64,000 bases of DNA from Moringa oleifera (lineage: Eukaryota > Streptophyta > Magnoliopsida > Brassicales > Moringaceae), in contig JAJFZO010000659.1 in the NCBI GenBank assembly GCA_021397835.1, positions 1,178,501 to 1,242,500 of the forward strand. The letters are read 5' to 3'. A program made the position numbers and the translations under genes. This document shows positions 1 to 64,000 of this stretch, piece after piece. The notes beneath the pieces were generated by a model. The model worked only from the letters and a program-made list of their open reading frames with translations. It searched no databases and was not told the origin of the DNA. The number at the start of each line of letters is the position of its first letter. Position 1 is the first letter of the stretch.

Positions 1-448
1 TGCAAATGTCATATATGCTTTCGTCAATGTCCCATAATCAGAAACAAAAAACACATTCTTTCTTAGAGCATTCTTAACTCAAGGATCACAATCAGTTTTT
101 CATACCAACCTGCTGCTCTTTAACAACTTCGAATACTAATAATGAAGATTTGAAGTGAAATAACAATATAAAAATCTTCAAAACCCATGAGAAATTTACT
201 TGAATAAGAATTTGCAGAAAGACGCACTTGATCGTTGCTTTCATTATGCAGAAAAGGTGTTAGGGTTAGCATTTTAGGTTGAATTAATTGGAAACTGATG
301 TTGAAGGTATTGTTGTTTTGCTTTATATATGCTTTTTAAAATTATTATTTTGTCTTTCTAAAAAATAAAAAAATACTTAATATCATTGAAATAAGAAAGA
401 TTCAATTTGAACTACATTAATAAATCATAAGTTACCTGAATACTTTGA

Positions 449-451
<3 letters not shown>

Positions 452-479
<28 letters not shown>
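452..479. repeat. (AT)n microsatellite
   Basis: Fourteen uninterrupted AT dinucleotides lie in intergenic DNA. This is a simple-sequence repeat with no evident function. Confidence 0.9.
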
Positions 480-483
<4 letters not shown>

Positions 484-2056
484 CTTACAAGTTTGTGTGA
501 CTTTTATTCTATGAATGTCATCCTAATTTTTTATGTAATTTTTTTTTACAAAAATCATAATTTTTATACCATGAAAAAATTATAATAATAAAAATTTAAT
601 TAAAAATTAATTAATATTATAAAAACCCTGTTTCAATTCATACTGGAAAATAAACTTGATTTATAAGAAACTTTATTGTTAATATTCTTGATTAAAGAGC
701 ATCCAAAGATGCATTTTGTTTTTCAATTAATTATTTAAATAACTTTTAATAACCTGTAATAGTTGGATTGCATTGGTCTCGATAAAGACATAGTGCTGCT
801 GACAGCTGGAAATTAGCAACTAAAGCATGATGTTTAATCTGATAATAATCATAAGCGACAAAAAGTAATTATTGAGTGCATCACTTATAAGTATTTAATA
901 AAAATTATTTATGAGAATAGAAAATTTTTATTTTCAATAAATAAAATACTTTCCATTAGTGTTATTAAATTATTTAAATTACACAGTAATCGTGGCAGGC
1001 CACTTTGGGATAATTTGGTTTATCATGTTTAGTAACTTCATAATTAAGGAAGAGGAGGAAAGGGGTTTTGATTTCTTAGCTCATTGGGAATCTAATTAAA
1101 ATTTTCTTTTCTGGTTCCCCTTTAGTTCATATTCAATTTAGTGGATCGCATGGTAGCTTTAATTCAACTAATAGATCAAAAAGTGGGCAAAAAAGTTCTT
1201 CTTTATAGAAGAGCCAAGCTATTCCCATATATTATATATTATATATTTTTTATTTTTTAAATATTTTGATATCATATTTTTATATATAAAAAATAAAAAA
1301 ATTCATCTATGTTTACTTATTTTATATGATTAAATGATACACATAATGAAATCTCTTAGATCAATGCATCAAGAGATGATTTACAATTCACAATTATTCT
1401 TAAATTATAAAATCATCTATAATAGTAATAATAATAATTATTATTATTATTTTTGATATTTTAATTTTTTTTAAATTTATACAAATTTTTTGATGGGTTG
1501 GATGTATCAATTTAATTTAGTATTATGATGGGTGTGGTTATTTGGACACACTTAAAATCAATTATGTTGATTTTTTAAAAGAAATATGGTACTTATTAAT
1601 TGGATAAAATAAATGATTATAATTTTTATATTAATATATTGAATTATAAAAATATAATTTTATTTTTTATAAAAATAATATATATATATATATAACATTA
1701 ATAAAAAGTTTAATTCGTTTAGTATGATGTCATAAAAGTTTCTGTAATCTAAACATAAATAAAGCAATAATTAAAAGTATTAAAGTTAAAAGAAGAAAGC
1801 TTTTAGCCTTTGATATTAACTGCTGCTTTGAAACTTCTGGTGTGGGTTATCTATGCACAAACACACACAGCCACAGAGGCTGTCTTTTCCTTACCTTCCA
1901 CCCTAAAAACACCAATGGAGAAAAGCGGAAGAAAACAAAAGGCCTTTTGTGTATCAACGTTGTACATTTGAGTTAATACATATATTTATGACGTTTCAAC
2001 AACTGCTTTTTATGGTGGCAATCCGATCTGTTTTCTTCTTTTATCATCATTTTATG

Positions 2057-2058
<2 letters not shown>

Positions 2059-2088
<30 letters not shown>
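2059..2088. repeat. (CT)n microsatellite upstream of the DUF630/632 gene
   Basis: A run of about fifteen CT dinucleotides lies just upstream of a TATA-like box. Pyrimidine-rich CT runs are common near plant core promoters and in 5' leaders. Any role here is inference. Confidence 0.85.
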
Positions 2089-2091
<3 letters not shown>

Positions 2092-2122
2092 ACATGTGGG
2101 TCTTTGTTTACATCCGAACGAT

Positions 2123-2175
2123 TCCACTTTATAAAAGTGGATTTGTAAGATCAGTACACCAAAAGGGAGATTAAA
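2123..2175 (+). promoter_or_regulatory. Candidate core promoter (TATA box) for the DUF630/632 gene
   Basis: A TATA box-like TTATAAAAG lies at about 2129-2137, inside the perfect 17-bp palindrome CCACTTTATAAAAGTGG (2123-2139). It follows a CT run and precedes a long leader with a second CT run. Transcription from about 2165 would give a long 5' untranslated region, probably spliced, before the ATG at 4448. Nothing but motif and position supports this. Confidence 0.3.
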
Positions 2176-2462
2176 TTTGTTTAGTAAAGCTGGATTAGAT
2201 TAAAGACACCCACGCTGACCCAGAAAGAATTCGACAGTGAAGAGTAAATTTAACAGTCATGAGTTCCTGTTGAGTAGAGTATAAGAAAACTGCTGACAGG
2301 TGGAAAATGTAACAGATGTTTTTTCTTTTTTCTTTTTTTCCTTTTACCTTGAAGCACTCTCGAAGCGACGCAAGCAAATTAAAGGAGAAAAGAAAAAGGA
2401 GCCATGGAAAAGAAATATTGTGGAGAGTTTGTCAGTCAATGAAAAACAAAAGGCAAGACCTT

Positions 2463-2497
2463 GGCGAGTGGCGAGTGGCGAGTGGCGAGTGGCGAGG
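2463..2497. repeat. 7-bp minisatellite (GGCGAGT)n
   Basis: Nearly five head-to-tail copies of GGCGAGT, the last ending in G, lie in the region upstream of the DUF630/632 coding start. It is a GC-rich island in AT-rich DNA. The copies are identical, so the array is probably recent and length-variable. Confidence 0.9.
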
Positions 2498-2642
2498 CGG
2501 TGAAAAGTGAATGAAGAAGTGGGGACCTTAGCCCACAGTGAGTCATTCATTGTCTCTGCAATTGCCTTTTGCATGGAAACAGCCGTCCATTAGACCCTCA
2601 TGGCTGACGCCTCTATCAGATTCGCTATGCCCATCGAATGAC

Positions 2643-2646
<4 letters not shown>

Positions 2647-2673
<27 letters not shown>
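2647..2673. repeat. (CT)n microsatellite in the putative 5' leader
   Basis: A second CT run lies about 1.8 kb before the start codon, followed by CCCCAG. It may mark the 5' leader of the DUF630/632 gene. Transcription through it is inferred, not shown. Confidence 0.8.
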
Positions 2674-4447
2674 CCCAGAAAAACTGAAGCGCGTCTCTCA
2701 ACGATTTGATTCTTCCTATGCATCATATGGCCCTTCTCTGACTAGGAGGCAATCTACTACACCTTTCAATTAACTCGCAGCTCCATTTTTCTGGTACCCA
2801 GTGGTTTAATTTTGCTTAATTCCTATTCGTTCTTTCCTTTTTACTATTGTGGCTCTTTTGGTATTTGTAGGATTCTGCGTTCTTCAAGCCAGTATTTGGT
2901 ATGGAAGTTTATTCGGGTCTCTTTTGTTGCAAAATAAATTTGATTGGATTGTGGCTGATTGTTATTCTTTAAGTTTAACTTGATTGATATAATGATGTTC
3001 TTATTGTTTTCAAATTTATTTCAGGAATTTTTTGGGTTTTCTGTTTTGTTGTTGAATACGATCTTCCTTTTCATGTTCACTTCGAGTAGTTCTTGATAGG
3101 TTTCACTATGCTCTAGGCTTCGAATTCGACCTCCTTTGATGTCGTTCTGATTCGTTGAACTGTCCTTCTTTGACAAAGATTGCAAAGATTAGGAATTTTT
3201 TCTGAAACAACATTGGTAGCTATGATGGGTAGATGTTTGGGCATGATAAGTGAGTTATATGAGAATTATAGGTTTGTTGTTACTGTTCATACCAAAAATT
3301 GGTTTTGGCTGATGCACTTAGGAAGATCCATAGAGATTCCTTCCCCCCTTTCTCTTCTCTTTTGTGTTTTTTTTTTTTTTGTCCCCTGCTTTCTAGTCTT
3401 GTACTTTAACTCAGCAGCATTTAATTTGTTCTCTCGTCTTATGTATTGGTTTCTCTCTCTCTTTTGCTGAAGTATTAAAGATATCTGGATGTCTAGTAAA
3501 CGTTTCTCTGTAGCTTTCATTCAAAGTGTCTTGGTTTTATGTGTTTTTGAGATTAAGCATGCTCATTGTATTTGCTCCCAGTCTGTATTTCCAAGTTTAG
3601 TATGGTTTTCTGTTACACTTCCAATATATTTTTAATTTTTTTGGATTTATTTTTTAGTGTATTGGCTTGTTTTTGGTTTGCTTGTTGAACTAGGGGTGCT
3701 TCTCTTCTTGGTCGAGCTACTGGTGGTGGTGGCAGTGGTGCCAACAGATTCCTTCTGCCTGATCCCATGTGTTACCATGTATTCTATGTTTAGCATTTTT
3801 CACCCTAAAATTAAGTGCTTAGAAGCTGTGTTGCAATTTTTCTTTCACTCCCCTTTTCGTGGTAATTTTCATCCTCAGCTGCTCTATCTTTCTTGCTGCG
3901 AAAAGAATTAACATTTGGATCATAATTTGATTGAGAACTGGGCCAAATCTGAGGTATTTGAAATTTCTTTAAAGAAATCTAAGAATTGGGAACAACATTT
4001 CCTTTTAGAGAACGTCTCAAAATGAATTTTCTGTGGTGTACTTGTAGAACTTTATTGAAGAACCCTGCAAGAAATTTTACAATATTTATTTAATAGTTAT
4101 CTTGGAAGTCGTGTCAGTTGCTTGAGCAGCTTGAAAATCTGTAATTTTCTAAAATTAATGAAGAATGTTGTTTACATTCTTGGGGACAAAGAACTTTTAT
4201 TTGATCTTTATATGTCTGCATTGGAAACTGAACGTCTTGGTTTGCTATAAATATGGTTCTTCTGGGTTGTGATCTTTCTTTATCTGCTGATTATATTTTC
4301 AGAATAATATTGAGATTCAGGAAAGTATTGGGTCCAACTTTTATAACATACATATAGGCATTTATTTAATATAGGCATTTATTTGATACAGGTAAAGTTG
4401 ATATATTGCAGGAGGAAGCCTAAGTCCTGACTGTCCATATCTGGGAA
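2674..4447 (+). other. Probable 5' untranslated leader with an intron before the DUF630/632 start
   Basis: This gene-free stretch is T-rich like plant introns. A pyrimidine-rich tract ending in TTGCAG at 4406-4411 is a good splice acceptor 36 nt before the ATG at 4448. The leader is therefore probably interrupted by an intron whose donor I cannot place with confidence; candidates follow the CT run near 2.7-2.8 kb. Short ORFs here are not credible genes. Confidence 0.45.
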
Positions 4448-7400
4448 ATGGGGGCGTCAAGCTCTAAAATAGAAGAAGATAAGACTCTGCAGCTATGCCG
4501 TGAGAGGAAAAAGTTTATTCGCCAAGCACTTGATGGCAGGTGCTCATTAGCAACTGCTCATGTTTCTTATGTTCAGTCACTTAAAAATACTGGCACGGCA
4601 ATTCGGAAGTTTGTTGAGCCTGAAGCTCCAATTGAGTCTTCCTTGTATACCTCTACTAGTGCAACACCTGAACCATTTGCTTTAACTGAAAAGTCCCTTT
4701 CGCATGTCTCATTCTGTTCTCCATCTGGTTCACAGCAAGTTGATGCAGCTGAAGCATTATCTCCATCTCCTTCTCCTCCCCCTCCCAAGTCTAATCATTT
4801 TCAGGCAAACCATATGAAATTTAGGAGCTTTTCTTCCAAAAAGGTGGAAGAAAAACCTCCTGCTCCTGTTATTGGAATGGTAACCCCATCTAGTACCCCA
4901 CAAACTACCACACCTCGTTCGGCTGAGAAACCAGAAACATCTCCTGAAACTTCCCCCTTCCCACCAGAAACTCCTCCTTGGGATTACTTTGGCTCTTCCC
5001 ATCCAATTGACCATCAATTTTCTTTTCAAGAAGGGAAGAGGTTGAGTGAAGGGCTTGAGAATGTTGATGATATAACACATCTTAAGGAAGATGAGGGAAT
5101 TGCCGAGCTCGAAGATGAAGAAGAGAAGTCTTCTTTTCGTCATAGGGAAGAATCTGAGGATTCAGATGATGAATTTGAGGAACCCTCAGCAGATACTCTA
5201 GTTCAAAGTTTTGAAAATCTTAACAGGCTGAATGATCATAATGTGGCTATCAATGCTTCACCTGCCACACCATCAGTTGGAAGAGTGACTTCACAAGTTG
5301 AGTTCTTGAACCAGGAGAAAACAAACTCTCCTGTTTTATCGCCAGTGAGGGCCACAAGGTCACCAGTTGCTGGTCATAATGACATGAATAAAACACCGGG
5401 GAAAGAAGATTCTCTAGGAAATACTGTTGCTCCTAAGGACTTCTTTTCGAGCATGAAAGACATTGAATCTCTCTTTATAAAAGCTTCTGAATCTGGGAAG
5501 GAAGTCCCAAGGATGCTTGAAGCAAACAAACTGCATTTTCGTCCCATATTTCCAGGAAAAGAAAGTAAATTTCTCTCTGTCTCTGTATTACATTTAAGTT
5601 AGTTAACTGGTTATTAACTCTCATATTTGTCAGAAAATTCAGTTGGTTAAATTGGTCCAAGGTCATAACCTCTGTTTGATTTTCAGTTGGTCATTCATGT
5701 GCTGACTTGTTTCAGTATTTAGACAGCCGACTATATCTGTTCTATGTGTGAGGTGCAGTTAACTGGATTGCTTAAATTTTACTTGTCAAATATTGATGAA
5801 AGATACCTGGAATTTGAAGTGGAGAAAAAAAGAAAGAAATCTTACTTTAAGCAAATTTCCTAAAGATCATGGGAATCAAAATCAGGTTTTCTTGTTGATA
5901 ATTGTTAGTGAAAGCTGTTAATATGTGATTCCTCACTTTTGCAGGTAGATCAGCTCCATCTACATTTTTCAAAGCTTGTTTTTCTTGTGGCGAAGACCAT
6001 AACCAAGTTCAAGAAGGTAATTCTTCTGGTCTTGCGACATGCAATTAAATTGTTTGTTTCCTTCGGCCAAAAGACCGGAGAGGAGTGACAGTTGGAACTT
6101 ATGTTTCAAGCTGTTCCTGATTATATTGGGTTTAAAACATGTTATCCCATAGAAGGTTTCTTTCCATCTTAAATACTCTTTTTTTTTTTTTTGAATGTCA
6201 ATAACCAGAATGTAAATTAATGTCAACTTTGCCATATGCTGAAGACTGGAACTTACAAGTAGCAACTTTTCTGAAACTTAGTAGTAGAACAGCCATCCTT
6301 ATGTTAATCATATAAGAAATCTTGAAAAGTTCAGCAGAATTCGTTTTTCTTTTGAACATAAAAGTTGTCCAGAGACTGGAGATGTTCTGCGGCCTTCTTC
6401 TGCCCTCTTTTTATTCACTTAATTAAAATCTATGATCATTTTGACCAACTAATTCTGAAACTATTGCAGGTAAACCTAACAACGGAGACCTTAAGGCATA
6501 ACAAAAGGAAAAAAAGTTCTTTATTATGATCTCTTGAAATGTGGAATTTATTTCCCTTGAGAAAACCTAGCAATCTTGAATTTCACTACAATGATTTTGT
6601 GCTTATTAGTTATGTCCTTTTACTACTCCTTTAAATGCTGTAAATTCCTAAAACCTTTTTATCCTTCATTCAATAAAAAATAGTTGCGATTTAAATAATA
6701 GTTTTGCTCCCAAAAAAAAAAAAAAAAACCTTGTGATTATAGTGTATCATGGCTGTAACTGACTATTGTAGTAATAAAGATTGCTAGAACATTCACCAAA
6801 CATCTTTTCGTTTGTAGCATGCTTAAATTATTATAAATTATTTGTTTTTGCCGTTAAATAATACTCTACTAATCCTTTCTAATGCTTATGCAGAGCCTGC
6901 TCAAACTTCTGTGAAGTACTTAACTTGGCATAGGACAGAATCATCTAGATCATCTTCGTCAAGGACTCCTTTGGGATTGAATTCAGATGATGTTGAGGAA
7001 CTTACTAGTAATCTTTTTGATAATATCTACTTGATCTCCGGCAGTCATGCCTCAACCTTAGATAGGCTATATGCATGGGAGAGGAAGCTTTATGACGAAG
7101 TGAAGGTATTATATAATGTTTAGTATAATTAGAGTTACCAATATTTTCCTCCCTTTGATTGGTATTATTGCTTCTTGTTCATAAAATTGATGTTGCTTAT
7201 ATTTATTTATTTGTATTGTATAGCATTTCATTCAAAAGATTGATAAGGATTGTGAGTATTTGGATTTGCCAAATTTGTATGTTCTATCATTTGATCAGAA
7301 AAAGACAGTATTTAATCCAGGACCCTCGTTGAAGTTGTGACCTAAAAAATTAAGACCTGATGGACCTTCAGCAGAATAGTCAATCTTGTCAGATAAATCC

Positions 7401-10400
7401 TATAGTTCCATTTTATTACTTTGGTTGGAAATAACATTTAAAACTTACTAATGTTTTCCGCTGGCAAGTTTCTGAGTTAAATTGTGCTCTGATATCAGTT
7501 TTTCACCATTTAGGGCATGATCAGACTAAGTTAAGCTGGGCTGTGAGGTTCCTGATCAAAAGTTATCGCATAAGCTGAAAGAGCATTAACTGTTACAGGT
7601 CTATGGTGTTACACATGTTTTGCCTGCAGGATGTTTATCCAGTTGAACTCTGAGAAGAATATCTATGAGTGATCATATATTTGAGATATATAGTTTCTAA
7701 TAAGGATTGAAAATCATAAGGAAACTAGGATAAAATTTTAAAACTATGTCATGCTGCACATGCAATAGCTGTGTAATTATTGTCATTATCCTTGCTCTTT
7801 CAAATTGAACATGTCAATTGTGCTACTATTGGTAGGAAGTGTAATGTCTCACCCTTTCTGAATGTTGTTAGATCTGAGGTAAATGGTAAAGCTCAGGTTC
7901 GGTATTATGTTTAATTCTTATTATCTATTAAATGATACTTGGCTACTCTAGCAACCAGATTGGAAGTTCATTATCAGAAGAGACCCCAAGAAAGAAGGAT
8001 CTTGTGGTGCTGGTTTGGTAGAAGTTGACTGGTGACAATGTTCTTTTCTAAGGAGATAGTACTGGCCATGGTGCCCTGGATTTTGGATTTTGCGTATTAT
8101 TGAAGTATCTCGTACTTCGCATCAGGGAAGTAGGATGCTTTTGTATCAGATTTAGGTGCCTGATTGAGTCTGAAGTGGCTTGAATTGGCAACTGGCTTGG
8201 GGAGGTAGGGGTTTTGGTGGCTGGACACTCAGATTTAGGATGCAAGGTTTCTGCTAATTACGGTTGTTTATTTGATATATCTTTTCCGCTATTGGTTCAT
8301 ATGTTGCTTGATCTTTGACTTGATTTGCAAAAGATGAGTGAGAGCAACCTCGGTTAGAATTGAAAGGTGTTGTCTGAGTAGGAATTGCAAGGATAAATTT
8401 GTGGAATCTCTATACATCTTTTCTTGTGGGAGTAGGTTTGTTAAATCAGTTGCACTGGCTATATGTCAATGTGGTCAAAAGTAAAGGCCGGAAGAGTTCA
8501 GTCTTCCACAGTTAATTTTGGTAAAATAAGAAAAAGGAAAGTGTTTTAGTTCTGGTCTTCCTTTCATTTTAAAATTTTAGTACTTTTTCTTCCCATCTTT
8601 TTCACTCTGAGTTTGATCTCGTAATATTTTATCAAAGATATGTATATTTTATTGAACTTAATTTCCAAACTGCAAAATATGGGGAAGCATCATGAGATGC
8701 ACTGTTGCCGTTTATTATCAAAATATATTAATTCACTTTGACCTCTTAATTTCAGGCTAGTGAGATGGTCAGAAGTGAGTATGACTCGAAGTGTAAAATT
8801 TTAAGACAACTGGAATCAAAAGGGGAAAGTTCTTACAAAATTGATAAGACCCGTGCCGTGGTTAAGGATCTTCACTCAAGAATTAGAGTTGCCATTCACA
8901 GGATCAACTCTATATCATATAGGATTGAGGAATTGCGGGACCAAGAACTCCAGCTACAATTGGAGGAGTTGATTCAAGGGTATGTCTTCCTACTTTCCCT
9001 TTCCTCAGTACTCAGATTCATTTGCCATAAAAGTTCACTGACTTTCTGCTCTCCTATATCTTCTCTCCTAATAACCTCTCTTCTTCCTGAGCAAAAAAAA
9101 AAAAAAAAAAAGAGAAAAGAAAAAGGAGAAATAGGCACAAAATTAAGTTCAGTTGGGATCAATGTTTTTTGAGTTTTCCAATACAGATGCTCCTTTTCGG
9201 GGACTTTAAGAGTTCAGAAGAAATAGCTTATATTAAAGCTCCTGAATTTGCTATTACATCTTGTTTTCATTATAGAATTATGACTTCGACAATTGTACCG
9301 TTGGGTCAATCTTTGACTGGTATATAAGATCATGTTAATTTACTGATAAGCAGAATGCTGAATGTGAGATTCATGTTGTAATAGTCATAGATATATGGAA
9401 GTTTATGAAGTTATTGAAATCAAAAGATTATTAATCAAAATCAATTTATACAGTGGTAAGAGAAAATTGATAAAACCTAATAAAATCTTATTGCTCAATG
9501 GCAAGGTTCCAAGTTTCTCTGTTCATCAGGCAGTAAGTTAGTTTGTCAATTTGCCGAAATGGTTATAAGTAAATGCATCAGACCTAGAATAAAACTCATT
9601 ATTAATTTTGAGTTACATAGGGATCTCTTTTGCAATTCATGAGTGAAGCTCAAAGTGTTAAAACTTGCAACAGTCTACCATTGTGGTCAAATCATACCTT
9701 TACAAGCTTATTCTAATGCTGGTTTGGTCATGTTATGCATATGTTATTAGAAACTTGAAGCGTAGCATGGAATCATTGAAAGAAAATTAGTTGATGGTAG
9801 TGTTATGCTTGAAACATGTGTCTCTGATGTCATACTAGAACTTTGCCTTCCATCACTTCACTGAGATGGAGAAGACTAAAGTAGGTAACCCTTTGGAAAT
9901 TTTGTTCTTGCTCTCTGACATGGTAGCTAGAATTCTTTTGTGATGTCTAGAAAAATTCATTTAATAGGGCTGGTTTGCTGAACATAATTCTTTATGTAAT
10001 ACTAGAGATCCGGCCTCTCTCTTGTGTGTGTAGATACACTTTCTCACACAAATGCATGCATGGATAGATGCAGACAACAGACAAAATAAGGGTAGAAATT
10101 CATGGTAGTGATGGCATTTTCTCATTGAGGTTAAAAGTGTCTCAATGTCAGGAATTTTTCCAGGATGGAGGGTTGCTGCTTTGATTTATGTTTTTTCTTT
10201 TCTTGACCTTTTTTGGTTTCCTTTATCATTCCTTTTAAAACATATCATTGATAGTTCTACAAGAATGCTGCAGCCATCATCCTTTCCATGAAAATATTGA
10301 TAATATCAAGTAACTATGATTTTAGGTATCTCAATCTTTCTGATTATATCAGACTGATGGCTGGCGTGAGCTCTAATCTTTTGTGTGACATCTTAAAGGC

Positions 10401-11008
10401 CTAATGCAGTGGATACCCAATTTTGTTTAATCTCTTCCCTTCCCCTGATCTTGGATGTTTAGGGACATCATAAATCCTTTCTTCTGATGTCTTTCTAATG
10501 TTCTCCCCCTTGAAGGCCAGAGCCAGAGCTAGGCAATGGTGAGGCTGCAATATATCTAACTTGTCAAAAGGAACTATCAATGCTTCCAGATTTGAGCACC
10601 ATATATATATATATATGAGAAGAAGACACGATTAACCTTGTCTCTCCTTGTATTTACTTCTAGCACTCTGCTTAGTGGAAGATGGTAGGTGTAACATATT
10701 TAGGCTTGGACGTGTTTTGTTAATGTTTTGTTGAGTGGACTTGATGAGTGCATAGGTGCCATCACTTGTATCTAATACCCTTCCAGTGTGTTTGATTTAC
10801 AAAATTTAATTAGGATGAAATACAATTGCGTTCAAATTGAATAAAAAATTCAATTTTTGTGTTTTATTGTGCATTAGCAACTATATTTATCTCTATGTGT
10901 GTGTGTGTGTGTATTAGCAATTATATATATCTGTGTGCATTAGCAATTGGATACAAATTTCAATTTTTGTGTTTCATTATGCATTAGCAACTATATTTAT
11001 ACATTAGC

Positions 11009-11062
<54 letters not shown>

Positions 11063-11218
11063 TGTGTGTGTGTGTGTATTAGCATATATATATATATATA
11101 TATATATTGTGTGTGTGTGTGTATTAGCAATTATATATATCTGTGTGCATTAGCAATTGGATACAAATTTCAATTTTTGTGTTTCATTATGCATTAGCAA
11201 CTATATTTATACATTAGC

Positions 11219-11272
<54 letters not shown>

Positions 11273-12906
11273 TGTGTGTGTGTGTGTATTAGCAATTATA
11301 TATATCTGTGTGCATTAGCAATTGGATATTTCAATTTTTGTATTATGCATTAGCAACTATATTTATACATTAGTTATATATATATATATATATATACGTT
11401 CATTAGCAATTATATGTATCTGTGTGTACACACGCATGTGCATTGGCAATTATATATATCTGTGTGTGTGTGTGTGTGTTCTTTCTCTTGTTTTTCCCTC
11501 GCTTTTCCTTTCTTCACAACGCTTCGCAACAACAACTGTGGTTTTTGCATCAAATTGAAACTTTTGAGGGGTAGGTTTGCTTTGAGTTGAAACTACTAAG
11601 GGATTCTTAAAACCCGATCAAACGATAGAGGTCATTTGGTACTTCACTTATAAAACTATGTTATCTTACAATACCTTATTTTACCTTGTACATATTTTAG
11701 TGTTATTATCTTATATTCATTTACTATGTAATGAATTATATTTTACAGTATTTCATTATATTGTAATATCTAATTATATGTTCTCTCTTTTATTTTCTTT
11801 TTTAATTTCTTATAGTTCCTGATAAAAATTAATCTGCTAAATATTTGTATCTATTATGTTTATTATAGGTATAAGTACTACAATCATTCTATTATATTCC
11901 ATCTTGTAGGTGTGTTTATGGGTGAAGGTTTACTTGGAATAAACTGTTTGAATGCTCTTAGTAACATAATGGAAAATGGATCCCAGGCAATTTGGAATAG
12001 GTGACTTCTGGGAGAGAATCTGGAATTTGTATCTAGAATTTATGGAATTTGTTAACTCTAGTTCCATTACTTTTGAAAAGAGAAATATCATCTCTTCTTT
12101 ATGCTGCTTATTTAATTCATATGGTATAACTTATCCTGTGACTTACACATTTTGCCTGAACTGTCTTCATCATTTTTGCTCTGCAATGATGCAGGTTGAG
12201 ACGGATGTGGGAAGTGATGTTGGAATGTCACAAGCTTCAGTTTCGCATCATCTCAGTGGCATACAGAAATAGCAACATCAAAATATCTATTCAGTCAGAA
12301 TCACATCGGCAAATTACTATCCATCTTGAAAATGAACTGAGCTTGCTCTCTTCTAGTTTTGTGAAATGGATTAATGCGCAGAAGTCCTACGTGCAGGCAA
12401 TAAATAATTGGCTTGTTAAATGTGCTCCTTTGCCCCCTAAGGATTCCCGGAGGAAAAGGAGGGCACAAGCCCCTAACTTGAGACGCTTTGGGCCTCCAAT
12501 ATATGTCACTTGCGGTGTCTGGTTGGACAAACTCGATACCTTACTCGCCAAAGATGTTGCAGATTCTATAAAGGGTTTAGCAGCTGATACTGCACACTTT
12601 TTACCACACCAGGAGAAGAACCAGGGCAAGAGTGGTGACAATCAATATTCAACATTATGGAAGACTGATAATGGCACTGATTCAGCGGTTAATATGTTGA
12701 GAGATGAAGCTTCAGAGGACTGGGTTTCAGGAATTGATCGTTTTCGGTCAAGCTTGGAGGGATTTCTTGGCCAGTTGACTAAATTTGCAGAGTCTTCTGT
12801 GAAAATGTATGATGAGCTTGAGAAGGCTATCCAAGATGCTAAGAGCAACTATGATAGATTGAAGTCCCACTCCCTGCCAAAAGAAGGTGGGTACACAAAA
12901 GAGTAA
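4448..12906 (+). CDS. DUF630/DUF632 family protein (NRG2-like), five coding exons, 778 aa
   Basis: Coding exons are 4448-5564, 5945-6016, 6894-7105, 8756-8979 and 12195-12906. All junctions are GT-AG and the frame is maintained across all of them, giving 778 residues. The start MGASSSK fits an N-myristoylation signal (Gly2, Ser6), suggesting membrane association. Residues 1-60 are the DUF630 region with the CRERKKFIRQALDGR motif. A proline/serine linker (about 105-115) and an acidic stretch (about 214-250) follow. The DUF632 region runs from about 330 to 640 and includes KEVPRMLEANKLHFRP, YLTWHRTESSRSSSSRTPLG, STLDRLYAWERKLYDEVK and RMWEVMLECHK. Arabidopsis NRG2 of this family takes part in nitrate signalling, but family members differ and this one's role is unknown. 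Length matches the family. Introns are 380, 877, 1650 and 3215 bp; the last carries an expanded repeat. The stop lies inside a 70-bp tandem duplication. Confidence 0.95.
7106..8755 (+). other. Intron 3 of the DUF630/632 gene
   Basis: The donor GTATTAT follows the codon for Lys467 and the acceptor TTTCAG precedes GCTAGT. The 1650-bp intron is T-rich without recognisable mobile-element domains. Short ORFs on either strand, such as 8048-8245, have no family features. Confidence 0.85.
10880..11485. repeat. Compound VNTR with nested (TA)n and (TG)n microsatellites in intron 4
   Basis: Three successive blocks share the order TGTGCATTAGCAATTGG, a CAATTTTTGTGTTTCATTATG-like segment, GCATTAGCAACTATATTT, a long TA run and a TG run. 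The shared CTGTGTGCAT starts at 10931, 11141 and 11306, giving steps of 210 and 165 bp. The first two blocks are almost identical, while the third has small deletions. A rudimentary half-unit precedes the array near 10860. The array lies inside the 3215-bp fourth intron, so it is probably transcribed and spliced out. Confidence 0.9.
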
Positions 12907-13004
12907 GGAAATCGCAGCAATTTTTGAGTTACTGTCCCACTCGCTGCCAAAAGAAGGTGGGTACACAAAAGAGTAAGGAACTCACAGCACTTTTTGAGTT
13001 ACTG
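12865..13004 (+). repeat. 70-bp tandem duplication spanning the stop codon
   Basis: Two adjacent 70-bp units (12865-12934 and 12935-13004) differ at four positions by eye. The first unit holds the last 13 codons, the TAA stop and the start of the 3' untranslated region. The second repeats all of this downstream. Translation stops in the first copy, so the second copy is untranslated and the protein is unaffected. Confidence 0.95.
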
Positions 13005-14078
13005 CAGTTTTTTCGAAAACGATCTGACAGCTTCTGGATAGGAGATAGTTGGATGTGGGATCTGTATATGGAGAGAGTAATAAGAAGGTTCTTGGTTGGA
13101 GATCATATTATGTCAAATTCGATAAGAAAAATAAAAGAACCAGTAAAACTTTGTCATGTCAGGATGTTATAAAGGTATTGGTTAGTAATTTGAGGCTGTT
13201 AATATTGGCTATGGCAGAAGCAACAGAACCTGTATAGTCTTTTTGCAGTAAATATAGGAAATGCAATTTCAACACCGAGATTGCATTCAATGGGTAGTAA
13301 GATCTTTGAATCATCAGGATGTGCATAGTACTTTTAAGAGCAGTATAGAACATTTCTTGTTATATTCATTTTCTGTTGCATCTGGTTGGATTCTCTTTTA
13401 GTAATTGTGACTTTTTTCTCTGAAATTTATTGGGTGCCATTGGCTTTGTTATTTGCTTGATAGCTCATTGAGAAGAACATAGCATTGTTTTGGCTACTCA
13501 CAAGTCTTTGAAATTAGATTTGTTATATAGCTTGTTCTTTTCTCTTTCAACTCTTTTAAGGTAATCAAATCATGTGAAGTTTATTGGTCAGTTAAAAGTC
13601 TATTCATTTTTTCATATTTATATTAATTATTTTTGTATCTGATATTAGATTCAATAAGTGATATGATTTGCAAAAATATAATGCATGTTTATATGTACTT
13701 TTTTTTAGTTTAATATTTAGCTATTAAAATTGGATATATATTATATGATTAGTAAATTATGGTAATGGTAACCCAATTCAAAGCATTAATATTAGATCTT
13801 TTGTAATGTTCACGACTAACTTAGTTATCAATCCTCAGGCTTAAATAGGTTTTGAAATGATTCGATGGCTCTTTTACACTTTGCTCTTCTTACTGATGCC
13901 TACATTCATCACTTAAATTTAAATCAATTTTATAAATATTAACGTTATTAAAGTTAAATTCGATCGACTTGATTATGAAAAAATTATTAATATCTTTTTG
14001 GCAACCAAAAGACTGACTTGATTCAAAGGTACCTCCTTTGGCAGAAGATGCCACTACCCCAGTTTGTAGGGGGTTGTA
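13005..14078 (+). other. 3' untranslated and flanking DNA of the DUF630/632 gene
   Basis: No credible gene is seen. The first few hundred bases are probably 3' untranslated sequence, with AATAAA-like motifs near 13130, and grade into AT-rich intergenic DNA. Two ORFs of 62-82 codons here are random. Confidence 0.5.
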
Positions 14079-14179
14079 TTGACTGTCAGAGCTTTGGTAA
14101 GTGACAGAGACTTGTTTATTTCGTTTTGTTTCATCGTGTTGAAACTTATAATTTCATGTAACTCATTATCGTTTTCCAG

Positions 14180-14480
14180 GTTGCCTAAGCACTCTTCATC
14201 TTACCAAAGGGGGCAAGTGCAAGTGGGAGAGCTGGTGCGCCTCCAAGGGACTAACTCCATCCTCTCCCGATCTCTTGTCGAATCAACCAACGAAGCCTCC
14301 CTTTTTGAGGATAAGGTGAGGACCCTCGAATGCTAGGTAGCGGCTCTGGGTAGTGCATTGGCATCAGCTTCTTAGGAGCTAGCATGCAGCGAAGATTGCT
14401 TAGCCTAAGGTGAAGCTTTTAATCAGAGGTGAAGGTAGCTGAGGAATGCGGCAAAGAGCAGGACAAGGTCTCGGCCTAAG
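14180..14480 (+). pseudogene. Decayed coiled-coil coding fragment, possibly from a retroelement
   Basis: This stretch is clearly richer in G and C than its surroundings. The frame encodes GELVRLQGTNSILSRSLVES, then EASLFEDKVRTLEC, then a stop and a continuation (VAALGSALASAS) with heptad-like spacing. Several in-frame stops follow. It resembles the coiled-coil segments of plant retrotransposon gag-like proteins, but I cannot assign a family. It lies immediately upstream of the copia gag remnant. Confidence 0.35.
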
Positions 14481-14546
14481 TGGAAGGAGAATGCTAACTG
14501 TTTATATGGAAAAATCAAGTATTAGTATTGATCAAAGGTCATAAGA

Positions 14547-14778
14547 TTGAGGGATTCTTGCTGGAACAAAACCTTATCCACCAGCAATAATCCACTTGAT
14601 GGAGAAGAAAAAACAATGGAAGAAGAAAATATAGTATATCATGACTGGATCAAGCAAGATCAACTCTTGACAAGCTGGTTGATATCCATAATATCTTTGG
14701 ACACATTCAGTCAAATGAAGACCTATATTAACGATCAAGCATCGAAAAATTATTTAAAACCCAAATGAGATCCAAATA
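14547..14778 (+). pseudogene. Ty1/copia gag, part 1 (interrupted)
   Basis: The reading frame contains HDWIKQDQLLTSWLISIISL, matching the conserved W..QDQ.L..W....S start of plant copia gag (UBN2/retrotran-gag family). A frameshift follows, and the sequence continues as IEKLFKTQMRSK up to the insertion point of a gypsy element at 14779. The gag N-terminus and the copia 5' LTR were not found upstream. The last five bases (14774-14778, AAATA) are the left target-site duplication of the inserted element. Confidence 0.75.
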
Positions 14779-15120
14779 TGATAGGCTTGATAGGCCTATC
14801 AGTATCTCCTCTTAGGGCTTCCAAGCCCAACCCTAAAGACATGAGCTAGCTCCACTGATCATCCCATATTCCAGCTTTTCTTCAGTTTGTTTTGTGTACG
14901 TAATGTTTTATGTACTTGTGTTTCGTTTTTTTTTTTTTTCAATTATTTTAAGTTCAACATAGCTGAATGGGAGGACACGAACTGTTGAATCTCCTGAAGA
15001 TTCAGTGCCAAACTCTGGAAGTTTTCTTCTGTTTTTTTTTTTTTTCTTAACCAGTGGTTCAAATCTCGCCCAAAGAGAATTCGCTAACATTCTAACTTTG
15101 AGTCTTATTGGGTCCTAACA
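14779..15120 (+). repeat. 5' LTR of the chromodomain gypsy element
   Basis: It begins TGATAGGCTTGATAGGCC and ends GGGTCCTAACA. It aligns throughout with 19421-19805, sharing AGCTTTTCTTCAGTTTGTT, ATTTTAAGTTCAAC and TTCTAACTT blocks. It is slightly shorter than the 3' copy, which carries a small internal insertion. Confidence 0.9.
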
Positions 15121-15138
15121 TTAGTATTAGGCAGAGCT
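15121..15138 (+). other. Degenerate primer binding site (initiator tRNA-Met type)
   Basis: Directly after the LTR, TTAGTATTAGGCAGAGC resembles the common plant site TGGTATCAGAGC with a G-to-A change and a 4-base insertion. Its position two bases after the LTR and 2 bases before the gag ATG is typical. Confidence 0.65.
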
Positions 15139-15139
15139 T

Positions 15140-16050
15140 ATGGCAACAAATAAGGAACAAATTGATGAACTTGAGGAAGGAGTAGGAGGAGTTCAAGACA
15201 ATCTTCAAAAGATGGATATCGAGATTGCAAACAATTTCCAACGCTTGGAAGATTAGTCTCTCAAAGCTATCCGATGTGATTTTGGCTAGAAGGGAATCTT
15301 CTACTCATATCTTTCACAGTTGTGAAAGAGCGAGCAGGAGAAGTCGTGAGAGTAGCGAGACCAACCGACCCTTCTCTTCCAAGATTGCGAAGTTAGAATT
15401 TCCAAGATTCTTTTTCGTGATTACCCTTTAGAGTGGCTCAACCGTGTGACTCAATTTTTTGAATTCCAATAAACTGCAGCTAATCAAAAGGTCCAATTAG
15501 CTTCAGTCCATTTGGAAGGGGAAGCAAATCAGTTGTGGCAATGGCTTTGGAAGATGTTTGACGAGGAATGGAGGATCATTACCTGGGAGATATTTGAGGA
15601 TCAAATTCGAGTGCGTTTCGGAGAGCTTGAGTTCGAGGACTTCAGTGGAGCATTATCACGAGTAAGACAAATTGGGATTTTGCATGATTACCAAAAGGAA
15701 TTTGAAAGACTGGGAAATCAGGTTCGAGGTTGGACATCTAAAGCTTTGGTAGGGACTTTCATCGAGGCCTTGAAATTCGAAATAGATGATGGTATTCGAG
15801 TGTTTAAGCCACAAATAGCAAAGGAGGTAATTAATCTTGCTAAGATGCGGAGTCACCAATCAGCACGACAGAGTCATTCAACCAAGCCCTGCTACTTTTA
15901 ATCAGAGCAATCCATCAACTCCCAATGCAACCGTAAAACGGATGTCATGGGAAGTAATGCGAAGGAGAAGGGCTTGGCGATTGTGTTTCAATTGCAACGA
16001 GTTCACATCTGGGCATAAATGTCAGGTAACCCCCAACTTCTTTTGCTGAA
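15140..16050 (+). pseudogene. gag of the chromodomain gypsy element (capsid and zinc knuckle)
   Basis: The ATG at 15140 starts MATNKEQIDELEEGV, followed by stops and frameshifts. The longest intact stretch (15512-15901) contains the retrotransposon gag motif: EGEANQLWQWLWK, ITWEIFEDQIRVRFG, LHDYQKEFERLGNQV and ALVGTFIEAL. A zinc-knuckle segment follows in another frame at about 15970-16027 (LCFNCNEFTSGHKCQ). At least four stops or shifts separate these parts, so no functional capsid is made. Confidence 0.9.
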
Positions 16051-16129
16051 AAGTTGCAAAAGGATGAACTTGACATTAGTAAAGAAAGTTTAAGCATAGT
16101 AGGAGAGCAACTGAATCTAATTTAGGAGT

Positions 16130-17990
16130 CACACAAAAATGAGGAACTTGAGATTACTGCACATGGTTTATCTATGTGGGGTGTACCTACAACCATGCAG
16201 ATTAAGGCTGCCATAGATACACGAGATAATTGCACTGATAGATAGTTGTTCACTTGCAATTTTATATGTGAGCGATTAACTGGTGAGTTGGGGCTACTAA
16301 TTAGACCAGCTATAACCTTCACTCTTCGAGTGGGTAGTGGAAAGTGACTGACTTGCCAGGGAAAAATATGAAAATATCTCCGTGGAGTTGCAAGGCAATC
16401 TTCTTGAACTCAAATTTTTTTCATTGGGGTTGATGGGATTAGATATGGTGCTGGGGGTGCAGTGGTTAGAGACCCCTTGGATCATTCATTTGTGATTGAA
16501 AAAATTCAACAATGGGATTCCTTTACCAACAACAGCCTACCAAACTTCAAGGTGTGTTTATGCAACCTATACAAGACATGTCAGTGCATGACTTAAGGAA
16601 TATCATCAGAAGCAAGCTATATTTGCTTTGATTTCCAAGTCAGATGAAGGGCAGTCGGAAGTTATCAAAGAATGAAGACTGTTCTAGAACTAAATCCTAA
16701 TGTAGTTGAGGAACCAACCACACTCCTATCTTTAAGATCAGTGGAGCATATTATTCCATATAGAGAGGGAACTGAAGCCCCTACTGTGAGGCCATATTAA
16801 TATGCATATTTTTAGAGGTCCAAAATTAAACAATAGATTCAAGAAATGCTAAAATCAAGTATAATTCGACCTAGCATTGGCCCATTTTCTTCACCAGTAC
16901 TACTTGTAAAGGAAAAAGATAAAACTTGGCGTTTTGCACCAGCTATAGCGCTTTGAATGCTGCAACTATTAAAGACAGATTCCTTATTCGGCGTTGAATG
17001 ATATGTTGGATAAGCTTTATGGAGCAGCTTACTTCACTTAACTGGACAAGAATAAGCAGCCAAGATATTCCTCAAATGGCTTTCCGGACTCACAATGACC
17101 ATTACCAATGTCTGGTCATACCCTTTGGCCTTATCAACCTTTCAAGCTATCATGAATTATATATTTCAATCACATCTGCGAATGTTCATTTTAGTTTTTT
17201 TTTTTTTTAATGATGTATTAGTCCATAGCTCCTCATGACAATTACAACTTCAACATGTGCAAACTGGTTTGAAAACTCTTTGCCAGCATCAGTTTTATGT
17301 AAAGGCCCCTAAGTGTGACTCTTTGCTAAAGAAGAATTAGAATATTTGGGCCACATTATCATTAATAAAGGGAAAGTAAAGGTAACATTGGCTTGGCCGA
17401 GACCTATTACCAATATAAAATTAGGGGGCTTCCTCAGATTGGTGAGCTATTATAGGAAGTTTGTCCAAGGTTATGACATGATAGCTCGACCACTCGCTAA
17501 CTTGCTTAGAAAGGGAATTTTAGGTAGAGTGAAGAGGTTGAAGTTGCCTTCATCATTTTGAAACATGCAATGACAATTACTCTTACATTGGCCATGTCAA
17601 ATTTCAAAGTGTCATTTACAATAGAAACAGATGCCTTTGGTGGCGGTATAGGGCTAGTTCTTAGTCAATATGGGATGCCAATTGCAGAGATGAGTAAAAC
17701 TCTTGCCATCACTAAGCAAACTTGGTCCACAAAAGAGATGTTGGCAGTTGTTGAAGCCATCAGATTATGCGACCTTACCTTCTTGGCCATAGATTTTGTT
17801 TCTTGACAGATTAAAGGAGTCTTAAATTCTTCCTTGAGCATCGAGTGGCAACATCGAAACAACAAAAATGGCTAGCCAAACTATTAGGATATGACTATTA
17901 TATCATTTACCACCGTGATCAAGAAAATTTAACAGCAGATACACTTTCTTACTGAGTTGATAGCCTAACTTTGCAAGGCATTTATTCATT
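16130..17990 (+). pseudogene. Protease, reverse transcriptase and RNase H of the chromodomain gypsy element
   Basis: Near 16210-16260 one frame reads IALIDSCSLAILYVS, a retropepsin site where the usual DSG is DSC. Reverse transcriptase segments include [20 protein letters not shown] (about 16860-16920) and a catalytic box decayed to FFND near 17200, behind a T-rich tract. The connection domain reads GGFLRLVSYYRKFVQGYD (about 17420-17480). RNase H reads FTIETDAFGGGIGLVLSQYG (about 17600-17670) and STKEMLAVVEAI, ending with ENLTADTLS near 17940. Stops interrupt every domain. Confidence 0.88.
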
Positions 17991-18029
17991 CTAGCTCAAC
18001 ATATGAGGTGACATTAGAAAAGCCAATTC

Positions 18030-19375
18030 GTTGGAGCCTTATACACTAAAACTGACCAAAAAGGCTTAGAGATTCCAACAAGGTCTTTTAAGTTAAGGGA
18101 TGTATTACTTCTTCTACAATGGAAAGGTGGTGGTGCCAATTGGCTCAACCATATGCAACAAGCTGCTCTATAAGATGCAAAACTCAAAGGTAGAGGGTCA
18201 TTTAGGCGTCCTTCACATATACAAGCATTTCTGCTAGTAGTTTTACTAGGAAAATATATGTGCACTAGGCGGTGCATGACTATGTGCAACACTGTGATGT
18301 TTGTTAACAAGTAAAAATAGAAATGGCGTACCTATTGAATTATTACAGCCACTTCTAATTCCATCTCAAGTATGAGACGAGATCACTCTAGATTTCATTA
18401 AAGGACTTCCATGATCCCATGGTTCTGACATTATATTGGTCTTTGTTGATTGCCAAAGCAAATATACATTTTAACAAAGATCATGGCAAAAATATTTATT
18501 GAAAGAGTCATCAAAAAATTATGCGGTATACCTCATGCAATTGTAAGTGATCAAGACCCAATTTCCATTAGCAAATTTTAGCAAGAATTCTTTAAACTTT
18601 CAGGCTCTGAACTAAACCTTAACTCTACATCCCATCCTTAAATCAATGGTCAAACTGAGGTAGTCAATCAATGTATGGAGTAATATCTTCATTGCTTATT
18701 CATCAATGGTCGAGGCTATGGAGCAAGTTCGTTGCTTGGACTAAGTTTTGGTATAATACCACTTACCATGCTTCAACCAAATTGACACCCTTCTAAGATT
18801 TGCATGGCCGATTACCCTATTGATTACAACATTTGCCAACCATTCTTCAACAATGCATAAGGTTGAGCAGGCCTCATAGACGAGAGATGAGTTACTGTAG
18901 CAACTAAAACAAAATCTATAGCACTTCATTAATAAAATGAAGCAATATGCAAACAACCATAAGATAGATTTGGAATTTACTGTTGGAAACCAAGTCCTTT
19001 TGAAGCTCCATCATTAAAAACAACAATTTGTCTTCAAATGAGTGCATCAAAAACTAGTTAGTAGGCAATGTGGATCATTTATTGTACTTGCAAAGATAAA
19101 AGTAACATATAAGTTACAATTACTTGAATCTGCCAAGAGACATCCTATGTCCCACATTTCTCTCTTGGTACCTTAATAGGAATACATCCTTATGATTAGC
19201 AAGCATTGCATCCACTTTTTTATGAGGGAATAGTTGAAATTGAGCCTCTATAAATCTTGGATGTCTGTTGGGTAAAGAGAGGTAATGTGTTCCATGAAAA
19301 ATGCTTAGTTTTATGGAAATAACTACCTAAATTATATGCTACTTGGGAACTTAAAGATCTTCTACTATGACATTT
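18030..19375 (+). pseudogene. Integrase with C-terminal chromodomain-like tail
   Basis: The order is a zinc-binding remnant (EGHLGVLHIYKHF near 18200), then PLLIPSQV followed by LDFIKGLP and SHGSDIILVFVDCQSKYTF (about 18350-18470) of the catalytic core. The core C-terminal half is at about 18530-18960. The tail reads ILDVCWVKRGNVFHEKCLVL and ATWELKDLL (about 19250-19370), the hallmark of plant chromoviruses. It is broken by many stops. Confidence 0.88.
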
Positions 19376-19420
19376 TCTGACATTGGTGCTTGAGAAATAA
19401 TCCTATTCAAGGAGGATCAT

Positions 19421-19805
19421 TAATAGGCTTGATAGGCCTACTAGATGCTCCTCTCGAGCCTCCAAGCCTAATCCTAAATGCATGGGCCAGCTTTACCAAT
19501 TAACACATGTTTTAGCTTTTCTTCAGTTTGTTATATCTATGTAATATTTTATGCATGTTTTATTTTTTATATTTCACTTATTTTTTCCTTTAAGTTATTT
19601 TAAGTTTAACTATCATAGTTGAATATGGGGAGAGGGATGGTCTAATCTCATAAAGATTCAGTTCCAAATTTTACCATTAGGAAGTATAAATTACATGAAT
19701 TGAAAGAAAAAAGGGATTGAAATTTTTTTTTTCAAACCTAATCATTCAATTCTCACTTGAGGAGAATTCACTAATATTCTAACTTGACTCTAATTAGGAC
19801 CTACA
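19421..19805 (+). repeat. 3' LTR of the chromodomain gypsy element
   Basis: It begins TAATAGGCTTGATAGGCC after the purine-rich AAGGAGGATCA and ends in CTACA. It aligns with 14779-15120, with an A-rich insertion near 19680-19715. It is followed at once by the AAATA target duplication. Confidence 0.9.
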
Positions 19806-19810
19806 AAATA

Positions 19811-19926
19811 TATACAACTAAAACTTATATTCTACTTTACAAAGGAAGGTTTAACATCAGTTACAACATATTATAATCAACTTAAGAGCATAGTTAATGG
19901 CTTAGCCATAACAGGTAACATAGTAT
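19811..19926 (+). pseudogene. Ty1/copia gag, part 2 (116-bp island between two insertions)
   Basis: One frame is open throughout: IQLKLIFYFTKEGLTSV, then TTYYNQLKSIVNGLAITGN. These match the mid-gag K..L..L.KG...V..Y...LK.IVD.LA..G pattern of plant copia elements. It continues the frame of 14547-14778 directly after the chromodomain element, and is continued at 40525 after the next insertion. The last five bases, AGTAT (19922-19926), are the left target duplication of the 20.6-kb element. Confidence 0.88.
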
Positions 19927-20148
19927 TATCGATACCCAAATTTTGCCTTAAATGACAAATCTAGAGTAAAAGTGCTATTATTGCCCTATAGCTAGTATTT
20001 TCTATCACTCTAGGAAAAGGTACGTAAAAAGGGCCTGACAATCGAAAAAATGGATTTTTTTTAAGAGAAACTCGATGAACTTGGATGAGTTATATCTGTG
20101 GTCCTCTTGAATTGCCACTAAAGTACTTTTCCTTCAATAGCATTTTTT

Positions 20149-20320
20149 AAGGTCAAGAATTAACTCAAGGTCAAGAGTTAATCCAAGGTCAAGAGTTAAC
20201 TCAAGGTCCAGGAGCTAATCTAAGGTTGAAAGTTAACTTAAGGTCGGGAGCTAATCCAAGGTCAGTGGCTAAAGGTTAAGGGTTAATCCAAGGTCGAGAG
20301 TTAACTCAAGGTTAGGAATT
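20149..20320 (+). repeat. 18-bp minisatellite in the 5' LTR
   Basis: About nine degenerate units of the form CTCAAGGTCAAGAGTTAA follow head to tail, with alternating GAGTTAA and GAGCTAA ends. The equivalent array is present in the 3' LTR. Confidence 0.9.
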
Positions 20321-20332
20321 TACCTAGATTAA

Positions 20333-20905
20333 GGAACACTTGGAAGACCTACTATAACTTTCACATTTAAGATTCAATTAAAGTTATTCAAGTGGAGTTC
20401 GAAACCTAAAGCAAAACACTACAAATGCTGCGTTGGGGTTGAGTGAAGATTCTATAAACTTGAAAGGTTTACCTTGATCCTAATTTATATAACATTCAGA
20501 TGCTCTACTACAATATTTTAATAGAGGAACACTGATACGATCTATCATAACTTTCACATTAAGATCCAACTGAAATGATTTAAATGGTGTTAGAAAGCTA
20601 AGGAAAAGGATCACAAATTTTATGTTGGGTCGATGAAGATTCTGTAAACTTGAAGGGTCTATCTTGATCTGATGCTACATAACATTCAAACTCTCTATTG
20701 TAGTATTTTCACCAAGAAACACCTAAAATATTTGTCATAACTTCCACATCTGAAATCAAATTGATGCGATTCAAGTGGCATTAGAAAGATAGTATAAAGG
20801 GTTATAAATGTTATATTGAGGCCAAATGGAGATTATGAATACATCAAGGTTTTACCATTGTCCGAATATGCATGATGCTGAGATAGAACGACTAGTGAAC
20901 CTACT
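20333..20905 (+). repeat. ~190-bp tandem array, three units, in the 5' LTR
   Basis: Units start at 20333, 20526 and 20716. Each begins with GGAACAC-like sequence, then ATAACTTTCACAT, GATCCAATTGAAGTGATTCAA-like and ACCTTGATC blocks. A partial unit follows at about 20920. The matching array in the 3' LTR has four full units. Confidence 0.9.
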
Positions 20906-22581
20906 GTAGTAATTTCAGCGAAACTTCTTTTTCTAAAATCTGACAAATGGTGATTCAAATGGTGTTACAAAGACAAGAGATAAGACTATGACTTTTTTTT
21001 GTTAAAAGAGAGAGTAAATTCAAAACATATTGGCAAGCAAAAGCAACTGACATGTCATGTCGTCATTAAAAGGCACTATTGCTAATAAGGCAGTGCTCTA
21101 CTTTTGAAAAAACGAAGACTAATGACATGGTAGGCGTCAGCAGCAGAGCCACTGATATGACACATCTCATTGGGTAAGCTAACATCGTTAGACAAGCTGA
21201 TGAGTTGACATTATTAGGCAAGTTGATGTAGCATGATGTTTAGCATACGCACTAGCGTTCTCTACAACACAATGACGCTTAATTCTCCACCAAATTGATT
21301 AAAAATTTAAATCAAAAATTGCACAGAGGAGAATAAGATGATGAAGTGTACTGTATACTCCTCAAATTACAAAGATTAAGTAAAAACTTTAAAGAATTAG
21401 ATAATGCTTGAGCTACCTAGATGAAGATTAAAGGAAGTAAAGGTGGTTTCCCACTCAGATAAGGCCAATGAGTGTGGAAATGAAGTCAAAATCAATGAAA
21501 ATAGCACGAACGAGTCTTAAGTAGCTTCACACAATAAGGCAAGGTGTGCTGAGCCTGAAGGTAGATGTTGCTTGGGCATACTGCACTTCGCTAAGCTGCC
21601 TGCCATTTGTTGCTAACCTGCCATTAAAATCCTACGAATACCTACTAGAGCTTGTTATTGTGAAAAATAAACATTCACATTCATGAATACATTCAAGTAG
21701 ATTTCAAATTCATAGATGCACATAAGTCTAAGAAACCACACACAAAGTTCTCTTAGGAAAAAAAAATTATCTTTGTAATTCTTTCAGTTTTTATTAGAGT
21801 TTTCGATGCTTTTAAAGAAAATTTTCATTGAAATCTTATATCTATTCATATAAAAGAATGAAAGAATACTAGAAAAAGTATGGAGGACTGTAAGAGGTAT
21901 TTAAGCAAATCCCTTAAACTTATTTACTGTAGCACATTTGTTTTATTGAATAAAATTGCTTGAGTTGAGTTAATTATGATTAGATTTTTGTTAAGTTATA
22001 TGTTTTGATCTATTTAATGTTCTAGCATATAGCTAAATCATGTTATAGAAATAGAAAATATTTTTATATTAGAATTTTTTTATAAAAATATATTTTATTT
22101 TGTGACAAAAAATATTACATATATGATTTCTAACCCTTATTTAGAGAAAAAAAAATAGATGTAAGAAAGTGTAAATCGTTCTCTTCTCCTTAAAAAATAT
22201 TTTGATACATCGAGATAGAGTAAGTATGAAGACCTGAGTACTTTGATCAAAATACTTAAAATTAATTTGCAGGAAAAGAAATTAAAATGGTAATAGTTAT
22301 TAGGCATTTTAAGGTGTAATCCTTTTCCAAGCGCAACTGACTCCTGGACTCGAAATCTTAACTTGTTTTTAATATATTAGCTTTACTTTAAGATGACAAC
22401 CATCACATCTAAAAAGATTGGTGGTGATCCAAGCTTTTTCTCATTCTACGAGTTTTCTCAATCAAGCTCCAATCATGGTTGGCTTTATTTATCAAAGCCA
22501 AAAAGAATTTTTTAAAAGAAAAATAATTTTCTCATAATAAGGAAAGCCTTTCACTTGGGAAAAAAATCTTGTTGTGACAGC

Positions 22582-22600
22582 TGACGACTCCACTAGGATA
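22582..22600 (+). other. Primer binding site of the composite element
   Basis: Two bases after the LTR, TGACGACTCCACTAGGATA matches the site beginning TGGCGACTCC that many plant Tat-type elements use. The same motif, diverged, follows two other LTRs in this window (51040 on + and 54898 on -). The tRNA species was not checked. Confidence 0.8.
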
Positions 22601-23157
22601 ATAAGAGTCAGGCCAAAATTTTGATTTCTTTCATGGTTTATATTTATACTTTATTGCCTTAATTTCTTGCTTGCTATGTTCCATTTGTTTTAATAATTGC
22701 TCATAGCATAGTACACATCGTAAAGCATAACATATGCTCTAAACCTGAGCTTCATCCTTTGACAGAAATATGTGTAGCTACGCTTCTAATAGGAACATCT
22801 CCTCCATAAAGTTGGTGAAATATTTCATTCAGATTGAACCTAAAGCATATTGATCTCGATTGTTATTCGCCGTCGTGATAATAATTTTGTCTTAGAAAAC
22901 CATCATTAGTTTGATGAGGGGAATCTGGGAACCTTTAAAAGTCGATCTTCCCTTGCATAACCAATGCATGTGTTTGACCCAATGTAGATCCATGCTTAGG
23001 GTTAGAGATTGTAAACCTAACTAGGATACATCTCAAATATACTTGGTATATTGCTATATTGCTTATCATATAACATGAAATAAATTAAAACATATATTTC
23101 AAAAGCTTGATCATCAAAAGAATATAACATTCATTCAAAAGTTATATCATAAAATAA
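22601..23157 (+). other. Untranslated leader of the composite element
   Basis: This gene-free 5' leader lies between the primer binding site and the first gag-like ATG. It contains a block (about 22900-22990) that resembles the leaders of the Tat-type elements at 51.4 and 54.4 kb. Confidence 0.6.
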
Positions 23158-25160
23158 TATGGAAGATTATAATACCAAGATAGAGAGGATCCAAGCTACT
23201 CAGGGTAAGATAGACTACGCCAAATTAAAATGCAGACTTAAATGTTGCAAAATTACATGGATCTCTAGAATTTGATAGCAAAACAATTTCAAGAGATGAT
23301 GGAATTACTTATGAAAGGAAAGATGACTGAGAAAGAGGTGTCGCAATTAAGAAAATCTTTCACCTTAAAAGAGAAACAAAAAGGACATGAACTTTATTTC
23401 CAAACCTTTGGGTTTAATGTACTAAGCCTCCTCGAAGAATGTGGCTAATGTAAACAACTAGCGTACAAAACAAAAGCTACATAAACAAAAGGTGCTCATT
23501 AGGCAAATGCCGTGCACATATTCGAAGTTATTACCCTAACTCATGGAACAAAAATTCGTGAAGCCATTTTAATCCCTATACCTAAAATGGTATGACAGAA
23601 GTGCTACATATAACAATCATAATGGGGCAGTAGGGCATGATATAAAAAATTACTTAGCATTGAAATAGAAAGTACAATCACTTGCGAATAATGGAGTTTT
23701 GGGCTTTAAGGCCATAAATAGCCCCAATGTTGCTAACAATTTATTTCTTATCCATTAAGTGTATCAAACAAATATGATAGCCAAAGTTTTGGAGGTCAAA
23801 GAAAATAGAAAGCCATTGGGCCTGGGCTACGAGCCAATGAAAGCCAACATGAAAAAAGTAGAGACGAAGAAGAAAAGAAAAGGAATAAACAGATCTAATC
23901 GACATTAGTCACTGTCCATAACATTTTTAGTTTGCTAGGTTATATGATGCAAGCGAGTCTTTGATAACAAATTCCCATACTGGAGATAACAAACCTATGA
24001 TAGTTTTAGAATAGGAACAAATGAAAGTTGTTCTCAATTAAGAATTTGTCCAAAAAAAGCAAATTGAGATTAACTAATTGAAATATACATACAACTTCAT
24101 ACAAGTTCTTGCCATATCAATAAAAGTTGTCGTATTTTTTTGCTTTGAGTGAAATTAGACATACTCTTGTCTAGGGATTTTGATAATGAAAACTGTAATA
24201 AGGATAGCTTTGAATATTTTCAAGAGGATGACTCTATTCTAAAGATGTGAAAAAAAATGTTTGAATTTTCCTAAGAGATTCTCATGCAAATGGAGCAAGA
24301 AAAAAGAGAGTAAAAAGCCTCCATAAGGAAGAAATCGAAATGGTCAAGCTGGAAAATGGAAAAGGATAAAAAAGTTTAAAATAAGTGCCACAAAATTGAA
24401 GAAAGAATCAATTAAGTCATTGCAAGGATATGCTTATAAGGAAGCATAGTAGAACACCCCTTGAGCAAAAAAAAAAAAAAAACATTTGAGAAGAAATAAG
24501 AAAAAGTCATCCCGATAGATCAAGAATCATAGACATTCTTGATAGTTAAAAATTACATTATAGAAACCATTAGTGCATTAGGTTGAATTGCTTCTTGATG
24601 GACTACCAAAATCAGAGAAAAAGAAGAATGTGAATAATTTTCTTGTTAACTTGGTTAGTTTAATGTAGCAGGAGAAAAGTGAATCATGATATCTATAAGA
24701 TGTCAATTACTACCATTTGGAAAAAAACAAAGGGGAAAGAAGAAAAAAACTCAAGTGATTAAAGCTACAATTCAAAAGATAACCAGAAACTATAAGGGTT
24801 GGCACAAGGTATTGCCACTAGCTTTAGTAATTACTTGGGGCAAACTTCATTATGCAGAAGTAGTATTACCAATTGGAATATAGATTTTATCCCCAAAAAT
24901 ACTCATGCAATGGTAGCTCAAAAAAGTGAAATGGATAGAAAAAATGGTATAAACAACAAAATCTAATTGATGAAAAAAGATTGAAAAACATTTGCCATGG
25001 GTAGTTGTACTAGAGTAGGATGAAAAAAGTATACTAAACAATGGGTTCCATAACTACTTAGCTTCAATATCAGACAAATCCAATAAAGAAAGGACATCTT
25101 CATCATTTCAATCACAGGAAAATAAGTGTATTAAATGATCATCATTAAGAAAAACCAGAT
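23158..25160 (+). pseudogene. Tat-lineage gag-pol remnant with internal deletion
   Basis: A gag-like start MEDYNTKIERIQATQGKID lies at 23158. At 23586-23670 is the decayed nucleocapsid motif NNHNGAVGHDIKNYLALK followed by VQSLANNGVLGFKA and NSPNV, typical of Tat gag. Its zinc-binding cysteines are replaced by tyrosine. A protease/RT-linker-like acidic stretch (FEYFQEDDSILKM) is near 24210. Reverse transcriptase is essentially absent. Integrase C-terminal sequence follows at about 24750-24883 (IKATIQKITRNYKGWHKVLP, then AEVVLPIGI), continuing with EKHLPWVV-like remnants to about 25060. The jump from linker to integrase implies a large internal deletion. Confidence 0.75.
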
Positions 25161-25261
25161 AGAATTGATGCTTAATAGTGAGGGAGTGAACCCTTGTTTC
25201 CTTTTTTTGACCTATATACCTAATGTTCTTATCAGAAAAAAAAAACGACATTCATAGCAGT

Positions 25262-26455
25262 TGATAGAATGCATAATAGTCATATATATTATTATATTTT
25301 CTCATGTTTTTGTTGGTTGTAAATGATTAAATCTTGGATTTTAACTATGTTTTATATTTAGTAGGGTGGATTAAAGAACTCAATTAGAATGCATTCAAAT
25401 TTATTTTTTGAAGATGAAAAGTTGGATTCCAAAAGATGTGGATGAACTAGAAGATGCCTTTAGGTAAGACGTTAACACACCTAACAACATTAGAATTTTA
25501 GTGAGCCATGACTTTATCTTTTATTTAAAAAGTAGTTGTAAAAAATTTATCTTTATCCTTATTTATCTTGAAGAGTAATAGTTAAGATAGGATACTATGT
25601 TTAGGAATTATTATATAAAAAGGAGGTAGTTGCTTCAAAGGAAGATCTAGGGTTTATTTCCTACTTTCTTCTTTTCTTAGATCTTTTTCTTTTCATGGAT
25701 TACTGAACATCTATTCCAGTTAAAGGATAATCAAGGGTTTGATTCTTCAAGAATTGTGAGATCCAACTGATTTTATTTGTTTTTTTATTTCTTCATTGTT
25801 TATATATTTTTTGTGCTTGTTGAAAATATTATTTTGGTTGATTGTAACAAAAAGAGCTATTTGTTTAATCATCAAAATAATAAATAACTAATTAAAATTT
25901 TAAATTATAATTATTTAAATATTCTTATATAAGTGGTAATAATGTAATTGATTAAAAAAAAGGTTTTCAATTTATGTTATGAAGATATATAGTTTAGTTT
26001 AAATAAACCTACATATGTGTTTATTAGATCGGATTAGTAGTTTCTCTAATTCTTAATGCTACTAGTAAATTAAATCCTAAGATAGTATCTAAGGTTATTT
26101 ATTGATGAGAAAAATAATCAAAGATCGTTGCTTGATTATCAAAGAAGTAAGAAGAAATAGGTTGTTAGGTCGTACCAACAACCATAACTAATTCAGTGAA
26201 GATTAAAAGATTTATCTTTGCATCAATGATCAATTGTTAAATCAAACTTGAAATTATTCCTTTGACTAGATACTTCATTATATTGTTTTTTATTTATTTT
26301 AATTTTATTACTTTTAATTATTCAAACCATTATTTATTTTATTTTATTTTATGAAAAACAAATCTAACTAGTCTTTGTGGAAATGACCTTGCTCATCTAT
26401 ACTACAATTTAATTTTTTGAGCAGAAATTTAATTTGTTGGTCTCGATAACAAACA
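25262..26455 (+). repeat. LTR of a nested Athila-like element
   Basis: It begins TGATAGAATGCATAATAG and ends TCTCGATAACAAACA, directly before a primer binding site. It is about 1.2 kb and AT-rich. Near the end it contains TCTTTGTGGAAATGACCTTG, a block conserved in U5 of such elements. No second copy of this LTR is found in the window, so the right-hand LTR was lost. Confidence 0.75.
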
Positions 26456-26460
26456 TTTTT

Positions 26461-26478
26461 TGGCATCGCTGTCGAGGA
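26461..26478 (+). other. Primer binding site, + arm
   Basis: TGGCATCGCTGTCGAGGA is a decayed form of TGGCGCCGTTGCCGGGGA, the tRNA-Asp-type site of Athila-like plant elements. The mirror copy lies at 33370-33387 on the - strand. Confidence 0.85.
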
Positions 26479-26599
26479 TTCATTTTAATTAGATTTATTT
26501 TAATATTTCATTCTTCTCATGCAGGTGATCTAGTTCCACATGATCTCGAGATTGAGAAGACAAAAAAAAAAGAATAAAAAAGAAAGCTAAATTACAAAA

Positions 26600-29500
26600 T
26601 TAACAATAATCTTCACCTTCATCTTCTAGATTGAATTTAGCACACAAGTTAGCTGACTCATTTGGGGATTCTGAAATAGGACAAGACATGGCTAATGAAG
26701 AGGGAACTTTGAGGCAATTGGCTGCACTAGAAGTAAATCAGCAACCACTCTGCATTCAATATCTAATTTTACAAGCAAATTTTGAGTTAAAGTTTGGTTT
26801 GATCCATTTACCCCTTAAGTTTCATGGCTTTTAGAATGAAGATCCTTACAAGTATCTGAAGGAATTCCATGTGGTATGCTCAAGCCCAAAATCACAATGA
26901 GTGACTAAAAAGGAGATCAAATTACATACTTTTCCATTCTTATTGACCAAAAGAGCAAAGGATTGGTTGTTTTATTTACATTTTGGTTTTGTGATCACAT
27001 GAATAGAGATCATAAAACTATTTCTTGATAAAAATTTTCTTGTTTCACGAGCTACTAGCATCAAAAGGGAAATATGTCGGATAAAGTAGAAAGATGTTGA
27101 AACCCTTCATGAGTATTTGAAAAGATTTAAACACTGTGTGCAAGCTGTCCTTAACATGGGATTTTCAAAAAGCTGCTTATTCAATATTTTTATGAAAGAT
27201 TACTACCTATGGAAAGAAGGATGATGGATGCAGCTAGTGGAGGTGCTATAGTGAATAAAACTCCTCGTGAGGCTAGAGATTTGATTTCTACCATGGCTAT
27301 TAACTCACAATAATTCTAATTCAGAAAAGATACATATCTAAAAATGATTAATGAGGCAAATATATCTTCCCTTGAAAATCAACTAGCTAATCTAACTTCT
27401 CTTCTTCAATAATTGGCTGTAAGAAATATACAACAAGTTAAAGCTAGTGAGATTTATGCTGCTACTTGCCATCCAATTGACATGTGCCCTACACTTCAAG
27501 ATGATCCTTATGAGCATGCTAATATAGTTGAAGGATTTTCAAGTCACTATAAAGGAAATATGATCCTTACCTAAATATATACAACCAAGGATGGAGGGAT
27601 CATCCCATTTTCAGTTATGGAGCAAGACCTCAACTTCAGTGTAGACAACCGACTCTACCACTACAACCCTATTCAAATTCAGGTATGTCTCTTGAAGAAA
27701 TTGTTAAATGCTTGCATCTAACACACAAAAATTTAAGTAGGAGACAAGAACAAGTATTAAAAAGTTGAAGGATCAAGTATGTTAATTAGCATCTTTAATG
27801 AACATATTAGAATATTAAGGAAAATTGCCTTCACAGATTATTCTTAACCTAAAACAAAATGCTAGTGCAATTATCTTAAAAAGTGGAACTTAGTGAAAAG
27901 AACCTGGCAAGACCACTAGAGGATGCATCCTAAGAGTAAAGACTGAAAAAGCAGTAATTCCTCAACTAGAGCTTGATCAGCCTATGGGACCCAATAAAGA
28001 GCAACTAAAAACTTTCATGGTCATTCATCCGTTTCCCTCTAGATTATCTAAATCTAAGAAGAAGGACGAGGAAGAAAAGGAGATTTTTGATACCTTTCGC
28101 AAGGTCGAGGTAAATATTATTTTACTTGATACAATTAAACAGGTACCTCGATATGCCAAATTTCTCAAGGAGTTATGCACCAATAAGAGAAAATTGAAAG
28201 GTATTGAATTTTTAAGTATGAGGGAAAATTTTTCAACTATTTTTCAAAAAAAATTACCTCCTAATTATAAGGACCCAAGTATGTTTACTATTCCTTGCAA
28301 AGTTAGTAAGTTAGAATTGAAAAAGCGATGTTGGGTCTAGATGCTTCAATAAATGTCATGCCATTATCCATTTATTCATCTTTGAATGCTGGACCATTAA
28401 AAGAAACTAGTGTAATTATTCAACTTGTTGATAGATCTATTGTGTATCCCAACTGAGTTTTGGTGCAAGTCAACGGTTTAATTTTTCCTACTGATTTTTA
28501 TATGCTTAATATGGAGGAAGGAGATTCATCTAACTCATTAGTTTTCTTAGGAAGACCTTTCCTAAAAACATCCAAGACAAAAATTGATGTGTATGATGGT
28601 ATATTTACAATAGAATTTGATGGTGAAATTATTAAATTTAATATTTATAATGCCATGAGATATCCTAGTGATTTGTCTTTTGTTTTTGCTATAGACGTTA
28701 TTGAACCTTTAGCACAAAATTTTTTTGATTTCAGTAATGAAGATAAGTTAAAAGCTGTACTTAACAAGAGTTTAAGTTTTGGAAGATCACAGAAAATTTT
28801 GCAGAAGGTTACATTGGATTCTAACTTACAGGATACAATTCATGAATTTGAATCACGGTAACTTATAGGGTATGACTTTTCTTATGTTGATTTGCCTTTT
28901 TCTCACATAAAACTCTTTCTTTTTATTATACAAGCACAAATATCAGAGCTAAAACCCCTACCAGATCATTTAAAGTGTGCTCTTTTAGGAGAAAAAGAGG
29001 TGCTTCCAATTATAATCTTTAATAAACTTTCCATCTTAGAGGAAGAAAAATTGATTCGAGTACATAGAAAGTATAAAGAGCCATTAATTGGATCATAACC
29101 AACATTAAAGGATTGAATACTTCGACATGCGTGCATAGGATACTAAGATTGTAGACCATCCAGGCAACCTTAACACAGATTGAATCCACCTATAATGGAA
29201 GTGGTAAAGAAAGAGATCTTGAAATTTTTTGATGCAGGTATGATCTATCCAATTTTAGATAGCGAATGGATAAGTCCAATTCAAGTTGTTCCAAAGAAAA
29301 TAGGTATAATAACAATAGAAAATCCTAATGATGAGTTAATACTTACCCATGTTCAAAACGAATGAAGGGTATGTATAAATTATAGGAAGTTAAATGCATC
29401 AACTAGAAAAGATCATTTTCCTCTTCCATTTATTGATCAAATGCTTGAATGATTAACAGGTCATACTCATTATTGTTGTCTTGATGGTTCTTCAGGTTTT

Positions 29501-29970
29501 CATCAAATCCTTACTGCACTTGAAGATTAAGAAAAAACCATATTCACATGCCCGTCTGGTACTTTGGCATATCAACGCATGTAATTTGGACTTTGCAATG
29601 CTCCTATTACATTTTAGAGGTGTATGATTAGTATATTTTCTGATTATATATAGAACATCATAGAGGTGTTTATGAATGACTTTACAGTTTATGATGATTC
29701 TTTTGATGCATGTTTAACTAACATTACAAAAGTAATTAAATGATGCATAGCAAAGAACCTTGTTTTAAATTATGAAAAGTGTTACTTTATGGTTAATCAA
29801 GGTATTATTTTATTTTAGGACATGTTGTATCCTTTAAGAGAATTGAAGTTGATAATACGAAGGTAGAAATCATAAATTCTTTATCTTACTCTGCAAGTGT
29901 GCAGGATGTTCGCTTTTTTCTTGGACATGCAGGATTCTACCAACTATTTATCAAGGATTTTAAAGAGTGA
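26600..29970 (+). pseudogene. Athila-like gag, protease and reverse transcriptase, + arm
   Basis: gag: ANEEGTLRQLAALEVNQQPL (about 26690), then DPYKYLKEFHVVCSS (26840), RAKDWLFYLHFG (26955) and TLHEYLKRFKHCVQ (27100). Protease: MLDLGAS-like LDASINVMPLSIYSSLNAG (about 28335-28395), then EEGDSSNSLVFLGRPFLKTS (28512-28575) with GRPFL intact. Reverse transcriptase: MEVVKKEILKFFDAGMIYPI (29195), CINYRKLNASTRKDHFPLPF (29375) and CCLDGSSGFHQI (29470). The catalytic box is FMND instead of FMDD (Asn codon at 29675-29677) and an in-frame TGA is at 29741. The connection domain ends at GFYQLFIKDFK near 29970, where the inverted arm begins. RNase H and integrase are missing. Confidence 0.9.
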
Positions 29971-29980
29971 ATTTCTTGTA

Positions 29981-32900
29981 GATAAAGATTTTATAATTTT
30001 TATCTTAGCTTTATCAACTTTCAATTCTCTTAGAAGATACAACATGTCCTAGAATAATACCTTGATTAATCATAAAGTGACACTTTTCATAATTTAAAAC
30101 AAGGTTCATTTCTGTGTATCATTTAATTACTTTTGTAAGGTTAGTTAAACATGCATAAAAAAAATTACCATAGACCGTAAAGTCATTCATAAACACCTCT
30201 ATGATGCTCACTACATAATTAAAAAAATGTACTAACCACACACCTCTAAAATGTAACAAGAGCATTGCAAAGTCCAAATGGCATGCATCGATATAGAAAA
30301 GTCCCAAATGGGTTTGATCTTTAGGTGCAACACGGATTTAATGAAAACCCGAATAATCATTAAGACAAACAATAATGAGTATGACCTGCTAATTGTTCAA
30401 GCATTTGATCAATAAATGGAAGAGAAAAATGTTCTTTCTTAGTTGATGTATTTAACTTCCTATAATCTATACATACGCTATATCTGTTTGGAATACGAGT
30501 GGTATTAGCTCACCATCAGAATTTTCTATTATCGTTATAACTATTTTCTTTGGAATAACTTGAATTAGACTTACCCATTCACTATCTGAAATTGAATATA
30601 TCATACTTGCATCAAGAAGTTTCAAGATCTTTTTCTTTAGCACTTTCATCATAAGTGGATTCAATCTGTGTTAGGATTGTTTGGAGGGTTTACAATCTTC
30701 CTCTAATAGTATCCTAGGCACTCAAGTGGAAGGATTTAATCCCTTAATGTCAATTGTGGTCCAATCAATGGCCTCTTTATACTCTCTAAGTACTTGAATT
30801 AATTTTTTCCTTTAAAATAAAAAGTTTATTAGAGATTATGATTGGAAGAGTCTTTTTTCCTCTTGAAAAAGCATACTTTAAATGCTCTAATAGGGTTTTA
30901 GCTCTAATATTTATGCTTGTACAATAAAAGGAAGGATTTTTATGTGAGAAAAAGGCAAATCAACATAAGAAACATCATACCTCATAGGTTGCATTGATTC
31001 TAATTCATGAATTATATAGTGTAAGTCAGAATCCAATATAAACTTCTGCAAGATTTTTTATGATCTTCCAAAACTTTAACTCTTGTGAAGTGTAACTTCT
31101 AACTTATGTTCATTATTTAAATCAAGAATTTTCTATGCTAGACGTTCAATAATAGCCATAGCAAAAACAAAAGATAAATTACTAGGATATCATCATAAAT
31201 ATTAAATTTAATAATTTCACCATCAAATTTCATTATGAGTGTACCATCATGGGCATCAATTTTTATCTTGGATGTTTTTAGGAAAGGTATTCTTAAAAAA
31301 ATTAATGAGTTAGATGAATCATCTTCCTCCATATTAAGCATATAAAAAGTAGTAGGACAAATCTATCCATTGATTTGCACCAAAACATACTCTAAAACTT
31401 CCTCACGATACACGCTAGATCTATCAGTAAGTTGAATAATTACTCTAGTTTCTTTCAATGGTTCAGCATTTAAAGATGAATAAATGGATAATGGCATGAC
31501 ATTTGTTGAAGCATCTAGATCTAACATCGCTATTTCAATCCTAATATTACCAACTTTGCAAGGAATAGTAAAAATACCTAGGTCCTTACATTTAAGAGGT
31601 TTTTTTTTTTTTTTGAAGAACCGTCGAAACATTTTCCTCCATAGTTACAAATTCATTACCTTTTAATTTTCTCTAGTTAGTACATAACTTGGTGTGAAAT
31701 TTGGCATATCGACGTACTTGTTTAATTACATTAAGTAAAGGAATATTTACCTCAACGTTATGAAAGGTATCAAAAATCTTCTCTTTTTCCTCATTCTGCT
31801 TAGATTTAGATAATCTAAAGGTTTAAAAGGAGGAATTAGCATGGAAGTTCTTCGTTGCTCTCTTTTAGGTCCCTTAGGCTAATCAATTATGGTTCAGCAA
31901 CTACTTCTTTTTCAGACTTTTCTCTTGGGATGCATCCTTTAGTGGTCTTGCATGGTTCTTTTAACTTAGTTTTACTTCTTAAGATAATTGCACTAGCTTT
32001 CTATTTGGGGTTGACAATAGTTTCTAAAGGTAATTTTTCTTGAGATTTTAATCTGTGCATTGAAGATGCTAGTTGACCTAGTTGATCCTTGAACTTTTTA
32101 ATACTTGTTCTTATCTCCTGCTTAAATTGTTGTGTGTTAGACGTAAGTGATTTAACAATTTCTTCAAGGGACATACCTGAATTTGAATAAGGTTTTAGGG
32201 GTAAAGCTGGCTGTCTAGATTAAAATTAAGGTCTTGCTTCATAATTGAAATTGGCATTTCCTCCATCCTGGGTTATATGTATTTGGGTAAAGATCATATC
32301 TCCTTTATAGTAGACTTGAAAATCCTCTAACTGTATTAGCGTGCTCATAAGGATCATTTTGAAGTGGAGGACACATGTCAATTGGATGGTCAGTAGTAGC
32401 ACAAATCCCACAAGCTTTAACTTGTTGCATATTTCTTGTAGCCAATTGTTGAACAAGATAAGTTAGATTGGCTATTTGATTTTCAAAGGAAGATATATTT
32501 GCCTCATTAATCTTTTTTAGAGATATATCTTGTCTGAATTTTGAATTGTTGTGAGCTAACAGCCATGGTGAAAACCAAATCTCTAGCCTCACGAGTAGTT
32601 TTATTCACTATACACTAGCTGCATCCATCATCCTTCTTTCCATGAGTAGTAATCTTTCATAAAAATATTGAATGAGAAGTTTTTTAGAAATCCCATGTTA
32701 AGCATAACTTGTGTATAGTTGTTTAAATCTTTCCCAATACTCATGAAAGGTTTCAAAGTCTTTTTGCTTTATCCCATATATTCCCTTCTGATGCTAACAG
32801 CTTATAAATAAAGGAAAAATTTATCAAGAAATAGTTTTACCATCTTTATCGATGTGATCACAGAACCAAAAGGTAAATAAAACAACCAATCCTTTGTTTT

Positions 32901-33388
32901 TTTGGACAATAAGAATGGAAAAGCATGCAATTTGATCTCCTCTTCACTCACTTGTTACGGTTTTAGGCTTGAGCATACCACATGGAATCCTTCAGATGCT
33001 TGTGAGGATCTTCATTCTCAAAGCTGTAAAATTTAAAGAGCAAATGGATCAAACTAGACTTTAACTTAAAATCTGCCTGCAAAATTGGATATTGAATGCA
33101 GAGTGGCTGCTGATTTCTTTTGGTGCAGTTAATTACCTTAAAGTTCTCTCTTCATTAGCCATGTCTTGTTCTATTTCAAAATCACCAAATGAGTCAACTA
33201 ACTCACATGTTAAATTCAATTTAAGAGATGAACGTAAAGATTCTTGTTGATTTCATAATTTAGTTTCGTTGTTGATTCTTTTTCCTATCTTCTCAATCTC
33301 AAGATTATATGGAGCTAGATCACCTGCATAAGAAGAATAAGGCGTTAAAATAAATCTAATTAAAACCAATCCCCAGCAATAGTACCAA
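29981..33388 (-). pseudogene. Athila-like gag, protease and reverse transcriptase, inverted arm
   Basis: Read on the - strand this repeats 26461-29880: primer binding site (33387-33370), gag (RDISLKKINEANISSFENQI at 32530-32470 and TCVLHFKMILMSTLI-type sequence), protease (LDLDASTNVMPLSIYSSLNA near 31525; EEDDSSNSLIFLRIPFLKTS near 31320) and reverse transcriptase (VLKKKILKLLDASMIYSISD near 30650; IIEVFMNDFTVYG near 30195). It shares with the + arm the FMND box (Asn codon at 30185-30187) and the following TGA (30121-30119). It ends within the connection domain at 29981. A T-rich expansion breaks it near 31600. Its LTR is missing except for about 12 bp of U5 at 33399-33412. Confidence 0.9.
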
Positions 33389-33412
33389 AAATTATTGGTT
33401 GTCGAGACCAAC

Positions 33413-33868
33413 GGTAGCCTTTCTTTCTTGATAAGTTAAATATTATTTTTGAGAATTCTTGATTGACCAGTTGTTTAAAACAAATGTGATAACATATTGT
33501 ACATAACTTTGTAAAATAAGATAAATTATAAAAAAAACCAAGAGGAAAAGACACTCTTTGAGAGACATAATAGGGAAAAAAAATAAAGAGAATGTATGGG
33601 GAATACCTCTCTTGATAGACATAGATTTAACTTGACATTTAAACCCAGCAATCATATTTTCAAGGAAGGATATTGAAAGTTGAAATGATCCATCATTTCT
33701 CGAAAAAAAAAATAAAGAAAAAAAAAAGAGAAAACAACTTTGATTGACTGGTTATATACTTTGATGACCATGCAAAAAAATAAATAAATAAAACAATAAA
33801 AAACAAAAAACAATATTTTCAAATCTAAACATTGAAGGGAACCTAAATGGGAGGTAAAACATTTTTCA
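33413..33868. other. Unassigned DNA between the inverted arm and the DRM fragment
   Basis: This is low-complexity AT-rich sequence with A-rich runs at 33570-33590, 33700-33735 and 33775-33810. No retroelement domain is recognised. ORFs of 64-107 codons on the - strand have no family features. Confidence 0.5.
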
Positions 33869-33869
33869 T

Positions 33870-35140
33870 TGCCAAACATCAAAAAGATTTTGACAGAAGG
33901 GGGCAATGCAGATTTGATACTTGGAACTTTTCTTAAGTAGTTGATGAGCTTACCAAAAGAATCGTCCAACTCCAAGATGGTTGATCATTGTATTAGAATG
34001 GGATATAGTTTTAAAAGTAATTGAGGAAAATGGAGAAGAAAACATAAATTCAATGTCAAAAATTCTCCTAACACACTTAGTTATTGGAAAATCTCCTTTA
34101 GTATAACAAAATTGTTCTTCAAATCACTTCTCTTTAGATTAAAAAGGTAGCTTCCTAGATGATTTCTCAAATATAGAAAGTTGTTTAGCTAGCAAGGAAA
34201 TCACCAATCCTACTCCTAATGAGGATAAGAAGTTGCTATCCTTAGCAAATATAGGGTATAAGGTGAAAGAAATGAAAATAGCTAGGAAAAGATGAGGTCC
34301 AGACCCTATAATTACAGAATTGACTAATTTTAAATGTGCCACTCAAGTGGAAAAGGCTGTCGATGCATTTGTGAAAGAAGTTCTTATCAAAGAAAAGCTG
34401 AAGGCTAAGGACTTCGTTACACATAAGAAGAAAAGATTTTATTAAGGAGAAGTAGAGGGAGTTTTAGAAGAAATTCTTGAACGAATATGATAAGATAACT
34501 CATCTCACAAATCCAATAATAGGTTTTAGAGTTCCTATTGAACAAGGCTATATAGAAACACTTCAAAAAGCTACTATTTGGCCCTTATACTTTTATTATG
34601 AAAATGTGGCAGTTGATCCTAAGGGAATTTGGGACACTATTTCATGTTTCTTATATGATATGGAACTAGAATTTGTTAATTCTAAATACTTCTTTATTGC
34701 CAAGAAAGAGAGGTTGTGTTCACAATCTTCCAATTCGGAGCAGGTTTCCTTTTGTTTCAATTCCTCCATTCACCATACATGAAACTATTCCTTTAACAAA
34801 TAATAGTGGCCCTCATGGAATACAAATTTAATTACTTATAGATTTGTCTTAGGAGTGGGAAATTGACTAAGAGAATCCGCAAGTCTCTTGATGACTATGA
34901 CTATTATCCACCATTAAATGTCTAAAAATGTCTCAGATGAATGCACAAAGTGAAATTTATTAGGTTCGAAGGAATAAGGTTGCTTCACTTGAGCTCGATG
35001 AAATAGAAATGCTTTTAGATTCCCAAGAAGCCACATAAAGAGTGGTGGAATTAGCAAGATTGATAGGTTAAACCGCTTGGTAACTTATTTCAAGTTGATA
35101 CTATGGCTTACAATATCTCAATATTGAAAGACTTTGTTTG
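33870..35140 (+). pseudogene. Captured DRM-type DNA methyltransferase fragment (UBA domains plus partial catalytic domain)
   Basis: Successive frames match plant DRM1/DRM2 de novo methyltransferases in order. UBA-like segments: GGNADLILGTFLK (about 33900), SSNSKMVDHCIRMGY (33963), then IEENGEENINSMSKILLTHL (34022), and EDKKLLSLANIGYKVKEM (about 34220) with GPDPIITELTNF (34295). Linker and catalytic part: LTNPIIGFRVPIE (34503), FYYENVAVDPKGIWDTIS (about 34590-34645; motif VI ENV), FLYDMELEFVNSKYF (34650), HNLPIRSRFPFVSIPPFTIH (34722-34780), KLTKRIRKSLDDYDYYPPLN (34861), NKVASLELDEIEMLL (34977) and LGNLFQVDTMAYNISILKDF (about 35080; motif X, GNS changed to GNL). Motifs I to IV, including the catalytic cysteine, are absent. 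The ~1.25 kb has no visible introns, so it looks like a retrocopy. Many stops and frameshifts make it non-functional. Confidence 0.88.
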
Positions 35141-36230
35141 CAAAAAGATTCAATGGGAAATGATATTCGCTAGGACAAATTCTTTTACTCTTTACATAGC
35201 TCAAAAACCATCTCAAAATGAATAAGAAAATATTTAAAGTTCAGTGGCATCAGATAAAGATCTTCCACAAAGGAAGTAAAAAATGGGAACATAACCATGG
35301 ATAACTGAGTAGAATGTTTATACAGCCTAAAGAATAGATACAGTGGATAACATCCTACATCTTATATGAGCTTATTTTGTTTAAAACAGGAAACTTTTGT
35401 GTCTTTGCTCAAAACATGAGGAAGTATCAAGTATACATCGCTAGCACTTAAGGCAGGTGGGTGTGAAACAATATGTGCTAATCTTATGCAAATTGGTCAA
35501 AGGAACATTATGAAGTGCAATCAATAGATAAAATAAAAAAAATCAAACAAGCTTGAGAAACACTCTATATAATAAAAAGAAAATTGGTGAATAGCAATAT
35601 AATCACATATATCATGAGGGGAAAAAGTAAAATTTAGGGTTCAGCCCCACCAATATGGTTGGATATGGTCAAAACTTCTGTTATAAAATCAAGATAGGTG
35701 GAAGTTAAATGTTTTTAGAAGGATAAAGAATCTTGAGAAACCAAAAGATCCAAGTGATAACAAAAATTATTAATCTTGAGATACAAAAAGAAGCCCTATT
35801 AAGGAATTAAAAAACTTTTACATACAAAGGTCAAAATCAGGGAATGACCAAAAAATGTGAAGCATAACTCAAGAAATGGATGAGTTAAGGAACGAAAGGA
35901 ACATATTCATGAATGAAAGCACAAAGATACATAACAAATTGAAAAGAAAAGCTGAGGCCTTACATAAAATAGAACGAGAGAATAAAAGACTTCAAACGAA
36001 TATCTCTGCAAATCAAGTCAACCATCAAGATCAATCAAAAGAAACGAAGCTGTATCAATAACAATGAGAAGAAACATGTACACTTAAGATGAATTAGTTG
36101 ATAAGGATGATGGATCAAGACTGAAAAAAAAAAAAAAAGCCAAAATGAATGCTAAAGTATGGAGGAATAGAGCTAAGGAAACCAAGAAACATATAAATAA
36201 ACGACGAAAAATCTTGATACCTTATGGATG
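35141..36230 (+). pseudogene. Coiled-coil coding remnant of unknown origin
   Basis: No family is recognised. The clearest open stretch (35876-36061) begins MDELRNERNIFMNESTKIHN and is rich in Lys, Glu, Arg and Asn with heptad-like spacing. A continuation near 36140-36220 (KMNAKVWRNRAKETKKHINK) lies after an A-run. It could be a retrotransposon coiled-coil ORF or another captured host segment. Upstream, 35141-35870 holds only broken frames. Confidence 0.4.
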
Positions 36231-36239
36231 CAAGTATAA

Positions 36240-37170
36240 TTAAAAACATAAATAGCCATGGATATATACAGAGAGATTTATAAGCATCAAGAAGATCTCT
36301 GGCAATCGACAGCCAAATCGTTATACATTAAAGAGATTATGATGAAAGATGTGACATTTCAAAATATCATTCTTTACAATGTCCAATGTCGAGACGATTT
36401 CGATAAGAGACACCATTCGTAAAGCATGTAAATGAAGAATTATGACAACTAAATCATTATACATTAAAAAGATCCCAATGGACAATGTGAATGTCAAAAT
36501 GTTATTCTTTACAATGCCGAATATTCAGGCGATTTTTATAGAATTCGTAAGGTACATCGAGGAAGAATTTTGACAATGAAATCATCATACATCGAAGAGA
36601 TTCCTATGGAAGACGTGATATTTGAAGATATCATTCTTTACAATGTGGAATGCCAATGCAACTTCGTTAGGAGACAACATTCATAGGGCATGTCAAGGAA
36701 GAATTTAGACTGCTAAATCATCATACATTGAAGAGATTTTCGATGGAAGATGTGACATTTCTAAAATATCATTCTTTATGATATTGAAAGTTAAGGCAAT
36801 TTCAAAATGAGAGACAACATTTAGTTAAGGAAGAATCATGATAGCTAAATCGTTGTACATCAAAGAGATTTCGATAGAATACATGACATTTCAAATTTCA
36901 TTTTTTTATGATATTGAATGCCGGGGCGATTCTGACAAGAGTTACTTTCATCGAGCATGTCGAGGAAGAATTTGACAGCCGAATCATCATACATCGAGGA
37001 GATTTCGATGGAAGATATGACATTTCAAAATGTATTTCCTTATAATGTTGAATGTCAAGGCGATTCCAATAGGAGAAAAAGTTTATGGGGCATGTCGAGG
37101 AAGAATTTTGATGCTAAATCATTGCACATTGAGGAGATTCTGATGCAAAATGAGGCCTTTTAGAAACATT
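36240..37170 (+). repeat. ~133-bp tandem array in the 3' untranslated region of the composite element
   Basis: Seven units are marked by AAATCATCATACATCGAAGAG-like starts at 36315, 36451, 36579, 36715, 36847, 36981 and 37116 (spacing 128-136 bp). Each unit also carries a 'GACATTTCAAAATATCATTC' block and an 'ACATGTCGAGGAAGAATTT' block. Further isolated GAGGAAGAATTT blocks continue to about 37455. Arrays in this position are known in Tat/Ogre-type elements. Confidence 0.92.
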
Positions 37171-37661
37171 TACACATGTCAAACATCAAGGGCAATTTTG
37201 ATGGGAGACAAAAACCTTATTTCATCAAATGTCATAAGAGAATTACAAAAAGAGATGAAAACCATCTAATGTTGAGGAAGAATTCCGATAATAACTACTA
37301 AAATTCAAAGTTTCCTTATCATCGAAGAACGAGGAAGAATTTCATCATGAGATTAAAAAAGGATCCCTTGTCTAATGGTAAAGAAGAATTTTAATAGAAA
37401 ACGTTAGGATCAAGAATTTTCCAATGATAAGTAATGTGTTTGTTAAAAGACAAGGAAGAATTTCATCTTAGATAATAAATAATCATTATCAAACCAATTT
37501 TATCAAACAAACTTCATTTTTTGTTGATTTCTTGTATGATTGACTAAAAACAAAAAATAATAATAAATAAAGAATTCTAAAGAGAAATTTGAGAGGGAAA
37601 AGAGCTACGAGGACAAAATTTGTCATCTCTTGGTCATTATTTTATTTTTGACTTTTAAAAC

Positions 37662-37678
37662 CAAAAAAAGAAGGCAGC
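37662..37678 (+). other. Putative polypurine tract of the composite element
   Basis: AAAAAAAGAAGGCAGC directly precedes the 3' LTR start. It is purine-rich with two interruptions, in the position where plus-strand priming occurs. Confidence 0.6.
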
Positions 37679-37900
37679 TATAGAAATCTAAATTTTGTCC
37701 TCACGATAAATCTGGAGCAAAAGTGCCATTATCATCGTACAACCAGTATAATTTCTATCACTGTAGCAAAAGGTGCATAAAAAGGGTCTAATGATGGAGA
37801 ATTTGGATTTTTTTTAAAAAAAAAAAACTTAATGAACTTGCTGAGTACATTTGAGTCCTTTTGAACTGCCACTACAGTAGTCTACCTTCAGCAGCATCCT

Positions 37901-38135
37901 TCAAGATTGAAAGTTAAGCTAAGTTTGGCACTTAACTCAAGGTTGAGAGTTAACTCAACGTCGAGAGCTAATCCAAGGTTAGGGGTTAACTCAAGGTTGG
38001 GGCCTAACTCAATATTGGAGCTAATTTAAGATCAAAAAGTTAACTCAGGGTGAGGGTTAACTCAAGGCTAGGGCCTAATAGTTAAATCAAGGTTGAGAGC
38101 TAAGCTAAGGTCAGGTTTCCTCAAGGTCAAAAATT
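37901..38135 (+). repeat. 18-bp minisatellite in the 3' LTR
   Basis: About twelve degenerate copies of the CTCAAGGTTGAGAGTTAA-type unit lie in the same LTR position as 20149-20320. The array is longer and more irregular here. Confidence 0.88.
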
Positions 38136-38147
38136 TACCTAGATCAA

Positions 38148-38905
38148 GGAACATTTGGATGACTTACCCATAACTTTTACGTCTAGGATCCAATTGAAGT
38201 GATTCAAGTGGCATTGGAAAGCTAAGGGAAATGGGCACAAATTTCGTATTGAGGTTGAATAAAGATTCTGTAAACTCAAAAGGTTTACCTTGATCCAAAC
38301 CTACATAACATTGAGACACGCTATTGTAGTATCTTCACAAAGGCAAACACTGGAATATTTATCATAACTTCTATGTCCGAGATCCAATTAAAGTGATTCA
38401 AGTGGTATTCGAAAGCTAAGGGAAAGGGCTACAAATTTTAAGCTGGACTTGAGTGAATATTTCATAAATCCAAAGGGATCAAAACCTACATAACATTGAG
38501 ATACGCTATTATAGTATCTTTACAAAGGCAAACATGGAAGATCTATCATAACTTCTATGTCTGAGATCCAATTAAAGTGATTTGAGTAGCATTCGAAAGC
38601 TAAGGGAAAAGGCTACAAATTTTAAGTTGGAGTTGAGTGAATATTCCATAAACCCAGAGGGTCTACATTAATTCGAATCTACTCAACATTTAAACACTTT
38701 GTTGCAATATTTTCACAAAGGAATCCCCTCAAGATCTATCATAACTTCCATTTTCAAGATCCAATTGAAGTGATTCAAGTGGCATTGAAAAGCTAAGATA
38801 AAGAGTACATCAAGTTTTATCATTATCTAAAGATGCATGATGCTAAGATAAAACAACCAGTAAACCAATTGTAGTAATTTAAACGTAATTTCCTTTTTTG
38901 AGATC
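38148..38905 (+). repeat. ~190-bp tandem array, four units, in the 3' LTR
   Basis: Units start at 38148, 38342, 38527 and 38720, with the same internal blocks as the three-unit array of the 5' LTR. The second and third units are the most alike, sharing ATAACTTCTATGTC and AATATTTCATAAA-like blocks, which suggests the extra unit arose there. Confidence 0.9.
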
Positions 38906-40524
38906 TGATTATAGTGATTCAAATGGTATTGTAAAGGTAAAAGAATCTTTTTTGTTGAAAGAAAGAGCAAATTTAGAACATACTGGCAAGCAGAGGTGAC
39001 TCACATGGCACATCATCATTAAAAGCACTATTATTGATGAGCAGTGCTTAATTTATCAAAAGATAAAGACTAATGGTGTGGCAAGGTGCCGAAAATGGAG
39101 CCACTAATGTGACATGTCATCATTAGGTGAGATGATGTCATTGGACAAGCTAATGAGCTACCATGGTTGGGCAAGCTGATGTAGCATACATAGTAATGCA
39201 CCTTATAACCCAATGATGCCCGATGCTTTACCAAATTGATTAAAATTTGATTTAAAAATTACATAAAGGTGGACAAAATGATGAAGCAAACTATGAGCCT
39301 CCTCAAATTACAAAGATCCACCAAAAAATTGGAATTGGATGACATAGTAATGGCTCATTTGGAGAAACTCTTCTTGAGCTATCCAGATGAATATTAGAAA
39401 AAATGAAGGTGGTTTCCCACTGAAACAAGGCTAAAGAGTGTGAAAATGAAGTTAAAACCAATGCAAACAGCAAGAAATAGCCTTGAATGGGCTTCACACA
39501 GTGAGGAGGTAGAGTGTGTCGAGCCTGAAGTTAGAAAGTTACCTGGGCGCACTGCACTTTCCTGATTTATCTACCATTTGCTGCTGGCTTATAAATACCT
39601 GTCAAAGCTTGTAGTTATGAAGAGCGAACATTCATATTCATGAATATATCTAAGAAACTTTAAAATTCACAGACGCATACAAGTCATAAAAGCCACATAT
39701 AGTTCTCTTTGAAAACAAAACTTTCTGTAATTCTTAGTTTTCATTAGAGTTTTTATTGCGTTTCAAGAAAATTTCCATTGAAATCTTGCATCCATTCATA
39801 TAGAAAAAAGGAGGAATACTACAAAAAGTTAGGAAACTTCAAGAGGTATTCAAGAAACTCCATTGAACTCATTTATTATAGCACATTCATTTTATTGAAT
39901 AAAATTGCTTAAGTTAAGTTAATTATCATTAGATTCTTGTTAAGTTATATATTTTGATCTATTTAATGTTCTAACATATAGCTACATCATGTTATAGAAA
40001 TAAAAAATATTTTTGTATTTGAATTTTTCTTTAGAAAAATTTATTTTCTTTTATAACAAAAAATATTACATATATGATTTTTTCCCCTTATTTTGGGGAA
40101 GAAAAGAAGTAAGCAAGCACAAACCACTCTTTTTTCCCTAAAAAATATTTTGGTACATTGGGATAGAGTAAGTGTGAAGTCTTGTGTACTTTAACCAAAG
40201 TACCTTAAAATTAATTTGCAAGAAAGGAAATCAAAGTGATACCAATTATTAGGTATCTTGGGAGTGCTAATCTTTCTCCAAGCATAATCGACTCTAGACC
40301 TCGAATCTCAACCTTTTTTTACCAATTAGCCTTACTTTAAGGTGGTGGTCAATCACACCCAAAATGATTGGTTACGACTTCAATTTTTTTTTTTAACACT
40401 GTGGGTTTTTCCAATTGAAATCTTGGTTGTAATAAATGGCTTTATTAATCAAAATCAAAGAGAATTTTTCTCACAATCGAAGAGGCCTTTCGCATGGGAA
40501 AAAAATCTAATTATGATAAGTATC

Positions 40525-43500
40525 AGACCTAAAAGCCACTATTACACTACTTACTAGCATAGGCAAGGACTGATATGTTGTTTCTATCAATGTTTAGTCT
40601 AGGTCAGACTTATTTTTTCCAAAAATTCTCACTTTACTATTAAGCCATGAATAAATATTTAAGCATTACAACCAAGAATCACTAACTAACATTCATCCAT
40701 TGGCCAACATAGCGATTAACAAAAATTAAAGGAATGGTTGTGGAAGACGAAATGGTTGTGGAAGACGAAGAAATAGAACCAAACCTGTCTATTAAATCTG
40801 CACTAAACAAGGTCATATATAGCCTATGATTATTGGTAAAGATTCAAAAAGTCATATCATGTTCCAAACAACAGTAAAAATAATGCAAATCATAATGTCA
40901 AACAATAGTAAAAATAATGCAATAAAGTATTTATTGTTTTTGATGATTGTCATTGCTTGGTGAAAGATCTAGTCATTAAGAGAACATTGTTGAAAGGTCA
41001 AGCTAAGAATGGCCTCTATATATTGCTTCCATTTACTGCCGCTGCCATCACCAACCACTCTCTTAAAACCCTTTTTAAAATTTATAAAGCGGTCTATATC
41101 ACTACGAAGTCTAGTTTGTGTCGAGATAGTCCACGCTCCCATTTGTTTTTTTTTTTTCCATTATAGTAGATATTGAGTTATGACATAAGCACCTTGGTCA
41201 ACCATCAAATCCAGTTATTAGAAAACTTAAAAGATCTTGTATCACTTTCTCTAAAGTTAATACAAGCTCATCTTTTTGTTTAGAATGTGTCATTGGAAAA
41301 AACCATAAGTTGCCATTTATTCTCTCATAAACTAAAACTAGTGCATCTTTCAAATTAATTCACATGGATCTTTGGCGTCCATCTCATGCATCATCTAGAA
41401 AAGGTATACATGGATATACCCTTTCAAAGACAAACCATAAGCATCGCAAAATTTCATACATTTAGTTGAAAATATCTTAAACATTAGGATTAAAACCATT
41501 CAGAGTGATTTGGGGGAGAGTATAGGTCATTCATACCATTTCTACATCAAGTGATCATAACACTTAGACACCTATGTCCACACACTCACAACAAATGGAA
41601 AAGCTATGAGGAAACATAAATACATCATAGAATTAAGATCCATGTTATTGAGCCAAGCATCATTACCATTGTATTTCTAGTGGGAAGCTTTCCAAACTGT
41701 TGTTTATTTCATTAAAAAATGCCCACTCCTACTCTTTCCAACTAATCAACGTTACAGATGCTCTTTAATCAAAAACCCAAATATCACTTGCCAACGATGA
41801 AATTCAAATCAATTAAGTGTCTATTCCTAGGATACAATCCCATCTACAAAGGTTATAAATGGTTCAATCCCTTTGAATGTCTTTATATTACTAAAAATGT
41901 TACATTTTCCCTTTCCCACTTTCTTCCTTGGCACCACTATTCCTTCTTCTCTGATTCCATCCTTTCCTATCACCTTATGTCTATTCAAACCTACCTAAAT
42001 ATTGAATCTAATGGTAATAATGCAAATATTGACATTAGCAAACTTCTCTTATTCCTTTTCCTTCCTCTTCATTACGTTTATTAACTGCCAAACCAACTTT
42101 ACCTATTTGTTTACCCATTTCATATTCAACTTCTCCTATTTTATTTACGCACCACCTCAACCATGCTATCACACTTAAGTCCCACTACCGCCCCATCTAA
42201 AATTGTCTTACCAAGTCACCCCATGATCACCTAAGCGAAAGTAGGTATTTTCAAACCTAAAATTTTTCTACCTCCACCACAACTCTGCAGCCCTTGTCAA
42301 AACCTATTGTTACTACACTTAACCTAGTATGGAAAACAATTATGCAAGCATAATTTCAAGCCCTTCGACTAAACAAAACATGGACTTAGTGTCTCTTTTC
42401 CCTATCCAAAAGATCATTGATACTGTGGCAATGGTAACCTAGAGAAATACAATGATTTTACTCAAACCTTTAACCTTATCATCAAGTCATCCACTATTCA
42501 CATACTACTCTCTGTGGCTATCTTTAAAAGTTAGGATATTCAGCAACTAGATGTATACAATGCCTTTTTCAATGGTCATCTTCAAGAAACAGTGTAAATG
42601 CGTCAACTAGCTACTTTCATTGATCTGCTCTAACCTCATCATGTGTGATATCTTCACAAAGCACTCTATAGCCTTAAGCAAGCTCTTTAACTCTCAAAGT
42701 ATCAAAAGCCACTTACTAACCTTAGGATTTCTTAATTCTAAGGCAAAAACAACTCTCTTTTGCTTCCTCTTATTAGGTGGTCGCTAAATTTATGTTCTTT
42801 TCTATGTTGATGACATCTTTCCCATTAGGAACAATAATGATCTCATTTAGACTTTCATCAACCATCTCAATCATAGATAAACTCTCAAAAACCTTATTCA
42901 TTACATTATTTTCAAGGCATCTAAGCCCATCAATCTTTTCAAGGTCTATTTCTCACCTAATCTAAATACATTCAAGACATTCTTAGATCTTGTAACCTTC
43001 ATCTTTCCAAGCCTTACCTTACTCTTATCTCTACTGGTACTTATCTTTCTCGGTTCTTTTTTACCAAACCCTACTATGTATCGTTAACTCATTGGTTCAC
43101 TATAATACCTCAGTCGCCCAGACATCTCTTTCGTTGTAAACAATCTTAGTTGCTTTTTGATGCTCCCATCATCAAGCCTATAAATTGCTCCTACGTATCT
43201 TATTAAGACCACTAACTTTGGTCTCCTTTTTCAAACGACATCTAAATTCCAATTAATTAATTTTTTAATGCTGATTAGGCTTATTACTCTAATGATCGAC
43301 GTATAGCAGACATTGCATCTACTTTAACAATAACATTATTTCATAGAGCTCAAAGAGATAGTCAATTGCTGCTAGATCTAGCATTGAATCAAAGTATCAA
43401 GCCCTAGAAAATGCTGCTATAAAGCTCACTTAGGTCAAATCCCTAATTAAAGAAACAAGGCTCTTACTTGATCCTCGGGCAATTCTTTAGGGTGACAATC

Positions 43501-43732
43501 AAGAGTTATTGCGCTTGCTACAAATCTAATTTTCCATTCTTGCCTAAAACACATAAAAGTTAATGTTCACTTCATCCATGATCACATAGCCATCGAAGCT
43601 CTCAAAGTTAACTACATCTTGTTATTAGGGTAAATCATCAATGCTCTCATTAAACCTTTTTTGCAATTTCAATTATGTTAATTTTCGCATAAACTTCAGG
43701 ATAAAGATACTCCTTTCAATTTGAGGAGGGGA
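40525..43732 (+). pseudogene. Ty1/copia element, part 3: gag C-terminus, integrase, reverse transcriptase, RNase H
   Basis: The gag frame resumes at 40525 in the phase left at 19926, with LLLSHE near 40648 and a zinc-knuckle remnant ICTKQGHI near 40795. Pre-integrase and integrase: CVIGKNHKLPFIL (about 41287) and IHMDLWRPSHASS (41355). The core C-terminus is at 41758-42080 (KCLFLGYNPIYKGYKWFNPF, then CLYITKNVTFS). Reverse transcriptase: IQQLDVYNAFFNGHLQETV (about 42538-42595) and YLHKALYSLKQAL (42650). RNase H-like tail: DRRIADIAS (near 43295) and HIKVNVHFIHDHIAIEALKV-type sequence (near 43550-43610). A purine tract ends it at 43732. Stops and frameshifts are abundant. Confidence 0.9.
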
Positions 43733-44000
43733 TGTTAAGGAAATGGGCTATTCTTAGTAAAGTGTTAAGGAAATGGGCTATTTATCACAAAGCAAGCCTA
43801 ATCCTATACTAAGTAAGACCTATTACATTACAAGCTTAGACATATTTGAAGAACCTAGTTGATATGATACAAGCCTAACAAAGAAACGTTTTGCTTATTA
43901 CAATGCATTTTATAGATAATAATTTTAAATATGTCTTTATACATAGCCTAGGACATATGTAATCTTCACCTTAAATTTAAATATATCGTATGAGGCCTTA
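43733..44000 (+). repeat. Copia 3' LTR (right boundary uncertain)
   Basis: It begins TGTTAAGGAAATGGGC directly after the polypurine tract TTGAGGAGGGGA (43721-43732). The first 30 bp are tandemly repeated (43733-43762 and 43763-43792). The end is not defined because no 5' LTR copy was found for comparison; about 44.0 kb is an estimate. Confidence 0.6.
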
Positions 44001-44837
44001 AAAAAGATTAAGCAATCAATACCTTTTCAAGAAAAAGAAAACCTAGTAGCTTATAATCTGAACAGTCTTTTTCTTAAAGAAAAGTACCCAGAGCTAGACT
44101 TGAGCTAAGTTAAGATTAGCAATGAGATCAAAGAGTCTAAGGATAAAGATGGTCTAAAGAAGGTGAGATTATGTTAACAATTCCAAGCTAGCCACCTCTT
44201 GACCACCTTGCACTTCTTATTGACCTTAGAGCTATTAATGTAGTAATACATGTTAACTCTAAGCCTACTTTAGTCAAGACGAACCCCTTCGCCTCATCTT
44301 ATGATGTTTTCCACAACTTAATAAAGAAAAAGCCTTAAGCATTTTCTTGATGAAAATTCATGTTTTTTTTTTTTGAGTTTTACCATAATTTTTGTAACTG
44401 AAAATTGATCCTAACGATTTTATTCCATTTACTATCTTGATGAAGATGTTCTTTTTTGAACATTGGTGAGTTATTTTCTCTTTTTTCTTTATATTATCTT
44501 TCTTTTGTGTTGAATAAGCTTTGATCCTTGTAATTATTTTGCAAAGCTTTGCAAGTTTGATGTTCCTTCCTAACATGGTAATCTTTTTGGCTCAAGTTAT
44601 TGCCTTTTCTAGGTTAATAGCTAGAGTTAGTTGACTTAAGTGTTAGCTGTTAATCTAAGGATTGGTACACCATACCAAGCACAAAAACTAATAATTATGC
44701 ATGTTGACACTTTACCTTAACAAATAATTGATCATGTTGGTCTCCTAATCAACTTTTAATTTAAGGATACTATTATCTTGATATTTGCTCCCTATCCAAA
44801 GAGACTGCTCAATCTTGCCAAAAATAATGGCCTAATT
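44001..44837. other. Unassigned repeat-derived DNA
   Basis: No gene is seen. It probably includes the 3' LTR of the - strand Tat-type element whose integrase lies at 45.7-46.1 kb, but I could not match it to a second LTR copy. Confidence 0.35.
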
Positions 44838-45170
44838 TTCTTAAGAGATTAGAGTCTCACTACTTGGACTCCTCATGCTAGTACTCAAACCAGCATTTTG
44901 CTTAACTTGCTTATGACTTTGCTATGGATTTAATTTTAAGAGAGGCTACAATCTTGTTATTAACACCTTATAAGCGAATGTTCAATCATTTCGGATACTC
45001 AAGCTTACATTTTTTAAGAGACTAAGTCTTACTACCAGAACTTGTTTAAAGCATGTCCTCAAAACAAACACTTTTGCTTAGGCAGCCAAGGCGAGTGTCC
45101 GATCACACTAAGAACTTATGCCTACTTTCTTTTAAGAGGCTAGGTCTTACTATTAAAACTCTTTAAATTG
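44838..45170. repeat. Degenerate tandem repeats beside the - strand Tat integrase
   Basis: Four blocks start with TTTTAAGAGGCTAGGTCTTAC-like sequence at about 44838, 44935, 45013 and 45130. The clearest pair (45013 and 45130) also shares a GCTTAGGCAGC-type block. On the - strand this lies just after integrase, the position of the 3'-UTR arrays of Tat-type elements. Confidence 0.55.
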
Positions 45171-45744
45171 TGTGCTTAGACTAGTTTTTATTTAGGTAGC
45201 TCGTGGCTTTGCCAATCATGTCAATTTTCAAAGACATGCATCTTATTGTCAGTTTCCTTTGTAGATGGGTGCTCTTTAAGTCGAGCATTCTTACGAGTCG
45301 AGCATTCTTACCTACACTTATTCTTCTTGATTTTTATTTTTTTATTCTTTTTTGGGTAAAATATAATGTTGTTATTGGTCTCTATTTTAAGGAGAGCTTT
45401 GGCTTGTTAGAAGCCCTTTACTTTGATTACCAAATTATGGCGAGGCACTCTAAGCATGTGTACTATGTGTTATCTTGTAAAAATGAAGTCCTTCATGAAT
45501 ATGCTTCATTTTCATTTGGGTGGATTTTTTTTTCATCTTGCCTGTCTTAAAAAAGATGCCAAGTTAAGGCCACCTATCCTTACATTCTTCTTTGAATGTA
45601 AAATGCCCTCGCATTCTCTAAGTTCCATGATCATGAGACATTCCTTTTCTCCATTATAGCCAGGTAGTAAGCTCTAAGCCTAAGTACCAATATCATATAT
45701 GTTTTTTTCTTAATTTAAGCTAACTTTCTCCTCAGTCATAGATT

Positions 45745-46080
45745 TAACAACTCTACTTTCTTGAGAACTAGATGTACCTCATTAAAACTTCATGGTCAAA
45801 CTCTCTTGTTATAGTAACGCACAATGGCCTATTGTATGGTAGCCATATGAACCTATGCGTAATCACTTAACTCTTCCAATAAGTTTAAATTGACTTAGAG
45901 TTTAGTTTCATTTTGATTCAAGGCATATTATTCCACTCTCAGTAAGGTAGACCCAATTTCCCCCAAAATAACTATTTTAGTCCTAAAAATTAATTAGAAA
46001 AAGGTATCTCCTATAGTGTTTGTTCTAGTGGTTCTATATGCCTTTAGTACTCTTGGTAGACTATCTACACAAGCTAATTT
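45745..46080 (-). pseudogene. Tat-type integrase C-terminal remnant
   Basis: Read on the - strand: DSLPRVLKAYRTT, then KIVILGEIG, NLLEEL, ATIQ.A..RYYNKRV and VLKKVE, the order seen in the C-terminal half of Tat-lineage integrases (lineage from memory of the family). Frames shift several times. It belongs with the - strand gag at 52.2-53.4 kb and the LTR at 54.9 kb as parts of one disrupted element. Confidence 0.7.
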
Positions 46081-46322
46081 AGATTTCTCCAAACTTACCT
46101 TTAGTGCTTATAAATACTTGATTTGTACTTGATGAAATTGTGCAAGTTGTTCAAAGTAAACTCAAATGAAACTTAAGAGTTTGCCTTCATGGGGGTTCTA
46201 TTTCATTAAGGTTTGGTCTTTATTGAGATTTTGTTGCATTATATTTTGCTTTCTTTAGGATTAGACAATCAAGTGACTTCATCGAGATTCGATAAAAAAT
46301 ATAAAGGTTGTTTAAGGGGTTG

Positions 46323-46472
46323 TATTTCATCAAGAAATGGTGTTGATAGTTAAAATGTTAAGTCATTTACTCATTTTTCATCAATAATAAGAATCAATAT
46401 TTCATCAAGAAATGGCATTGATAGTTAAAATGTTAAGTCACTTGGTCACTTTTCATCAATAATAAGAATCAA
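46323..46472. repeat. 75-bp tandem duplication
   Basis: Two adjacent units (46323-46397 and 46398-46472) share TATTTCATCAAGAAATGG, GATAGTTAAAATGTTAAGTC and TTTTCATCAATAATAAGAAT, with a handful of mismatches. Confidence 0.85.
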
Positions 46473-46699
46473 AGAAAATGCGAAGCAAAAGATTGGAATG
46501 GGTGAAATGATATACTTCATAAATTCTTAAAGTTCATGTAGATGAAAAGAAGGATAAAAAGAGAGAGAGAGAGTAAAATGATAATAACTAGGTTACAAAA
46601 TGAAAAAAAAAAATTATTAAGCCACATCAGGAGCATTTCCCTGGACAAAAAATTTAGTCGTAACATTTGGAGTAGTGGTAGGTACTTTGGGTTCATGAG

Positions 46700-48560
46700 C
46701 TATGATTGGAAGATTTGCTGTAGGAGCTAGCTAGTTTCTTCATTTGTAGCTTAAGAAGCAGTGAGACTTCAAGATCATTAAGATGAATAGCCAAGGAAGC
46801 TTTAGTAAGAAAGGCCACTTACACCCAATCTAAATCGAGATCAAGATTTTTACCTTTAATTTCTTTAATTAGTCTCTTTTGGATTAGCTAGAATTAACGG
46901 CCTGTTCCCCGACCTTGATGTTATATTCAATCAAAAGTTTAAACTATTCAATGTCTCAAGGTCAAGCTTCCTCCCAAACCTTCTTTGTTTCCTCTAGATA
47001 TTTTAGTATCATCTTGTGTTTGACTTGACCAACCTTTGCGTTGATGCACAAATTTAGGCTAGTTTAAATTGAGTATTGTCTAACTCGAATTCAACTTTAT
47101 CTAAGATATTTTTCAATCTTTTCAATCTCAACCGCATAAGTGTGGGTTCTGTTCATAACATCCTTAGCTAACTTAGTCACTTATTGGGCTTCCTGGATCA
47201 AATGGTGTAGATCGATATTAGTGTAATTATACTTGTTGGTTAGGATGGCCATATGTTGGATGGATTACATTAAAACAAGATCGGGAAGTAAGATCAAAAG
47301 AATTAATGGGGATAATATACTTAATTGAGAATTTCATGAGTTTAATGGAACCTAAAAAAAAGGAAAGGGAAGAAGAATTGAAATAAATCGAGGAAGGACA
47401 CTTGCCTCTCCTGTGCACATCATTATGTTGCTCAAGAACTATGGGCTCTTTTTAGACTCATATTTCTTTAAGTCCTTGGGCAATATCGATTTGTAAAGCC
47501 ACTCCTGGATAATGCTTGGGTGGTTTAAACTAACTTCAATTAGCTAGTTCTAGTTCGGGAGAAACTTATCCTTATCTTTACGTTGAGGAGGAGTAAACGG
47601 TGACAAAGGGATTACATCCATGGTGCTTTAATCTTTAGGATCATTGCTAGCTTTTTCTTGTCTTTAAACTAGTTGCTTGCTTAGTAAGTTGGCTCTGTTG
47701 TTTTTTAAGGCTAGAAAAGCAGAAGTGATAGTAGTAGTAGATCAAGAAGCCTTCTTTTCTTGGCACCCTTAGAAGATTGCCCTATATTATAAACCTAATG
47801 TCGATCTCGATGGGAGAAAAAGGGCTCTACCCATTGCATTATCCATCGCCACCCAAACTTTGTCTTCACTAAGCTAGGGAACTTCTCGAGGTGCCATTTC
47901 TATAGGATCTACAAGTAAAAGAGATAGGCAGAAGTAGAACTATAAGAATGAAACTAAATGATGCAGTAAAGGTTAATGAAAAGCTTGTTGCTAGAAGAGT
48001 ATGGTTAATCCTAAAACTGATAAAAATATGTTGATCAAAATAAGGTGAATTATTAAGATCAAGAATGGGAAAAGTAACAGAATAAAATTGACAAAGGATT
48101 TGTTCTAAAGCTTAGACAAGAGTTAGAGTTTGGTGAGGAATTTGAGCAAGGGCTTGAATGAGATTTTCAACTTGATTAAGGTTTAGCTCTTAATCGGGGT
48201 TTGGTAAAGATAAGAACAATTATAAATATGAGTCATATTCTTTAATGCCAACTAATCTAGAAGATCTATTGAAAGGAAACACCCTGTATTAAGGCCCAAT
48301 ACATTTAACAATGGTTATCATTAGTCTCATTGATGTGGTCTTTAAAATTATCTTTGCCGTGATATTTTGAAAGAATCTTATAAAATGGCTCTACATCAGG
48401 GTGAATCTTTTTCCTGTGAACCTTCTTGGAAGGCTTTTTTAAGGTATTCAGATTGAGGTAGATCTTAGGCCAAGAAGCCTAAAATTTTTTTTTAGACTAA
48501 CCTTTGTTATTCAAAGGCAAGCCCTTGAAAAAAAAAAAAAGCTTAGGCCTAACATTACTA
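46700..48560 (-). pseudogene. Broken - strand coding block, unrecognised
   Basis: On the - strand, fragments with coding-like composition follow each other: SLPRRFTGKRFTLM and SHFIRFFQNITAKIILKT (48.4 kb), MAPREVP (47.9 kb), NHPSIIQEWLYKSILPKDLK (47.5 kb), FDLTSRSCFNVIHPTYGHPN (47.3 kb) and a Lys/Glu-rich coiled-coil-like region (VKSNTR...EEAWGR type, 47.0-46.9 kb). None is open for long. It lies inside the disrupted - strand Tat-type element and may be its additional ORF, but I cannot name a family. Confidence 0.35.
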
Positions 48561-48599
48561 AAATAAATAAAAAATCCTTTGAATCCCTATTATCTCTAT

Positions 48600-51037
48600 T
48601 GGCTTTTAGTTTAAAAATTAGAAGAATAGAAAGTTTTGTACAATTTAGAGTAAAAAGTTTAGAAATGAAAGCAATCATGCACTCTAGCCATTGGGTAGCA
48701 ATTGAGAAAGGGAAATGTTAAACTAAAAGCATACATTCTAAAAAATGGTTGGATAGGTATGTTTTAACTACCTTTCAAACAATCCTCAAAGACCATGATT
48801 TAGCCTTCACAGTGGGTTTATCATTTATCAGAAAAGGAAAGTAGTTCTAACTATACATATACAAGAATAAGAAAGTTATTCACAACTCATTCCAAATTGT
48901 TGCTAATGTAAAAGAAATGTTGTAATTCCTTAGCCATTGAATTGAAAAGAGAGTAACTATAGAATAATGGAAGAGAAGAAAAGAGAGAGTTAAAGCTAGA
49001 TTTACTAAAAGTTTCAAAGAAAAGAGATAGTGGCTTTCTAAAGAAGACGAAGTGAAGGAAGATGGAAAAAAAAAAGGAAATGAAAAAAGTATTTTTACAT
49101 GAGTATCAAGAAACAAAGAGGTTCTCATGTTCAAAGAAGTGGTTTTGAATCTCTAGGCCATAGGTTAATAATGAGTAGTAAATTAACTATTACTATGTCA
49201 AAAGAGAAGTCGTGCCTAATAGGTTGCTGAGCTAATAAGGAAAATCTTGATCTTGATAAACATCAATCCTGATAAGCTCCAATCTTGTTACAACTTAGTT
49301 AAGAAAAATCTTAGCATAATTCAAAACTTAATCAATTGTAAACCTTGATAAAAACAAGATCTCGAGCAGTAAAAAGGTGAAATGTTAAGATGACCTCAAT
49401 GTCATAAGAAAGATTGATCTAAATTGACTAGTTTGTAAGTAGCAAAGAGCATTAGTTAATGAAAACCTAATCATTAAAATCTCTGATCTATCATTTCCTA
49501 ATCTAAAGAGAAAGTATAGAAAATCCTGATCTTAGAGATTACCTTGATGAACCATTTGACAAGAAGAATGAACCTAATGGTGGTGAATAACAAATCCTAG
49601 TCCTTGAAGCCAAAGTTTTCACTTATGATAAGATTTTGATTTAGAAATTAAAAGTCTATACCATTCTAGAAGCAGCTAGAAGACCTCAAAAGAGTGTAAA
49701 TGATTTTGAAAAAGGTGCATAAGATGAACAAAGTGAAGTAGCCACCTGTGCCTTATTCACCCAAAATGAGTATTTAACACAAGTGGTCCCCATGTGGCAC
49801 CTCGCATCTTTTAGACTTTGAATGGGCTTTTCCCAACAAATTATCCTATAAATGGACCCTAGTTTGAAGAAGAAAGAACGTTCACATCATAGAAAAAATA
49901 GGCTAAACACTTTATAGTTTTTTCTTGAAGTGAGTTATGCTAGAGCGCTTGAAAGTTTTTTTTTTTAAAAAAATTCAATTATACCACTAACAAAAAAGTA
50001 GTAAGAATTGAAATTTATTGAATTTGAAAAAACAAGTACAAATTATCTTAATCCAATTCTTGTATCACATTCCTTTCATTTAACTATGAATAAAATTGAT
50101 TAATTAATCAAATTCTTAAAAAGTCTTGCTACCTTTGATTCTTTCTTGATCATTTCTTGGTTTTTTTTGCCTTTTATTTGACATTTCTTTATTATATTAG
50201 CATCTATATGATTTATGTGGAAAAAAAAATCTGAATGATGTGATGATGTGATGGTATGGTAGCTCTTTCACAGAATTCTACGTAAAACTATTTATCTTAG
50301 AAAATGTTACATAACAGTAACCATGTCCTATTTTCACGAAAATTCCTTTATCATGATTATTTATTAATTCTTTTTTTAAATGTATTTTAAAAAATAATTT
50401 AAGAATAATATGATTTGATTAGTAATCTAGTCATGGTATCATAAATAAAATTGTTTATTTTGAAAGGAGGATGTGCATGGTCGTCCTATCTAATTTTCTT
50501 CATTATTTTGATACATTTTTTTAGATTGTGAGGCGGTAGCTAATTTTCTTGATCATAAGTAAAATCTTTTTGGAAATGAAAATGCAATGGTATCTATATC
50601 CAAAATTTCCTTCATTCATTTATTCATCATTGCATGTTCTCCATGATAATTAAATGTTTTTCAGAATGGGAATCAATTTCGAATATTTTTGGAGCCATTG
50701 GCTAAAATTCATTTTCGTTTAACTGATATCGATTTTAGGACATTATAAGGATGCTAATACTTTTTTTACACGTAACTGACTCCCAAACCTAGATTTCTTG
50801 GTGAGGTGGATCATTGCTTTATAAAATTTTTAATTCTTCTGTTACTTTATTCTTTCATATAAAATTTTTAGAAAAAGAGAAAACAATTTTAATGATCAAT
50901 CATTAAAAAAAAAAAAGTGGCTATTATTGTTTTCTTCGGTTTTCATTAAAAAGCTAATGAAAATGAGTTTTAGATTTATAAACTTAAACTAAAGAAATTT
51001 TTTCTCTTTGCAGTTAGTTTTAAACCTCATTGTGATA
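48600..51037 (+). repeat. Tat-type LTR on the + strand (left boundary uncertain)
   Basis: The right end, TCATTGTGATA at 51037, is followed by a primer binding site. U5 contains GGATGCTAATACTTTTTTTACACGTAACTGACTCCC (about 50751-50785), matching U5 of the composite element's LTR (AACTGACTCC near 22332) and of the LTR at 54.9 kb in inverted form. A TATA box, CTATAAATGGAC, is at about 49849-49860. The left end was not located; 48600 is approximate. Confidence 0.6.
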
Positions 51038-51039
51038 TC

Positions 51040-51057
51040 TAGTGATTCCATTAGACG
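51040..51057 (+). other. Primer binding site of the + strand Tat-type element
   Basis: TAGTGATTCCATTAGACG lies two bases after the LTR end. It is a decayed form of the site at 22582, and GAGTTAGGCC follows as GAGTCAGGCC does there. Confidence 0.6.
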
Positions 51058-51750
51058 TCGAACTCACAATCTTTGATTTCATAGAGAGTTAGGCCAAATG
51101 TTAAGGAAAAAAGTTTTTTTTAATGAAAAAAAAATTCAATCTTGATTCCCTTATCTATACTGTGATATGATCTTTTGCTCTTAAAGTTTATTATACTTAA
51201 TTTCAATGTTAGAATAATATAATATCACACATGTCACCATCATGCATTATGTAAGCTCTACATGTGAGCTAGTCCTCTATGGCTAACCTCTGTAATTAAG
51301 AGTTATTAAAAATGCAAGTTTTTGAGAGAAAAACTAACCTCCATGCATGCTATGCTTTTAATCCCACTCAGGTTGAACCCTAAAACCTTTTTCATTTTTC
51401 ATGAGGATGAAAGATCTTTTCACATTACTCCTCCAAGTAAGTGATTATGGGCCAAGGGTACTATTTTGCTAAATCAGTACTAAGGGACAACCTTGGAGCC
51501 TTTAAAAAACCTATTGACCAAGGTTAGATATATTTTGGGTCAAACCATTAACCTTGAATCATGCATGTAGAGCTTTAAAAAGATTAAGATTAAGAAATGT
51601 TAGGTTAAATAAACACCCAAGGGACATGAACCCTAGTTAGAAGAATATGTTGTGACTGTGTTTGCAGCTTGCTAACCTTACTTTCTAATTACATTATACT
51701 CTTTTACATGACATGTCATCGAGAAGTTTATTAGCTAAAGACATCCAATA
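51058..51750 (+). other. Leader of the + strand Tat-type element
   Basis: No gene is seen. The block GGCCAAGGGTACTATTTTGC to CCTATTGACCAAGG (about 51450-51520) resembles, in the same order, the leader of the - strand element near 54.4 kb. The rest of the + strand element is missing or replaced by - strand gag sequence. Confidence 0.5.
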
Positions 51751-52239
51751 TAATGGAAATCACTAATCTCTTTGAGAAAATTAAGTCAGTATTCACAAGT
51801 CCACTTCATATTCTATAATTAGAAACCATAATGATAAATCGAGGACCTCAATTTAAAGAAGTTTTATTTGATGTGACCATGATGACATCTCGTGAAGTAC
51901 AAGAATTGTCTAAAATAGAATAATAAAGGTTAGGTGATGCTCTACCGTGACTTTTTCAATCTCAACTAAGATCGATCTTATAGGGATCCTTGGATGGTGA
52001 TTTTAAGGCCTAGACCATTGTTGCTAAAATTAGGATTTTAAGGAGTTTAGAGTGTCATTGCTAATTATTTTTATAGGACGATCAACCTTGGTAGCTACAG
52101 TGCATTGATGGCATGGTATATTGGGTAGCAAAGGGTAAGATATGAAGGCCTTAAATATTAGTATTAATAATGTTAGGGATTGAAATAGGTAGGCTAATAG
52201 ATCCCTTCAAATGGTGTCTAAAGGAAACTTGATTTATTT

Positions 52240-53390
52240 TTTCTTCTTTATTTTTCCCTATAATAACCTTCTTTAAGCTGCCTGGATCTTCTAATCATCC
52301 CAACCTATATGGTTTTTTTCCAAAGAGTTCCCCTTGTTTGATTATTTTCATGAACTTCTCTCCCTATATACCCAACTGTTTTTCATAGAATGAAGGCTTC
52401 AAAGTGTAGAGGAACAACTTAAAAAATTCATGATCAAACAAAACTAGTTGGACCTTAGTCACTACCTCTCACCATCTTTTGGTGTATTCCTTGAAGGCAT
52501 CATTCATTTTGGAGAGTGATTTGGTTAAGTAGCAATTCAACCATGTGTTGATAATGTGCCACAAACACACCAAGTAAGTCCTTTGATGACTAGAGTTTAG
52601 ATGCTTTAAGATTAATATAACAGTCTAATGCTTCATCCTTTAAATTATCTTGAAAATACTGTATTAAGATTTCTAGATTTGACTTATACTCATGCATCTT
52701 ATTTCAAAACATGCATAGGTGTGTGTTTGGACATTTTGTCTTGTTAAGTTTATCAAATGCATTGCCTTAATTTTGGCAGCAACGCTGAACCTGAAACCAA
52801 ATTGAGATCAACATCATCTAGTTTACTAAAATTAATTGTTTAATCTATCATTCTGACCTTTTATATTAGGCCTCCATTTTTGTGAGCAATTTTTGACTCC
52901 CTAGAATGCCCATTACCTCGATTGGATCTTTAAGATTTAGGACCTGGTATCATTCTCCCATCTTTCCTATTCCTTTATTGCCAACCCTTTTCCCTTAAGG
53001 CATCTCACAATTTAATTTACATCTATAGCACTTTTAGATGTATTTCCCATGATAAGGTTTTTTGGCCAAAAAAATGCTTCTGTTCTTGTGTTAGGTGCTC
53101 TTTTAGGTGCTTCCACATCTATGAACACCTTTTTACCTTTCATCACGGATTCCATCAACTTCATCATCCTTTGTATTTGCCCCTATAATTCAATATAACG
53201 TTAGGTCATCTCTTATTATTTTTGGATTATTTGATCATGCATACCAAACTGAGCTCAAGCTATCTTTTCATTCATCCCTTGTTGTGCCCTCTCTAGCCTC
53301 TCTAACCTCATTAGCCGTCTTTCTTTATCTATTGAATGTGCTTTAGATAGGGTATCATATGACTTGACCACGGGGTGTTTTACCTTCCTT
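52240..53390 (-). pseudogene. Tat-type gag remnant
   Basis: On the - strand, starting near 53390: DKERRLMRLERLERAQQGMN (N-terminal coiled coil), ESVMKGKKVFIDV and AFFWPKNLIMGN. Then the capsid core: NKTKCPNTHLCMF, NLEILIQYFQDNLKDEALDC, LSKMNDAFKEYTKRW, EVVTKVQLVLFDHEFFKLFL, YTLKPSFYEKQLG and FMKIIKQGELF (about 52750-52330). The DP.L..Y...M..Y...L.IQ.FQ.SL pattern and the F.EYA.RWRE motif identify a Tat-lineage gag. Stops and shifts are frequent. Confidence 0.8.
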
Positions 53391-54880
53391 CCATATCCTT
53401 GCTCCTTGTCTCCCTTCTCAATCTAATTTATGTTCTTTAAATAAATGCTCATGTGTATGGTAATGTATGTTTGGTTAGCATTACTATAGAAAATGAGCAT
53501 CAATAGTTTATTAATATTGAAGCATAAAAATTCTATAAAATGTCAAATCAATTTGCCCTAAAACTCTCTTGATGACCATTAAGCCTTAGAATGCTAATAT
53601 CTTATCGATCTAACTTTGTTTGGCTTCCTCGATCTAGTTAGCTCATTAGTCTAATGCTTGGGTCAAATCTATGTCGCTGAAGCAGAAACATTTGTAAGAT
53701 AGTTCTCCAACATTTCTTAATAGCTCAAATAAAGAGATCTTTAAATGCATAAAATCAAGATTCCCTATGTGCTCCTACTAGTCATTAAGATGGATCTTTT
53801 TTAGACTAAGCGATCTCTACAGTCGTTTTAGGGAATTTCAAACCATTTTCAAGCTTCCCGACCCTAATTTATCCAGCATGATTTAAGAGACTTCTAACCT
53901 GCTGAGGGTTACCAATGCAATCCAATTGTGGCTATCTAACTCAATTGTGTTTCCTAACCCCATTAGGTTTCAAGGATAGGTTTCTAATTGGGTTTTGCTT
54001 GACCTTTTCGAGTTTCAATGATAGGTCATGCTACATGCATCCATCAAATAACTCGACACTGTGAAGCTCCCTAACTCACATGGGATATCTTTTTTCAAGG
54101 AAATTAAAAAACCCTTATTTTTTAAATGATGTATGGATAATAAACTTTCTAATATCCTGTAATGCACATGAAAAAGGTAAAAAGGATAAAGGTCATTAGA
54201 ACAAAGCAAGGTTAGCATTAACATCAATATTGAACATATTAAAACAATAAAAAAAAAAAACTAACAAACTTATGACCTTGTACATGTCTTGCATAAATCT
54301 TCTTCTTGATCAAGTTTGGCTCTATCCTAAAACTAGCCACACGAGGTTTACTATATTTGGGCTTAACCTGAAGTTAGGTTTTGTAGGATTGACTGGTTCT
54401 TTTGAAGGCTTATAGGCTATCCCTTTGTTGACTAGCAAGCATACCCCTGATAATACAATCATCTTGCAAATGTACAGTTGTAAAAAAGTCATCTGGTCAT
54501 CTTGAAAATGATAGAGTATTCAGGCCTCGAGTTGAGTGGGATGATAGCTTTACATGCATTAAGACTAGGTAATCTCTTGAGCAAGCACATCTCAATCCCT
54601 TCTAACAAAGAAAATTGACTATGTAAAGCTTTGCTTGGTATAGAACTTGCAATGCATGCACGGTAGTGTGTGCAAGGTTCATACAGAGTATAAAGCATCA
54701 AGAAAGCAAGTAACAAATAGTAGAGCAAACAAATAACCAGTAGAGCAAGCATTAACAAAACATATAATTGACAAAAACAAACAAACAAACCATTAAAGTT
54801 AGAAATGAAATTCAGATTTTAATATTTAAAATTTGAAAAGTAATTCTTACTTAATGCTTGGCTTGACTCATTTGTAAAAA
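53391..54880 (-). other. Leader of the - strand Tat-type element
   Basis: This gene-free stretch lies between the - strand gag and the primer binding site at 54881-54898. Two ORFs on the - strand (54015-54227, 54489-54788) lie within it and have no family features. Confidence 0.5.
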
Positions 54881-54898
54881 TCCCCAATAGAGTTGTTT
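54881..54898 (-). other. Primer binding site of the - strand Tat-type element
   Basis: On the - strand AAACAACTCTATTGGGGA follows the LTR end ATGACA by two bases, and GAGTCAAGCC lies downstream. It is the same site type as at 22582. Confidence 0.7.
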
Positions 54899-54900
54899 GT

Positions 54901-56500
54901 TGTCATAATGGGTTCTGAATGTCCCAAAGTAAATTACTTAGGTTGAAAATAATTTCACTGGCTTTATATGGTTTAAAAGAAAATAAAATAAAAATAAGAT
55001 CATCTTTAATTTTTTTTTATGATGTGATTAGCCAATAAGTGTTTATCTACTTTTTAAAACCTTTTCAAAGTTAACAAAATAAATGAACAAAAAATGGCAT
55101 CATAGTCTACATGATTTCAAAATAAGTTCGATAGTTAGTTACATACGAAAAAAATATTAGCATCTCCATAATGCCAAAAAATTGACACCAATTATACAAG
55201 ATATTTTACGATTTCAAAATATATTTGAAGTTTAAAGATAATTTCTAATTAAACAAATATTTCACATCTGCATGAAAAAATGTGAAGCGAGATTTCATTA
55301 CTATTCCATCTCTTCAACTCAAAACATTTTTTAAAGACATCATAATCTTGATGCCACTTGATCTTTTATCCTCCAATTTAAAGAACTTTTACTTGTAATT
55401 TTCATGATGGAACATTCCAAAATCAAGAACAAATTTAATCTGGGAAACAAAGTTCATGCTACCACACAATTCCTTTGATACTTGAAAGTTTTTGAAAACA
55501 TACATTGAAAGGTTACTGTTTATATCTAGAGAAAATTAATGGTACATATGAATTATAAATGAAAGAAAGAAAAAAGATTTAAAGTCAAATTGCTAAACAT
55601 CACATGAATTCTTATTTTTCAAAATCATTGTATACAAATTTACAACTAAACTAATCTAAAGAATCTCTAGTGGCTTTTAATTTCTTTCATCTTTTTTATT
55701 CACATTTTTCTTTTTAATTTTCTTCTTTCTCTTCATTCTTTTACTTAATTTGCTATTCTAATTGATATTGCAAAAAAGATATTCATAAAAACCTACTATG
55801 GTATTTCTTATCACTAACAATTATTTTAAAATTATAAGATAATGCAAGAACAAACTCAATACTTGAAATTTAAAGATGTTTTCTACTAATCAATTATAAT
55901 TCTGTTGAAAATCATTTACTTCACAATCATTTACTTTTACTATTACCAAATTGAAAAAGAGAAAAAAGTTACTTACAAAAAAGTGTGAAATGTTAGTAAA
56001 GCAATTCCAAAGTTCCGATTTGCCAAGACTTATTTGATTTTTTTTATTCTTCCAAAATTATGAGCTTGGCACCCCTATTTATAGGGGTTTGATGGTATAG
56101 ACTTGTGGTTTCTAATGTGGGATTAGCAAAATGCATTAGATTTTCAATCAATGTGAAATTAGTGAAATGCATAAAATTTTCAATTAATGTGAAATCTACC
56201 AAAGGGATCTACCACTAGTGTCTTTTGAATCCTTACTCTCAACATAATGTATGTTGTCTATCTCGTATCTTTGTAACACTACTTGAATCACTTAATTTGG
56301 AACTCAAATAATGGAGTTATTCCTAAAATACTAAAGCAATGTAGCTAATCATTCTATTCAGCATCAAGTAGCTTTTATCTTAATTTGTTATCCAATGCGG
56401 CTCAAGTTTTTGAAAACTTAAAATTTCAAAAGATCTAAATTTGTTTCTTATCTTTACAATCCACTTGAATATATATTTTATAAATTTTTAAATTAAATTA
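54901..56500 (-). repeat. 5' LTR of the - strand Tat-type element (outer boundary uncertain)
   Basis: The inner end at 54901 (ATGACA on the - strand) abuts the primer binding site. U5 contains GGAGATGCTAATATTTTTTT (about 55177-55158), matching the + strand LTR at 50.75 kb. A clear TATA box, CCCCTATAAATAGGGGTG, lies on the - strand at about 56088-56071. The 5' end is probably between 56.4 and 56.9 kb, with 56500 as an estimate. Confidence 0.65.
56071..56088 (-). promoter_or_regulatory. LTR promoter TATA box
   Basis: CCCCTATAAATAGGGG on the - strand is a perfect inverted repeat centred on the TATA box. It is about 1.17 kb upstream of the LTR's inner end, comparable with the spacing in the + strand LTR. 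Confidence 0.5.
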
Positions 56501-56545
56501 TTTATAAATTTTTAAATTAAATTATTTATATATTTTTATTAATTT
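56478..56545. repeat. ~25-bp AT-rich tandem repeat
   Basis: TTATAAATTTTTAAATTAAA recurs at a spacing of about 25 bp, two full copies and a partial one. Confidence 0.7.
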
Positions 56546-59500
56546 AATTAGAAGCCAAGTCGAAACCATCGATTTTAATTTTGATTCAAAATTTACTTGA
56601 ATTATAATCGAATCATATTTAAAATCATTATGGTTATTGTTTAGATTTGAAACCGTTATAAATGATTTTGAGATTTTAAATGTTACCATTCGATTCATGT
56701 GGTCATCTACACTCCTTATCAAGGTGTGATAAATCATCATGCACCTCAAGTAGTACAATTGGCGTTCCTCTAGGCATCATTCTACTTACTAGTTTACTAG
56801 AAAGCAAACTTACATTCTTTGTAAAGCCAATAACTTCCCGTAAGCTTTCCCACAAATAATGTCAATGTTGTAAAGGAAATTCACATAATGTTTGACCCAA
56901 TAAGAAAGAATAAAAATATTGCAATATTTTATTGACCATCTTAGTATTTATTTTATCAAAAAAAAAATCCTTTTACAAGAATTCAAACTTCTATCTGTGC
57001 AAAAGAGATTAATCACCTAAAGATGGCTTCCATCAGTTTCCATTTGAAAGCCATGCTTAGGCATTAAGCGTTGCCCGCTAATCTTTTGATTGAAGGAACG
57101 GTGTTGCGATTATCCTTTGAAACTAGCAACAACAATCCTCTTCATCAGATCATGTAATCTTTAACCACTAAATGATAGGTCGGATCTTTCTTCTCTCGAA
57201 GCTAAGTGTCATTGCACTTTGATCCCGGCCTTAACTTAAATAATCTCATTAGACTCATAAAGGATATTATTTAAAGATCCACAACGATATATATGTGATT
57301 AGAGATCTCATGAAATAAGTTCAATAAAATAAAAATAATTTATTTCTTATCTTGATAGCTATGTCATTTTTAAAAATATAAAAAAATATGTCTAAATGGT
57401 TTAAATTGTGAGGTAATTCTAAGTGCAATAAGGTTGAATAGTAACTTTTAATAAATTTTATAGTTAAATAATAGGTCCATATGGTGGTGTGTCAAATTAT
57501 GAGACACATTTGAAGAAGGTTCGCCAATATCCAAATTGGGTTAATTCTCATTAGAGTTTAAGCAGAAATCTCTAAAGCAATTGTAAGTCTCAATTAGACA
57601 TGACCATTAAGGTGTCAGACAATTGAACGACTTCAGTATAAGACAAAGCTAATTAATTTATGTATTTTGAAATATGAGAGATAATATATTTGGTATAGTT
57701 ATTTCAAAATATATAACCATTTTCATATTATCTCTCAAAATATTACATTTATCTTCAAACTTTAAAGATACTATTATTATTTGAAAGATTACTTGATAAT
57801 ATTTATCTTTAAAAGATATTATCATTATTTGATAGTTATCAATCATGTTTATTGTACTACAATAAGTAAGAGTGAGAAATATTAATTTGTGTCATTCTTT
57901 TTTTTTTCTTTTAAAGATTCTTTTCTCACATTTTTTTCTTTTCTTTTCATAAAATTTATAAAAGCATTTTTTTAAGGATAAATGTTATTCAATATTATAA
58001 AATATAAGTTCTCTTCTAATTTTTATCTTGAACTTCAAAATGCAAATCTTTATTGATGAAAAATAGTCAAATTAAATCTTGTCAAAAAATTTTAAAAGAA
58101 TATTCAAAAAATTGAGAATCTTGTATTACAAATTTTAATTTAAAATTTTTATCGATATAAAAAAATATTTAAATTGCCATCATAAAAAAATTTAGAGTTT
58201 TTTTAAGTGCTGAAAATATTTTTTTTAAAAAAAATTTACCATAAAATATTTGAAAATTTTCACAATAAATAACTCATATGTCAAAAATTATTAAAAAATG
58301 AGATATTGATTTGAAATTGAATGTAAAATTTATTTGAGTAACTATTTAGATATTTTAATAATAAAAATATGCTTAATTTTATTATAGTAATTTGAGTAAA
58401 TGTTTAACTTAATTATTTTTTATCGATCAGGATTTATATAAATACGCTTTAAAGTTCAAAATAAAAATTAAAGAGACAGTGTTTTTCAGGATTTTTAATA
58501 ATATTTACTTTTTTTTAACTTTTGATGTTCAAAAATTTTTATATTAAGAGTGCATTTTTACAAAGATGTTCATTAAATCATGGAAATTAAAGTGTCTTAG
58601 AACCCGTTTTTCATCCAAAAACGCTCCTACATTGATGCATCTAACCTTAACATAGTTCTATTGACATACTTTAATCTAATTGCCATTCATTCATTTTGAA
58701 AAAAATTTATAAAATGATCTTTGATCATCGTACATACTCTCCTTTTGGTATTGATTGTGATATGTAGTCCTGCAAAGAAGAGCGTAAAGCTTATTTGATA
58801 AAAAATTAAGGAAAGAATAAAGCTCAAATCAAGAAAAGTATTCAAAATGGACAATACAAGATGATTGTTAGATAGAAGAAAGAAAAAAGAATTGGTAATT
58901 TTAGTTATTTTTCATAAAATATTTTTAAATAAAAAGTTATGTTAAAAATTCGTATAAAAATCATAAAATATAATTAATTAAGAGCATGATAAAAGTAAAA
59001 TTAAAAATACTAAAAATGATTGGTGGATAATATTGTTTAAAATTTATCTTTAAATTACTTTTATCACGGTGATGCTATAAAATACAATTAAATTGTAAAT
59101 TAGTATCACCATTTTCTTAATTGGCTGGCACATAAGCGGCAGCCCCTCGTATCCAGTCCTCCTTTTTGCCTTTTATTTTACATCCTAGTTCAAACAAGTA
59201 GGAGCCTGCTCAAAATTTTCTTTTCCTTTTTCTTTTTTCTTGTTTGTTTTTTTTTAAATTCGTGATTAATTTATTAATGGTTATGTTTTGATCTTTCACT
59301 TTTAAGTAATCCTTTCTATAGATATAATTATAATTTTTAATATATCATTTTTATTTTATAGAAAGAAAAGTTTAAAAAATTATTATAAATTTGATTTTGC
59401 AAGATAAGATCTTTTATTAATTATTTTTTAAAATTTTTGTATGCATTGTGAATTGATCAAAATAAATTAAATTTTTATTTAATTTAAAATTACTTTAATT

Positions 59501-59780
59501 TCAATTGACAAAATTCAAGCTTAAAATAAATTTGAATTTATATATTATATAGTTTGAATAATTATATTTACAAAATTTGAATAATAATACTGACTTTTGC
59601 GTATCATGAGGTTAATTAAGATGAGTTTTTTTAAAAAAAATTAAATTTAGATTAAACACATAAAAAAAAATTCTGAGAATGAACTAGACAGTGTTCAAGA
59701 TTAGCAATATTCTCCTTCAAATTAACCCTTTACATAAGATTATTAAAGTATATTTTAAAAAAACCAATTCATGTACCAAG
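56546..59780. other. AT-rich intergenic DNA
   Basis: No credible gene or retroelement domain is seen. Short ORFs at 56522-56758 and 57658-57846 (- strand) are chance. Around 57660-57750 an imperfect inverted repeat built on GAGAGATAATAT is present. From about 57900 the DNA is dominated by A/T homopolymer runs. Confidence 0.6.
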
Positions 59781-59829
59781 TATACAACAAAAGCTGCTAA
59801 TCCTGCAACCAAACAACCTAAATGATCCT

Positions 59830-60627
59830 CTACCAGAGATCCACACCATAATCACAGTGCTTTGACACGATCTTCGAACCCGTCGTTAACTTATCCACGT
59901 TTATGTCACAGTTCACTTTCACGGTAATCCTCCATGTCTTCACGGACCCAACCTTAATCTTGACCGGCGCTCTAATCCTCAGGTCAAACGGCACCGTTCC
60001 TTTGTTCTCTGCTTCCACCAAAGACCTCCGCATACCGCTAGTTAGCTCAAGACCGGATCCCTTTAACGCCGTTTTAAACACCGTCACGTTATTAGTCGGC
60101 TGGTAAAACACAGGCAATGCGCCGCTGCATAAGATGACGTTGTCGTAGTAAACCTCAACGGAGCTCCCTCCCCTGTAATAGATTCCAATCTTGTCGTTTG
60201 GGTTCCGGGCCCTCACGGTGACGTCGAACTCCGGCGAGATCGGAGACGACGACGTCAGGTTGAATCCCTTGATGGAGACGCTGTCCACAGAGTAGTCGGG
60301 TGCCTCTGGCCTAAAAACAAGATAGAGAATTCCGGCGGCGGCTCCGACGAGAATAATGAGGACGAGGAGTACAGCGAGAAAAGAGCAAAGGCAGCAGCAG
60401 CAGGGGTTCCGACGAGATTTGCGGCGAGTGAGGTGCTGGTAACGGCGGGCGTTCTCTGGCGGAGGGACTCGGTATACTTGATCCTTGGGGATCTGTATGA
60501 CATACGTACCCGGCGGAGGAACAGGCTTCTCCGCCGCTGGCGGGGCTGGTTTTGGGTTGGAGAAGGCGTCGGAGTTTGTCACTTCTGGTTTCGGAGGCGA
60601 TTCGCCCGGGTGAACTCGTTCGGCCAT
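59830..60627 (-). CDS. NDR1/HIN1-like (LEA_2) membrane protein, 265 aa
   Basis: A single exon runs from ATG at 60627 to TAG at 59832-59830. The frame is open upstream to a TTG at 60654, but the first ATG fits family N-termini (MAERVHPGESP). Residues 1-60 are Pro-rich and cytosolic, with TYVIQIPKDQVYRVPPPENA (41-60). A basic RRKSRRNP precedes a CCCC cluster (76-79) that may be palmitoylated. One membrane segment spans about 83-105. The LEA_2 domain follows (about 120-235), with VRARNPNDKIGIYY and VPFDLRIRAPVKIKVG; NLT (123) and NVT (180) could be glycosylated. NHL proteins are plant membrane proteins often linked to defence and stress responses; the exact role here is inferred only from family. 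The gene is GC-rich in AT-rich DNA, and its length matches NHL6-type members. Confidence 0.95.
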   Translation of the reverse strand: MAERVHPGESPPKPEVTNSDAFSNPKPAPPAAEKPVPPPGTYVIQIPKDQVYRVPPPENARRYQHLTRRKSRRNPCCCCLCSFLAVLLVLIILVGAAAGILYLVFRPEAPDYSVDSVSIKGFNLTSSSPISPEFDVTVRARNPNDKIGIYYRGGSSVEVYYDNVILCSGALPVFYQPTNNVTVFKTALKGSGLELTSGMRRSLVEAENKGTVPFDLRIRAPVKIKVGSVKTWRITVKVNCDINVDKLTTGSKIVSKHCDYGVDLW

Positions 60628-62180
60628 TTCTCGCTTTCTGGCTGTGATACTCAATTGCTGTAAAACAAAGACTGTGTCAAATTGCAGAACACAGACGATA
60701 CCAACAAATTTCAGGCGACAGAAACAGAGTGCCCGAATCCTCTAGTGGGGGAATGTTATGTGTGTGTTTTTATTTGTCAGTGAAACCGCGTACCCAGACG
60801 GTATACGCGTTGTGAGGGTAAAAATGGAATTTCGCACTCACAGCTGCGCCAAGACAGAATTCCATAATTGACCAATTTGTTGCAGGAGCAAATCATGGAA
60901 ATAAGAACCCGTAGATTAAGACGTGATTGCACGAAAGTTGAATGTCATTCAATCTCAGTATAAATATGACTTAAACGATTTCTTCGAATGATTTCTTACT
61001 TATTTGGCCTTCCTCTTTCACCATGACTACCATTTCTCATCGCAATACTGCGCTATTTCATTCTAGCTAGCAGTCACAGAGTGTGCAATTTCCACAAAAA
61101 GAGTAAGAAACAGCAGAAAATCTTAGGGTAGAACTCTCAGTCGGTGTTCATAATAAGAGGAAAAGAAAGTTGTAGGTTTGATGAAGCATTAAGCGATCAG
61201 ATTACAAAGAGAAGAACAGAATCAGTCAGAAAGAAGAAATTCAAGAAGATCAACATGCCTTAAACACTAACCAATTTGTCTTGCAATCGATCAAATGCTA
61301 CGTGAAAGGAACTCCTTGCGAACCAGTCTGCAATAGAAGGGAGCAAATGGAGTCTGGTATTTATAAATGCGTTTATAAAATAGGAAGTCGTGGAACCAGT
61401 AAAGAGTACAGTTCATACATCGGTGTCAAGGAAATGGGAACACACTGAAAGGCTTCAACTAGGGGCGAAACGGTCAATAAGAAGAACCTTCTTCCCTCTT
61501 TTTTTTTTTTTTAATAAAAAAATAGAATTGTAAAATGGTAATGTTTTAGTTTTGGAAATATATAATCAATATGAAAAATTCATATTTATTAATAATTAAC
61601 TAATTGCTTTTATGCGTGGCTTGTTCCGCGTGGGGGGTAACTAGACTACGAGTGTTCGGCAGCTGGCTGGCGCTAGCGGCAACCTTTGTTGGACTCATGT
61701 GGATTCATTTGAAAAGACAAAAATATCCTTCTCGTGAAATGACTTTTCGCACGAACGTGTTGCGTTAATTAATATTATAATTATGATCCTTCAGTCTTTC
61801 CCGTAAACACTGGCTCCTATTCGTTGAACTTCAACACTTCGTAATTACCCATATAACCTTCATGTCTTGGAATTATCTCCATCTGTTTAATGATGAGCTT
61901 CATTAATAAATTGGAGCCTTTTGGTTTTTCCACGTGATTATTGAGTACTTGAAAAACCAAATGGATGATACACAATTATTTTTTAAAAAGTAAAAAAATA
62001 AATGGGAAATAATGATAAAGGGCGTCCCTGTCATTGCATCGTGAACACGGCATTAGAAAGGAAGATACAAATGGGACTGCCCCCAGTAGTTGTATTTTCA
62101 GTCCAGTTGTAACTAGGTTTGATTCAATGACCATTTCTTTGCACCGCGTGTCATACCTACTGGCACTTTGTACGCTATAA
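60628..62180 (-). promoter_or_regulatory. Upstream region of the LEA_2 gene
   Basis: No gene is seen. On the - strand, TATA-like sequences lie at about 60765-60775 (CAAATAAAAAC) and 61350-61362 (TTATAAATACC). If the distal one is used, an intron-containing leader is possible. The core promoter cannot be decided from sequence. Confidence 0.3.
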
Positions 62181-62282
62181 AAAGGACTCGAAGTATAGGT
62201 TAGTAGTGAGTGAAAATTTGATTACATGGATTAAATCAAATTCTTGAATTCAAGGACTTATTTGGAGGATGTTGAGTAAGAT

Positions 62283-62850
62283 GCAAAAGTTTTACTTTGA
62301 GAATATTTTGGTAGAATTTAGGGTTTTAGTTTTGATGCTTTGGTAGGATTTAAAAATTTTAGTTCAAGAATGCTCTAGTTGAACTCAATGTTTTTTTTTA
62401 AGGATGCTCTAACAAGATTTGAGACTTTTAGTATGGGAATGTTCTAATAGAATGTATGGTTTTGGTTTGGGATACTTCGGTAGAACTTAAGATTTTATTC
62501 TAGGATGTCTTAATAGGATTTAAGGTCTTAGTTTAAGGATGCTTTGATAAAGTCTTTTAAGTCTTGCTTCAATGATATCGCGATAAGATTTAGAATCTTA
62601 GTTTTGGACGCCTTGGTAACTTTTGATTTTACCATAAAGATGCCTTGTTAGGATTTAAGGTCATAGTTCCAGGACACCTTTGGAGAACCTTATTTGGGAA
62701 TGTCCTACAAGAATTCAAGGTTTTAGTTTAGGGATACCTCAGCAAAATCTTAGGTCTTATTTCGAGAATGCCTTGGTAGGATCCAAGGTCTTACTTTGGA
62801 GAATTTCTGGTGGGATCTAAGGTCCTACTCTAGTAATTCCTGAAATACTA
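62283..62850. repeat. ~35-bp degenerate tandem array
   Basis: About sixteen units of the form ATGCCTTGGTAGGATTTAAG followed by GTCTTAGTTTAGG run head to tail. Good examples are at about 62500 (ATGTCTTAATAGGATTTAAG), 62640 (ATGCCTTGTTAGGATTTAAG) and 62768 (ATGCCTTGGTAGGATCCAAG). Units vary from about 25 to 36 bp and differ at many sites, so the array is old. Confidence 0.88.
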
Positions 62851-64000
62851 AACTTAATTTAAAAAATTTTCAATGAGGATAATGTGATTTTAAAGTTATT
62901 ATGACAAAAAGATTACTTGACCATAAACTCAAAAGTTAGGTTGAGCATGAGGAGTTTAACTACTAAAACTTAGATTTAGCAAACTCATTAAAAAATAAAA
63001 AACAATATGAACAATAAGGCTAGATAATCCATGGGCTTTAACAACTCAAACTACTTATGGCTTAACAATAACAAGCTTTAGTTACTTCTCTTTAAATTAC
63101 TAAACTCATGACTCCAAATGTTGCTAATCATCTCATCTTGTCAAAAGTGACTTTTGGCCATCTCATCCCATAAAATTCTGTACAGAGGAAACTTTAAGTT
63201 TGCTTCAAACACAATCTTCAATTCACTACTGCATTGCCAAATTACTTAATTTTATTTATTTATTTCTTCAAATTTACTTAATTTTATTTATTTATTTCTT
63301 CAAATGCTCGAGTCGAACTTTCAATGTTATTTTCTTTCTTATTTATAGATCATTCGCTTATGCAATCTCAATTTTTTTGCTTTTCTCTTCCATTCTACTT
63401 TCGATAAAATCTTTGTCATTGTTTATGAAAAACAAAATAAAAAGCTGTGACACCTACAAACTTGATTGTCCAATCAAAATAGCACTTGGAATCAATATCA
63501 CCTTTGCGATACCGTTAAAATCACCCTTACTAGGAACTCAACCATTTTCTCAATCAAATATTGCTTGAACCTAAGTCATCTCTATACCCACATTTACAAT
63601 TTTTGCATCATTTTGCTCTCCAACATTAGTAATTTCCACTATTACTTAACCACATTCTCAAACTACCTAAATACTTACCCAAACATTGAGCTGACATGTT
63701 TATTAGTTAGCCAATATTTTACAAACTTTTTTTCTCACCATTAATTCTCCCAAGGAGCATTACTCTAGTAACAACTTTTGATGCATCAATTCCAAGGATT
63801 TGAAAATACAAACCTCTCGGAAGAATTAGTGAGGTAGAACTTGACCTCAAAGCCCAAAAAATGACAAAGGTTATGGTTGTTGAGCAAGTACATTTTAACT
63901 AAGTGTAAGAAATAAGTGGAGAAAGCTCAATAAATTTCCTTGGGTAGCTACCTTAATAAAGGGAATTAATGAAGAAAGTTATCTATTTAAATTAAAGAAT
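62851..64000. other. Unassigned AT-rich DNA at the right edge
   Basis: Two overlapping + strand ORFs (63200-63568 and 63466-63744) are rich in Phe, Ile, Leu and Ser, as expected of AT-rich non-coding DNA, and have no recognisable domain. No promoter, splice signals or repeat family could be assigned. Confidence 0.5.
63242..63305. repeat. 32-bp tandem duplication
   Basis: Two nearly identical 32-bp units, TTACTTAATTTTATTTATTT plus TATTTCTTCAAA, lie head to tail. Confidence 0.9.

Follow-up and report, generated by a model that had tools for sequence, protein, structure and literature searches.

The window (the whole 64,000-nucleotide stretch of Moringa oleifera DNA analysed here) carries on its + strand, at 33895..35154, a 1.26-kb stretch of DRM-like sequence lying between the two LTRs of a retrotransposon. 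These limits come from matching the DNA, exon by exon, to the DRM gene of the same assembly. The element is built as follows.

19922..19926, unstranded: left target-site duplication, AGTAT
19927..22579, + strand: 5' LTR, 2.65 kb, exact ends set by eye
22580..25255, + strand: left internal region, with no Pfam domain in the three forward frames of 22514-25203
25256..33412, unstranded: later insertion, mostly a 7-kb palindrome at 26436-33412
33413..33894, + strand: left internal region, continued, common to DRM-less relatives up to the junction
33895..35154, + strand: DRM fragment of spliced origin, in the same sense as the element, spanning donor exons E3-E9 plus ~60 nt at the start of E10
35155..36306, + strand: remains of an element gene of DUF7745 type, attached behind DRM in six of the 11 copies
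36308..37165, + strand: diverged repeats of ~133 bp, from self-matches
37663..37678, + strand: purine-rich tract, taken by eye as the polypurine tract, adjoining the 3' LTR
37679..40518, + strand: 3' LTR, 2.84 kb, exact ends set by eye
40519..40523, unstranded: right target-site duplication, AGTAT, 5 bp

The element carrying the fragment

Because the purine-rich tract sits just before the 3' LTR, we place the element in + orientation with DRM in sense. No primer-binding site was identified in the window element, and TRF at its default score reported no tandem repeats for 36308-37165. The earlier note had described an element of 20.6 kb; LTRs and a target-site duplication do bound that span, but 25256-33412 is a later insertion and the element proper measures ~12.4 kb. 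The insertion is absent from this place in seven of the ten other copies (C566b, C516a, C80, C87, C516c, C516d and C85), while C516b has a different gap of ~3.8 kb there, and C665 and C572 do not extend that far. The arms of the palindrome are 82% identical and hold decayed gypsy-like gag/protease/RT sequence (named by eye), and Pfam gave no match for its two minus-strand open pieces. It stops ~480 bp upstream of the DRM fragment and, if transcribed, could form a very long hairpin. Pfam scans of the three forward frames found no gag or pol domain in window 22514-25203, 33870-35140, 35155-36306 and 36307-37678, nor in the left region of C566b, all of these being decayed copies. Judged by these scans, the element may be non-autonomous (LARD-like).

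The LTRs differ from each other by a K2P distance of 0.29 over their unique part and 0.34 over the whole (aligned slightly past the ends). At borrowed substitution rates of 0.7-1.3e-8 per site per year this gives the element an age of roughly 11-24 million years, an estimate that is rough because methylated cytosines decay. Elsewhere in the window, 10857-11479, 12864-13003 and 46323-46472 are short direct tandem duplications, with spacings and identities of 210 bp and 99%, 70 bp and 94%, and 75 bp and 92%, respectively.

Identity of the fragment and its likely donor gene

DRM is a host enzyme of RNA-directed DNA methylation, which helps to silence mobile elements. The window copy has a single long open piece of 104 aa (34468-34782), which resembles the catalytic domains of plant DRM enzymes of known structure, with a best E value of 1.2e-18; six distinct PDB sequences were matched, all DRM-type, the remaining five below 1e-16. 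Pfam recognised no DRM-type or UBA domain either in this open piece or in the three forward frames of 33870-35140, where it gave a sub-threshold MauJ match only, and the naming of the window copy as DRM consequently rests on the PDB match and the donor gene. Read by eye, the fragment starts near the close of UBA1, runs through UBA2, UBA3 and the linker, and goes on into the catalytic domain as far as ...VDTVAYHLSVLKNLFPGGIN; the similarity ends right before SLFSGIGG, motif I. The PDB match and the exon-by-exon alignment bear out the earlier note's reading of a DRM fragment. Its DRM interval, 33870..35140, is refined to 33895..35154, the first 25 positions (33870-33894) being element sequence outside the fragment. 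The window copy has 12 in-frame stops in 409 readable codons, in addition to indels.

In the DRM gene on contig C1 (L009/L010), ten coding exons were delimited by eye, while a first coding exon was not located; the ten are separated by GT-AG introns and give an intact open frame of 635 codons plus stop. The protein matches the DRM structure 4onj, from tobacco, at E=4.5e-207 over 352 residues, and among its named relatives Pistacia vera DRM1 ranks first, with 79% identity. DNA search found one intron-bearing DRM locus in the assembly (279.5 Mb, 669 contigs), and this gene is the likely donor of the fragment. Comparison of exon borders with the donor shows that seven of its introns, of 89 to 1210 bp, are absent from the copies, and the spliced-mRNA origin proposed in the earlier note is upheld.

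Two similar pairs of UBA exons of equal lengths (100 and 47 nt) lie at L009 4918-5148 and 5386-5621 in the donor, an internal exon-pair duplication. The captured fragment starts at, or very near, the border between the two exons of the first pair. Alternative splicing was considered as the reason for this start at an exon border, and junction microhomology explains it equally well.

Copies across the assembly

Searched at the DNA level, the assembly containing the window gave 16 rows (14 of 14 first-look candidates scored), made up of the window itself, ten further copies, one of which has an extra row, and four exon rows of the C1 gene. At least 11 element copies therefore hold the DRM fragment. 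The left junction and its flank are common to nine of the 11; C665 starts past this junction, and C572 has other sequence there. These shared borders establish that the fragment is carried by the element and has one common insertion site, and the ten further copies mean that the element was amplified with its cargo. LTR-like direct repeats were seen in two of the ten other copies, within the stretches examined. In the tree, a clade of nine copies is set apart from the gene, C87 and C572 with a support of 1.0.

Four DRM-bearing copies lie on the 2.26-Mb contig C516, at 0.89, 1.21, 1.70 and 2.05 Mb. Two of these, C516b and C516d, are 5% apart and have the same end point inside a DRM exon, which suggests either segmental duplication or a truncated mobile sublineage.

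The DUF7745 segment behind DRM

In six copies (the window, C566b, C516a, C80, C665 and C516c) the DRM 3' end is joined to the segment found at 35155-36306 in the window. Its matches (40 of 63 candidates scored; at least 48 rows) fall outside the DRM copies in 41 of 48 rows, by which the remnant belongs to a wider repeat family. Pfam places the segment in a DUF7745 reading frame in L038 (E=2.9e-11) and L037 (E=4.5e-7), and did not recognise DUF7745 in the window copy or in L031. We found no paper naming DUF7745 in the open-access literature. The segment has no place at the C87 join and no match in C572, while three copies, C516b, C516d and C85, stop short of the right join and are uninformative on this point. 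Because C87 lacks the segment at its join, we infer that the DUF7745 join came after the DRM capture.

The same segment had been considered, by eye, as a second captured gene of RNA-directed DNA methylation encoding an SGS3/IDN2-like coiled coil, and the DUF7745 matches in L038 and L037 rule this out. No XS or XH domain was reported by Pfam in three frames each of the window, L031 and L037 and in one frame of L038; the six zf-XS matches of the host all lie elsewhere.

Junctions and probable route of capture

Eight further loci were taken for comparison. The DRM-less relatives L032, L034 and L035 match the element up to the left junction and then run into its repeat region, while L033 and L036 leave the element before the junction and are uninformative there. 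Both joins are carried by C87, in which the left part of the element ends and the right part starts at positions 774 and 783 of L034, 782 and 781 of L035, and 807 and 853 of L032. C87 thus leaves and rejoins the element at nearly the same place, so that the insertion cost the element hardly any of its own sequence, if any. By eye, ~4 nt at the left join and ~3 nt at the right could belong to either partner; these microhomologies are short and are read in copies that have diverged by 15-25%, and it is possible that they reflect chance or another type of join. A possible ~7-nt repeat of element sequence at both joins, blurred by divergence, might be a small target-site duplication. No poly(A) is found at the DRM 3' end in the seven copies that reach the right junction.

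On this evidence, the LTR retrotransposon very probably captured part of a spliced DRM mRNA by template switching during reverse transcription and then amplified it as passive cargo. At a short microhomology the polymerase would have switched from the element RNA to the DRM mRNA, copied this from the last exon back to the UBA1/UBA2 region, and then resumed on the element RNA very close to where it had left. Subsequent transposition of the chimera gave rise to at least 11 copies; one sublineage gained frameshifts, and six of its copies carry the remnant of a DUF7745 gene behind DRM. The sense orientation of DRM fits template switching, since that route requires it, and a review describes abnormal template switching as one way in which LTR elements take up foreign sequence (PMC13317346).

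LINE-type retroposition, or the repair of a break with DRM cDNA, might instead have put the fragment into an element copy that was later amplified. The clean insertion is in keeping with such an event, as is the few-nucleotide repeat of element sequence that may flank the fragment, and L1-like retrocopies are documented in dicots, some of them without poly(A) or a target-site duplication (PMC4838847). Nevertheless, the missing poly(A), a 3' end that falls inside coding sequence before motif I, and the possible microhomology at both joins make this an unlikely route when set against template switching.

Methylation-type decay and possible action on the donor

Relative to the donor, transitions have occurred at rates of 0.42 at CG sites (of 247), 0.41 at CHG sites (of 683), 0.21 at CHH sites (of 3225) and 0.042 at A/T sites (of 5509), as pooled over nine of the 11 copies (C80 and C516d were left out as near-duplicates of C516a and C516b), with no outgroup to polarise the changes, no masking where C572 aligns poorly at its ends, and no control region. 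An excess of CG and CHG transitions is the usual mark of methylated DNA; the fragment has decayed in this manner. Because transitions concentrate at CG and CHG sites, the host has probably silenced the element copies.

A separate possibility is that the fragment acted on its donor at the level of RNA: it would have given small RNAs, or else transcripts able to pair with DRM RNA, and so have lowered DRM activity during the burst. The likely donor encodes an enzyme of RNA-directed DNA methylation, and when it was captured the fragment must have been almost identical to the gene. In maize, gene fragments captured by elements are described as siRNA reservoirs for related elements and for donor genes (PMC13317346). 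Such an action nevertheless seems quite improbable. The donor frame is intact, and the CpG observed/expected ratio of the captured exons (0.27) falls between those of the non-captured exons (0.20 and 0.33), so that the gene shows no clear CpG footprint. Few exact matches are left: between 4 and 29 exact 21-mers per copy are common to copy and donor coding sequence, with longest exact runs of 24 to 39 nt across copies, and the window copy, now 18% diverged from the DRM gene, shares 14 such 21-mers, all within a single 34-nt run at 34219-34252. In maize, capturing elements mapped fewer siRNAs than relatives without captured fragments, according to a second review (PMC8616336). The full sequence of events, in which element transcripts soon after capture, when fragment and gene were nearly identical, would have lowered DRM expression by pairing with its RNA or through small RNAs, and RNA-directed methylation would have been weakened to the benefit of the burst, must be regarded as a long shot. 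If true, it would mean that a retrotransposon briefly turned the gene of a host silencing enzyme against the host with no protein needed.

Coding constraint

All 11 copies have in-frame stops. A 14-bp frameshifting deletion is common to nine of them (all except C87 and C572), and a 2-bp deletion is common to seven of those nine, that is, to every one reaching the site. Changes at the three codon positions, counted over all 11 copies with the foreign ends of five masked, are spread evenly on terminal branches (284/259/256, P=0.41) and on internal ones (163/154/133, P=0.21). On the stem of the nine-copy clade there are 6 synonymous, 15 nonsynonymous and 2 stop changes, scored at sites with data in at least four of the nine members and at least one of C87 and C572 and with a base common to at least 80%; these counts are near the random expectation of 26, 70 and 4% under the assumed mutation weights. 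Changes common to the copies as against the gene (13 synonymous, 14 nonsynonymous and 2 stop) do show a synonymous excess, which may reflect constraint on the gene's own branch or, alternatively, a brief constrained phase right after capture. Divergence of the window from other copies is K 0.235-0.291 over the DRM part (ten copies) and 0.247-0.281 over the left element region (seven copies with more than 2000 aligned bases each); for C87 and C572 the left-region values are 0.271 over 411 bases and 0.173 over 112 bases. The DRM part has diverged as the flanking element DNA has.

A coding role is rejected by the common frameshifts, the flat codon-position changes and the near-random stem counts; the fragment has evolved without coding constraint, and in the copies seen a protein role finds no support. 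The earlier note had held that the fragment cannot be an enzyme, and we agree: similarity stops before motif I, and the frame is broken in the lineage of nine of the 11 copies. The cargo does include the UBA region together with half a catalytic domain, and by eye the reading frame of DRM continues into that of DUF7745 across the right join. This might be taken to mean that the fragment was retained for a protein product, either a shortened DRM with dominant-negative action or a DRM-DUF7745 fusion. Given that the main lineage shares both deletions, that codon positions change alike, and that two of the 23 stem changes are stops, this reading is barely credible and, for the copies seen, largely refuted. 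An ordinary DRM pseudogene or genomic DRM locus lying by chance between two LTRs is virtually impossible: nothing but sequence similarity speaks for it, and the fragment is intronless, enclosed by LTRs with a target-site duplication, and present in 11 copies of which nine have the same flank and junction.

Comparison with known systems

The record of this one capture is unusually complete, comprising an intact donor, DRM-less relatives and a copy with both joins, as well as later derivatives in which a second fragment has been added, and the copies are numerous enough for selection tests. With cargo from the gene of an enzyme of RNA-directed DNA methylation, it also offers a specific case in which to study whether silencing is influenced by the pieces of silencing genes that elements capture. 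Part of the answer comes from the coding analysis, which lends no support to a protein role in these copies. We found no report of DRM as retrotransposon cargo in the open-access literature.

Retrotransposons that encode DNA methyltransferases are described in the dinoflagellate Symbiodinium and the charophyte Klebsormidium, the latter being LTR Gypsy elements (PMC5890265), and, like the present element, they have cytosine methyltransferase sequence inside a retrotransposon. Their domain, however, is in the element coding region, is of Dnmt3 or Symbiodinium-specific type, and in Klebsormidium has its key residues conserved (PMC5890265), whereas the window element has half a domain that is DRM-type, frameshifted and neutral, with no complete set of catalytic motifs. 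Among DNA transposons, MULEs have taken up the plant mobile domain from MAIL1/MAIN-like silencing genes, and the authors of that study speculate on an anti-silencing use (PMC5418596). Both cases join a mobile element to sequence from a host gene family acting in silencing, but the MULE case concerns a DNA transposon, a conserved coding domain and another silencing pathway, and the window an mRNA fragment without constraint (PMC5418596).

Processed pseudogenes, or L1-like retrocopies, of dicots resemble the DRM fragment as intronless copies of host mRNA, and differ in that the fragment lacks poly(A), is truncated at both ends and was multiplied by an LTR element (PMC4838847). Maize Helitrons, Pack-MULEs and Sireviruses similarly carry donor-gene fragments that possibly interact with the donor via siRNAs; small RNAs and methylation have been measured for them (PMC13317346, PMC8616336).

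Capture of host-gene segments by LTR elements is exemplified by Bs1 of maize and by many cases in rice and sorghum (PMC13317346, PMC7264820). Truncated host-gene segments inside an LTR element are common to Bs1 and the element described here (PMC13317346), and the window copy has further features of the Bs1 type in its two LTRs and target-site duplication, its intronless host-gene cargo, and the multiplication of that cargo with the element. Unlike Bs1 (PMC13317346), the window element has kept no chimeric coding frame, and its cargo is DRM, from the very pathway that silences such elements. Capture of the Bs1 type is thus already known from this literature, and what differs here is the DRM cargo and its neutral decay.
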